In this document: in pieces, positions 1 through 64,000 of the stretch
Layout: each line of letters opens with the position of its first letter
Numbering within the stretch: the stretch's first letter is position 1
DNA from: Gordius sp. MW1
Taxonomy: Eukaryota > Nematomorpha > Gordioida > Gordea > Gordiidae
Assembly (NCBI GenBank): GCA_964036665.1
Contig: OZ038528.1
Span: 16,665,245 to 16,729,244, forward strand
Direction of reading: 5' to 3'
Length of the DNA stretch: 64,000 nucleotides
Made by a program: the position numbers and the translations under genes
Notes under the pieces: model-generated
What the model was told of the DNA's origin: nothing
Databases searched by the model: none
Seen by the model: only the letters and a program-made list of their open reading frames with translations

Positions 1-435
1 ATAAAAATCCTTAATTTAAATGAAGCTTATTGGATTTAGCTAAAATATGGAACACGATAATTTGTCCCTTGACCAATCTAGGTTCAGAAACATCATCTAA
101 ATGATTCGTTAATAAAAAAAGTTGTTCGTCAACACTGTTTCTTTTATGTGAGTAGCAATGGTTCCTCTTTTCGAATCACCTGTTGAATGTCAAAATCCTT
201 GTTCTAAACTTCTTTGCAGAGTAAGGATGTATTGCTGAAAATTTTATTAAGATATGAAAGGGAAATCAAGTATTTAGTTTGCCGAATAGAACGACCACTG
301 TAATTTACAAAATTATTCTATAAATGTGGGAGGGCCTGTTTATTGTGAACCAAGTTTTTTTGGCAAGCGAACAAATGAATTTGGAAAAGGGAAGTTAATG
401 ATTCAATGTTGTTGAAAATTTAATTTAAAATAAAA
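1..435. other. AT-rich spacer, nothing recognised
   Basis: No ORF with a recognisable product, no terminal repeats and no splice-consistent coding sequence seen. Confidence 0.5.
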
Positions 436-1125
436 GATATACCTAGAGCCCTGCAAAATAAAATTTCTTCGGCTCGAGCCCGACCCGAGCACAAAATTTT
501 TGTTTAGGCTCGACCCGAGCCCGGCCCGACTTTTTTGAAATGTGAATTTATAAAAAAATTTACTCAAAATACCCACCCGCACCTTTCATCTAGCATAAAA
601 ATATTTTGTCTCCCCTATATAGCCTATTCAGCAAAGGAATTAGCAAAAAGTTTCAATAAACCAAACTTATGAACCCTTTGGGATCAGCATTAGAAAAAGA
701 ATGCATATGATACCTGGGACTTTAAAGTCATATTATACTTTTTTTAATCTTAACAAAAATAAAATCTAAAGTCAAATATTATACAAATGATAACTATAAA
801 ACACAACAAAAGGATGTACTGTACCACATAGATACAATCTACTTCTAGAATATAAAAATAGATAAATAAAAAATTTTAATTACATTATAGATTTATGAAT
901 ATCTTTGCAATAAAATTTGGGAATGGCAGGGGGACCGTGTTTGATAAAATCTTTCCATCGTCAAGTCCTCAGCCTTCTTCCCCCCCCGTATCTGTACGTA
1001 TGTCTATATTGTTTCCTCCTACTCAATCATACAAATACATTGCACTGCACTTCATGAGAGTATTTAGCATCCTGCCCGCCCACCTCTCAATGATCCATAT
1101 TCCCTACTATCCCTATGATATGCAT

Positions 1126-1568
1126 CAGAGACCAGATTTCGGCCCGGCCCGGTGCCCGAACCTGCCCGCCCGGCCCACGGGCCGGGCCGGCTTTGGCAAC
1201 TGTCGTAAATTTTAACTTTCGGGCGGGCCCGGGCGGGCACCATGACAAGATTCGGGCAATTCGGGCTCAATTTTGTTTCTAAAATAATGTTTTATATTGT
1301 TTTTGTGTAAATTTTGCCACTTTTTTAATTGATTTCACAATGTTTGTTAATACTAGTTCTCATTTCAAAAAAAAATCAAAAATTAAGATAAATTTTTGAA
1401 AAATATAACGATATTAGTGCTAAAAATTTTAAAACACACCATTTCGAACCGGGCAGCTCTGATAATTCGGGCATTGCCGGGCGGACACATAGAAGGGTTC
1501 GGGCGGGCAGATTAATTATAAAATCGGGCCGGGTTCGGGCAGAAAAATTCTAACAAATCTGACCTCTG
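1126..1568. mobile_element. GC-rich hAT MITE, copy 1 (443 bp)
   Basis: Starts CAGAGACCAGATTT and ends AAATCTGACCTCTG, an inverted pair. A perfect 8-bp duplication atatgcat lies at 1118-1125 and 1569-1576. Terminal blocks are made of GGCCCGGCCCG and GGGCGGGC tracts; the middle is AT-rich. Same family as 41628-42390. ORFs across it are accidents of the GC tracts. Confidence 0.88.
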
Positions 1569-1716
1569 ATATGCATCCTCGTACTAACCATTTACTAACA
1601 TTATCACAATCACACACACAGTCTATTGTTTTAAACACAATCCAGATCATCAAAGGCTTAATAAAATTTCATTTTTATTAAAGTTAAATGTCTATATTTG
1701 GTAGTAGAGGGATATA

Positions 1717-3286
1717 CAGTCTAAATTGTATAAGTGAGAATCGGATAAATGGTAATATTTATAAATGAAAAATAACCGCGATATTTTGAACACATCGTTT
1801 AAATTTTGCGCAAAATATATTTATAAGTGAGAATTGTATAAGTGATAAAAATCGCATTACTAGGAAAATTTTAAAGGTATTTTATTATTTTTATACTTGA
1901 TAATATGTGCTTAAGTGAGAATGAAAAAAAATTTAACTTATCATGAAAAGTTGAAAATTAGAAAAAGCCAAACTTACCAGTAAACCAACTTTAGCCAAAA
2001 ATTACAATGTGGGATTAGGAACAATATACCGTATATGCAAAAATGCTACCGATTTGAAAACAACTGCTTCTAATAACATATCTCTCAATAAAAAAAGACA
2101 AAGAAAAAGTAATATTGTTTGTATAAATAAAAATTATTTAATTTACATAGCACAATATATAAAGACAGAACAAGCCCTTTTAAAATGGTTCTCTGAAATT
2201 AGTTCAAAACAATGTGCAATTAATGGTCCTTTGCTTCTTACAAAGGCTAAATCTTTTTCAAATCATTTTAATGAAGGTAAATTTTTTAAATTAATATTTT
2301 TATCATCAATGATCAAGTTTTTATTATAATTTTTAATTAGCCTTTGATCCAGATAATATTTACAATTGTGATGAAACAGGTTTATTTTACAAGGCTGGAA
2401 GCAAAAGCACTTTTGCTTTTAATACCGAAAAAGTCATGGGTTTAAAATCAAATAAAGAAAGACTCACCATACTTTTTTTAACAAATCAGACAGGCACTGA
2501 CAAACAAATGTTTGTTATTGGAAAATACCAAAAGCCACGGTGCTTTAAAAATAAAATAATACCAGTTAATTACTATTCAAACAAAAAGTCCTGGATGACA
2601 AGATCTTTATTTGAATCCTTATTGAAAATAAACTCTTTAAATGTGAAAGTCATCAGCAACTTATAACACAATATTTTACTAAATAATTTGTATATTTAAA
2701 TAAACTTATCACAGTAATTTTTGTCCATTGTTTAGTTTTATTTCAAATGTGAAGAAACCATTTTTAGTAATAATCTAAGATATGCAAATATAAGACAAGT
2801 ACAAAACAAAGATTTATTTATAATACATGATATAAATTCATTTAAGATTTCATAAGTTTATTATAAAATTTAACAAACATACTATTAAAATAGTAAATTT
2901 TAGAATATATATCCTCTGATTGGATATTACTATAGAATGTATAAATAAGACAAATATAAATCAAATATTTATCTAGATTGTTTCATATATTAGAAAATTT
3001 TAAATGTATGCAACACATGTCAGCTGTTGCGGATTTTCATTAAAAGTGCGCAAAGTTAAGTATGCTTAAAATATTAACTTTATCTAAATAATTTATGATA
3101 TATACATAAATTATATGTTACGGATATTAATTTTGGAATCTATAGCTTCATAAATATAGCACGAGTGCAAAACTCTTCAGAAATTAAATAAATAATTAAA
3201 TTAATCGTATAAGTGCTAAAAATCGTTTAAATGAGAATTTTTTTTAAATTAAGGCCCAGAAATTCTCACTTAAGCGATTTTGACTG
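1717..3286 (+). mobile_element. Tigger (pogo/Tc1-mariner superfamily) element, decayed
   Basis: TIRs begin CAGTCTAAATTGTATAAGTG on the left and, reversed, CAGTCAAAATCGCTTAAGTG on the right. The duplicated TA target lies at 1715-1716 and 3287-3288. Length is 1570 bp. The CAGT start and TA target are the pogo/Tigger pattern, and the interior encodes matching transposase remains. Confidence 0.88.
2009..2666 (+). pseudogene. Tigger-family DDE transposase fragments
   Basis: Two pieces in different frames. 2009-2329 carries the end of the N-terminal helix-turn-helix (GLGTIYRICKN) and part of the CENP-B-type DNA-binding region (GPLLLTKAKSFSNHFNE). From about 2341 to 2666 is the start of the DDE_1 catalytic domain: IYNCDETGLFYKAG with its first aspartate, then a K-S-N-K-E-R-L-T block, VIGKYQKPRCFK and SWMTRSLFESLL. 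In intact family members about 60 residues lie between these pieces; here they are missing, replaced by about 65 bp of AT-rich sequence with GT...AG-like ends. The rest of the DDE domain is absent. Inactive. Confidence 0.85.
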
Positions 3287-4056
3287 TAATATAATATGTA
3301 GTTATATTTATATATAACTCTCAAGAATACTTGTGAAAATCTCAATCCTGAGTGACTTGTGGTTGTGGGGTTTAGCTAACCCCATTCTTAAAATGATCAT
3401 AATTTTAACACAAATAAAGGAATGCATACCAAGTCCTCTTAGAGGTTTGTGTAAAAAATCATTAAAATTATAGATAGTAGTTTAAAGATTATATTTAAGG
3501 ATATTTTTAGAAATCGAAATCCTATTATATATGAAACGTTTTTTTATTGATGGTTTAAAAAATAAAAACCTGCATTGGCATTAAATAAAATTTTGTTTAT
3601 TCGATGTAGAAACATTATAAAGGTTGAGTATAAAAATAGGTAATTTACAAAATATAAAGTAAGAAATAAAAATAAATAAAACATAATTCGAAAGCGTCAG
3701 TATTAGTCGGCCCGTTTGTATAAAATTATAGTTTGCGATTAAAATACTTATTTTTTGTTTAAGTAAAAAGTTGGTGGAATAATTAGAGACCAGGCAGCGC
3801 CGGCTTTTTCTTTATTTTGGCAATAGCAATTGTCTGAGAGCACTATTGAAAATTCTCGAGAACCAGCTATTAAGTTCTTTATAAAAAATTAGCACTCTTC
3901 ACGAACGTTCCAGTACGGGTTTGCTTTGAATAAAAATTTGGTAAACTCTTTTACCTAGATTTTATTATGGGCTGGGCTCGGGCTTCCGAGGCCCGACTAA
4001 ATTTTAATTTTTGGTTCAAGCCCGGCCAGGGGCCCGTACAAGGCTCTAGGTATACA

Positions 4057-4561
4057 TAGACTTTTAAAGTCTTTATAAGTCTCTTATGCAACTATAAGTA
4101 CTCTTAATTCAATTTTTAGTCCCCCCTCGACTACGCCCATGTATTACATGCCTGCCTTCCATTATATAAATACCATCGTGTGAATTTTTTTATACTTATA
4201 ATATTATTTATATTTGAGGATATTATTAACATATATTCGAATAGGGCGTTATCTTTAATTTCTAACTTTATTTTCCAAAAATCATATAATACATATACTT
4301 TTCTTAAAATCAATAATAATGATAAATACGATATATTTTCTTTTGAACATTGCCGGTTATTACAGTATATAATATGAATCATAAAATATCGTATTATACA
4401 AGGGGGGGGGGGGAAATCTTGCAGCAGGCGCACGTAAATCATAAGTATCGTGCGACGCAAAGGGGGAGGGGGAATATTTCGACAAGCTCATTCATGTCAA
4501 TTATACCTTGAATTAATTGCAATTCTTTGATAAATTTAAAAAAAAAATAATAATCCATTAA
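4057..4561. other. Spacer with G-runs and a CTACGCCCATG repeat end
   Basis: Contains a CCCCCCTCGACTACGCCCATG block (about 4121-4141) resembling repeat ends near 34120-34142, and G-runs at about 4402-4413 and 4461-4472. ORFs on both strands here have no recognisable domain. Confidence 0.4.
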
Positions 4562-5812
4562 TTAAAAATAAATTAGTCTTACAAATTTGGATTGTATTCG
4601 GGTACGCGCAAGGTGATATTGATGTTTTAAATTTTTGTCTATGTAAATGAAACAAATTATAAACAGAGGATCTAGGACTTCAAGAATGGACACCACTCGC
4701 TCCCAGCTTTTAATATAATTGCAATTCTTATTTACTAGGGGACATTTTAGGACAAAATGAGTGTTAAAAATAATTCTGGCAGCCATTAAAAACATGTAGC
4801 ATATAATGAGTATAGCAAGTGCATAGAGTTTGCGTAAAAGTGAAACCCACTTTTTTTGATTTATATCTGGTATGATGGTAATTAAGTCTTGGTGAACAAA
4901 ATTTAACATCCTTTCCACGTTAGGGGCAGATAAGTAACTCTGTTGCCTCACAATATTTACGGAGTTAGTGGCTTCTTTATCCATTATATTGTCATCTCTA
5001 GTTGCGAGATATGGCGTAGGATTTACTTTATTCGTAATCACACTAGCGCGATGATTATTATAGTTCGTATTTTGCAATAACAATTGTTTGTTTTTAATTT
5101 TTCTGGTGTAGCAAATCATTAATATCAAAAGAATCACTAATGAAACAATTGAGATCCATAAAAGTATTGAGGTTGTTATCACAAAATATAGACCTGACTT
5201 TAACACATTTTCCTTAGGCAGAGGTCTACAAACAATAATATTGTGATCGTCGGTAGCGTAGACATTATGGAACAACGAACGGGATGGAATCATGATGATT
5301 AGAAAAAGGGCAGTCATAATATAAGGACCATATTTATAAAAAGTGTGATGTCTTAGGGCCACGACCTTTGTAGGGTTTTTCAAACATATGTATCTGTCCC
5401 AAATTAGGCATATTTTTGTCCAGTATGCCGAAAAAGTTAAGGTAGGAGCTATTACAATATATATCTTAATGATTGCTAAGTTGGATATACATTTTTTAGA
5501 GTTGGGTGGTATGTTGGATGTCAAGAAATATGGCAATATAATAATAAATAATGAGCACAAGTTCAAAGTGCACATAACTTTCATGTAATAATATGTATAA
5601 GTGGATTTGCCCCTAGGCGTAGAGGGGCTTGATTCGTCGCACTTCAAACATAAGTAGTAAGTTATTAGATTGACTGGGAAACTCAAAATTAATAAGAGCA
5701 TCAAAGGTGCAACGAAAACCCATTTGCTATTCCATCTAGGGGCTGTTTGATATGTTGAGCTAGTATTGAAATAAATGTCTAGTTGTTTGGTAACGTTTAA
5801 AAGCTCTATCAT
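4562..5812 (-). CDS. Rhodopsin-class G protein-coupled receptor, single exon
   Basis: A 416-residue, seven-transmembrane protein; presumably a plasma-membrane receptor for a peptide or similar ligand. Visible: N-glycosylation sites NVT (6) and NTS (16) in a short extracellular N-terminus; TM1 about 31-56 with the family asparagine in PVNLI; TM2 about 76-97; the TM3 cysteine C108 and the second-loop cysteine C195 for the conserved disulphide; DRY at 139-141; TM4 about 161-178; TM5 about 205-235; a long third intracellular loop (about 236-325); TM6 about 328-352; TM7 about 374-392. The usual NPxxY is changed to DPLFI. The pattern resembles invertebrate neuropeptide receptors, but no subfamily can be fixed from sequence alone. 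The start is the first ATG of the open frame. No neighbouring gene suggests its partner. Confidence 0.85.
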   Translation of the reverse strand: MIELLNVTKQLDIYFNTSSTYQTAPRWNSKWVFVAPLMLLLILSFPVNLITYYLCLKCDESSPSTPRGKSTYTYYYMKVMCTLNLCSLFIIILPYFLTSNIPPNSKKCISNLAIIKIYIVIAPTLTFSAYWTKICLIWDRYICLKNPTKVVALRHHTFYKYGPYIMTALFLIIMIPSRSLFHNVYATDDHNIIVCRPLPKENVLKSGLYFVITTSILLWISIVSLVILLILMICYTRKIKNKQLLLQNTNYNNHRASVITNKVNPTPYLATRDDNIMDKEATNSVNIVRQQSYLSAPNVERMLNFVHQDLITIIPDINQKKWVSLLRKLYALAILIICYMFLMAARIIFNTHFVLKCPLVNKNCNYIKSWERVVSILEVLDPLFIICFIYIDKNLKHQYHLARTRIQSKFVRLIYF

Positions 5813-6660
5813 TTATTAAATATTGTTCCACTTGCAGAATAAAATTGTGTGTACTTATGACGTAAGTTTTAACCTCAGAAAATAAATATATTGCTTGTAT
5901 AAGAGCTTCAAATAAAAAATATGAGTATTAGAGGCGAAATTATAGTAAATTTTTAATTGCGTAATTATGGTGAAATTATAGCGTGTTTATTAATTTAAGT
6001 TATCAATTTTATCGATTCATCTTTCGAATCATCATTAAATTCATATAGTTTCATCACGCGAGCAATTCTGGGGCCGTTTTTAAACCAAAAGCTGCTAATT
6101 ACCATAAAAACATTAATAATTAATTGCAAATTTTTAACCTACTCATGCCATTTTACTATGTATTGTGCATATAAAGGCAGTTATCAACGATAACGTAGCT
6201 AGGGAAGGGCGGGGGTCAAAGTCCACCCCCCTACCCCAGGGGCAAAACACCCCTTTGGTCCCCCAAGCAATTATTTTATTTATCTTCTTTAAAAATTAAC
6301 AATATAATGATTAATTAATTATTTATAAGTAAATCTCTTAATTAAACCAAGGACTTTTTAATATTTAAGTTAGGTTTTGTTATTTAATTGAACGCAGAAC
6401 GCAAAACTCACTTATTTTTAAAGCCCTTAGCGCCAAATAATAGCTTAAATTAAATATGTAAGGTATATTCTTTGGGATTGGGGCAATTATCATTAATATC
6501 ATTTAAAAAAAATTTCTTGACCAAACACAAATGGATTTTAGGATTTTTTAATTTGTTTAAAATACCTTTAGACCCATAATACTTTATATAGCCTTAAAAT
6601 AATACTTTCAATTACATAGTTTCGTTGTTTTTAACTATATGCATTATTCATTATAAATAC
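5813..6660. other. AT-rich spacer with a short GC-rich repeat block
   Basis: Includes GTAGCTAGGGAAGGGCGGGGG followed by C/G-run sequence (about 6195-6265), similar to a block at 7807-7930. No coding sequence recognised. Confidence 0.4.
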
Positions 6661-6666
6661 AATTTT

Positions 6667-6850
6667 ATTTTATCTTGGGCTTGGGCTTAGCCAGGGATGC
6701 AGGGGGCCACCCCCCCCCCCCTAAATGAAGAAAAAAATTTCAATACAAAAACTTTTGAAAATTATATGTTTTACCCCCCCCCCCCCCCTAATTGAACTTA
6801 AAACGATTTCGCCCCCCCCCCCCTCTTAATTCAAAACCTGGCTAAGCCCA
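6667..6850. mobile_element. Small MITE-like repeat with homopolymer C runs
   Basis: Bounded by an inverted pair, GGGCTTAGCCAGG and CCTGGCTAAGCCC. The interior is three AT-rich blocks separated by C runs of 12 or more. Probably a short non-autonomous DNA element; no clear target duplication was found. Confidence 0.55.
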
Positions 6851-8387
6851 TGATCTCGAGTATTTTCGTTTAAAGACCTACACGGCGGGATTCCGCCCTG
6901 GGCGGGCGTTTGCTTTAAAGAAGACAAGGGACTTGGCCTACACGAGCCATAATACCACCTAGCGGGCTTCGGGTCGGGTCTAGATTTAAGTAAGGCTTGC
7001 AAACCCCTTACAAATTATTTAGATTTTTTGTGTATTATAAGGTATAAACAAAGATGAATTACATAGGGTTACAAATATTGACTTTGCGATTCCGCCCCGC
7101 AATAGAGAATTTGACGCTGAACGAAAATCTGTTTTTAGTTTATTTCCAAAACTTCCAGTTTTTTTAGAAAAACGAGGTTGAAGGTGCAAAAAAATGCCCA
7201 TTTTAACCATTTTTGAGGCTATACTGCCACGGCCTTTTTAATGTATACTAAAAAATATTAATTTATTTCTGTAGATTAAAGTTTCATCTATAGGTCCAGT
7301 GTTTGAGTTCTTTTGTTTTACCTCTATATTTAAATTTATAAACATTTACGTGAACCCTTGCCCCTTATCAAAATATCACCTTTAATCTAACTCTAACCAT
7401 AACACTTAAAATATATCTTAATGAAAAGTAATGTGTTAGGTCACATCGTAAATTAACCATTGCACCTAGCATCTCTTGGCAACCTCGCATATTTGCAATT
7501 ATTTGAGGGTTAAAAGCTAACACTTGTTGTTTTGCATATTTATAAAATAAATTAAATATTAATATTAAATTAAAGAATCTAGTCTAATTTGAATAACTTT
7601 TCTGTTATAAACAATTTTTTTAGTCTGACTAATGATAAAAGATCAAATATATGTGATTTTTTGTAGAAATATTATGCCATGGGGCACAAATTTAATTAAT
7701 ATAATTCAAGTCTATGTCTTGTCACTAATTTTAACTTAAATTATTTAAGACATGGCTTTGATGTTTCATAGCGCAATTTAATAAGATTTTTTTTATTAAA
7801 TAGGTCCAGCCATGAGCGTAGCAAGGGGAAGGAAGGGGGGTGGCTGCCCCCCTCTAAATCCAAAAATTCTTTAGAACCTATTAAAATCATGGCTAAAATT
7901 TTAAGTCATTCTACCCCTCCCTTAATCATTTTTGGTCCCCTCCAATTTCAATGCTAGTTAAGCACATCTTTCCAGCCCTCATATAAATATATTAAAATCA
8001 GGACTTAATAGTAATTACTCAGTAAAATATTGATCTAAAAATTCATCATTGTGTACTAAATACATTAAAACCTTTGAAACCTTAACTGATCAAATTAAAC
8101 ATATTGGGAAGTAGAATTGCTAAAGGAATTATCGTATTTTGAAAAATAGCAACTGAAATAAATAATTTATAAAATGAGAAATTAGAAACTGAAACTAGAT
8201 AGGCAGAGGCACAGCAAAAGTATATTCTATAATTCTTTTTTTTAAAAAGAATATAATTAAAACTTACGTTTTTATATTGAAACAACCCATGTCTATTAAC
8301 TTGTTTGTTATAATGGCGGCGTCATCATTTATTAATTACCACAAAATTGCTTAAAATTAATTGTAATCAATATTATTTTATCATTAA
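6851..8387. other. AT-rich spacer
   Basis: A G/C-run repeat lies at about 7807-7930 (GAGCGTAGCAAGGGG start), related in style to 6195-6265. Minus-strand ORFs at 7019-7210 and 8082-8285 have no recognisable domain and are probably chance. Confidence 0.4.
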
Positions 8388-8480
8388 CTAGCTGACCCGG
8401 CAAACGTTGTTTTGCTATATACATTATTTCCAGAAAATACAATACTATAAAGTTGGAAAGCATCCATAAGTACATTTACA
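8388..8480 (-). mobile_element. Helitron 3'-end fragment, inverted
   Basis: CTAGCTGACCCGGCAAACGTTGTTTTG, read on the minus strand, ends GCCGGGTCAGCTAG|T. This matches the 3' end of the Helitron at 31540-31569 (GTTTGCCGGGTTCATCTAG|T). The element runs rightward on the plus strand; its other end was not found. Confidence 0.65.
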
Positions 8481-8700
8481 CTTTTATCAATTCTAATAAT
8501 AATGATGGATCTTTAAAAATATATAAAAAAATTCATAAAAAATACTTATTTATTTCTTATTTATATTGTGAAATTTTATGTGATAATTTAAAGGGCAAGA
8601 ATTAAAGAAATTATGTTGTGTTGTTACTTAAGTCAGCATCATTATTTTTAGTAGTGTTCTAAATGTATATCATTACATATCATTACACATTTATTATATT

Positions 8701-8957
8701 AGAAGTAAATGAATTGCGGGTTTATTGATAATAATCAGAAGATAATAAGAACCCTTTTCAGGAGCGCCGCAATTTACTTAAAAGTTTACCCTAATTAGCG
8801 CCATCTATCGGCGATTTTAATTAGAGACTAATTTGAATTATATATATCCCTATCTTTTTTAACATGTGACTTCGAAAATTATTACAGACATATAACGTTT
8901 TCGCTTTTATTAGATCTTCTGATTATTATCAATAAACCCGCAATTCATTTACTTATT
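8701..8957 (-). mobile_element. Element with about 40-bp TIRs carrying a degenerate hammerhead-like core
   Basis: AAGTAAATGAATTGCGGG...CAGAAGA at 8703-8743 is repeated inverted at 8913-8954. The interior is a reverse-complement relative of 9082-9290, sharing TTAAAAAAGATAGGGATATA, GCGCCATCTATCGGCGAT and a GCGAAAACG block. The CUGAUGA box seen in the other copy is changed here to CAGAAGA. Confidence 0.65.
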
Positions 8958-9081
8958 TCTAATATAATAAAACAAAATAATTATTACTACCAATTATGAG
9001 GGTTATTTCATAGCCACCATAAGAATGGGTTTAAATCTTATTTGAGCATTATATATACCTATCTCGCTTAGTGTGTGACTA

Positions 9082-9147
9082 GAAAATTAACTATGGCATA
9101 CTGATGAGCTCTAATAAGAGCGAAAACGTATGTCTGTAATCATTTTC
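9082..9147 (+). ncRNA. Candidate hammerhead ribozyme
   Basis: CUGAUGA (9101-9107) is followed by a perfect 5-bp stem II GCUCU/AGAGC with an AAUA loop (9108-9121), then GAAA (9122-9125) and a GUC cleavage triplet (9132-9134). Stem III would be very short (AC-GU around a 2-nt loop), as in short-stem-III animal hammerheads. Stem I pairs AUA with UGU next to the core and GAAAAU (9082-9087) with AUUUUC (9142-9147) farther out. One extra A after GAAA and weak proximal stem I reduce confidence in activity. Confidence 0.5.
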
Positions 9148-9290
9148 GAAGTCACATGTTAAAAAAGATAGGGATATATATAATTCAAATTAGTCTCTAA
9201 TTAAAATCGCCGATAGATGGCGCTAATTAGGGTAAACTTTTAAGTTAATTGCGGCACTCCTGAAAGGGGTTATTATTATCTTCTGATTAT
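9082..9290 (+). mobile_element. Repeat copy related to 8701-8957 in inverted orientation
   Basis: About 200 bp shared with the minus strand of 8701-8957, including the GCGCCATCTATCGGCGA block and the TTATCTTCTGATTATTA end. It lacks the 5' TIR of the other copy and instead starts with sequence that completes a hammerhead-like fold. Confidence 0.65.
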
Positions 9291-9340
9291 TACCATTTAC
9301 TTTAACGTTTTTTTTATAAGTGTATGGGTTGGTTATGAAT

Positions 9341-9434
9341 AATAAAATAATTAATTGAAGGATGGATAATAATTAAAAAATATGCTTCTATGATCGACCA
9401 CGTGATAGGCAAAAATTGCATAATTTAAATTTAA
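9341..9434 (+). repeat. Direct repeat, left copy
   Basis: AATAAAATAATTAATTGAAG through ATGCTTCTATGATCGACCACGTGATA and GCAAAAATTGCATAATTTAAAT; repeated in direct orientation at 10200-10293 with small indels. Together the two copies flank about 765 bp. Confidence 0.75.
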
Positions 9435-9658
9435 GAAGTGGGCTTAGGAAAGTTAGAATATAAGTAGAAATATGTATTATTTATTTATAGGATTAATTTA
9501 ATATGATTATAAATAAATATTAGACTTATACATTTTATATATTGAAATGGGGCACGAATTTTATCACGTCGTGGATTTTATGAACCCACTATTTTTAGTA
9601 TATATATAATAGACAAACAAAATGCAAATTCTGTTTTAGTCATCAAATCCGATTAAAA

Positions 9659-9985
9659 TTAAATGTTTTTGAAAAAATTGCTGATTAATGCTGTTACATA
9701 TAATACAATAATACCATTATTTTTATTTCTAGTTAGCTGATTTATTTGAAATACAATTTTCCCCTGGTCCCGCGGACTGAATCTCACTTGGGATTTCACC
9801 ACGGTCGACATATTCGCCCCCTCCAACTCCTCTCCTGACCTTTTAGTCAGCACTGAAAGTAGGAAGTCAAATAAATACTCTTCCCTTTCAGAAACAATAT
9901 TTATTCCCTTAGTGGCTTCCACAATCGGAAACCTAGGCATCCAATGCCTCTCTTTTTTAAAACAAATTGGGAGAGCAATTTCCAT
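9659..9985 (-). CDS. Uncharacterised 108-residue ORF
   Basis: Starts MEIALPICFKKERHW and is more GC-rich and less repetitive than its surroundings, with a coding-like composition (GINIVSEREEYLFDFLLSVL). No domain recognised. The open frame continues a few residues upstream of the ATG (DSFESDET). It lies between the direct repeats at 9341 and 10200, so it may be part of a small element or a captured exon. Confidence 0.3.
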   Translation of the reverse strand: MEIALPICFKKERHWMPRFPIVEATKGINIVSEREEYLFDFLLSVLTKRSGEELEGANMSTVVKSQVRFSPRDQGKIVFQINQLTRNKNNGIIVLYVTALISNFFKNI

Positions 9986-10199
9986 GGTCTCATCGGATTC
10001 GAAAGAGTCGTATTACATCAGACAGAAGATTACAATGGAAATCGTTAGATCTAACACGATTTCCATTCACGGCTCGATGCCATCCGTTTAGTCTTCGCGC
10101 GTTTATACCGTTTTTATTATACTTTTTAGTCGTTAATGTATTTTGTATACAATCAAAGTTAAAATAAAGTATTTTATATCGAAAAATTTTCTTTAATAT

Positions 10200-10293
10200 A
10201 ATAAAATAACTAATTGAAGGATGGATAATTAAAAATATGCTTCTATGATCGACCACGTGATAATAATGCCAAAAATTGCATAATTTAAATTTT
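10200..10293 (+). repeat. Direct repeat, right copy
   Basis: Partner of 9341-9434; contains the same GCTTCTATGATCGACCACG block. Confidence 0.75.
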
Positions 10294-10345
10294 ATTATTT
10301 AATTTAAAATAATTTTGACCGTATACTGTAACATTTTTATACTTT

Positions 10346-10574
10346 TATCAAGATGGACCGACAGTTATCAGGTTAGACCGCTAATCTAGTGCACAAAATT
10401 TATTATATATATAAAAAATGATATCAGAAATACGTAACAACAATGATACAGCTGTAAAGATAAAAAAGATAAAGATTTATATATTCGTCAATCCGTTACA
10501 ATGTCGATAATTTACTTTTATATAATACAACTTATAATACAAATTCTTGCATGGAGAAGTTACAGATCTTCACA
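10346..10574 (-). repeat. Family 1 gypsy 3' LTR
   Basis: Element sense starts TGTGAAGATCTGTAAC and ends CATCTTGATA. 229 bp, nearly identical to 20891-21119. The last codons of ORF3 lie inside its 5' end. Confidence 0.88.
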
Positions 10575-11306
10575 CCTCATCCTTTCAAAATGAGGGACCA
10601 CCCGGTCCGTGCTATCCCGCCCTGGAGTATTTCCCATCAATAATACCATCGCTTCCTCAGGGCTGATCACGGCCTGACTGGTGTCCATGGTAACTTCTTC
10701 CACACGTTTCGGTTCCATCGTTGTCATCGTGACTTCCGGCGCAATCGGCTCCACCGAGACTACCGATTCTACTGGCGGTATCGTCCTTTCCTGCCTTGCT
10801 GGCCTGGATTGGATCCCTCGCCTACACATCGGCATTCTGTGCCAGCTTCTGCATCCCCCGCAGAACGCTCTCGTTTGTCTTATCGTCACCGGCTGTCCTG
10901 CCTGTGGACCACGTGACCTTCTTCTTTCTTCTGTCCTCCCCTCGTGACGTCTCTGGTTGTTTTGCGTACGTTGTGTTGATGTGGTACGGGCTGTTTGCGG
11001 GACCACAGTCTAACGCTGTCCCCTGTCAACTCATCCGGCTAAACCTCGGGATTGGCCACGGTGTCTGCGTACCGCGTTGTTTTGCCTGCCCGCATTGAGT
11101 CTCGCCGCCTCCTGACGTGTTGACTTTTTGTGTCTGTCCGCCGCCCTTTCTTCTGTATGGGTGTTTTCGTGGCGCACGCTCACGTAGGGTTCCATGCGCC
11201 GTCGCTCCCGGACCTCAAACACTATCGGTCTCGGCCGCCCCATACGTTCGTGGTCAAGTGCTCTTAAACGCACTCCTACGATCACCCATTCCGTTCTATA
11301 TTCCAT
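10560..11306 (-). pseudogene. Post-pol ORF3, copy A (two nonsense codons)
   Basis: 249 codons in one frame, beginning MEYRTEWVIVGVRLRALDHE and ending RMRCEDL in the LTR. Very arginine-rich, without transmembrane segments, so not an envelope gene. It contains CGGCRSWHRMPMC, a C-x2-C-x3-H-x4-C pattern close to a zinc knuckle. Two in-frame stops (CGA to TGA and CAG to TAG) between 11007 and 11031 break it; the same codons are intact in the copy at 15669-16074. Function unknown; nucleic-acid binding is plausible from charge and knuckle. Confidence 0.75.
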
Positions 11307-11338
11307 CTAGATAAAATATAAACAGATTATCATATCAA

Positions 11339-13780
11339 TTATCTATGACGTAATTGTTCCACGTGCCGCACGTGTCTACCCGGAGAAGCTAGCACTTCTA
11401 TCTCGTACATTTTAGTACCTTTTGGAGATGGGATCTTAGCTTCTAACCATTTCTCTTTTCCTATATAATTTCGTGCCCACGATTTTAAATTTAGAATCGC
11501 CCTGTGATGTAGTGTCCAATCGTACGGATTGTAGCATCGTATCAACCGGCGTGTGTGGTAAACGGCCCAGGAATATTTTGCTAACCGGTTGCCGAGAAAG
11601 GAACCTTGGTGCGACGTTGTGGTAAAGTCGATAGAGCCAAGTCCCGTCCTTCTTGACCTTAGCGTTCTTCAACCATCGTTTCACCACCGCCACGTGCCTT
11701 TCCGCGAGTCCATTCGTACTCGGATGATACGGAGGTGTAAGTAAATGTTGTATTCCCCATTTACTACAAAATTGTTTGAACTCGACGCTGGCAAAAGCTG
11801 TGCCGTTGTCGGATACAATCTTCTTCGGTATACCATACGCACCTGCAAGATTTTTTAAGAAATCGACCACTACTTCCGTAGATAACTTGCTCACTTGTTT
11901 ATATTCAACCCAACTTGAGTGCGCATCTACGAGAATAATGTATCGTTTTCCTTCAAAATCAAAGAAGTCCAGGTGTACTCTTTCCCAAACTTGTTTTGCT
12001 GACGGCCATCTCGCCTTCTTGTCGTGTCTTGGGTCCTGGCAAGTTTTCCGCATTGCCCGCATTGTCCTACGTACAAGGTAATATCTCGCGATATCTTAGG
12101 CCATCAGACGTGTCTTTTCGCTAGACCTTTCATCTTGACTATGCCCGTATGTTCTGCATGAATTAATTCGAGTACCTGAGGTCGCAACACAGACGGAATT
12201 ACTATATTTTCGTTGCGTAGTAACACGTTGTTGTTGACCTCCAGTTCGTTTATCACGCTTCGATAAAAAGATGGTACCGTTTGCAGTGTACTTTTTCCCG
12301 TCAAGTAATTTAACACCAAAATTAAGTCTGGATCCTCTTGATTTTGCAAGATCGCCATCACCGCAATTTTGTGTTATTACATTTATTTCCGTGAAGTTTT
12401 CTCCCTCTAACTCTTCGAAAGTTAGGTCAGCATTATCGTTTCCCAGTCTTGATAATGTGTCTGGCAAGTGATTTGACTTACCTTTGCGTGTTGCATTGAA
12501 ATTTCCCAGCGCTAATAACCATTTTTGCAGCCTCAACTTAACAATAGATCCCTATTGTCCTTTACAAAAAGTGATATCAGCGGTTTATGGTCGGTTAAAA
12601 TATCGAAACTTCGACCAATTAAATATTCACGGCAACGGGTCAAACTCACTACTACCGCCAAAGCTTCCTTTTCAATCATTGAGTAATTAAGTTCTGCTTT
12701 GGAAAACTTTCGTGAAAAGTATAGGATTGGATGTTCTTCATGACCGATTACATGCACTAGCACACCGCCGACACCTAGCTGTGACGCATCCACCGCTACG
12801 GCTAATGGTAGATCGGAAACAAAGCATGTCAGCACCGGACCTTTACTTAAAATCTTTAACGCGTCGAACGCTTCCTGCTCCTTGTTCTGCCATACAAATT
12901 TTACTTTGTCTGTCGTCAACAAGTATAAAGGTGCCGCTATCTCCGCGATGTTAGGCATAAACATGTTATAGTAATTCACCGACCCAAGAAAGGATAGTGT
13001 CTCTTTCTTATTCTGAGGTGGTCGCATTTTAAGGATCGCATCCACTTTGCTTTGTAAGGGACGAACGACTCCATTACCCAATTGATGTCCCAAATATTTT
13101 AGTTCCGTTACTCCTATGGCGCATTTACTACGCTTTACCCGTAATCCTCTTTCCTAGAATCGTTCCAACACTGCCAACAAGTTATTATCGTGCTCTTCCA
13201 TTGTAGCTCCCACTACAAGAACGTCGTCTAAGTAGTAAAACACACCAAAAAGACCTTGTAATATAGATGCCATGGTCTTCTGAAACACGGGCGCACTTAG
13301 GCTGAGACCGAAAGGCAGTCTTTTAAACGCGAACAAGCCTAAGGACGTGTTTATTGTGGTCAACTTCGACGAGCGGTTATTTAACTTGATTTGGAGGTAA
13401 GCGTTAGCAAAGTGGAACTTACTAAAATATTTTGCACCTTTGAGATTTGCGAAAATTTCTTCTATTCTAGGTAGGGGGTACTTTATTTCTACCACCCAAG
13501 GGTTAAGCGAAACCCTGTAGTCCGCGCATAGGCGCAAGCTGCCATCCGGCTTTTTGACGGGTACCAGTGGCGTAGCCCATTCGCTATACTCCACCGGCTC
13601 GATTATCCCTTGCTCCACCCATTGTAGCAAGATGGCTTCTACCTTTTCCCGCCAAACAAACGGTATTCTTCGCGCTGGCCAAAACCTTGGTACAGCGTCT
13701 GGCTTCAGTAGGATATCATATTCGTATCCCCTTAGGCAACCAAGCTCGTCTATAAAGATAGCCTTGAACCTTTCCAGCAT
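11339..13780 (-). pseudogene. Gypsy pol copy A: RT, RNase H, integrase
   Basis: In element order: RT (13780-13154) with LDFANAYLQIKL replaced by FHFANAYLQIKL, FGLSLSAPVFQ and the catalytic YYLDDVLV; RNase H (13093-12533) with VAVDASQLGVGG, EKEALAVV and LTDHKPL; integrase zinc finger remnants (about 12180-12030, HAEHTGIVKMKG); catalytic core with HLDFFDFEGK, IVSDNGTAFAS and HPSTNGLAERH; C-terminus GRHVRHVEQLRHR. Broken by a stop after the RT (ERF*), several frameshifts and a small deletion in the integrase C-terminal domain. Stop TAA at 11339-11341. Confidence 0.88.
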
Positions 13781-14677
13781 CCGCTGTAGACTTCCTCACC
13801 AACTATTCAGCGGACTGCATCGCCACTCATAAGATTACGAGTGTCGGTAGAAGATGTCGGTTGATCCCCCGACTCCACTTTTACCGATAGTCCGTTTGTT
13901 TCGGCTCCGAGAGAGGTAGACTTTAGAGACCAAGCCATAAATGGCATCCTTAAGGGGTTCCTACCTGCTCCGCCTAAATCTTTTGCACCCATTTCCCGTG
14001 GTCCACTACATTGGATCTTCTCACATAAGCCAAACCAATTATTCAACGGCCCTATCACCTTAAGCCATTCCCACCCTAATATTGGTTTAATCTCCACGGA
14101 CGTAATATACAAGGGTAATATTAATTTTTTAATTCCTACCTCTACTTCAGCCATAACCTTACCCACTATATTTCTCCCCCGTCTACCTGTCTAGCCCTGA
14201 TATTCGTTTTCTCCCATTTCTTATTCGGCCAGGTAGACTTAAATTGTTTATCGCTTATTAGCGATATAGTTGCTCCACTGTCTCCTAACCATTCAATTAC
14301 CTTATTGTCAATTTTCAATTTAGTAAAGGGACGATTACTTTGTGTTAACCCTTCAAAAAACCTTTTAATTACATTTACGTAATTATCCTCCTCGTTACTG
14401 TTTAAACCCCTTACGGTTTTATCCGCCAACATTTTATTAATCCTTGTTACCCTTTTATTCCCAACCATTCCATTAATTGGTATTTTAATTTTATCCTCCA
14501 AAATCATATTAACCCCTGTTTCCTTTTTAGCTCCAACAATTTTATTTATTGCTGCAGCATTAATATCTCCCACAACTTTTTTTATCGTTAGTTCATGAAT
14601 ATTCCTTAAACCTTCGTTAACCCCCGAGTTTATTTTTATTCCGTTTTGATTCTTACCGCCAGGTGCTCTTAATACCT
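13781..14677 (-). pseudogene. Gypsy protease region, copy A, N-terminally truncated
   Basis: Carries EWLGDSGATISLIS, the retropepsin active-site motif, and the downstream KPILGWEWLKVIG block, then the linker to RT. Frames break near 14166 and 13807. Sequence matching the other copy ends at 14677, where an inverted segment begins. Confidence 0.85.
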
Positions 14678-14713
14678 CGAAATGGTTAGAAGCTAAGATC
14701 CTATCTCCAAAAG

Positions 14714-15460
14714 ATGGAATATAGAACGGAATGGGTGATCGTAGAAGTGCGTTTGAGAGCACTAGACGACGTACGTAGGGGGCGGCCGAGACCGATAGTG
14801 TTTGATGTACGGGAGCGACGGCGCATGGAACCCTACGTTAGCGTGCGCCACGAAAACACCCATACAGAAGAAAGGGCGGCGGACAGGCACAGAAGGTCAA
14901 CACGTCAGGAGGCGGCGAGACTCAATGCGGGCAGGCAAAACAACGCGGTACGCAGACACCGTGGCTAATCCCGAGGTTTAGCCGGACGAGTTGACAGGGG
15001 ACAGCGTCAGACTGTGGTCCCGCAAGCAGCCCGTACCACAACAACACAACGTACTCAAAACAACCAGAGACATCACGAGGGGAGGACAGAAGAAAGTAGA
15101 AGGTCACGTGGTCCACATGCAGGACAGCCGGTGACGATAAGACAAACGAGAGCATTCTGCGGGGGATGCAGAAGCTGGCACAGAATGCCGATGTGTAGGC
15201 GAGGGATCCAATCCAGGCCAGCAAGGCAGGAAAGGACGATACCGCCAGTAGAATCTGTAGTCTCGGTGGAGCCGATAGCGCCGGAAGTCACGATGACAAC
15301 GATGGAACCGGAACGTGTGGAAGAAGTTACCATGGACACCAGTCAGGGCGTGATCAGCCCTGAGGAAGAGATGGTATTATTGATGGGAAATACTCCAGGG
15401 CGGGATAGCACGGACCGGGTGGTCCCTCATTTTGAAAGGATGAGGTGTGAAGATCTGTAA
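14714..15460 (+). pseudogene. Post-pol ORF3, inverted copy (one nonsense codon)
   Basis: Full length, 249 codons, from MEYRTEWVIVEVRLRALDD to RMRCEDL, with one internal stop at about 14966-14968 (CAA to TAA). The knuckle CGGCRSWHRMPMC is unchanged. The same length and ends as copy A show that ORF3 is a fixed part of this family. Confidence 0.78.
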
Positions 15461-15668
15461 CTTCTCCATGCAAGAATTTGTATTATAAGTTATATTAAAT
15501 AAAAGTAAATTATTGATATTGTAACGGATTGACGAATATATAGATCTTTATCTTTTTTATCTTTACAGCTGTATCATTGTTGTTACGTATTTCTGATATC
15601 ATTTTGGATATATATAATAAATTTTGTGCACTAGATTAGCGGTCTAACCTGATAACTGTCGGTCCATC
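15446..15668 (+). repeat. Third gypsy LTR, inverted, missing its last bases
   Basis: Reads TGTGAAGATCTGTAACTTC... in plus sense, about 223 bp, and stops at GGTCCATC instead of running on to TTGATA. Opposite in orientation to the two outer LTRs. Confidence 0.85.
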
Positions 15669-16074
15669 CCTGTGGACCACGTGACCTTCTTCTTTCTTCT
15701 GTCCTCCCCTCGTGACGTCTCTGGTTGTTTTGCGTACGTTGTGTTGTTGTGGTACGGGCTGTTTGCGGGACCACAGTCTGACGCTGTCCCCTGTCAACTC
15801 GTCCGGCTAAACCTCGGGATTGGCCACGGTGTCTGCGTACCGCGTTGTTTTGCCTGCCCGTATTGAGTCTCGCCGCCTCCTGACGTGTTGACCCTCTGTG
15901 CCTGTCCGCCGCCCTTTCTTCTGTATGGGTGTTTTCGTGGCGCACGCTATCGTAGGGTTCCATGCGCCGTCGCTCCCGGACCTCAAACACTATCGGTCTC
16001 GGCCGCCCCCTACGTTTGTGGTCAAGTGCTCTTAAACGCACTTCTACGATCACCCATTCCTTTCTATATTCCAT
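15669..16074 (-). pseudogene. Post-pol ORF3, copy B, 3'-truncated
   Basis: Opens MEYRKEWVIVEVRLRALDHK and is uninterrupted for about 135 codons, including the two codons that are nonsense in copy A. At 15668/15669 it runs into the inverted LTR and ends with a junction peptide, stop at 15631. The knuckle is lost. The ATG lies 32 nt after the integrase stop, directly preceded by a pyrimidine-rich ...TTTTATCTAG that looks like a splice acceptor. Confidence 0.75.
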
Positions 16075-16106
16075 CTAGATAAAATATAAACAGATTATCA
16101 TATCAA

Positions 16107-18413
16107 TTATCTATGACGTAATTGTTCCACGTGCCGCACGTGTCTACCCGGAGAAGCTAGCACTTCTATCTCGTACATTTTAGTACCTTTTTGAGATAGG
16201 ATCTTAGCTTCTAACCATTTCTCTTTTCCTATATAATTTCGTGCCCACACAGCATCATCGATTTTAAATTTAGAATCACCCTGTGATGTAGTGTCCAATC
16301 GTACGGATTGTAGCATCGTATCAACCGGCGTGTGTGGTAAACGGCCCAGGAATATTTTACTAACCGTTTGCCGAGAAGGGAACCTTGGTGCGACGTTGTG
16401 GTAAAGTCGATAGAGCCAAGTCGCGTCCTTCTCGACCTTAGCGTTCTTCAACCATCGTTTCACCACCGCCACGTGCCTTTCCGCGAGTCCATTCGTACTC
16501 GGATGATACGGAGGTGTAAGTAAATGTTGTATTCCCCATTTACTATAAAATTGTTTTAACTCGACGCTGGCAAAAGCTGTGCCGTTGTCGGATACAATCT
16601 TCTTCGGTATACCATACGCACCTGCAAGATTTTTTAAGAAATCGACCACTACTTCCGTAGATAACTGGCTCACTTGTTTATATTCAACCCAACTTGAGTG
16701 CGCATCTACGAGAATAATGTATCGTTTTCCTTCAAAATCAAAGAAGTCCAGGTGTACTCTTTCCCAAACTTGTTTTGTTGACGGCCATCTCGCCTTCTTG
16801 TCGTGTCTTGGCGTCCTGGCAAGTTTTCCGCATTGCCCGCATTGTCCTACGTACAAGGTAATATCTCGCGATATCTTAGGCCACCAGACGTGTCTCTTCG
16901 CTAGACCTTTCATCTTGGCTATGCCCGTATGACCTGCAAGAAGTAATTCGAGTACCTGAGGTCGCAACACAGACGGAATTACTATATTTTCGTTGCGTAG
17001 TATCACGTTGTTGTTGACCTCCAGTTCGTTTATCACGCTTCGATAAGAAGATGGTACCGTTTCCAGTGTACTTTTTCCCGTCAAGTAATTTAACACCAAA
17101 ATTAAGTCTGGATCCTCTTGGACTAATTTTGCAAGATCGACATCACCGCAATTTTGTGTTATTACATTTATTTCCGCGAAGTTTTCTCCCTCTAACTCTT
17201 CGAAAGTTAGGTCATCATTATCGTTTCCTAGTCTTGATAATGTGTCTGGCAAGTGATTTGACTTACCTTTGCGGTATTTTAATTTTGCATTGAAATTTCC
17301 CAGCGCTAATAACCATTTTTGCAGCCTTAGACTTAGCAATAGATCCCTATTGTCCTTTGCAAAAAGTGATACCAGCGGTTTATGGTTGGTAAAAATATCG
17401 AAACATCGACCAATTAAATATTCACGGCAACGGGTCAAACTCACTACTACCGCCAAAGCTTCCTTTTCAATCACTGAGTAATTAAGTTCTGATTTGAAAA
17501 ACTTTCGTGAAAAGTATAGGATTGGATGTTCTTCATGACCGATTACATGCACTAGCACACCGCCGACACCTAGCTGTGACGCATCCACCGCTACGGCTAA
17601 TGGTAGATCGGGAACAAAGCATGTCAGCACCGGACCTTTACTTAAAATCTTCTTTAACGCGTGGAACGCTTCCTGCTCCTTGTTCCGCCATACAAATTTT
17701 ACTTTGTCTGTCGTCAACAAGTATAAAGGTGCCGCTATCTCCGCGACGTTAGGCATAAACTTGTTATAGTAATTCACCGACCCAAGAAAGGATAGTGTCT
17801 CTTTCTTAATCTGAGGTGGTCGCATTTTAGGGATCGCATCCACTTTGCTTTGTAAGGGACGAACGACTCCATTACCCAATTGATGTCCCAAATATTTTAG
17901 TTCCGTTACTCCTATGGCGCATTTACTACGCTTTACCCGTAATCCTCTTTCCTGGATTCGTTCCAACACTGCCAACAAGTTATTATCGTGCTCTTCCATT
18001 GTAGCTCCCACTACAAGCGTCGTCTAATTAGTAAAACACACCAGAAAGACCTTGAAATATAGATGCCATGGTCTTCTGAAACACGAGCGCACTTAGGCTG
18101 AGACCGAAAGGCAGTCTTTTAAACGCGAACAAGCCAAAGGACGTGTTTATTGTGGTCAACTTCGACGAGCGGTTATTTAACTTGATTTGAGATAAGCGTT
18201 AGCAAAGTCCAACTTATTAAAATATTTTGCACCTTTGAGATTTGCGAAAATTTCTTCTATTCTAGGTAGGGGATACTTTATTTCTACTACCCAAGGGTTA
18301 AGCGAAACCCTGTAGTCCGCGCATAGGCGCAAGCTGCCATTCGGCTTTTTGACGGGTACCAGTGGCGTAGCCCTTTCGCTATACTCCACCGGCTCGATTA
18401 TCCCTTGCTCCAC
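16107..18413 (-). pseudogene. Gypsy pol copy B: RT, RNase H, integrase
   Basis: 16107-18011 is one long open frame of 634 codons covering the end of RT, RNase H (VAVDASQLGVGG), the full integrase zinc finger (AGHTGIAKMKGLAKRHVWW... CGQCGK) and the integrase core (HLDFFDFE, VSDNGTAFAS, STNGLAERH) and C-terminus. Upstream, a short deletion at about 18017 destroys the YLDD active site (YYLDD in copy A) and shifts frame; further breaks lie near 18185 and 18414 (TGG to TAG). RT is therefore dead, although the integrase frame is intact. Confidence 0.88.
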
Positions 18414-19865
18414 CTATTGTAGCAAGATGGCTTCTACCTTTTCCCGCCAAACAAACGGTATTCTTCGCGCTGGCCAAAACCTTGGTACAGCGTCTGCCTC
18501 CAGTAGGATATCATATTCGTATCCCCTTAGGCAACCAAGCTCGTCTATAAAGATAGCCTTGAACCTTTCCAGCATCCGCTGTAGACTTCCTGACCAACTA
18601 TTCAGGGACCGAACTGCATCGCCACTCATAAGATTACGAGTGTCGGTAGAAGATGTCGGTTGATTCCCCGACTCCACTTTTACCGATAGTCCGTTTGTTT
18701 CGGCTCCGAGAGAGGTAGACTTTAGAGTCCAAGCCATAAATGGCATCCTTAAGGGGTTCCTACCTGCTCCGCCGAAATCTTTTTCACCCAATTTCCGTGG
18801 TCCACTACATTGGATCTTCTCACATGAGCCAAACCAATTATTCAACGGCCCTATCACCTTAAGCCATTCCCACCCTAATATAGGTTTAATCTCCAGGGAC
18901 GTAATATACAAGGGTAATATTAATTTTTTGATTCCTACCTCTACCTCAGCCATAACCTTACCCACTATTTTTATTTCTCCCCCGTCTACCTGTCTAGCCC
19001 TGATATTCGTTTTCTCCCACTTCTTATTCGGCCAGGTAGACTTAAATTGTTTATCGCTTATTAGCGATATGGTTGCTCCACTGTCTCCTAACCATTCAAT
19101 TACCTTATTGTCAATTTTCAATTTAGTAAAGGGACGATTACTTTGTGTTAACCCTTCAAAAAACCTTTTAATTACATTTACGTAATTATCCTCTTCGTTA
19201 CTGTTTAAACCCCTTTCGGTTTTATCCGCCAACATTTTATTAATCCTTGTTACCCTTTTATTCCCAACCATTCCATTAATTGGTATTTTAATTTTATCCT
19301 CCAAATTCATATTAACCCCTGTTTCCTTTTTATCTCCAACAATTTTATTTATTGCTGCAGCATTAAATATCCCCACAACTTTTTTTATCGTTAGTTCATG
19401 AATATTCCTTAAACCTTCGTTAACCCCCGAGTTTATTTTCATTCCGTTTTGATTCTTACCGCCAGGTGCTCTTAATACCTCTTTCCTCTCTTTTCTTACT
19501 TTTAAAGGAAAGCATCTCAAGGAGGGCTTACTATCTACTTGAAAATTTTTAACTGATTTTGATTGAGACATAATATTTTGTTGGGGAGGCGTAGATTTTA
19601 TAGAAGAAGAAAATGACCTGAAGGAGGGATATGCATGTGGCATATGTTGCTTTGAATATCTTATTAAAAGGGAAGGGGATAACAACGATGTTATTATTTT
19701 AGGTTTCTTGAAAGTTAAGGAAGTAGGGCATGTGCTTATCGAAAGGGACATTAAGGGAGGGATTATCGGTTTATTAAAGGGAACAGATCTGCTTAGGGAA
19801 GGGAAAGTTTTATTACTATTTTTGGTAATAGGGTTGGTGGGAATTCTACAAGGTTTGATTTTCAA
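18414..19865 (-). pseudogene. Gypsy gag-pol linker and protease, copy B
   Basis: 483 codons without a stop. The first 120 or so residues are proline/serine-rich (PSLSRSVPFNKPIIPPL) and derived from the gag-protease region. A lysine-rich stretch follows, then retropepsin with DSGATISLIS, the ILGWEWL block, and the connection to RT (ARRIPFVWREKVEAILLQ), where a nonsense codon ends it. Upstream gag is in other frames. Confidence 0.82.
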
Positions 19866-20876
19866 AAGACAGATGTTTATCTTATGGCTAAGTTTGATAG
19901 GTAGTGTTGAACCTATACTTACAGGAATATATTTAAAGGGGGTGGGCTGTTTATTAGGGTAAAGGGTTTTGATCTATTTACTAGGTCAGTGGGGGTAGGG
20001 ATTTGTATTAGGGGAGGGTGTATTTTTCTGTTTATTAGGGGAGGGTACTGTGGGTTACTTATTTTGTAAGAGGGTTTTAAGATATTTAACTTGGGAGGGG
20101 ATCTTTGAATTGTTATTTTGGGAATGGATTTTGGGATAATTATTTTGGGAGGGGATTTTAGGATAATTATTTTGGGAGGGGATTTTGGGATAATTATTTT
20201 GGGAGCTGGACTTAATTTTTTACGAGAATTATTTATAGTTATAGCAGCCCTCCCTGGTTGCTAATCATTTTCCCCTCTCCGGCACCTACAACTACAGGAC
20301 GGGTCAGGTTCTATTTTATCTACTTGTTTTTCAACCCTAAATTTGTTACTATAACCACTTCGGGGTCTTCCTTGCCATCCCCCACGCCCCTCTTCAGGGC
20401 AATTCCTTCTAATATGTCCCACCTTATTACAAAAGAAACACTTAAGCCCGTTTTTATAATCAATTGCGCATACTATTTCATTATTTTTCTTAATTAACCA
20501 CATTAAAATCATAATTATTACAATTAAAACTATTATAATCATATTCTCACGCAAACAATTAAATATTATGGTTACACTAAATTGTGGTGGTTTACTACCA
20601 AACATTTTAGCACAATTAAAGTAAAATATAAATGCTATGAATATTATAATGATGATAGTAGGAATTTTATAAACAGTATTCTTAATATTTTAAATGAAAA
20701 AAGAAAATATAGTATTAAAATTAAAAAATTCAAAAAAACTATGTTATTCATAAATTTCAACTATTTGAATGATACTTACGTAGTTCATCTAGAAGGATTA
20801 ACGTATTTTCTTGTTTCGAAATCTGGTATGAGTTTTTCTTTTTAGACTTCTCGTTGCTAAGGGTTCTTCTTTTTCT
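19866..20876 (-). pseudogene. Gypsy gag remains with zinc knuckle
   Basis: 20261-20605 encodes CFFCNKVGHIRRNC, a canonical C-x2-C-x4-H-x4-C nucleocapsid knuckle, followed by a basic GRGGWQGRPRSGYSNK tail. Between it and 19866 lie near-repeats of CCCAAAATAATTATCC, a low-complexity linker. Only about 270 bp separate the knuckle ORF from the primer-binding site, so most of gag is deleted or scrambled. Confidence 0.75.
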
Positions 20877-20888
20877 CTTCTGACACCA
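20877..20888 (-). promoter_or_regulatory. Primer-binding site, tRNA-Leu type
   Basis: Element sense TGGTGTCAGAAG, 2 nt after the 5' LTR. This is complementary to the 3' end of leucine tRNAs (…CTTCTGACACCA), the primer of many animal gypsy elements. Confidence 0.7.
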
Positions 20889-20890
20889 GT

Positions 20891-21119
20891 TATCAAGATG
20901 GACCGACAGTTATCAGGTTAGACCGCTAATCTAGTGCACAAAATTTATTATATATATCCAAAATGATATCAGAAATACGTAACAACAATGATACAGCTGC
21001 AAAGATAAAAAAGATAAAGATCTATATATTCGTCAATCCGTTACAATGTCGATAATTTACTTTTATATAATACAACTTATAATACAAATTCTTGCATGGA
21101 GAAGTTACAGATATTCACA
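20891..21119 (-). repeat. Family 1 gypsy 5' LTR
   Basis: 229 bp; differs from 10346-10574 at about five positions by eye. Followed in element sense by the primer-binding site. Confidence 0.88.
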
Positions 21120-21204
21120 ACTTTTAAATATCTAATTCGAGAAAACTTCAGCCTGGTATGTATGACGTCATTATTGTATATGATGCTACAAATGAAACTG
21201 GCCG

Positions 21205-21510
21205 GGAAATGTCCGATATTTTTAAAACAAAAAGGTATTTTAGGAATCTGAAAAGGCTATCTTCCCCCTGGCCGCCCTGGGCATATATGGCTAGATTTTC
21301 GCGCGAATCGGGCCGGTACAAAGTTTAGCCCTTTTTTAAAACGTAATGTCTGATATTTTTAAAACGAAAAGGTATTTTAGGGATCTGAAAAAGCTATTTT
21401 ACTCCTGGCCGCCCTGGGCATCTACGGCTAAATTTTCGCGCGAATCGGGCCGGTAGTTTCAGAATTTAGCCCTTATCCACATACATACATACACACATAC
21501 ATAGACTTTA
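21205..21510. repeat. Two tandem copies of a 130-140-bp GC-patch repeat
   Basis: The block AATGTC(C/T)GATATTTTTAAAAC...GGCCGCCCTGGGCAT...TTTTCGCGCGAATCGGGCCGGTA occurs at about 21208-21330 and again at 21344-21452, ending in a CATACATACATACACACATACAT microsatellite. Probably the end of a mobile element, class not determined. Confidence 0.6.
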
Positions 21511-21775
21511 CTTTATATAAATATTTAGATACCAGCTAAAAAGCGGATTTGTTACTATAAAATTAATTATCACATCACTTCAGTTTCTCTATATATTTAG
21601 TATCATAACTATCTAAATTAGCAAACTATTCTTAATTCGTTGATGATATTAACGACTAATAATTAACTCAATTATTTAATATGATTTTGTTAAATTTTTT
21701 CGCAGATCTTAGGTAAAAAAACATCCCTGCATATATATCTCAGTCAAAACTTATATGGTATGGTCATTATTTGTT

Positions 21776-21830
21776 TTAATTGCTATGCAATATATGGGCT
21801 TGTTTTTGGGTCCGTCCGTCTTGTCTAACT
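21776..21830 (+). mobile_element. Helentron-like 5'-end fragment
   Basis: TTTTAATTGCTATGCAATATATGGGCTTG matches the start of the element at 31681 and of those at 55115 and 47325, then the TGTCCGTC tract. Confidence 0.6.
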
Positions 21831-21889
21831 TGTATTTTTCAATAATTTCTGTGAAAACTACGTGTTTTTAATGGCTGTGGACTTATGCT

Positions 21890-22165
21890 TTTATAAGAGC
21901 CTTTTAGCTTTATAACGGACAATTGCAAAACTGGCTAAATAATTACCTGCAGTTAATGCTGACCGTTGCCTATAACTAATTTGTCCAACCGACTAGAGTT
22001 CAAACACCTTAGCAATTGCTATTTATTTTTGCTGCTTCATGATTTTTTTGGCAACTTGTCTATGTTATGATTTATAAGGGATTATTGCGAAACTGACTAA
22101 ATAATTACCTGTAAATTAATGATGACCGTTGCTTACTTTTATTTCATCTGACCCCGGCCAGAGAC
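21890..22165. repeat. Two diverged tandem copies (about 180 bp each)
   Basis: GACAATTGCAAAACTGGCTAAATAATTACCTG... (from about 21916) recurs as GATTATTGCGAAACTGACTAAATAATTACCTG... (from about 22080), both followed by TGACCGTTGC. Nothing coding seen. Confidence 0.55.
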
Positions 22166-22299
22166 CAAAATCCATTTTTATTTTCGTGCCTGCAGGTTTT
22201 GGTATCTTATTTTCAAATTTATCAAGAAACCAAGCATTTAATAATTAATGGCAATCTATTATGAGTCTCGGAGCTAGGGGAAGTGTTTTATCTCGAAAA

Positions 22300-23128
22300 A
22301 TGGGAGAAGTACTGTGAGCTGATGGGGGGTTTCATCCTTTATTATACTTGGCACCTTTAATCCCTTTTACTGATATCCTCCAAACAACTTTGTTCAATTC
22401 ACTTTATTAATTGCAAAATTACTCCAGAACTCACGCCCAATAACAATGATATATAGATATAACTACGTAACTACGAAACGAATTACGGTACAATGATAAT
22501 AGCGCGGGGATATATTTTCTAGCTATTAAAAAAGGGGGAAAACTGGTTTCAATTGGGAAACTTTTTAGTTCTGGGGAGTATCGATTTCCATGGGGTTTTT
22601 ATAGGTTCGATTTTCTTGGCTTATATTTTTATCCTTGAAACCTCTTTACTTTTTCAACCATTTTTCCGTGCCAACTTTTGATGGATGGCCCTTCACTTCC
22701 CAGGATCTTGGAATCTTCGGCTGACAGTTCGAGGTCTCCGCAACGTTTCTTGGGCCAATTCGTTATTTACTACCCGGCTCTGTTGTTTCCTTGCTTTTCC
22801 CCGCTACTTTTCTCGAGCCAAGTCGTGATTTATAGACTTGTTTTGTTGTATCCTTGATCTATTTTGTTACCCACAATCTTTGATAACCTTCCTCCGTCCT
22901 TAGCTCGCTTTTCGAAGCCAATTAACGATCCAGAGCCTACCATTCCTTAAATGGAGTGGTTCCTTTTTTTAGAGTTTCTCATGGATACTGACACCTCCCT
23001 TTTTTCGGGGATCACGTCTCGGGGGGGGGGGGAAGGGGGGGTTCTTCTGTTCAGTGGTTCCCGGTGGGTAAGTTGAGCAGGTGGTTGAAGCAGGTGGTTG
23101 GATTAGGTGGGTGAAGCAGGTGGTTAGG
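22300..23128 (-). mobile_element. Probable 3' non-coding/LTR region of the second gypsy
   Basis: Directly downstream (minus sense) of pol and ORF3. It holds a minus-sense AATAAA at 22403-22408, imperfect repeats of about 115 bp (CGAGCCAAGTCGTGATTTATA and relatives), a G-run and a GCAGGTGGTTGGGT minisatellite at 23070-23168. LTR borders could not be fixed because the other LTR is not in the window. Confidence 0.4.
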
Positions 23129-23359
23129 TCAGGTGGTTGGCTCAGGTGGGTGAAGCAGGTGGTTGGGTTTTCTCGGCTGTCGGCCCTTATCTTGGTTATT
23201 CGCCAGCCGGGTTATTGGGACTCGTCTAATTTTTCGCCGTGAGATGGTACCTGCTATGAAATATAAATGCTGCCCGATCCCTAATACAGGATCGGTAGCC
23301 ATATCGTCTTCTACCTCAAACCTTTTTAAGTTATAATGGCTTTTATTACCCATTAACAC
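23129..23359 (-). CDS. Short ORF downstream of ORF3 in the second gypsy, unassigned
   Basis: 76 codons starting MLMGNKSHYNLKRFEVEDDM. It ends in proline-rich codons from the GGTGGTTG minisatellite. No domain seen; it could be part of the element or chance. Confidence 0.2.
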   Translation of the reverse strand: MLMGNKSHYNLKRFEVEDDMATDPVLGIGQHLYFIAGTISRRKIRRVPITRLANNQDKGRQPRKPNHLLHPPEPTT

Positions 23360-23475
23360 ACAAAATCTTCACATTCACATATGGGGAATACATTACATTA
23401 ATAACACGTCAAACGGGGAACAAATTATATAATTAACGCGGGGGGGGGGGGTTTATTATGTACATATTAGGGCCA

Positions 23476-23859
23476 TTATTCTGCGGAAGTGGTCGTTTCC
23501 ATGATATCTTGGCCTTTCCTTTCTTCCAGCGTGAACCTTTTCAATCTTTCCTCGATCTCTTCAAATACGTTCGTCAAGAGCATGTCGTCTGTTTGGGTTC
23601 CTACATTTTTGAAATTGTCCTCCTTCTTCGCCTTCTCCACTTTTTCCCTAGTCCATTTTTTCTTATTTCCTTTTGTTGGGCATTTTCTTCCCCTGCTCCT
23701 CCAGGGACACGTCTGCCATCGATGGGTATCTCGTTCATCACATATATAACACACGATTCCCTCTACCTGCACGTCCGACCAATAGTAACACTGCCACGTT
23801 CTATGGCTGTCATATTGCAAGCACACTTTACATTGGAGCTGTAATAAAATAGATTTCAT
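23476..23859 (-). CDS. Post-pol ORF3 of gypsy family 2, two zinc knuckles
   Basis: 127 residues, intact, its ATG about 5 nt after the integrase stop. Two tandem motifs with identical spacing, CKVCLQYDSHRTWQC and CYICDERDTHRWQTC, both C-x2-C-x5-H-x4-C, are followed by a highly charged helix-prone tail (KKKWTREKVEKAKKED, EEIEERLKRFTLEERK). This is a nucleic-acid-binding type of architecture and not an envelope: there is no signal peptide and no membrane segment. It parallels ORF3 of family 1, which sits in the same place and also carries a knuckle. Role in the element unknown. Confidence 0.65.
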   Translation of the reverse strand: MKSILLQLQCKVCLQYDSHRTWQCYYWSDVQVEGIVCYICDERDTHRWQTCPWRSRGRKCPTKGNKKKWTREKVEKAKKEDNFKNVGTQTDDMLLTNVFEEIEERLKRFTLEERKGQDIMETTTSAE

Positions 23860-23866
23860 TCCCCTA

Positions 23867-25060
23867 CTGGTCTCGTCGCCGTAACTGGTCGATATGCCTC
23901 CAGAATTCCAGTCCGTTTTCTATCGTTACTCGACACCTTAACCCTCCCTCTACTGCTACAACCAACCCTTTTACCCATTTACGAGGACCTTGGTACATCT
24001 TAACCCAAACTCTGTCCCCTAATTTAAAACGGGCCGCCCTCTCTATATGACCCTTTCTTTCCCCTTTTTAACTCGTCCAGCCATACTCGACCTCTTCGTC
24101 CCAAAAATCTCGATGATGGGGGCTGGCCATCTATTCCCTCCACGTTATGATACATCAACTTCATCTGCCACTGTTTGGATGGCCCACTCTTCTCCTTAAG
24201 AATCCATCCCTTAACCACTCCAACCATCCTCTCGACTTGCCCGTTGGAACTGGGGTGATATGGTGGGGTGATGATATGTTCTATCCCCTGACTTCCACAA
24301 AATTCCTTAAATTTTACGCTACTAAACGCTGGCCCTCCGTCGGACACTATCAATTTGGTAACCCATATCGCGCCAATAGTCCTTTCAATACCCTTATTAC
24401 GATTCGGGTCGAACTCTAACTAACCCTTTCATACTCTACCCATTTGGTACAGGCGTCCACCGCTATAAAATATACCCTACCTAGACATTCGAAAAAATCT
24501 AGATGGACCCTATCCCAAGGATTTTGCGCCTTAGCCCATTGACTACCTTTTTATTTGGGCGGCATCGTGGCTATGTTATTGCATGCCTCACATTGCCTGC
24601 ACCTCGATTCTATATCATTTTTAATATCTGGCCACCAGATATATTCTCGCGCCCATCTCTTCATTTTCACCATGCCTTGATGTCCCTTGTGTATTTCCTT
24701 TAACACCTCATCCCTTAACTTATTGGGGATAATTAACTGTAGACCTTTCATAACACACCCATTCACTACACTTAATTGTCTTTTGATTTTTTGGTACTTT
24801 CTTGATGCGAGGGGCCACTCAGTTTCTCCTCTGATACACTGGTTCAACTTCTTTAGTTCGGTATCCACTTCCGTCGCTTCCTTGACATCCATCCAGGAGA
24901 CTGGTCCTCCGTCCGATATTCTTAAAATGTATGGTTTTAAAGCAATGATATAAGAACATATTATCATATTTGCAACTTCAACATGGCAGGACAGGACATT
25001 TTTTCCATAGGAAAACCCGTCAACGTACATCTTTGGCAACCTAAACTTTATATTGATATA
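23867..25060 (-). pseudogene. Gypsy family 2 integrase (3' part of pol)
   Basis: 24551-25039 has the H2C2 zinc finger (HKGHQGMVKMKRWAREYIWW ... CRQCEAC). 24024-24353 has the core motifs VSDGGPAFSS and HPSSNGQVERM. 24022-23870 encodes the C-terminal domain (GDRVWVKMYQGPRKWVKG ... WRHIDQLRRR). The strand between (about 24360-24550) carries the first core aspartate region but is out of frame. RT, protease and gag are not present; homology stops near 25060, so the element is 5'-truncated. Confidence 0.8.
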
Positions 25061-26840
25061 TGATCTTTGTCCAACATTATTATTATATTTACTATACCTG
25101 CTGCATCATAATTTTTCCCAACACTTGATATGTATAACTCATTACTCACAAAAAATTGCAATTGAATTTTGCAAAATACGAAAAGTGATTTTACTGGCAT
25201 AACTTGCAGAAGGCCCAACCATAGTGTTATGCTGTTAAAGCTCTCTAATTTTTATTAAAATAGCAAAACTGCGATTTACTTAAAAGTCTTTAATATTGAT
25301 TTTGCTGAGTCCTCGCTCATTGAAAACGTGCTTAGTAATCATGCACCAATTTTTAAAGACATAAGACTAGTATCAAAAATAAATCATGTCAGTACTAATT
25401 GCGGCTTCATAAAAGATCTGCTTATAATCTTATTTCATAGCACCTCACAATTTTTAATGCTGTCAGCAACAAATCAGATTGTGATAAATTGTCAGAATAA
25501 TTCAAAAAATTGAGAAGAGCCACAAAAAAATAAATTTAGAAATTTTCATTGATAATAAATTTACTTTTAAAATGGTCTACCTCGATTGAAGCAATTTAAG
25601 ATTTTATATTACAGCTCGACCTTTGGTATTTGCAAACAGTTTACATATATTCAATCATTGACTCTATTTTTAACATAATTTCTTTATTTAATTATACATG
25701 GCTCGATAAATAAATTAGAACAGGTTTCACGTGGAACGCTATCGTTGACAAACGAACTATTAGAACTGTAACATGCCATTAGGTATTTTATTCTAGAAAC
25801 TCTAATATTTTAAATTATCAAATCAATAAAGTTTGATTTATATTATACATAAAAGGAAATTCAAATATTATGTAAGACACTTAGTTTTGTTATATATAAT
25901 ATCCGTATTGATTCTGAACAATTAATTCTAGATAAATGAAATATAATAAATTTATATTTTAATTGAAAAAAATATATATAATATAATCTAAAAAATGAAT
26001 AAAAATATCCTATCTCTCTATCCATATAAGGTAGAGTAAGATAGAAACTAGAAATTTCTTAAACTCTACGTTGTAGGGAACGATATGATGATATTAAAAA
26101 AAATTAAACTGGAATCTTTTAAAACGGAGAAACTACAACTAAAAATTTTTAAGGCAAAGGAATAGTCAAAGGAACTTGTTCCTTTCATTCTAAAACAGTT
26201 TTTTTTGTTTTTATGGAAGGTGTAAGACCTATATGTACTTGGAATTTTATACTCCGATACGATACCTATAAATATTATTGAAAAGCATTAGGTAGCACAG
26301 GAATCATTAAAGCAGGCTTTATTAGAAGTAATCAAAAATTGCAATCTAAGGTGAAATTTAAGTTTTTTTGGGGGTTTTACATGTCTATATAACAAAACAA
26401 GATAATGTATGTAACTTATTGGTTATTTAGTGTGGAAATTTGAATTTCATTTTCGGTGATTTTTACAGAAATGAACAATATATAACTAAATTTAATAAAT
26501 TATTTTTCGATATATAAAAATTCAGCAAAGAACTATAAAAGAATTAGAACCTAAACTAGTTCTTTTAGAACGAGTAAGAACTTGGTAGTGAAGTAATTCC
26601 ATTTTGAGTAATGAAAATAGACACTGGAACTAGTACAATATTTGTTAAATTTAACTACTTTAGTATTTGGGCTATGAGAAAGGTGCATGGTTTGAAAGGA
26701 CTACTCCGTAGTTTCGAATATTTAATGTACTTGTATTTTATTTTTAAATTGGGGTTTCGAAGATAAGTAAATATCTGACTCGTCCTGACCCACAAACTAT
26801 GCCTATGCTATATTAAATAATAAAAATATTTTACAAGTAT
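25061..26840. other. AT-rich spacer upstream of the hAT-like gene
   Basis: No repeats, TIRs or recognisable coding sequence. A 61-codon plus-strand ORF at 25328-25513 shows no domain. A promoter for the next gene may lie here but none is recognisable. Confidence 0.4.
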
Positions 26841-29228
26841 ATGCTAAATGAAAATATATTATGCATTAGGGATGATAATGACGCAGCATGCCAATCAGGT
26901 CATCTCATTCAAGAAGACCCCTATTATTTTCCTAATTTTTCTAACATTCCAAGCCAGCATAATAATTGCGGATCGAAAATTGTGGACATAGTTGAATCTC
27001 CGTCAAATTTAAACATCAATCAACAAAAAAGAGGACCAGTCAATGTTACGAGCACGCATTTGAGAAAGAAGAGTGGAGCTTGGCTTTTCTTTCAACTGTC
27101 CCCCTATGATGAATCCCAGTCCATTTGTAAATTATGCGGGAAAGTGATTTCGCGAGGTCCATCGCAGGGTAATAACAAAAGGTACTCCACATCACCAATG
27201 CTAACCCACCTCAGAAATAAGCACCCCCAACATTACGAATATATGGAGCAATACGTAGCCATGCAAAGAATGTCGACACAAAAAGGCGCTAATTTTGCCA
27301 AAAATAATGTAACCGGAAATTTGGATAATGTGGGAAAGGATAAAATTTGCGATAAAGCCAGTTTGACCCAAAGTTATGACGAGGTAATGAAGCAAGATGG
27401 TCAAAATACTTCTGGACAATGGCCAATAAAAACGAAAATGTGTTATGAGATTAGAAATGATACCTTGAAAAACAATTGGATGACGGATGGTATAAAATGC
27501 AAAAAAGTCTTATATAGCGGGGAAAGAAAAACAGTTTCTAAAAAGAGAACGATATGTAAACTGGAAGGTGAAATATCTTTGCAGTCAAAGGGTCTTGACA
27601 CAAGCTTAGAAAATTCCAAATTGATGATTGAAGAAGATGAAGTGGTAGAAGTTGATAGTAGTCCTAATGATAGCAACATCTCAATTTCACCTTCATTAAT
27701 AAGTGAAGATAGGAGGAAAAGCACGATAGAGCAGAAAGTGGACGTCTATCTTATGAAATTATTGTTCGATACGGCTAAAGTAAATTTTAATCTATTAGAA
27801 AACGAGCATTTTATTCATTTATGCCAAGCTTTACAACCTACATATCAACTTCCAGAAGGGAAAAATAAACTGATGAGTTTCCTGAATCGTGTGGCACAAC
27901 TAATGGAACAAAATATTAAAGTGAATCTAACGAGCATCGTTTGTTTAGAACCTAGAATTCCTATCAATCTGATTATCCTACAAAATCAATCTACTACAAC
28001 GTCGATTCTAAATTACGTCAATAATTATGATACAAAGGAAAACATTTTTATAAAACCCCAGTACTTTGAAAATGAACATTCTACCAAAGAAGAATATGTG
28101 CCCAAAATCTTAGCCAATCTACCATGTTACGGGGTAAAGGAGGACATGCTCCATGCCGTGTTATGGCTCAACCTAGCAAATCCAGAGGAGTCAAATTTAA
28201 GCCAACCACAAAACTGGCCTGTACTTAAGGGCACATATGTATTAGCCGCTACAATATATGATTTGGGGCAAGTTGTGAACGATAAAGTAAAAAATATTTT
28301 AAAGGAATTGATCTACGATAGTCTATCGATTTCACAAGTTGACGAGGGTGTTAAGAGAGAGCAAGCAGGATACATAGATGTTTATTTTACAAGCCTTTGT
28401 CGCGCCTACCCGCTGCGATACATTGTTTATTGGTTTAGGATTATGTGCCTAAAGATAAATGAAGGAAGGGAAGAAAGCCGCGAAATGCACGACGGACTGC
28501 TTAAAGCTATATATGAACTAGCAACCAAATGGGACCAATATGGCGGAGGAGACTATAAAGTCCCATCTGACGTTAGTCGGGTAATTCCTTATTACGAGGA
28601 GGTCTTGAATGCAGTTACTACTTGTCTGGATGAGTTAAAACTTCCCGACCAAAATGACCAAAATAGCGGCTTTGACTTAATTCTAAAGAATTTAAAGGCT
28701 TGGCCAACCCTGTTGAGGGAAAGGTTATACAAGGGAATAAACGCCACACCAGGTGCCATAACCTATTTCAGCCTGGCAACATTCCTGAATCCCTCTTACA
28801 ATAACACACCTTATATAACTACTGTTCCTCGGGTGTGGGGTGACGTTAAAAATCTCTTGCTAGCGGAGTTCTCCAAAAATAACATAAATTGCGCGTACGA
28901 TTGGCGAGAGACGAGTAACGACTTTTGGTTGAAGTGGAGAGCTTTTATGGAGGAAATTTCTAGCTACAGGGAGATTAAGGTGGATATTGCCAAAGGAAGG
29001 AATTGCCCCGACATTCTAGACGCTATGACTTGGTGGAATAATAATAAAAATAAGTTTCCATTTTTGTATGGCATAGCTCGAATCTATATGGGTATTCCCT
29101 TGCATTTGAATAATCTGGAGGAAAATATCTTACTCGCAGATAAAAACGGGCTGAAGCCGTCGGACTTCAATGATTCAGAAATAGCAGATAAAATTCATTA
29201 TTTATGCGCGAACCAGAAATATATTTAA
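26841..29228 (+). CDS. BED-finger, hAT-transposase-derived protein, probably domesticated
   Basis: 795 residues in one uninterrupted frame. A BED zinc finger lies at 78-130: W81, C96-x2-C99 (SICKLCGKVI) and H123-x4-H128 (THLRNKH). An acidic linker follows, then hAT-core sequence: LLENEHFIHLCQALQPTYQLP (about 315-340) matches the family block before the first catalytic region; ATFLNPSYN (about 652) matches the ATFLDPRY block; MTWWNNNKNKFPFLYGIAR ... LKPSDF (about 730-780) is the hAT dimerisation domain. Where hAT enzymes have the T-D-x-W aspartate motif this protein has KVNLTSIVCLEPRI, with no aspartate, and no C-H-x-L-N-L block is seen. A likely nuclear DNA-binding protein without transposase activity. 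No TIRs or 8-bp duplications were found around it. The ATG is the first in the frame. Confidence 0.8.
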   Translation: MLNENILCIRDDNDAACQSGHLIQEDPYYFPNFSNIPSQHNNCGSKIVDIVESPSNLNINQQKRGPVNVTSTHLRKKSGAWLFFQLSPYDESQSICKLCGKVISRGPSQGNNKRYSTSPMLTHLRNKHPQHYEYMEQYVAMQRMSTQKGANFAKNNVTGNLDNVGKDKICDKASLTQSYDEVMKQDGQNTSGQWPIKTKMCYEIRNDTLKNNWMTDGIKCKKVLYSGERKTVSKKRTICKLEGEISLQSKGLDTSLENSKLMIEEDEVVEVDSSPNDSNISISPSLISEDRRKSTIEQKVDVYLMKLLFDTAKVNFNLLENEHFIHLCQALQPTYQLPEGKNKLMSFLNRVAQLMEQNIKVNLTSIVCLEPRIPINLIILQNQSTTTSILNYVNNYDTKENIFIKPQYFENEHSTKEEYVPKILANLPCYGVKEDMLHAVLWLNLANPEESNLSQPQNWPVLKGTYVLAATIYDLGQVVNDKVKNILKELIYDSLSISQVDEGVKREQAGYIDVYFTSLCRAYPLRYIVYWFRIMCLKINEGREESREMHDGLLKAIYELATKWDQYGGGDYKVPSDVSRVIPYYEEVLNAVTTCLDELKLPDQNDQNSGFDLILKNLKAWPTLLRERLYKGINATPGAITYFSLATFLNPSYNNTPYITTVPRVWGDVKNLLLAEFSKNNINCAYDWRETSNDFWLKWRAFMEEISSYREIKVDIAKGRNCPDILDAMTWWNNNKNKFPFLYGIARIYMGIPLHLNNLEENILLADKNGLKPSDFNDSEIADKIHYLCANQKYI

Positions 29229-29394
29229 TAATTTTTTTTTATTATATATTCGTGTGCATTGGACCAACCCAATTTATTGAAAAACTTGTGAAAATAAATA
29301 GTTAGAAAAATTAGATATGGGCGAAAAGAATTCTAATAAAAAATTAAAATGAGATAAAATCGTGAATTGAATATTATGAGATTAATATGTGTGG

Positions 29395-30107
29395 CTTAAA
29401 AACCTGTCTAGGCCAAAATATTGAGCTGCGGATCGATCCATACCCGCATAAATATATCTTTTTCGCCCCGTACCCAGCCCGCAGATTTAACCATGAAAGG
29501 CTCCAGGCCCACATTGTTTCAAATTTTTTATATGTGTAATAAAACGTTTACAAAAGAGTAATTCTCGATTATAAATAAACGATGCGCGACACATACAAAA
29601 TTATAATATATTGTTTTTTAAAAATAAAAGACTTTCTATTTTATTGGGCTATAATCTGGTCTTTTTCTCTTTTACAACACAACTTGCTTTAGTAAAAGTG
29701 CCCTCACTTATGGCGCTCAGAGCTGGAATTGACTGAATCACTATAATTAATTTAAAAATTTTGATATCAATGGTTGATTATTTCAACGATAAAAGCACAT
29801 CTGACTTAAAATCCGCAGGTTTTAAATTCTGTTCGAGATAAAAAATCTAAAATTTATTAATCATAACTGTTTATAAATTATTGCCTTTATTATTATTAAA
29901 AATCCTAGACCTATTTAATAATCAAATGAAATTTTATTTCCCTTAAAGTACTACGTAGTGCCTTCGTTCTTATTCATAAGTGTAAAAAATAGCAAAAAAT
30001 CCGAACTGTTTTACTTATCTAAGCCCAAGCCCGGCCAGGACTTTTATTCGGCGGGCAGGCCTTAGGCCTACTGACATCGGGCTGGCCCGGTCCATGCAGA
30101 CCTCTAA
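29395..30107. mobile_element. GC-rich hAT-like MITE, ends unclear
   Basis: GC blocks (CCCGTACCCAGCCCGCAG near 29470; CCCGGCCAGGACTTTTATTCGGCGGGC near 30030) surround an AT-rich middle, as in the elements at 1126 and 41628. The right end reads ...CCATGCAGACCTCTA, the reverse of a TAGAGGTCTGCATGG hAT-type end. The left end (near TCTAGGCC, 29405) does not match it well, so the outline is approximate. Confidence 0.45.
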
Positions 30108-30184
30108 TATGGCTTATGTAAGTCTAAAATAAAATACAGTCTTTTTATTTTTAAAACAAAAGTTGGGTTAACTTATTGATGAGA

Positions 30185-31568
30185 TCTTATATATAAAAAT
30201 GAAACTATGTGTGTATGTGTGTATATGTGTATGCCGCCACCAATTTTGTAAAACTACCAGACCGATTTAGCTCAAAATTTCACAGTTTATTCCCCATACT
30301 CCGGAGCATGTTTTAAGGTTTGTTCCAGCCTAATGGTCCAGTAGTTTTCGAGAGGTCAAGTTTTTTTTGTTTTATAAGTTTTGGCACTTAATAAAGACGT
30401 CATATGACGTCATTTTGTGACAACAATCAAATTTAATAATGATAAGACGTTTATTTTTATTCAGAAACAATACAAATAATCAGAATTGTTTTAAAAGTAA
30501 ATTTTTTCCATCCCGATAAGCTACAAATAATCGGAGCCTTTTTTCCCATCCCGACAATCTACAAATAATCGGAGCCGCCAACAATTTTGGAAAACTCCTA
30601 GACCTATTTGGTTCAAAATTTTACACTTCATTCCTGACACTCCGGAATGCGAAAAAAATTTTTTTATCTACAAATAATCGGAGCCTTTTTTCCATCCCGA
30701 CAATCTACAAATAATCGGAGACGCCAACAATTTTGGAAATTTACCAGAATTTCATTCAAAATTTCACACTTCATTCCTGACACTCTGGAATGCGATAAAA
30801 ATATGCACAATCATCATTTGGGATGAATGTACGATGGCAAATAAAAAGCACTCGAGGCGCTGGATTGTATACTCCGAGATTTGAGACAGATTGCACGTCC
30901 TATGGGAGGAGCTCTCTTGCTGCTAGCCGGTGACTTTCGTCAAACCTTGCCAGTCATCCCAAAGTCAACACCCTCAGATGAGCTTGATGCTTGCCTGAAA
31001 GCGTCATATCTTTGGAGAAGTGTGAAGATAATCACGCTAACCACCAACATGCCTGTTCATTTACTTCAAGATGATTCGGCGCAACCATTTGCTAACCAAC
31101 TGTTGGACTTGGGAGACGGTAAATTTCCAATTGAACCTACAACGCACGAAATATCATTTCAATCGCACTTTTACAAAATACAGTCATCAATTGAAGATGT
31201 CGTAAATATAGTGTTCCCGGAAATTCTTATTAACTTCACAAATCACGACTGGCTTTATGAACGGGCTATCTTGGCTCCGAAGAATGACGACGTGAACAAA
31301 ATAAATAATCGCATTCTATTGAACATTCCCGGTGAAACATTTACTTACACATCTGTTGACATAGTTATCGATGCAGATCAGGCGGTGAATTATCCAACTG
31401 AATTTCTAAATTCATTGAAACCATCGGAAATGCCACCTCACAAATTGATTCTGAAAATTGGTTCACCTATAATGATCCTTCGCAATTTAAATCCACCTAA
31501 GTTGTGTAACGGAACCAGCATCGGGAACCCGGGTAAATGGCAAAACAACGTTTGCCGGGTTCATCTAG
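30185..31568 (+). mobile_element. Helitron, internally deleted
   Basis: The 5' end TCTTATATATAAAAATGAAAC follows an A (30184); the 3' end ATCTAG (CTAG at 31565-31568) precedes a T (31569), so the insertion lies between A and T as Helitrons do. Near the 3' end AACCCGG...CCGGGTT can pair. 30230-30800 contains three diverged direct copies of a GCC(A)CCAATTTTG...CTCCGGAATGCG block with ATCTACAAATAATCGGAGCC spacers. Rep and the N-terminal helicase half are missing. Confidence 0.85.
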
Positions 31569-31593
31569 TATATTATAAAGATCAAGCTTATTA
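30818..31593 (+). pseudogene. Helitron PIF1-type helicase, C-terminal part
   Basis: Begins at WDECTMANKKALEAL (about 30819), the Walker B region of PIF1-like helicases, and continues in one frame (ATG at 30881) with LLLAGDFRQTLPVIPKS, WRSVKIITLTTNMPVHL, RAILAPKNDDVNKINN and a final LRNLNPPKLCNGT block. The Walker A half and the HUH replication-initiator domain are absent. The last dozen or so codons are read through the Helitron 3' terminus into flanking DNA. Confidence 0.85.
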
Positions 31594-31680
31594 AAACTCC
31601 TCCGTATAACTTCTTACGTATTTTTTAATGAAACTCTTATTCAAACAAATTTAATCTTGAACGAATAACATCTATGCTCA

Positions 31681-33385
31681 TTTTTAATTGCTATGCAATT
31701 TATGGGCTCGTTTTTTGGTTGTCCGTCCGTTGTCCGTTGTCCGTTACCCTCCCTATCTATTTGCATTGGGTATATTAGGTTATCGATTTTTTAAATTAAT
31801 GCATGAGAAAGAGGTGCCCCACCCCTCATCTCTATCTCCCTCGGTGTGTTATATATAAGATTTGTTAAATTATCTATTATAAAATAAACATAGATAAAAG
31901 TTGGTTACTTTTAATGCTATGCAATTTAACTAGTTATATAATAAACATAAATAAAAGTTGTTTACTTTTTAATTGCTATGCAATTTAACTAGTTTTGAGG
32001 TTAGAAACCCGGAGTTTTTTTGACTCTTATGATTGTTCTTGTTACTATCATTGATAATAAGAATTTTTGGCCGTCCGCTGGCTGCTGACCAATGAAAAAA
32101 TGACCATTGGCCAAAATGTGTATCGAAATTATTTTTTTCGTTTTTTTTGACTATTATGATTGTTCCTGTTTCTACCATTGCTATTATGACTTTTTGGCCG
32201 TCTGCTGGCTGCTGACCAATGTTATATAATAAACATAAATAAAAGTTGTTTACTTTTAATTGCTATGCAATTTAACTAGTTTTTGGGTTAGAATCCCGGG
32301 TTTTTTTGACTCTTATGATTGTTCTTGTTACTATCATTGATAATAAGACTTTTTGGCCGTCCGTTGGCTGCTGACCACTGAAAAAATGACCATTGGCCAA
32401 AATGTGAATCCGAGTTTATTTTTTCGTTTTTTTGACTATTATGATTGTTCCTGTTACTACCATTGCTATTATGACTTTTTGGCCGTCCGCTGGCTCCTGA
32501 CCGATGGAAAAAATGACCATTGGCCAAAATGTGAATCGAAAATATTTTTTTCGTTTTTTTTTGACTATTATGATTGTTTCTGTTTCTACCATTGCTATTA
32601 TCACTTTTTGGCCGTCCGCTGGCTGCTGACCAATGGAATAAAATGACCATTGGCCAAAATGTGATTCGAAAACTTTTTTTTCGTTTTTTTTGACTATTAT
32701 TAATTTATATCCACTTTTACCGTGTCCTGACTGCTGACCAATGGAAAAAAATGACCATTGGCCAAAATATGATTTGAAAATTTTTTTTTCGTTTTTATTA
32801 CTCTTATGAATTTATATCCACTTTTACCGTGTCCTGGCTGCTGACCAATGGAAAAAAATGACCATTGGCCAAAGTGAGCATCAAAATTTTTTTTTCCATT
32901 TTTTTGGCTATCATTGACTTATAGAGTATCTGTTGGTACTGACCAATAGAGAAAAAGTGACCATTGGCCAAATTTTTGATTTTTTTAATTAAAAATTGTT
33001 CAAATTCAACAAAACATTTCTCCCAACAATTCTGCAAATTCTTAACATTGTGTTGTTTTATAATATAATGTTTGTTAGACCCATAATCAATAAAAACTAA
33101 TGTAATACGCAACTAGATGCAAACACTAAATCTAACCCTAACCCTTGCCTATATTACATTTTGCCTATATCATTTTGCCTATAATGGAAAATTTGTATAA
33201 ATAATTAATTAATCATTAGGCATTTAATACCCCCCTATAGACATTCTCGCCCCTTCCCACCTTTCTCGCCCATAAATTGCATAGCAAATATGATACATTT
33301 ATACGAAGAGATGAGTCGTCCCCCCTTCCCTTCCCCTCTTCCCTTCCCTTCTCCCCCTTCCCACGAGGGCCGAAGGCCCGAGTTT
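31681..33385 (+). mobile_element. Helentron-like non-autonomous element with internal minisatellite
   Basis: Starts TTTTTAATTGCTATGCAATTTATGGG. Near the 3' end GCCCATAAATTGCATAGCAA (33269-33288) is the subterminal inverted partner, followed by C/T-rich sequence and a terminal hairpin GGGCCGAAGGCCC then GAGTTTT. Between them are about eight copies of a 110-150-bp unit. Subterminal inverted repeats, tandem core repeats and a 3' hairpin are the layout of Helentron-associated (DINE-1-like) elements; the assignment is by structure, no protein is encoded. Confidence 0.6.
31985..32975 (+). repeat. Minisatellite of about 110-150-bp units containing CCAAT palindromes
   Basis: Each unit holds GACTATTATGATTGTTCCTG, TTTTTGGCCGTCCGCTGGC and the near-palindrome GACCAATGGAAAAAATGACC followed by ATTGGCC. 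Cores lie near 32070, 32215, 32375, 32500, 32630, 32740, 32845 and 32940. Related units are at 55270-56180 and 59390-59440. ORFs here are read through repeats. Confidence 0.8.
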
Positions 33386-34330
33386 TATATTATCAAAATT
33401 AAGTAAGGCTCTGCAATTGGTTCACTTTTGGAACAAATAATTTTAAACATGGCATTTCCTATGGCAATTTTCCAACCTCATTTTAACCAACGCAGAAAAC
33501 GTTTAGCACGTGACTGGGAACTTATTGCCATTTATCTAGCCTAAAACACATTTGTCGTATATTCGATGGACATAAATTTACTATTTAACCCAATCAAGGC
33601 TATGAATATAGACCAATACAAACCAATAAAAAACCTAAAGTGTGGAGATCGCACTCAATTATATTGAACATTGAATAGAAATCTTGCCTGAAAAAGGAAA
33701 AAAATATTAAAAAATATAAAAATTAAACTACGGGTGTTATTTAAATGCACAGTGAAAAATTCCAAAATGCTCAGTAATTTGTGCTCAGTTTTTAATTCAA
33801 TTTTGTCAGATTTTTAATTAAAAATCCTCCGTTTTTCTACGCTCAGATTTTAATTAAAAAGTGCTCAGTTTTTTTTATAAAAAATATTCAGTAATTTTCC
33901 AAAAAATGTTCTGTTTTTTTTTCAAAAAATGTTAAGTTTTTTTAAATATGCTCAGTTATTGCTAAAAATTTCAACAGTTTAGTTTTAATCTTCATATGTT
34001 TATTTAAAAATGTTCAATAGTTCAATTAAGGGGGGGGGGGCAAAATATTAATTTTTTCAGTTTTTTAGGGGTTTTTATTGAATTTTTTTTGTCATTTTTG
34101 TGAGAGAGGGGGCCCTGCCCCCCCCCTCTGGCTACGCCCATGCTTACAGACTTGTTTTAAAATATTATTGTGCTGTGGAAACCCTATAGCTCTTATAATC
34201 GTTATAAGTTATTACTCTAGATTTATATTTTATTTTTAACTAATCCTAGTTTTAAATTACCAGTAATAAAAATCTAAAGAATTCTATATTTAGGATAAAA
34301 TATATTCAATATAAAATTTTTCAAATTTTT
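33386..34330. other. AT-rich spacer with TGCTCAGTTTTT repeats and a repeat end
   Basis: 33760-33960 contains eight or so irregular copies of (A/G)TGCTCAGTTTTT. 34028-34142 has a G-run start and a CCCCCCCCTCTGGCTACGCCCATG end, like the end at 4121-4141. No gene recognised. Confidence 0.5.
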
Positions 34331-34461
34331 TTTTTGAAAAATTAAGTTGGGCTAGGGTCGGGCCAGTTTCTAGGGCCGGGTCGGGCTCGGGCAAAATAAA
34401 AATTTAGGAGTCGGGTTCAAGCCGAGCTCGGGCAGAAGAAATTCCATTTTGCATGACTCTA
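34331..34461 (-). mobile_element. hAT element end fragment, same family as 444-4048
   Basis: Ends ...GGCAGAAGAAATTCCATTTTGCATGACTCTA; reversed this is TAGAGTCATGCAAAATGGAATTTCTTC, which aligns with the left end at 444. GC-rich inner blocks (GGGCCGGGTCGGGCTCGGGC) match too. No partner end found. Confidence 0.6.
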
Positions 34462-35630
34462 TGTATAGCTTATATATTGTACCAAGTGTAGCTATATAAG
34501 CAATATGTACCATAACATATTTTAAAGTCTAAAGGCTCAGTTTAAGTGTATGGCTCTCTTCAATACCTGGTAGGTTTGAATCCCTCACCTATCTATTTTT
34601 ATTTAAAAATTAAAACCACTTTGCATAAAAAAACTTGGCAAATGTAATAAATCTCTAACCATATAAATAAAAATCTGAACATTAAATAAAAAACTTGACA
34701 AATTGAATTAAAAACTTGAAAAATGGCAAAAAAAACTTTGTACTTTGGATAAAAAACTATGCAAAATAATTTATTGCCTTAAATTACTAGCAGCGGAACA
34801 GGAAATTTCTAGCTAAATTGGGATTTTTAAAGAGCATTATTGACAAATCATGTAGCAAATCTACATTAATAGCTGATAATAAATTCTCAATTATTTCTAC
34901 TTGTTATATAAACAATCGAATCCCTCACCCATTAATTAGACCTCTCCCCCACCCATTTACTTCACTCACTCAATCCATTCAAATCACTTATGTCGCCTCA
35001 CTCTAATTTCGCAAATATAAATTTATTGTGCCATTGTGCCTAAACTCTAATCTTCATTTTTATTAGATTAATATTGATTGCTTTTGTATATTTATAAATA
35101 ACTACGACACAAATAATGGTATGATTGAACTCTGATCGTGGCAACCCATAAATAGAAAATTTAAAATAAATAACTTTTGGTAAAATCTGTAAAACCATTT
35201 TTTGGATTTGTAAAAAAAACAGTTCTATTAATTCATGAATAGGTTTTGCTTCTATCTATTTAAGATTAAGGTATGGCACCTGTAAAATTTAAATATTATA
35301 AGCAATTATTCACGCCCTTTGATACCAAAGAAAGTATAAAACAAATTACGTTAATTAAAGAAAGAATAAAACACATTACGTAACTATTTAATCAATAATT
35401 TTATTTATACCCAATCATTTTTGTTCTTAATTAATACAAAATAACATTTTATAGTTCTTACCTTATTTTATTTGATTTATTCAATTATGCCCAAAATCAG
35501 AATATGCGCTAAGATATCCAAGAATTATATTCGAGCGAGAAAATGTTATAAACGCGAATAATATTATAATTTCGCGAACGAATAAAAGAAAAAATTAATT
35601 GTGTTAAAAGGCACAATGTGTTTATCCACG
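34462..35630. other. AT-rich spacer
   Basis: No recognisable coding sequence. A 62-codon ORF at 34818-35006 has no domain. Confidence 0.4.
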
Positions 35631-35639
35631 CATGACTTG

Positions 35640-35825
35640 CCAGCGCAGCTGGCATTAGTATGGGTCCAACAAAGCGAGGAGAGAGAGGGGTGAGGAGGGG
35701 GGAGACGAGCATGGTAGACTGCGCATAGGAAACTTCGCTTTGGCTGCGCGCGCCTGCGCATGGCGCATAAGAGACTGCGCATGGGAGCGCCTGCGCATGA
35801 GAGACTGCGCACGCGCAACCACACC
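35640..35825. promoter_or_regulatory. CpG-rich patch with NRF-1-type sites
   Basis: A GC island in AT-rich DNA with repeated AGACTGCGCATGGGAGCGCCTGCGCATG units. TGCGCACGCGCA at 35806-35817 fits the NRF-1 consensus exactly (YGCGCAYGCGCR), and several near-matches (CTGCGCATGGCGC, CTGCGCATG) surround it. Minus-strand alanine/arginine/cysteine-rich ORFs across it are by-products of the repeats. It could be an upstream promoter for YIPF4, about 1 kb downstream, or part of a repeat. Confidence 0.4.
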
Positions 35826-35860
35826 AGTTACATAATTTGAATACAACATAAAATAGCATC

Positions 35861-36513
35861 ATTATTCACACCCATTGTTAAATAATTTGAATACAACATA
35901 GACATTTGAATATTGTAAATTGAATACATATAAACTTATAGACATTATTCAGATCGCTATTTATTCTCTTATTACAGAAAAATGTATAAGGCGATATATT
36001 TCACTAAAATCGCACATTTTATTTTTGTGATAATAAAACAGGACGATAGCAACAACAAAGACATCGGATTAATTACACAGGGTTACTTATTGAGTTTTAG
36101 ACACATTTTTATTGATATTGTTATAATCTCAGGAATAATTTACAATGTTTGTTTAATTATTACTTTAATGTCGTTGACCTGATAACAATAATGTTTAATT
36201 GGTATACAAATATTCACCATATATCTCCAACTTCTGCTTTATTGGAAATCATCCTTCCCCTCAATTTAAATTAAATTACAAATATCGGAAAATTTGAGGC
36301 ACAAGTAATATAAATAGGTTGGTATATTTTTTCACCATATGTTCTTTGCAGATATTCATCGCATATTTATGACATCGTGAAGAGAGCACAAAAAAGATAC
36401 ATAATCTAAATCTAACCCTATAAAGAATTGTATCTAGCTTCATGTCTACTATAATTATAGTCAAATCATAGGCAAATTAATGAACCGATGACAGCCCATA
36501 GCATTTAAAACGC
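35861..36513. other. AT-rich spacer upstream of YIPF4
   Basis: Direct repeat AATTTGAATACAACATA at about 35835 and 35885. A 66-codon ORF at 35982-36182 is hydrophobic but unassigned. Confidence 0.4.
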
Positions 36514-36521
36514 GTTTTGCT

Positions 36522-36755
36522 GGAAACCGGTCAAAGTAGCAGAAAAAAAGCAGCCAAATTGATCAGAACTGATCAAGATCAAGATTGGTCAGGAGGGTTA
36601 GGGTTAGTGTTTTAGGTCAGCGTTTTAGGTTAGGGTTAGGGTTAGATGCACATCAAATCCCCTCCCAATTTGAGTTTTAATTCTAATATATTGATTATCT
36701 AAAGGTTATTTTTTTCTGCTACTTTTTCATCATTCTGCTACTTTGACCCCTATCG
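36522..36755. mobile_element. 234-bp MITE immediately 5' of YIPF4
   Basis: An 8-bp direct repeat gttttgct flanks it (36514-36521 and 36756-36763). The ends share the inverted block GGTCAAAGTAGCAGAA (the outermost 6 bp differ), and a second AAAAGTAGCAGAAAAAAA copy lies just inside the right end. The interior includes TTAGGGTTAGGG-type telomeric repeats (about 36596-36650). Eight-bp duplication suggests the hAT group. Confidence 0.6.
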
Positions 36756-36784
36756 GTTTTGCTAATACGAGCAGTGATTTACAC

Positions 36785-38644
<1,860 letters not shown>

Positions 38645-38656
38645 CGCATACAATTC

Positions 38657-38666
38657 AATAAATAAA
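38657..38666 (+). terminator. YIPF4 polyadenylation signal
   Basis: Two overlapping AATAAA hexamers 13-22 nt after the YIPF4 stop codon. Confidence 0.7.
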
Positions 38667-38983
38667 GGTATTTATTCACAAATGCATAATTGAGCCAGCG
38701 TTCGTCGGGCTATTATATACACCAGAGAATGTAAAAAAGTTTATTATAAACACTTTTTAGGGATCAAATAATTTATTCATACCAAATATTTTTTCGTGAT
38801 AGTGGTTTCTGATGCCAGATTATTTTTCAGTTCGAACGCGCAGTAGTTGTTAAAATTTAGGGTAAATTTACAAGTAAACTGACCGACGACACATTGATAC
38901 GTATATATAATTACTTCGTCATAATACAATGATAAAATCTTGATTTTTATGATTATACCAAAAAATGTAAGCTTCTTTGATGA

Positions 38984-40655
38984 TCAGCAGTTATTGAAGG
39001 TACACAAGGCTGAAGCGTAACTGACCGAGGAATCGCTTAAACTTCGGGATTTACTCGATTGAGCATACCGAACGAATTTGATGCGACTGGCTTGGATTTG
39101 CTTGTTTTGCTCGAGCGACGTCAACGACTATTTTTTGGGAAAAATACAAATTATTATTTGACCTGAAAATTTATAAAAATTATTTGTTAGTGAGACTCTG
39201 TTTAAAAGATTGTTTGATCTTTCGAATTTGAACGAACTTGTAGTAAGACGGCTATAGGATGTCTCCCGCATATGGTATTGCCATACTCCTTGAGATATTG
39301 TTGAAATTTTTTGGGGTCTATAGACTCTATGATATCCATGCCCTAATCATATCAAATTTTAAAAATTTATTTTTATAATGTTTAAAGATAAATGATATAT
39401 AATAAGAATAAACTAGCCATGTTTAAGAAAACGTATGTTAAGATTAGTGTTTATCATAGAAAGTTTGTAATGACTTTGTTAAACAAATGAGCTTTTATGT
39501 GAGTCACCAGGGAGCTGCAAACCCAATTTACAAATAACATTCTTTAAACTTAATATAATTTTCCCTCACCCTTTACGGTTCACAAAAAGAGACCCTAACA
39601 ATGCATTATTTTTTAAAATATGAACATTTTTTAATTTACAGAATTACCACAAAAGATATCTAATTTTTATTAGAATCTTTCAATACTTCCTAAGTAGCAT
39701 ATTAAGAAAAGTATGCCATGAAAATAAGCTAGAAAATATCTTATCTATGGTTTCAAGGTTAAATTAATACAATAAATTACATGGTATTCCTTACCATTTT
39801 ATCTAAGTTCTTAATTGATTCATATATCTCTCCTTTAGATTCATCGTAGAATGTATAATGGAATCTTTGCCCTATAAATATTAATTAATATAAAACAAAT
39901 TATTACCCCAATGACAAAAATCAGATGATATTATGAAAAGGTTTAAAGGATCAAGCAAAAATTCTCCAAGATAAGTTCCAAACTCTATTTCACTTTTATA
40001 ATCCAAAGATCCTACAACAATTGGAACTATGGTAAAATTGTTTTGATGTCTATATTAGGTGAAATATTAAAGATGAATTATTTGTACTTTTCCATTATCT
40101 TGGCAATAAATGGCAAATGCATTTCTAAGCTATGCTCATCTTCATCTTGTTGCAAATTAAAGGTTTTAAATTTATGTGAATCTTTCAAAATCTTATAAAC
40201 TTTATAAATTACAAATTTATAAATAAGTATTTACCATCATCATCAATTTTCATATTAAAAAATGGTGTTTGGTAAAATGAAGCAGGAGATAAAGCACACC
40301 CATTCAATCTCACGTGATGTGATGGTCCTAAAATAAATATTCTCTTTCTAACATAATAAATGTCTCAAAATTTAGAAATTTTACATAAAATCTGGGTTAA
40401 GATTTTTGTAGGCATAGGCGGCAGTGGCACCTGAGTATGACAATCCAGCATGTCTACAAAGTATAAGACAAATATGCAACAAGTTTACGGGGCTATAATC
40501 GCTCTTATGCTCTCCTTATTATATGGTACAACGTTGAGCCATTCGTTCAATTCACTATTTAGCTTATTGACTTATGAAAAATTTAGCAGTATAATTTTGA
40601 ACTCACCTGAGGATGTGTACCAAGAGCCTGAATGTGCAGCTTTTCTGATAGCCAT
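38984..40655 (-). CDS. MEMO1: MEMO1 orthologue, nine exons, 297 residues
   Basis: Exons in coding order: 40655-40607, 40570-40489, 40453-40385, 40347-40235, 40199-40088, 40049-39907, 39871-39795, 39342-39238, 39127-38984. The sum is 894 nt, 297 residues plus stop, the same length as vertebrate MEMO1. All introns are GT-AG; six are 35-38 bp, the others are 452 and 110 bp. Motifs: [16 protein letters not shown] at the start, [71 protein letters not shown] and YAQSS...DSSVSYASA. The histidines and the cysteine that form the metal site of the family are present (APHAG, PSHH, TICGRH). MEMO1 is a cytosolic metal-binding protein linked to ErbB2 signalling, cell motility and iron/copper handling. It is convergent with YIPF4. 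Confidence 0.95.
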
Positions 40656-41619
40656 ACCACAAATTATCAGCTGATATACAACATATGATTTAAAAAAATT
40701 GAATTACGTCGAAAAACAAAATATCAAATTTTATAAGAACCAGTGGCTAACTATTAATTCTGTAAATGTAGTCGAAACTAACTGCGAACGTATTGTGACA
40801 TAATAAATAATACAAAACAATTGTTTTATACTTGATAACGAGTTTTTTGATTTTATCCTAGATGCGAATTCAATTGAGAATATTTGTTTTAATGCGAAAA
40901 TTTAATGAGGCACAGTTTAAGACAAGGTGGCAAGCTTTAAATTTGCCATTTTGTTTTGACTTAGTCATTTAATATGAAAGAAATAGAGTATAAAAGCGCA
41001 AAAAACTATGATATTGGCAATTGCAGCTCACCAGGGTATTTAGAGGTTAAAATATACCTAAATATAGTTAAGATTATAATAGGTTGTACAACATTTTTTA
41101 ATTTATACCATGCTTAGGGCTGTAATGATGAAATAAATTCAATAAAAATACTTGTACTTTCTTTTAATAGAGTTTACCATACACTATGATAAAGGAGCTT
41201 ATCCCAAACAACCACTCTTAGAAAAAATAATTACCTCAACACAATATAAATACCAAAAATATATTTATGTATGTTGAATTTAAGTTATAATCAATGGGGA
41301 GATTCTAGAATAGCCAAAAAAAATTAATTGTGTTTAAAAGAACTAAAAAAAATTCAGCTTTTTCCTGAAATGAAGTCGTAAGCTTTATTTTAACAATAGA
41401 AAAAAATTAGAGGAAAAAATTAATTGATTATTTTTTCACAAACTAAGGTTTTAAAACAAACATCTTAAAAATTTTTAAAAGTGTCAAGGACAAATCATGG
41501 AAATGCCTTTAGGGTTTAAAAACTTATCTCAAATCAATAAAACGATTAGTTTATTATAAGAAACCATAGAGAATGCATAGGTAATAAGGTTATTCAACCA
41601 ATTTATGGTTTAATATGAC
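40656..41619. other. AT-rich spacer upstream of MEMO1
   Basis: Contains the presumed MEMO1 promoter, but no motif can be singled out. No other gene or repeat recognised. Confidence 0.4.
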
Positions 41620-41627
41620 ACACTTAC

Positions 41628-42390
41628 CAGAGATCAGATTGCCCGGCCCGGTGTTCGAACAGGCCCGGCCCGTCTGTCATAAATTTTTATTTTCGGGCGG
41701 GCACGAAGAAGATAGGATTCGGGCAATTCGGGCTTAATGAGATTTTTTAGATAGTGTATTTTTTTGTTACTTTTCATTAAATTGCATATGAAAATGCTAA
41801 AAAATCGCCATCCGTCCCCAAGTTATTTTTACAATTTTTGCCAGAACCCCTTTATTTCCATCAAGTCCTTAGCTAGGTTTGGAAAGGATTAAAATATTTA
41901 TATTTATGCAGCCCTTTCATTGTTCGTAATTCGCATGTGCCGTCTATACATAGTACAAAATCGTCACGGCCAAATTGATACAACGCCTGAAAGTGTTAAA
42001 TTTCATTATAATATCATTTAATTTTTTTAAACGAATGATTTAACAAGGCTTCTCCAATTCGCTCTTATTATTCCCTTATCACTCATCGCTAGCTAAGCTC
42101 AAATATTTTAGAAAGACCAAATACTACGTTTTTTGACCAATTAGGATTAAAATTAAAGTACAAAAGTTTCATTTGAAAAAATCATTCGACTTTTAAATAT
42201 TGAAAGAATTTGAGGTCGCAAAATTTCGAGCCTAACAGGCAAATTTAATATTTCGGGCCGGGCATTTCGGGCAGCATTAATGTTTCGGGCGGACACCAGA
42301 AGGGTTCGGGCGGGCTCGGGCGGGCAATTAGGTTTGAGAATTGAAACGGGCTGGGTTCGGGCAGAAAATTCCTAACAAATCTGGCCTCTG
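41628..42390. mobile_element. GC-rich hAT MITE, copy 2 (763 bp)
   Basis: Starts CAGAGATCAGATTGCCCGGCCC and ends AAATCTGGCCTCTG. A perfect 8-bp duplication acacttac lies at 41620-41627 and 42391-42398. Ends and GC tracts match copy 1 (1126-1568); the AT-rich middle is about 320 bp longer and different. Confidence 0.88.
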
Positions 42391-42398
42391 ACACTTAC

Positions 42399-42960
42399 CT
42401 ATGTACCCTTAAAAATCAAACTCTGCAATGAAAAACACTATTAAAAGTTTGTAAAAGTATAAGCATCGTATATTTTTTTATAAATTACAAAAACTTAAAA
42501 TAAGAAACAAAATTTTTGTTATTTGAACCTTGTCATAAGTTGATCAAAGGTAAGAAACAATGAAGAATGGTTAGCACGAACCCCTCTAGCCTGGATCGCT
42601 ATTTTTATACAATATATGATTTAACATATTGAAATTTAGATAAAAATTAATGCCACTCTTCTCCCCTAATAAACTTATTTCCTTTATAAGGTCTTTGATT
42701 TTTATATTTTTCAATCAATTTTTTTACTTTTGCTAAATTTGAGTTTAGTAAATTACATTTAGATCCACCCTTGTTATACGCACCCTTCTAAGCAACCCTT
42801 AACCCTTGTTATACGCAACCTTGTAAATGGATACCAACCAATTAGATGACGTTCAAATTAAATCGGAAACGCATACCCCCCTTTAATCGATAAATCCCCG
42901 CCTATGGTTTGTCCAAATAGAGGCCCTTTTCACGATACTCCGAATAACATCCAAGTCTAG
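42399..42960. other. Spacer upstream of the third gypsy
   Basis: Two CCCTTGTTATACGCA copies (about 42768 and 42805). May include leader sequence of the downstream gypsy, but no 5' LTR or primer-binding site could be identified. Confidence 0.4.
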
Positions 42961-42981
42961 CAAACTTAGATACGTGATTGA

Positions 42982-43640
42982 ATGCCTCCCCCAGGAAGTA
43001 ACAATCGAAATCAAGACTATTTGGAAAATCTACCGTTCGAGGCTCCGTACACCACCATCCGGACAGCTATCATTGACCGCACGACAAAGTTGGATTCAGC
43101 ACGATTCCACGACTTACTCTCCAACGTGCAATTGGGTGATCGTACAGCCTCACAACTCTATAGACACATGAAAAGCCTCCTAAGTACCGCCAAAATGGAC
43201 GACGTCATTTTAAAACAATTGTGGTTGGAAAAACTGGACAACAACTTAGCCAGCATCTTGGCGATTTGTGCAAGTGACCTAAATTTTGTCAACCTAGCTG
43301 AAACAGCTGATAAAATCGCGGAAACGTACCATACGCCGCAAATATCCAACGTCGCCCCTGCCACACAGAAATTAAGCAATGATATTGAGATGCTCAGAGA
43401 CATGGTCAATAAGCTGAGCGTGAGCATCGAGACATTGCGGCAGGATGTCAGTGAAAAAAATCGTTTTCAGTCGAGAATTAGGTCTACATCAAGGAGATTT
43501 CGATCCCCTTTTCAACTCCGCCCAGACGTTCCCCAAGATTGGTGTTGGTATCACCAAAGATAAAAGGAAAAGTCCACTAAATGCCGACAGCCTTGCATAC
43601 CCCGCTTTCCTCGTCAAACCCATAGGCCTGCCAGAATCCG
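42982..43640 (+). pseudogene. CsRn1-like gypsy gag
   Basis: The open frame to 43563 encodes a Gag matrix/capsid-like protein (TKLDSARFHDLLSNVQLGD, SQLYRHMKSLLSTAKMDD, LWLEKLDNNLASILAI). At its end CWYHQR*KEKSTKCRQPC reproduces the unusual C-x3-H-x9-C-x3-C knuckle of the CsRn1 group, with a TAA at 43561-43563 inside it. This identifies the family and shows the copy is dead. Confidence 0.82.
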
Positions 43641-46105
43641 CGTCACCTGGTTCAGGCCATAACACTAGTCGCTTATTTTTTATTTACGATAAATCAACCA
43701 AATTTCGTTTCTTAATAGATACCGGCGCGGAACTAAGTGTCATACCACCCCCACGTGACCACCATCTCACCCCCTCACACATCCTCCTCCAAGCTGCAAA
43801 TAATAATTCCAAACTGACCTATGGCCAGAAATCAATGGAACTGGACCTTAGCTTACGAAGAAGTTTTCAATGGGTTTTCACCATCGCCGAAGTTAAGACA
43901 CCTATCATCGGGGCTGATTTTTTAAATCATTATAACCTTCTCGTTGATATACACCGTAAATGTTTGTTAGACTCTAAGACAACTATTAAAGTCTTATGGG
44001 CTATATATTGACTCGAACTTGTATAATTTACAACTCGCAATAAAGATCGATTCATCTTATTTTAAAAATGTGTTGAAAGAGTTCCCCGATATTTATGCCC
44101 CTCCAAATTATAGGTCACGCGTAAGTCATCAAGTAGTCCACCACATAGGTACACAAGGACCACCCGTTTATGCCAGACCTAGACGCTTAGACCCTGTCAA
44201 GCTAAAGATTTCCAAACAAGAGTCTGCACACATGCTCGAACTCGACATAATTCAACCCTCAAAAAGCCCCTGAAGTTCTCCACTACACATGGTTCCGAAA
44301 AAAACTCCAGGAGATTGGCGACCGTGTAAAGATTACCGAGCACTTAACGTTATAACGATACCGGATCGTTACCCCTTACCACATCTACACGATTTCTCGC
44401 TCAACCTAGCTGGCACAACCATCTATACAAAAATAGATCTAGTCAGAGCAGACCATCAAATACCCGTAGACTTGGAAGACATCGCAAAGACTGCAATAAA
44501 TACACCTTTCGGTCTTTATGAATTTTTGCGAATGCCTTTTGGTTTACGAAATTCTGCTCATACATTCCAACGCTTCATTGACCAAGCTCTCCGCGGTCTC
44601 AATTTCACCTTCGCATATTTGGACGATATTTTAATCGCAAGTACATCAACTAGGTCAGGTTTTTACACGATTACGAGAGTTTGATATAAAAATTAACCTG
44701 GACAAGTGCCAATGAAAATGTTCTCCTCTGAATTTCCTAGAACATCAAGTTTCTCCACAAGGTTTAACGCCAATACCGGAGAAGATCTCGGTCATCAAGA
44801 ATTTTGCCACTCCGATCACTATGACACAACCACGTCGTTGTGGGAATGGTAAATTTTTACAGGCGTTTTATACCCAACTGTGCACTCCTTCTACAACCAA
44901 TGACTGATGTCCTCAACGACACAAAGGAACCATTGGACATGACGCAGAGCGCACGCGGCGCATTCCACAAGATTAAAATAATGCTTAATGAAATCTCGAC
45001 CCTTAATCATTTAGTGGATGGTGCCAACATCTCTATTACAATCGACGCGTCAAACTCTGCCATTGGAGCCGTTTTACATCATATTGTAAAAGGGGAAATC
45101 AGTCCTTTATCCTTTTTCTCCCTTAATTGAGCAAAACACTAACTTGATATAGTACATTCGGGAGAGAACTGCTAGCAATTTATCTTTTAATTAAACATTA
45201 CCGACACATTTTAGAAGGTCGCAACTTTACAATTTTTACTGATCACAAACCGTTAACTTACACTCTAACTTCTTAATCCGATAAATAATCGCCGCGCGAA
45301 ATACGACAATTAGACTATATCTCTTAATTTACTTCAGATATACAGTTTATTAAAGGTAAGGCGAATATAGTAGCAGACACTTTGTCTCGAATCGATATCG
45401 ATTCCATACTCCATTCAACAACCAAACACATCACTCACAGAAAGAATTGCCATGACACAAAAACAAGAACAATACCAACTAGAAGCCTTAAACTGGAACA
45501 ACGCAATTCCAGGTACAAATTTAACTATTACGTGCGATACATCTACATCGACTTCGAGACCTTTATCGACGCATAATCATCTACATGGTCTTTCTCATTC
45601 AGCCTTACGCCCAACACTTAAACTAATCTCCCAACGTTTCGTCTGGCGGGAATGAACAAAGATGTACGCGATTGGACAAAGCAATGCATTGCATGTCAAA
45701 AATGCAAGGTAAATAGACACGTAATATCAACCTCAGGCACGTTCGCTGAACCAGACGCAAGGTTTCGCCACGTACATGTAGATCTCGTCGGACCCTTACC
45801 ACCTTCTAACGGCCACATTTACATTTTTACTGCCGTTGATCGTTTCACCCGATGGCCGATTGCAATTCCCATTAATGACGCAACAGCCGAAACCGTTGCA
45901 CGCACATTTTTGACACACTGGATAGCCAACTTTGGTGTTCCAGCGACATTAACCACGGACCGGGGACCGCAATTCCAATCAATTCTTTTTAAACAATTAT
46001 CTATTTTACTAGTTTATCGCAATATCACTACGACAGTTTACCATCCACAAGCCAATGGGATGGTAGAGCGATTTCACCGACCTCTCAAAAGTTCAATCAA
46101 GAAGT
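43445..46105 (+). pseudogene. CsRn1-like gypsy pol: protease, RT, RNase H, integrase
   Basis: Protease 43670-44010 with FLIDTGAELSVIPP and PIIGADFLNHYNLLVDI. RT 44060-44680 with [23 protein letters not shown] and the catalytic [11 protein letters not shown]. RNase H about 44840-45390 (ITIDASNSAIGAV, FTDHKPLTY). Integrase 45652-46107 with CIACQKCK, HVDLVGPLPPS, TTDRGPQFQS and YHPQANGMVERFHR. Stops and frameshifts occur throughout (44009, 44273, 44684, 45130 and others), and the integrase N-terminal half is damaged. Confidence 0.88.
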
Positions 46106-46560
46106 GACGTTCCCCTTTGGTCCGACATAATTCCCCTTGTACTCCTAGGGATTCGCAACACCTTAAAGGAAGACCTCACCTGTTCAAGCGCTGAGCTGGT
46201 ATACGGTACTTCTTTACGACTCCCAGGAGATTTTTTACAACCGTCGGATTGCGACATTAACGCTGCCGATTACATACAACGCCTTCGACAGCAGTTCGAT
46301 GATGTCCGATTTACACCTTCCAGACCATCGAACATTAAACCACAAATTTCCGACAACTTATTTTCATCCACCCATGTTTTTATAAGAACTGATCGGCTAC
46401 GCAAAGCTTTGGTTCCCCCCTATGAAGGACCTTTCAAAGTGATTGAAAAGCATACTAAATTTTTTATCATAGACCACAATGGGAGGAAAGACACTGTGTC
46501 GATTGATCGATCAAAGCCAGCTTTCCTCGAGCCTAAGGTTGATAACCCAAATTCATAAGT
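46106..46560 (+). pseudogene. End of CsRn1-like integrase
   Basis: After a frameshift at about 46105 the frame continues PLVLLGIRN-like sequence, SSAELVYGTSLRLPGDF, SDNLFSSTHVFIRTDRLRKAL and PYEGPFKVIEKHTKFFI, the C-terminal chromatin-type region of pol in this group, ending near 46557. Confidence 0.7.
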
Positions 46561-46708
46561 TGACCCAAATTTACCCAAACCAAACAATCACCCACCGAGC
46601 CAAATTTTAAACCAACCTACCATTGTTTCTTCTACAAAACCTAGCGCACCACTTCCTTAACCAACCATTACCAAGTCTGGTCGACAAGTTCATTGGCCCC
46701 AAAAAATT

Positions 46709-47056
46709 TGTTAACTTTGTATGAACTCCGTTTTTACCCAGCGGTATATCGTTGCGTCAATGACTATTTTGCTCGCGGCATATTACTTATGTCTTGAAAC
46801 TTAATTGACTCATTTACATTACCTTACTACTTCGCGACGTTAATTGACCAATCACATATACCTTTCGGATTCACCACTAAATGTAATTGATTTATTCAAT
46901 TAATTCGCGATTATATAAAGGCGTTTAAAACACTTCTTCACCACTTACTTTTCTCGCAAACGTTTGACTTTCATTAGATATTTAATAAAGTATTCATTAC
47001 TTTATAATTTGGTATTTATACTTCCCGATAAATCTTTATGTGGGATGGGCTACATA
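46709..47056 (+). repeat. Probable 3' LTR of the CsRn1-like gypsy
   Basis: Begins TGTTAACTTTGTATGAAC shortly after pol. Contains a TATA box (TATATAAA, 46912-46919) and AATAAA (46984-46989) at LTR-like spacing. Ends near GGGCTACATACA. With no second LTR in the window the borders are inferred. Confidence 0.55.
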
Positions 47057-47840
47057 CAGTGGCAATATTATACTTTAAAAATTTTTTAACCAAATTTTAA
47101 GGATGAAATATTAATTTGTCTCTTATTTATGTTGTGTTGATATTAACAATAATTAAATTCTCTAATCTCACATTAATTTTTTTTATCTAAATTAAACTTT
47201 TGAAGAAAAGCTTCTCTACGCATCCCCATTTTTCCCACCCTACTTAAATTAAAATCAATTATCAATACTTTACTATATAAGTATTTACAAAACTAAAAGT
47301 CGAAATATCATATATAAATTGTTGATATGCTGTGCAATTTATGGACTCACTTTCGGTGTTGTTTTATTCTCCTTTTTAGATTTTAATCTAAATAATTACC
47401 ACATAGCCAGCTTTATTAACATTCCATTGGTGAACTTTATTTATGAACGGCAATATACATCGGCCTTTGCAATATTTGATAGAGTATCGCGTATCAGGCT
47501 TATAATTTTAATCATAAAATATGTCATATTTTAAGCCCTGGAAATTATGTTTGTATTCATAACTTTTAATTCACAACCCAAATTCTTTTGGTGCATAGCA
47601 TGTTGACTTTAAATATCATTCTTATTTATAATAACAAATGGACTAATTCATAGATAAAAAAATTGCCGCATAAATTTGCGTCTTAAAAAGTCAAATTAAT
47701 ACTTTGCACTGAAGTTTCACGAGTTTTCATTCTAAATTAATTTTAATAATTATTTCTAATAACTTATTTAAATTCGTTATGATCATGGTCTTAAAAACAA
47801 AGAAGGGGAAAAACTTCTCCAAGTATCCCAAGCATATGAC
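47057..47840 (+). other. Spacer with a Helentron-like fragment
   Basis: TGCTGTGCAATTTATGGACTCAC (about 47328-47350) is a degraded start of the element family seen at 31681. The ORF 47319-47534 is read through it. Otherwise nothing recognised. Confidence 0.45.
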
Positions 47841-48263
47841 ATGGCGATCGTTAACACCTATTTTCAAAAACGCGAAGATCATATTGTGACCTATAGAAGT
47901 GGGAAGCATTTCAGTCGAATTGACTATTTGCTTATACGGCGAAAGGACTTATGGAGTATCAAGGTTTGCAAAGTAATACCGGGAGAAGAAATCGCCAGGC
48001 AACATCGTCCCCTTGTTATGGATCTTGCCAGAAGAGTATTTTCCGAAAGAAGAAAGGCATATGAAGCTCGAATTCGATAAAAGGATAGGTCGACGAACAA
48101 AGAATACTACCAAAAGCCTCCTCACTCTTGGGTGCAAGGAAGTTGCAAAGGGACATAGACGACGATTGGGAGACGCTATCTAAAAGCATTAAGGGAACAG
48201 CGATTCGTGTTCTAGGACAGACCAAAGGAGGCAAAGCTATGACTAGGGAACTATGGTGGTGGG
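47841..48263 (+). pseudogene. RTE-type LINE, 5' part (endonuclease end)
   Basis: MAIVNTYFQKREDHIVTYRSGKHFSRIDYLL...VCKVIPGEEIARQHRPLVMDL is the C-terminal half of the apurinic-type endonuclease of RTE-like non-LTR retrotransposons, with the H of the SRIDY...QHRPL region. The frame breaks at 48080. The LINE is cut at 48263 by the foldback element and resumes at 51508. Confidence 0.82.
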
Positions 48264-48619
48264 TAGTGTTGTTAAAATGCCAAAATGCTACTACCATAAC
48301 CTATGGTAGTAGCATACATCTCGCCCATTACCATCATCATAACCAGCATCATGCTGCTTAATAACCCGGTTGCTATCACTGGCAACCATGGTTGCTTGGT
48401 TGGGAGAGATGTAAGTAACCGGGCATTTGGCAGATTGGATTGATATAACCGTGGTATTGAGCAGGCTCGTTTTAAACTAAACATGGTTTTTAGCAAATTC
48501 AATTTTAGCTTACTATTAGAGTTGGTAGCTGCCATATAATGCTAATCAATATTTTTCAATCATTTATTAATACAAAAATGGTGATTAAAAAATTTAAATA
48601 TATTATAAATTTGTCCCGT

Positions 48620-49535
48620 TATTTTGCCCCCCCCCCTAATTTTTTATCCTCTTTCTCACCAGGGGGGAGGGGGGGGGGGGGGTGTTTTGCCCCCCCCCTA
48701 ATTTTTTATCCTCTTTCTCACCAGGGGGGGGGTGTTTTGCCCCCCCCCTAATTTTTTATCCTCTTTCTTACCAGGGGTTAGGGGGGGGGGGGGGTGTTTT
48801 GCCCCCCCCCCCTTATTTTTTATCCTCTTTTTGACGAGAGGGGAGGGGGGGGGGGGTGTTGCCCCCCCCCTTATTTTTTATCCTCTTTCTCACCAGGGGG
48901 GGGGGTGTTTTGCCCCCCCCCTAATTTTTTACGTTCTTTCTTAACAGGGGGGAGGGGGGGGGGGTATTTTGCCCCCCCCTTATTTTTTATCCTCTTTCTC
49001 ACCAGGGGGGAGGGGGGGTGTTTTGCCCCCCCCCCCTAATTTTTTATCCTCTTTCTCACCAGGGGGTAGGGGGGGGGGTGTTTTGCCCCCCCCCCCCTTA
49101 TTTTTTATCCTCTTTCTCACCAGGGGGGGGGGGGGGGGGGTGTTTTGCCCCCCCACCCCCCCCCCCCCCCCTTATTTTTTATCCTCTTTCTGACAAGAGG
49201 GCAGGGGGGGGGGTCTTTTGCCCCCCCCCTTATTTTTTTACCCTCTTTCTCACCAGGGGGGAGGGGGGGGGGGGGGGGTGTTTTGCCCCCCCCCCTAATT
49301 TTTTACGCTCTTTCTTACCAGGGGGGAGGGGGGGTGTTTTGCCCCCCCCCCCTTATTTTTTATCCTCTTTTTAACCAGAGGGGGGGGGGGTGTTTTGCCC
49401 CCCCCCTTATTTTTTATCCTCTTTTTGACCAGAGGGGAGGGGGGGGGGTGTTTTGCCCCCTCCCTTATTTTTTACGCTTTTTCTCACCAGGGGCGGTGTT
49501 CACCAGGGGGGGGGGGTGTTTTGCCCCCCCCCCCT
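48620..49535 (+). repeat. Satellite array, left arm, about 16 units of 47-70 bp
   Basis: Unit: TGTTTTGCCCCCCCC, then TAATTTTTTATCCTCTTTC, TCACCAGGGGGG, AGGGGGGGGG. Each unit has a C-run of 7-17 and a G-run of 7-19, so each can fold on itself; neighbouring units can pair with each other. Variation is mostly in run length and in TCACCAG/TTACCAG/TGACGAG. Confidence 0.88.
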
Positions 49536-49944
49536 TAAAAGTTTTTATAAACAATAGCAAAAAATATAACTAGTCGTAGTCTAGCTAGCCACTCTACTAG
49601 TTAGTCTCTCTCCTCTCCTCTCATTCTCAATCTCACTCATGTAATGTATCCGTATGAGATGAGATAAAGGAAGGGGGGGGGGATGAGTTTATAAAAAACA
49701 ATAGAAAATGATTTAAGATTGCCACTTTTGAAATATAAAAATAAAGTTTTAGCCAAAGTGGTTGAAAATATTTAAAGAGATAGACAGTTGCTTCTATATG
49801 ATAAAATTATTTGAAGTCAATTATAAATAACATTAATTGCAACCCTTGAGCCATAAGTTCCTGTAATTTTTAAAACCATTATAACAAGCATTTTGGCATT
49901 TATTTAAATATAAATTTTAAAATCACTCCCCCCAGGTTAGAAAT
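49536..49944. other. Loop between the two satellite arrays
   Basis: Single-copy AT-rich sequence with a CTCTCTCCTCTCCTCTCATTC tract and one G-run. No ORF of note. Confidence 0.5.
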
Positions 49945-51130
49945 AGGGTAGAAAAGAAGGGGGGGTCAAAACACGCCCCCCTCCCCTGTGGTCAAAAAGA
50001 GGATAAAAAATAAGGGGGGGGGGGGCAGAACACCCCCCCCCCTCCCCCCTGGTGAGAAAGAGGATAAAAAATAAGGGGGGGGGGGCAAAACACCCCCCTC
50101 CCCCCTGGTAAGAAACAGAGTAAAAAATTAGGGGGGGCCAAACACCCCCCTCCCCCCTGGTGAGAAAAAGCGTAAAATAAGGGGGGGGGGCAAAACACCC
50201 CCCCCCCTGGCCCCCCCCCCTGGTGAGAAAGAGCGTAAAAAATAGTGGGGGGGGGGCAAAACACCCCCCCCCCCCTCTGGTCAAAATAAGGATAAAAAAT
50301 AAGGGGGGGGGGCAAAGCATCCCCCCCTCCCCCTGGTGAGAAAGAGGATAAAAAATAAAGGGGGGGGGCAAAACACCCCCCCCCCCTTCCCCCTGGTGAG
50401 AAAAAGCGTAAAAAACAAGGGGGGGGGGGCAAAACACCCCCCCCTCCCCCCTGGTGAGAAAAAGCGTAAAAAATAGGGGGGGGGGGGCAAAACCCCCCCC
50501 CCCCTCCCCTCTGGTCAAAATAAGGATAAAAAATTAGGGGGGGGCAAAACACCCTCTCTCCCCCCTAGTGAGAAAGAGGATAAAAAATAAGGGGGGGGCA
50601 AAACACCCCCCCCCCCTCCCCCCCTGGTAAGAAAGAACGTAAAAAATTAGGGGGGGGGGCAAAACACCCCCCCCCCCCCCCCTGGTGAGAAAGAGGATAA
50701 AAAATAAGGGGGGGCAAAACACCCCCCCCCCCTCCCCTCTGGTCAAAATAAGGATAAAAAATAAGGGGGGGGGCAAAACATCCCCCCCCCTCCCCCTGGT
50801 GAGAAAGAGGATAAAAAATAAAGGGGGGGGGGCAAAACACCCCCCCCCCCTTCCCCCTGGTGAGAAAAAGCGTAAAAAATAAGGGGGGGGGGCAAAACAC
50901 CCCCCCCCTCCCCCCTGGTGAGAAAAAGCGTAAAAAATAGTGGGGGGGGGCAAAACACCCCCCCCCTCCCCTCTGGTCAAAATAAGGATAAAAAATTAGG
51001 GGGGGGGGGCAAAACACCCTCCCTCCCCCCTAGTGAGAAAGAGGATAAAAAATAAGGGGGGGGGCAAAACACCCCCCCCCCCCTCCCCCCTGGTGAGAAA
51101 GAGGATAAAAAATTAGGGGGGGGGGGCAAA
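49945..51130 (-). repeat. Satellite array, right arm, about 21 units
   Basis: Reverse complement of the left-arm unit (GGGGGGGCAAAACACC...CCCCTGGTGAGAAAGAGG, ATAAAAAATAAGG). A block of several units appears duplicated (50281-50545 and 50735-51000 share the same order of variants), so the array has grown by multi-unit duplication. ORFs of 65-193 codons rich in Pro/Gly/Phe on several frames are products of the repeat. Confidence 0.85.
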
Positions 51131-51507
51131 ATAACGGGACAAATTTATAATATATTTAAATTTTTTAATCACCATTTTTGTATTAATATATGATTGAAAA
51201 ATATTGATTAGCATTATATGGCAGCTACCAACTCTAATAGTAAGCTAAAATTGAATTTGCTAAAAACCATGTTTAGTTTAAAACGAGCCTGCTCAATACC
51301 ACGGTTATATCAATCCTATCTGCCAAATGCCCGGTTACTTACATCTCTTACAACCAAGCAACCATGGTTGCCAGTGATAGCAACCGGGTTATTAAGCAGC
51401 ATGTGCTGCTTAATAATGATGGTAATGGTAGGAGATATGTGCCTATTACCAGGTTTAGCACTATACCAGCAGAACCCATTTAGCAGATTAACAACACTAG
51501 TGGTGGG

Positions 51508-53327
51508 ATTAATCGGTTAGGGATTTCATCGAAAGAAAGGAAAATTTATATAGATGGTGGCATAAGTCAAAAAAGTCAGAGGAGAACGCAAAGAGGGCCG
51601 CAAAAAAGTCCGTTGCAAAAGGGAAGAATGCCGCCTACGCCGAGATGGCAAACAAACTGGATATAAAGCGGGCGATAGGCTTATGTACAAATTGGCCAAG
51701 ATAAGAGAGAAGAAAAGTCGCGTATCGGAGTTCTTAAAATAGTCAAAAACGCGAAGGGTCAAACCTTATTCAAGCCGAAAGAAGTGATGGAAAGGTGGAA
51801 AGGATATTTTAAGAAACTTATGAATATTGCAAATGATAAGAATTCCCTTCCCAAAATTGAGCCAAATATAAGTATGGTCGAACTCTTTCGGGAGGATGAG
51901 GTTAGGACACAGATGAACAAGATGCAACAAGGAAAAAATGGCCCAGACGGAATACCTATGGAAGCATTGCTCGGATGTCGTGAAGAAGGAGTCACCACCA
52001 TGACGAACCTCCTTAACAAGATATTGGTAGAAGAGCGATTCCTAATCAATAGAGAGCAAGCACGATTATACCCATATTTAAAGGCAAAGGAGACCCTCAA
52101 GACTTCGGCAATTACAGAAATATCAAGCTAACTTGCCACTCCTTGAAGCTTATGGAAAGGGTTTTAGTAACAAGGCTGAAAAACGAGGTGGAAATATCAG
52201 CTAATCAATTCGGATTTGTGGCCGGCAAATCCACAACCGACCCAATCTTCGCACTAAGACAAATGATAGATAAGTATGGTGAAAAGAGGAAAGACCTGTC
52301 TTTATCGACTTCGAAAAAGCTTATGACACGGTCCCCCGCGATTTAATATGGTGGTGCCTGCGAAAACAAAATATCCCTGACGCATATATACGGCTTATGA
52401 AAAATATTTATGAAGCCTCGAACTCTTGCGTTAGGACGACAGTTGGAGACTCTAAATCTTTTCGGTTAAAAATTAGATTACATGAAGAATCTGCTTTAAG
52501 TCCCTTATATAATTATAGACACGATAACGAGGAACATTCAAAAGCCATCGCCATCCTGTATGCTATATGCCGATGATATAGTACTATGCGAGAAAACAGG
52601 GAGAAAATATTAGAAGAAGCCGAAAAGTGGTAAAGCTTAACGGGATATGGTTTAAAGGTCAACGATCGAAAAACGGTATACATGGAAATGAACGGTACAA
52701 GCACCCCATCGCTGGATGACCATCTAAAGTACCCAAAAGTAGACAGGTTTACATACCTCGGCTCGATGCTACTCAAGAGGGAGGTTGCGCAACAGAAGTC
52801 AATGCCCGGATCCAAAAAGGATGCTTAAATGGCGAAGTGTATCCGGTGTAATGTGCGACAAGAAATCGCCAAAATGGTTGAAGAGCAAAGCTTACAAATC
52901 CATCGTAAGACCGGTGTTACTCTACTATGGAAGTGAAACATGGGCATTAAACACCACGGAAGGATAGCTACAAGCCACAGAAATGAGAATGATACGATGG
53001 AGCTTGGGGTATACTAAGCTCGACCATATGACGAATGACTTTTTCATGACAAAAATGGGTATTCAACCTATGGCGGACATGATTAACAAAAATCGGCTTA
53101 AGTGGTATGGGCATATACTAAGAAGCGACACGGATGACGTAAATCGAAAAGTACTGGACATGGAGGTACCGGGGAAGAGAGGAAAAGGACGACCCCGTGT
53201 CACGTGGAAAGGGCAAGTCGATAAAGTTATGATAACTAAAGAGATTACTCAAGACATGGCACTCACCCGGTCAAGATGGAAGAAACTTATCAAAACAAAC
53301 CCCACGAATGTGGGACCAAATAACTGA
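51508..53327 (+). pseudogene. RTE-type LINE, 3' part (reverse transcriptase)
   Basis: RT motifs in order: GKNGPDGIPMEALLG (51935), LKLMERVLVTRLKN, ANQFGFVAGKSTTDPIFALR (52200), FEKAYDTVPRDLIWWCLR (out of frame, 52300), the catalytic YADDIVLCE (52560), FTYLGSMLL (52750), then the RTE-type C-terminus IVRPVLLYYGSETWAL, MRMIRWSLGYTKLD, NRLKWYGHILR and GKRGKGRPRVTW, ending at stop 53325. At least six frame breaks. Continues 47841-48263 once the foldback is removed. Confidence 0.85.
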
Positions 53328-55114
53328 TAAAGAAGAGGAAGACGATATCTAATATTAAATTTTCTATATGATCATTATTAGTAATATGAAGGGCATTTTA
53401 TTTAGATGTTAAATGCTTTTAAAACAGTTTTTTATACAAAATAGTCTAAGTTTAAATATCTGTTCGTGATCAAAATATATTAAAGTTTCTATTTTTGAAT
53501 CAGGTTTAATATAAAAATTTTGAAATACATTGTATTCTTGTCTACAATTGTGAATTAACAATTATTCAATAAAACATATAAATTAAAATAACACTAAAAT
53601 AAATAATTGGCATTTTAAACGAAATATTTAAACATAGGCATACTGGCTATTAAATTTTTCGCAACCCAAATTCCAATTGGGGTTGAAGCATTCAAAACAG
53701 TTGGCATGGACAAAATGAAAAAGACTTAATTAATTTGAAAGTCATATGAGATTACACTAATTTTAAAAATGGAACTTTTAGGGCTAATGGTTTAAACAAT
53801 GTTCTAAGATAGCGTATTTAGAGAGTAAAACAAGCAATTGGAAGGTTTACTATGTTTTGGTAATCATGTAAGCCCCTTTATATAAACGTTTGCTTTTAAA
53901 CCATTTTTATAAGTATACCTTTTTAATGAAATTTATATTTAATTTATTTAAAAAGTTTATTTAAACTAAAAAGAATAAACATAAAACAAAAACGACATAC
54001 TGGTGTAATATAAAGATCTAAATCACTATCATCTAAAACGGGCCAAGAGTTAGAAAGTGCTTTATTTTATCGCCCTATAAGAACCCTAAGTTGTTGCCCG
54101 ATTAAAAAGTTCGTGTGATAAATAAATTTCGAAGAAATTTTCCCGATTTCTATGGAAAAAACCATGGCCTGTTTATCGAAGGTCCAGAGAATGAGGCAAC
54201 AACGAGGATTTAGATATTGGATGGCAAAATGGCAGAATATGTAGTCGTTTGCCTCTGAGATGGCGATATGATAGTGGCTAAAATGAGATGAAGCAAAATG
54301 TCGATACATCCCATTTAAGGGTTAAGCAATTTTGCCGAGGGACTAGAAAGAAGCCCTAAAGGCGCTTCCTTCCAAAAAAAGATCCGAAGACTCTAGGATT
54401 GAGGGGACTTTCTGTTGGTCAACAAATATTGACTTTGTGAGTGTATCTCGTGCTCTGACAAATAATTCTACAATACTATAAAATTTTACGCTGAACTATA
54501 ATAAGTTATTAGTTTTTTTATTAATCGTAAACTATCAGAAATATTTGTCAGATTGTAGGATCTTTTTTCGTGTAGACCTGTGTTATTTTAACGCTTTATT
54601 ATTCTATTTAAAATTTTAAATTTATATTCATTGCACTAACCCCACTCATTCAAATTTAATGAGAGTAAACATTTAAAAGGTATTTTTTTTAATTTTGTTG
54701 TAGTTATTCTGCCGATTTTTGTGAGTTTTTGGTAGATTAAATAGGTGAGATTAATGTTCTGTAAATTTTATTTGCTTTTAAAGGCCTGTGAGCATTTTTC
54801 AAAATTATTTAATTGTAAATTTTAAGTATGCTTTAAAACAATATATTAAAAGAATTGCGAAAAATTAGACTTAAAACATACTCCTTATGATAAAATCTGG
54901 CTTATGAATTTTTCCTTTTATCTAGCCGGTGTAGGGTTCTAATTGTGCGCCTAGATAAAAGTGCGCCTACTTATAATTGGTCAAAATTGAAATAGCTAAA
55001 AATGATTAGCGAATTTTGATAGGCTTGCGTACCAAAAAGGCGATAGAAAAACAATCGTGAGAATTGTGCATTAAAAATATCCGCCTCAAAATCCCAAAAC
55101 AAGTAAAAAATGCT
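53328..55114. other. AT-rich spacer
   Basis: No TIRs or recognised coding sequence. A minus-strand ORF at 54067-54309 has no domain. Confidence 0.4.
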
Positions 55115-56185
55115 TTTAATTGCTATGCAATTTATGGGCTCGTTTTTGGTTGTCCGTTGAAGTCCGTTGTCCGTTGATGTCCGTCCTTTTACCCTCCAAT
55201 GTATATATTTAATTAAATTAATATTTTGTTCTTGCTAATACCATTGATAATATGACTTTTGACCGTCCGCAGGCTACTGACCATTGAAAAAAATGATCAT
55301 TGGCCAAATAAATCGAAATTTTTTTTTCGTTTTTGAATAGGTTAACATTGATAATTACCCTATGCCCTCCACTACAAGGGCCTAGACATCTACTGAATAT
55401 GGGTCCCTGTGCCCCTATTTATAAAATGCTATGCAATTTATGGGCTCGCTTTCCATTTTGTTTGTAACGCTGTTCGGTGTCTTGTCTTGTCTTGCACCGA
55501 ATGTCTTGTCTTGCACCGAATGTCTTGATGTCTTGCACCGAATGTCTTGTCTTGCACAGAATGTCTTGTCTCGTTGTTTACTCTTAATTTTTGTTAATTT
55601 AACTAGCTTTTGGGTTCGAATCCCGAAGTTTTTTTTGACTCTTATGATTGTTCTTGTTACTACCATTGATAATAAGACTTTTTGGCCATCCGTTGGGTGC
55701 TGATCAATGAAAAAATGACTATTGGCCAAAATGTGAATCCAAGTTTTTTTTCGTTTTTTTTTGACTATTATGATTGTTCCTGTTACTACCATTGCTATTA
55801 TGACTTTTTGGCCGTCCGTTGGTTGCTGACCAATGGAAAAAAATGACCATTGGCCAAAATGTGCTTCGAAAATTTTTTTTTTCGTTTTTTTGACTATTAT
55901 GAATTTATATCCACTTTTACCGTGTCCTGGCTGCTGACCAAAGGAAAAAAATGACCATTGGCCAAAATGTGATTCGAAATTTTTTTTTGTTTTTTGTTGA
56001 CTATTATGAATTTATATCCACTTTTACCGTGTCCTGGCTGCTGACATATGAAAAAAATTGACCATTGGCCAAAATGTGATTCGAAAATTTTTTTTCGTTT
56101 TTTTTTGACTCTTATGAATTCATATCCACTTTTACCGTGTCCTGGCTGCTGACCAATGCAAAAAAATGACCTTTGGCCAAAGACA
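55115..56185 (+). mobile_element. Helentron-like elements, two starts, 3'-truncated
   Basis: TTTTAATTGCTATGCAATTTATGGGCTCG at 55115 and again ATGCTATGCAATTTATGGGCTCG at 55427; CCAAT-palindrome minisatellite units at about 55278, 55703, 55826, 55936, 56041 and 56148. No 3' hairpin, so truncated. 55480-55575 carries a (GTCTTGTCTTGCACCGAAT)n array of about five units. Confidence 0.7.
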
Positions 56186-56342
56186 GCCAACTATGTAATA
56201 TATTTTTAACCTTATAAATGCATATATATTTTTTTATTGGTTTAATATATTTCATTTAATTAGATTGTAATAGAAAACCTAAAAAGTAATAATTAAAAAA
56301 ATAAAGGTTTTAGGTCATACTCATTTATTTAATAATTTAGTT

Positions 56343-56400
56343 TAGAGCCCTGCATGGCCCTTCCTTGCCCGAGTATGGGCCTAAAAGCCAGATAAACGTA
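56343..56400 (+). mobile_element. hAT end fragment (TAGAGCCCTGCA family)
   Basis: TAGAGCCCTGCATGGCCC matches the element end at 444, followed by CCTTGCCCGAG. No partner end found within the next kilobases. Confidence 0.5.
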
Positions 56401-57014
56401 ATTCTTTTATCTTTCTTATTCGTTGTGGTTAATAATAACTAATTAAAACATTTTAAATCTTTTGATAATTACCCTTCCCTGCCACCACGCCCATGACCCT
56501 TTTATTAGTTTGTTATATAGTATTAAGTTTATGTGACTTATTATTTATATTGCTTTCTAAATAATAATTATATCGTATTTTTCTTTTAAATACGTTCTGA
56601 AATTGAGGGAAAATGGAGGATGGTATTAATAAGGGAGAAAAAAAACGTGCGAATTAGAAATTGTGCTTACTAAGGGTTATTATATTATTATACAAACACA
56701 CGCACACACTCTACGCTTGAATTTGTTGTGCGCTGTTTATTGATAAATTAAATACAACAACCCCGTCCCCTATCGTAAAAAGGGCGGGAGAGAGAGAAGG
56801 GAAGAGGGGGTATATAAAACACAATCGCGTGGGTTATAATAAATCAGGAGGTAAAAAATAATAAATAATAATGCTTGCTTACTATAATAAAATCCAGGCA
56901 AGAAGGAATATGTAGGAAGGATGATTTATTTGTGTTAAGGCGTTTGTTTTGATATTTGCGCTCAAGTGAGTGGGGGGGAGGGTATGTGATGTGGGCGTTT
57001 ATTGATTTTTTTAC
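56401..57014. other. AT-rich spacer with a purine tract
   Basis: GGGCGGGAGAGAGAGAAGGGAAGAGGGGG near 56781 and a CACACGCACACAC microsatellite at 56697. No gene. Confidence 0.4.
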
Positions 57015-57017
57015 TTA

Positions 57018-58320
57018 GGCTACGTCTTAATACGCGCTACAACTTCAAGCCCGCAGTTTTTTTTCTGTCCAAATACGCGCTTGACGTTTCATGGATACAC
57101 ATACTTTATTAATCATTTTACTTGTTTAGGATTGTCAAGTTTAAAAAATAAATATACATTATCATATTAATGTTTAGGATTGTCATGTTTAAAAAATAAA
57201 TATACGTTATCAACTTAATATATTGTTATTTATGCTTGATTGTCAAGTTTAGAAAATAAATACATTATCAACTTAATATATTGGATTAATGTTTAGAATT
57301 GTAAAGTTTAGAAAATAAATATAGATTTTATTGTCTACAACATCAACTTAATATATTGTTATTAATGTTTAGGATTGTCAAGTTTAGAAAATAAATATAC
57401 ATTATCAACTTAATATATTGGATTAATGTTTAGGATTGTCAAGTTTAGAAAATAAATATAGATTTTATTGTCTACAATATCAACTAATATATTGTTATTA
57501 ACGTTTAGGATTGTCTTAGAAAATAAATATACATTATCAACTTAATATATTGTTATTAATGTTTGTTAAGTTTAGTAAATAACTATAATTAAGCTTATAA
57601 TACTTAAAACTCCTATAAAAACAAAGCTTAACAAAACTGAAAAGATAGCTCAGGGTATTTGTTCACTACAAAATGTACTGATAATAAAGGTTTGCCTATA
57701 CATGATTATGAGATTAATAATAACAATACTCAGCAAATAACAGTTGAAAATATCTTTCAACCCAACAAGCTAGAGAGATTTGAGATATTTGTTCATATTC
57801 CAATAACTTAAATACTTTATTCATATATAAATACAAGTTTTGTTAAAAATTTATTGGGATCAGATAAGCCTTTAAATCTTGAAGAAGAAAATCAAGAAAT
57901 GTCTTTTCCAGATCCTGAGAAGTTCTTTGCTTCTCTGCCTCTATGTATATTTTCTTCAGAGTGTTTTCCATCTAATTTTGCAATAATCCACCTTTAAAGT
58001 TAGTATTTTAATTGATACAAGTTACCAGCCAAGTTGCATTATGTGGCCACCAAACCCCAGGCTTATTCCATTCAATTATTTATGTGGAGCTTTTCATGTG
58101 CTTTTTCACACTTCTTAATAATGTTTTTACTTGATCTTGTCTATCTATGTAAACATATTAGGTCACAGTATAAGCTTACTCAATAGCTTGTAGCTTGTTG
58201 ATCGCGGTTGAGTTGATATGGCAAAACTACAAAAAGGCGTGGCGCTCGTATTAAGACGCGTCTATGTTTTAACATGCGCTTTTTCAAGCTAGCTACAAAA
58301 GCGCGTATTAAGACGCACCC
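57018..58320. mobile_element. PIF/Harbinger-type non-autonomous element, 1.3 kb
   Basis: TIRs GGCTACGTCTTAATACGCGC and, reversed, GGGTGCGTCTTAATACGCGC; target duplication TTA (57015-57017 and 58321-58323). GG start and TTA target are the PIF/Harbinger pattern. A second GCGTCTTAATACGAGCGCC block lies just inside the right end. No transposase. Confidence 0.78.
57115..57575 (+). repeat. Minisatellite inside the Harbinger element
   Basis: About eight copies of a 50-80-bp unit: GTTTAGGATTGTCAAGTTTA, then GAAAATAAATATACATTATC, then AACTTAATATATTGTTATTAAT. Some copies carry an extra AGATTTTATTGTCTACAA(C/T)ATC insert. Confidence 0.8.
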
Positions 58321-58325
58321 TTAGA

Positions 58326-58636
58326 CCAATGTTACACGATCCAAATTCTTGTACTGTATAAGCGATCTGACATTCCATTTTCTTATTCGATCCAAAAAAT
58401 AACGAAGCGCCGATTTGTGTTTTTCGCATTCGGAAAAATACAAATCGTAAGAAATAAACAAAAAATTTTTACTCACGTTTTTATATTGTGATTTCGGTCT
58501 CGCAAGGGCAGGTTTTGTAGGGTTAGGGTTAAGTCATTTTAGGTTCAAAATACATAATTACTTTCTTTGGATCGAATAAGAAAATGGAATGTCAGATCGC
58601 TTATACAGTACAAGAATTTGGATCGTGTAACATTGG
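58326..58636. mobile_element. 311-bp MITE with perfect 71-bp TIRs
   Basis: CCAATGTTACACGATCCAAA through TTATTCGATCCAAA (58326-58396) is an exact inverted match of 58566-58636. Perfect arms mean recent formation or gene conversion. No convincing target duplication (flanks ttaga and ccaat), so the superfamily is open. It lies 5 bp from the end of the Harbinger element. Confidence 0.8.
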
Positions 58637-59370
58637 CCAATTAAAGCTTCACTATTTATTGATAAAAATTGCGCGCCTTTAGGTTGTAGTGTAAATAAAT
58701 ATTACGTCCACGAGGAAGCTAGAAATTTGTGTATTTTTGCTAATTTATTAAAAACTTAATTTATTATATGTTAGCAATAAAATATATTAACTATTGTTTA
58801 TTACTCTTTAAGTTAAAATATTTTTGGTGCAAAATGGTACTAAATTTTTTCAAATATGCTTAAAACTATATCATGACTTTGATTTAATTAGAATAATTTA
58901 TCTAAAAGCACCGATTAATCTCGCAATGAATAGAATCAATCTAAGATATCAGCACATAATGTTTATAAGCTGTGATATGATCTTAGATATAACCATAGAC
59001 TGCTTATCAACGCACAAAATGTGTACCCTTTTTTCCGCCATCTTGACTTGCACTTTGTATAGTGGTAAGGTAATCATATAGAAATTCGTAATTTTCGCAA
59101 ATTAAATAATCTTAAAATGGTAAATAAAAAAATATTGAATTGGGTAGATATCAAAAACAGCATTTTAAAATAAATATCATTTAAAAAATACATAAAAATT
59201 AAAAATGTAAAAAATGCGATTAAAGTTTGTTTAATAATATAGCTCCATCTATTTTAATTGCTATTTTGTATAATATTAATTTATTTACGTTCGTTTCAAT
59301 TTATAAACTAGTGCTGAAGGTAAATTGACTGTTATAGGGAAAAATTACATGGTTAAAATACATCAATTGC
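58637..59370. other. AT-rich spacer
   Basis: A TTCCGCCATCTTGAC block (about 59033) fits a YY1-type motif, but no gene follows. The ORF at 58824-59081 has no domain. Confidence 0.35.
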
Positions 59371-59379
59371 TCTCCTCAA

Positions 59380-59692
59380 GATGGAGGTTGATCGTCCGCA
59401 GGCTACTGACCAATAGAAAAAATGACCATTGGCCAAATAAATCGAAATTTTTTTTCGTTTTTGAATTGGTTAACATTGATAATTGCCCTATGCCCTCCCC
59501 TACAAGGGCCTATAACTAATTATCTTGCATTTAATACCCCCCTATAGGCATTCTCGCTCCTTCCTACCTTTCTCGCCCATAAATTGCATAGCAAATATGC
59601 TACGTTTATACGGAGTATAAAAGAGTTCCCCCTTCCCTTCCCCTACTCCCATTCCCCCCTTCCCCTTCCCACGAGGGCCGAAGGCCCGAGTT
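59380..59692 (+). mobile_element. Helentron-like element, 3' part
   Basis: One CCAAT-palindrome unit (59405-59437), then CCCATAAATTGCATAGCAAATATG (subterminal inverted repeat) and the terminal hairpin GAGGGCCGAAGGCCCGAGTTT, as at 33265-33385. Confidence 0.7.
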
Positions 59693-60003
59693 TATAAATA
59701 ATTAACTTAATATGCAGCTCTTTTATAAAAATCCGCCTCAAAACAAGTATTCTAAATCCCAAAACAAGTAAAAAATGCTTTTATAAATAATTAAATTAAG
59801 AAAGTATTTTAATAACAATGCTAAGTTATTGTAAAGGCCAAGATTTTTCCAAAAGTTGAAGCTTTTATTAAATGCATGAGTCAATTATTTAAGTATATTG
59901 ATAAGATATAAAAATTTAATGCAAAGTATTTTAAAAACAATCCTAAGTTATTTTAAAAGCCAAGATTTTTCCAAAATTTGAAGTTTTTTAAAATGCATGA
60001 GTC

Positions 60004-61369
60004 TAGTGGTGATCAAAACCTAGGTTGGGTTTTCCTGAGGTCAAACCCGAGGTGGGTTGTGGGTTGGGGAATCTGAAAGACCTTTAAGGTCTTTCAGATT
60101 CCCCAACCCAAACCTGGAGTGGAACCCCAAAAAGACCTTAAAAACCTTAAGGTCTTTTATACACCCAAACCTTAACCCGGGGTTGGGGTTAGGTTGACCT
60201 GGGGATAATGTTTTGAAGTATAGGGGTGAAATAAGAGTATATTACTTTTTAGATATGAATATATTTCTTTTTTAAGGAAGAATTTAATTATTTCTTAATA
60301 TATTAATTTTACATGTAGAGAAATTGTTGTATAATATTATAGATTTAATTTTTTTATTTAATCAATGTGTAGATTACTTAAAAAATTTATTGGGATTATT
60401 ATTTTAGCGCCATCTAGGTGGTTATAAAATTATATTATATATTGCATTGCAATGCAAATGCAATGCTATTCCTAATGCATATACTAGCCTTACGCAACCT
60501 AATACCCCCACCCCATCCCCAACACAACCTAATACACCCCAAGTTGGGGTGTATTAGGTTGTGTGGGGTGTATTAGGTAGCCTAACCCCAACACACCCCA
60601 ACACAACCTAATACACCCTAAAACAACCTTATACACCCCGTACTGTATGGGGTGTATGTGTATGTACGTACACGTACACGTACACCCACGCACGCACGCC
60701 TGCCTTCTCTGATTAAATCTCGTTCTCGCGCATGCTGTTGCTAACAAGTAAATAAATTTAGGAGGGGAAGAGTTAATTTAAGCAGGCATGAGGCGTTCTA
60801 GGCTTGTACATGGTGTATTAGGTTGTTTTGGGGTGTGTTGGGGTGTATTAGGTAGACTTGGGATGTATTAGGTTGTGTTGGGGAATGGGGTGGGGGTATT
60901 AGGTTGCGTAAGGCTAGTATATGCATTAAGAATAGCATTGCATTTATAACATAATTTTATAACCACCTAGATGGCGCTAAAATAATAAACCCAATAAATT
61001 TTTTAAGTAATCTACACATTGATTAAATAAAAAAATTAAATCTATAATATTATAAAACAATTTCTCTACATGTAAAATTAATATATTAAGAAATAATTAA
61101 ATTCTTCCTTAAAAAAGATATATATTCATATCTAAAAAATAATATACTCTTATTTCACCCCTATACTTCAAAACATTATCCCCAGGTCAACCTAACCCCA
61201 ACCCCGGGTTAAGGTTTGGGTGTATAAAAGACCTTAAGGTTTTTAAGGTCTTTTTGGGACTCCACCCCAGGTTTGGGTTGGGGAATCTGAAAGACCTTAA
61301 AGGTCTTTTTCCAACCTTAACCCAAACCTTAGGTTGGGGTTGTAAAAACCTAGGTTTTGATCACCACTA
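60004..61369. mobile_element. hAT-type foldback element, 1366 bp
   Basis: Ends TAGTGGTGATCAAAACCTAGG and its reverse complement; perfect 8-bp duplication catgagtc (59996-60003 and 61370-61377). The inverted arms run about 480 bp each (60004-60480, 60900-61369), leaving a loop of about 420 bp. The loop is built from GGTGTATTAGGTTGTG and its complement in both orientations plus ACGTACACGTACAC repeats. No coding capacity. Confidence 0.88.
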
Positions 61370-61549
61370 CATGAGTCAATTATTTATAACACATTTATTG
61401 ATACGATATGAAAATTTAATTCAAAGTATTTTAAAAACAATCCTAAGTTATTTCACTTTGCATTAAATTTTAATATCTAATCAATGTAATTTATTTTTAA
61501 TATTATTTGTTTAGGACAACTTAATATATAACTTTTTTTATTCTTTTAG

Positions 61550-62230
61550 ATGTCAAAATATAATTTTGAGGAGATAATTAAATATATAAAGGAGGGACTG
61601 ATGCCTGTTATATATGATAAGAATCAGAGGACCTATCTCAAAAGAAAGGCAGCTCTTTTTACTATTAAAAATGAGCAATTATATTACAAAAGAGTGAAAA
61701 ACATAGGAGGTATTAAGACAAGTATCATATTATTAAAATTTGCTGTAAGTTGTAATCTTTAGAAATGCTGGCAAGGGTGGTGATGACAAAGGAAGAGATT
61801 ATGAATGTTATCAAATTACACCATGATGGCCTAACTGATAGCATACATGCTAAAAGCTTGGGGGGGGGCCATCTTGGGTTTAATCATACTCAAGAAAAGA
61901 TAGCTGAGAGTTTATACAATTTAAAGTTTAATAATTTTGTGAATAATTGCTTTTACATTGTATATAATGTTTGACTGTGTTCTTATATGTTATGCTTATG
62001 AGTAGATATTGGTGGCCTAACATGACAAAAGATGTTAGAGAATAAGTTGGGGCTTGTCATGCATGTCAGACACACATGGCTAGAATTGATAAGGCCACAC
62101 CAGTTCTTCATAATGTGGCTCTGATTCCAACCCCTTGGAATTGGAAACATGTTGGAATAGATCTCTGCATGTTGCCTAAAACAGAACAAGGCAACATTTG
62201 CAAGTTGGTTGTTATTGATTACTTTTCCAT
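61550..62230 (+). pseudogene. GIN/gypsy-type integrase fragment (H2C2 domain)
   Basis: MSKYNFEEIIKYIKEGLMP...KNEQLYYKRV (61550-61740) resembles the region before an integrase zinc finger; KLHHDGLTDSIHAKS, GGGHLGFNHTQEKIAE (61820-61925), RYWWPNMTKDVRE*VGACHACQTH (62012-62080) form the H-H-C-C finger; WKHVGIDLCMLP...VVIDYFS (62145-62225) is the start of the catalytic core with its first aspartate. An in-frame stop and two AT-rich gaps interrupt it. The remainder of the core is missing. Confidence 0.7.
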
Positions 62231-62255
62231 TGAAATAACTATATATGTTTATGAT

Positions 62256-62256
62256 C

Positions 62257-62289
<33 letters not shown>
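62256..62289. repeat. (TA)n microsatellite
   Basis: Uninterrupted TATATATA tract that ends the integrase fragment. Confidence 0.9.
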
Positions 62290-62291
<2 letters not shown>

Positions 62292-62300
62292 TTTAACTAA

Positions 62301-63594
62301 TAAATTCATCTCCACAGTAGTACTTTTAATTTTATTAATATCATTTAATTTATTACCACAAATTTATTATTTAGTTTAGTAGAAAAGTAAATATAAACAG
62401 AGACATGTGACAAAATTAGTACTTTACTTTATCATTAAATTTATTACCACATCATTATTTAGTAGAAATTATATTTTTAGCCACATAAAGTTTATTATAT
62501 GGCGCCATTCAAATTGCCATAATTTGAATACACAAATTTACGTAATTTATTATTCACCCACGTAATTACATAATGAAAATACAATACATCAATCTGAATA
62601 TATGCAAATATTTATACATTATGCACATTAATCTCGCTAAAAATGGTGTATATATACACGTTAATTTATATAGAATTATGCTCTTGTAATTTTTACTTTG
62701 AGTATCAATAAATGTGGTTGACCTTATATTTTACCCTTGTTTTTACCACTATTTGGTAATTAGTGTATCAGTCTTACACTTTCATAATTTTGTATTTTAT
62801 TTACAGGGACTAGTGTCGCTACAATTATGATATGAATATAATTAGTTAGAGCCCTAATAATTTATTATTATCTTAATATAATATTAACACAATTCTAAAT
62901 TTAATAAGTTATTAACACATTTCTAAGCTTAATAAGTTATTTAGTAGAAATTATATTTTATAGCTACATAAAGTTTATTATGATATTGATATATATATAT
63001 TTAACAGTACATAAAGTTTATTATGATATTAAATATATTAAGTTTTGCCAATTAGAGCCCTAATAATTTAATATTATATTAATATTAACACAATTCTAAA
63101 TTTAATAAAACAAATTTATTTAAAAATTTATTTACAATTGATTATATATTTATTTACAATTTAGTATTATATTTCTCATATAAACGTAATTGACGTGTGT
63201 CAAGATAGGACAGTATATGTGTCAGTTGATCGTGATTGACATGTCCTAGCGCATTTTTACCTAGTTGACTTTTAAACCCTTCCGGCAACGCAGCACAGCA
63301 GTTGAAAAAAAGGTTAATTTGTAGGGGTTGCATTTAGTTTTAAGAAGGCGAGCGGTCATTTGATTTGAAGTGAGAGCTAGACAATGTATCAGCAATATTA
63401 TATTCAATCTAATACAATTAATTTAATTGGCTTATTAGCATACTGGTGATATTCAATTAATTTTGTCAATCCATTTAATCTTATATTCGGGAAGTTTAAA
63501 TACAGAGGTCAGTAATTAGGCAAATTAAATTGTCCTTGCTTATAATTAACTTGGGATTAATTGCTAAAATTTTCTTTTCTTTTACAATTATAAT
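62301..63594. other. AT-rich spacer with local duplications
   Basis: AGAGCCCTAATAATTTA...AACACAATTCTAAATTTAATA occurs at 62848-62925 and 63053-63110; TAGTAGAAATTATATTTT...ACATAAAGTTTATTAT recurs at about 62461 and 62943. Upstream region of the next gene. Confidence 0.5.
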
Positions 63595-64000
63595 ATGAAG
63601 TCGTGGTGGATCATTTTGAGCTTTGTTTTAGTAAAACAAATTATTTATATTAATTCAGTGGGAGAAGAATATACTAACATAACTATTGCCAACGGTAAAA
63701 ATTAAAGCTGATAATATTCTTTTTATATTGGTTACAAAACTTCACATAATGTCGCTCAACCAATAGTAATGATTGTCGTTTAAGTTATCATTGATAAATG
63801 TTATTCATTTTAGAGCAATTTGGAAGACATCTTATTAAAAGCTGTATTACTATTTATCTAGTTGTGGCTTTAGCGGCTCCCTGTCCTCCACCATGCAGCA
63901 TATTTTGTTCCTTCGGATTTCTTCTGGATTCTAATGGCTGTCCAACTTGTCAATGCCGACCGCCCCCTACTTGTCCTGCTGTGTGTACAATATTTTGTCT
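63595..64000 (+). CDS. Secreted antistasin-domain protein, 5' part
   Basis: Exon 1 (63595-63694) encodes MKSWWIILSFVLVKQIIYIN, a signal peptide, then SVGEEYTNITIAN. A GT-AG intron (63695-63813) leads to exon 2, which runs off the window; a second acceptor at 63872-63873 keeps the same phase and would skip 20 codons that include a hydrophobic patch (CITIYLVVALA). The protein then reads APCPPPCSIFCSFGFLLDSN and GCPTCQCRPPP, an antistasin-type cysteine unit, with a second unit starting CPAVCTIFC. Such domains are found in extracellular protease inhibitors. Complete length unknown. Confidence 0.72.

Follow-up and report, generated by a model that had tools for sequence, protein, structure and literature searches.

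A probably domesticated hAT-derived BED-finger gene in a horsehair worm

A 64,000-nucleotide stretch of the Gordius sp. MW1 genome (C2:16665245-16729244, hereafter the window) contains a long open frame that joins a BED finger to a hAT dimerisation region. Does this frame encode a working transposase, is it the remains of one, or is it a gene that the worm has kept for its own use? An earlier note, written from the letters alone, favoured recruitment by the host. Here we set the frame, its catalytic positions, its copies and its surroundings against that proposal and its rivals.

The open frame and its conserved domains

The frame lies at 26841..29228 (+) and comprises 795 codons and a stop. 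From stop to stop it runs for 803 codons, and at the window's G+C content of 32-35% so long a frame would not arise by chance; it is real, as the note described it, and not a fossil that happens to be open. The note's statement that all other transposon coding regions here are shattered was too strong, since two further frames in the window, both Gypsy-like by eye, are open from stop to stop over 638 aa (16107-18023) and 519 aa (18414-19973). A G+C-rich repeat region at 48925-51029 reads GGGGVFCPPPLIFYPLSHQ in several frames.

Both of the domains that the note had recognised are retained. The BED zinc finger (27078..27227 (+), residues 80-129) scores above the Pfam cut-off (zf-BED, E 2.4e-8), and the finger of ZBED2 matches it at E 0.009. 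The hAT C-terminal dimerisation region (29010..29102 (+), residues 724-754) matches Dimer_Tnp_hAT at E 4.3e-4, with 20.5 bits for the window copy, just below the cut-off of 21.4, and 22.1 bits, above it, for a copy on contig C9. When the frame was compared by BLASTP with an intact hAT of the same genome, the dimerisation segment was the sole match at E<0.01. Downstream of the finger lie a less constrained linker (27228..27752 (+), residues ~130-304; dN/dS 0.56 over codons 136-310) and a hAT N-terminal helical segment holding FNLLENEHFIHLCQALQPTYQLPEGKNKL (27753..27932 (+), residues 305-364), which was recovered as a second domain by a hAT family profile and in alignment.

The middle 350 residues had been said to match nothing. 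This holds for single-sequence searches and for Pfam, whose hAT-like RNase-H family matches neither the C2 nor the C9 copy, though it does match a complete hAT of the same genome. In a protein database search that scored 7,994 candidates, the frame had no match at E<=0.001. Neither copy matched NCBIfam, which covers bacteria and archaea, and the gene's protein had no match in viral contigs. The missing database homologue says little, because near relatives seem to be poorly represented: for L035, a hAT of this genome, the best match is just 48% identical. The claim does not hold for alignments of families, in which the middle part is colinear with hAT transposases as a divergent hAT core.

The position of the start codon is uncertain, because the C9 copies have a one-base deletion that puts the window's ATG out of frame. 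The sole in-frame stop in the C2/C9 comparison is at codon 5, and the frame common to the copies begins at codon 6. A candidate splice acceptor, TTATGCATTAG followed by G (26859..26870 (+), exon from 26870), is kept on C9 as TTATGCTGTAG followed by G, although the ATG frame is broken there. Upstream there are three conserved, phase-matched ATG-to-GT candidates, all with poor donor sites; two of them start at the ATG at 26674, with GT at 26727 or 26733. The corresponding candidate coding exon is 26674..26726 (+), with an alternative donor after 26732, and its ATG and phase are conserved in C2 and C9. We propose that translation begins in this exon. Given the loss of the ATG, either an upstream exon is in use or the C9 copies have no normal start. 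The protein discussed below is the predicted product of this frame.

Catalytic positions in the hAT core

To place the catalytic residues we used a hAT family profile built from 100 sequences of 430-800 aa, drawn from the best 120 of 295 matches together with L035, and scored the catalytic columns in 30 resampled alignments. The region of the first catalytic aspartate (D1) falls at 27936..27974 (+), residues 366-378, and in the C2 copy no aspartate occurs between residues 311 and 396. An acidic residue was found in the D1 column in 0 of 30 alignments; there was a gap in 16, and elsewhere the column held N376 or I378, its exact place being unstable across the alignments. The earlier note had read the first-aspartate position as VNLTSIVCLEPR (residues 361-372). 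It was correct that no acidic residue stands at D1, but the column aligns a few residues downstream or in a gap, and a by-eye assignment of D1 to I366, inside VNLTSIVCLEPR, was dropped after the family alignments.

The strand and position of the second aspartate (D2) correspond to LHAVLWLNLAN (28149..28181 (+), residues 437-447), with N444 at the invariant N column. The D2 column was likewise acidic in none of the 30 alignments, and was occupied by L443 in 16, A446 in 10 and N444 in 4. The CxxH that follows D2 is lost: the C2 protein contains no C..H at all, while among the 100 hATs the C is present in 97 and the H in 96. Further on, TKW (28524..28532 (+), residues 562-564) is a remnant of the hAT TRWNST motif, W564 being aligned in 25 of 30 cases, and in the family alignment LNP (28785..28793 (+), residues 649-651) replaces the hAT LDP. 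E760 (29118..29120 (+)) occupied the invariant catalytic glutamate column in all 30 alignments, and the RxFS after it is not kept. The note's finding of no recognisable D or E signature holds for both aspartate columns, but the catalytic glutamate is retained. D397 and D474 are Asp in both copies and a shifted pair is conceivable, but their contexts do not match.

A structural model was made from an alignment of 44 of the 120 hATs, L035 and the three copies of the gene, the rows being picked by hand for length and spread. The model is hAT-like and matches Hermes (PDB 6dww, 4d1q and 2bw3) at 15% identity. This match is not independent of the alignment, because the fold comes from its 45 hAT rows; AlphaFold given the three gene copies alone returned a pLDDT of 37, which is not usable. 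No structural match with an intact DDE triad, which the note had named as evidence for an ordinary transposase, was seen in this hAT-like model. On the alignments, the protein appears to have lost two of the three catalytic residues, D1 and D2, and to have kept the glutamate.

Duplication, selection and mobility

The genome searched comprises 212 Mb in 12 contigs. Searching it with the protein gave four matches at E<=0.001, namely the gene at three places and a lone BED finger on C2 (46% identity). The many near-identical copies with terminal inverted repeats (TIRs) that would mark an ordinary transposase were thus not found. Two of the places are on C9 (C9:548561-550930 and C9:235009-237378); these are 99.98% identical to each other over 5,370 bases, and their genes are 91-92% identical to that of the window. 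Seven blocks of similarity, from 5638 to 35304 of the window, keep their order on C9, where they fall within a 7.4-kb island (C9:545696-553094). The blocks are interrupted on C2, mainly at 6232-25205, and we read these gaps as C2 insertions or C9 losses. The 2.8 kb upstream of the C9 copy matches just the three gene places among the matches listed (the best 40 of 3709 candidates), apart from an internal repeat of ~160 bases and a few short matches. As the flanks are colinear, C2 and C9 are related by segmental duplication and not by transposition.

Because the start of the island falls within a 416-aa receptor-like ORF of the window and so truncates it, C2 is probably the original place and C9 derived. 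This ORF (4562-5812 (-)) consists of one exon and looks by eye like a seven-helix receptor; no Pfam family matches it above the cut-off. The C9 island carries its 5′ piece. Just 3′ of the gene there is an antisense relic, at 29557-29615 (-) in the window and at 42281-42382 (-) in the second C9 stretch. The C9 relic encodes 34 residues, 50% identical to residues 349-382 of the gene, and is perhaps the trace of a second diverged copy. C9 was also considered as an allelic haplotig, which was rejected because in the 80 kb of C9 compared the similarity to the window ends at the 7.4-kb island within satellite, and as a contaminant, which was rejected because its satellite is also found on C1-C4, including the start of C4.

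The duplication allows selection on the frame to be estimated. Over 787 codons, C2 and C9 differ with dN 0.040 and dS 0.111, giving an omega of 0.356 (bootstrap 0.25-0.54). A codon model on 782 of these, which omitted the first four codons and one other, gave 0.387 and rejected an omega of 1 (2dlnL 20.15, p 7e-6). The dN/dS called for in the note is accordingly moderate, at 0.36-0.39, but well under 1. By part, and with the small samples that this entails, omega was 0.19 for the BED finger (codons 76-135, 7 changes only), 0.53-0.56 for the N-terminus and linker, 0.22-0.25 for the core and 0.35, on 5 changes, for the dimerisation part; no value was obtained for the final 30 codons. No stops were seen after codon 5, against ~5.1 expected from 120 randomly placed substitutions (P 0.005). 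The coding sequence carries two indels in 2,364 aligned bases, of 6 and 9 bases and both in frame. The flanks carry 27 in 1,992 bases (17 in 1,182 upstream, 10 in 810 downstream), 3 of which are multiples of three. Had the coding sequence gained indels as fast as the flanks, ~32 would be present (P(<=2) 7e-12), and this deficit is the strongest sign of constraint. The frame has been conserved by purifying selection since the segmental duplication, which is positive evidence for host use.

These figures bear on two alternatives. An immobile fossil transposase, neutral and open by chance, would be in keeping with the two missing catalytic residues and with the abundance of hAT elements in this genome (at least 150 hATC matches, from 150 of 150 scored among 3413 candidates). 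The indel deficit, the low omega and the missing stops all argue against it, and there is no sign of gene conversion, since dS (0.11) is about equal to the flank divergence of 8-12%; we regard it as very unlikely. It is also unlikely, if less so, that only the C2 gene functions and that the C9 copies are pseudogenes carried in satellite, with all of the constraint on the C2 branch. The missing ATG and the derived position of an island that truncates its neighbouring ORF are as this alternative would have it, but an unconstrained C9 branch should have gained ~16 coding indels at half the flank rate, if flank indels are split evenly between the branches, against the 2 found on both together (P 1.6e-5).

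Could the gene still be, or recently have been, mobile, either by itself or carried by another element? A Helitron-type remnant with a PIF1 domain is present at 30845-31591, its helicase frame 1.6 kb downstream of the gene, and MITEs of the hAT type have been mobile in this lineage since the duplication. A 159-base MITE-like element (C9:546869-547028) has ends GGGCGTACSCAGG and an 8-9-base target-site duplication (TSD). It breaks into the flank on C9 and has no counterpart on C2, which shows that hAT-type elements were still inserting once the duplication had taken place. This element has at least about 38 further matches in the genome. The note had suggested that the protein may bind the ends of hAT MITEs nearby; the end sequence of the one hAT-type MITE identified here, that on C9, had no match in the window at up to 1 mismatch. 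At L035 (C6:5653500-5660000) two hAT transposase copies lie tail to tail, each with a 573-aa open frame and a BED match on the outer side, as seen in genome searches that scored 150 of 3413 and 150 of 641 candidates; this element was possibly active recently. Against mobility of the gene itself, TIRs with an 8-base TSD were no more frequent within ~2 kb on either side than in shuffled sequence (1 pair observed; every one of the 12 shuffles gave 0 or 1), the gene is at three places only, and neither aspartate column is acidic. Transport as cargo of the Helitron-type element was rejected, as C9 has the gene and no match to 30209-31559, which holds most of the PIF1 frame. Mobility of either kind thus seems very improbable.

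On C9 (1.37 Mb, of which two 80-kb stretches, 160 kb, were read) most of the sequence outside the gene island consists of an 11-bp satellite (TCCGTTGTCCG), and in the part read the island stands between satellite arrays of opposite orientation. The satellite occurs on C4 from base 146 and is scattered over C1-C3 among the matches listed; a 24-base piece of it has 16,544 exact matches in the genome. It may form the chromosome ends of the worm. Other features of the assembly were noted in passing. Between C4:199605 and 1669437, matches to hATs and to mitochondrial DNA form rough mirror-image pairs on opposite strands (e.g. 356383 and 1486135), a pattern suggestive of a large palindrome or an assembly effect. 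C12, which has the best COX1 match and next to it frames resembling COX2 and ND1 by eye, is apparently mitochondrial. Its COX1 is 95% identical to that of Gordius sp. VVA-2019 and 88% identical to that of Gordionus alpestris, in agreement with a horsehair-worm host. Long nuclear COX1 copies are found at C8:2829490-2830827, C5:673008, C1:25290196 and C3:92760, one spanning the full profile length.

Purifying selection after duplication, the presence at three places only, the lack of TIRs and TSDs above shuffles and the non-acidic D1 and D2 columns together support the recruitment that the earlier note had proposed. We put at roughly 0.7 the probability that this is a domesticated, catalytically dead hAT transposase, a host gene that keeps the BED finger and dimerisation region and has lost two of three catalytic residues. 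Judging from the domains kept, the BED finger would read DNA, putatively in a sequence-specific manner, the hAT region would dimerise the protein, and without D1 and D2 the protein could not cut DNA. Its most likely role would be that of a dimeric regulator of transcription or chromatin, acting on genes or repeats. A more specific version, for which we see little probability, is that the dead gene was copied into the satellite and selected there. The protein might then package the 11-bp satellite, possibly at the ends of chromosomes, or take part in a conflict about it. The C2 and C9 forms, having diverged, might be partners or antagonists and could dimerise with each other.

Comparison with known systems

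Hermes, which the structural model matches, is an active transposase with a complete triad; the protein described here differs in its non-acidic D1 and D2 and shares only 15% of its residues. Nematodes are the sister phylum of Nematomorpha. Some of them have a LIN-15B domain that may aid DNA association and repression, and genes with this domain (ivph-3, gon-14) are likewise lineage-restricted and have an RNase-H fold like that of hAT transposases and ZBEDs (PMC12570147). They differ in being apparent in a subset of Caenorhabditis only (PMC12570147). LIN-15B has THAP-type domains where this gene has a BED finger, and the likeness is drawn from published descriptions.

The ZBED proteins, described as DNA-associated regulators, are alike in having a BED finger, a hAT catalytic-domain region and a hAT dimerisation region, and in their retention as host genes (PMC3606216). 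The comparison that the earlier note drew with them holds for domain layout and host retention. It offers no close parallel on catalysis, because in vertebrate ZBEDs the DDE triad is reportedly conserved (PMC3606216), and here the glutamate column alone is acidic. The ZBEDs also belong to another phylum and have known syntenic orthologues, while the present gene comes from a single genome. SLEEPER and DAYSLEEPER are domesticated hAT transposases too, but are genes of flowering plants; DAYSLEEPER is essential for development (PMC3499209).

A survey of nine phyla lists 71 ZBED-type factors, and its main text does not contain the word Nematomorpha (PMC10027918). Among the papers listed by a literature search on horsehair worms, no title or abstract opening reported a domesticated hAT gene. 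Domesticated hATs are a kind already known, of which this gene is a further case. Transposases of this superfamily have become host DNA-binding proteins several times, as ZBED, as SLEEPER and perhaps as LIN-15B. The gene adds to these a phylum, the horsehair worms, and a two-residue catalytic loss where vertebrate ZBEDs reportedly keep all three. It also provides a natural test, because it has been kept open in two versions, of which one lies in ordinary sequence and the other in a satellite array.
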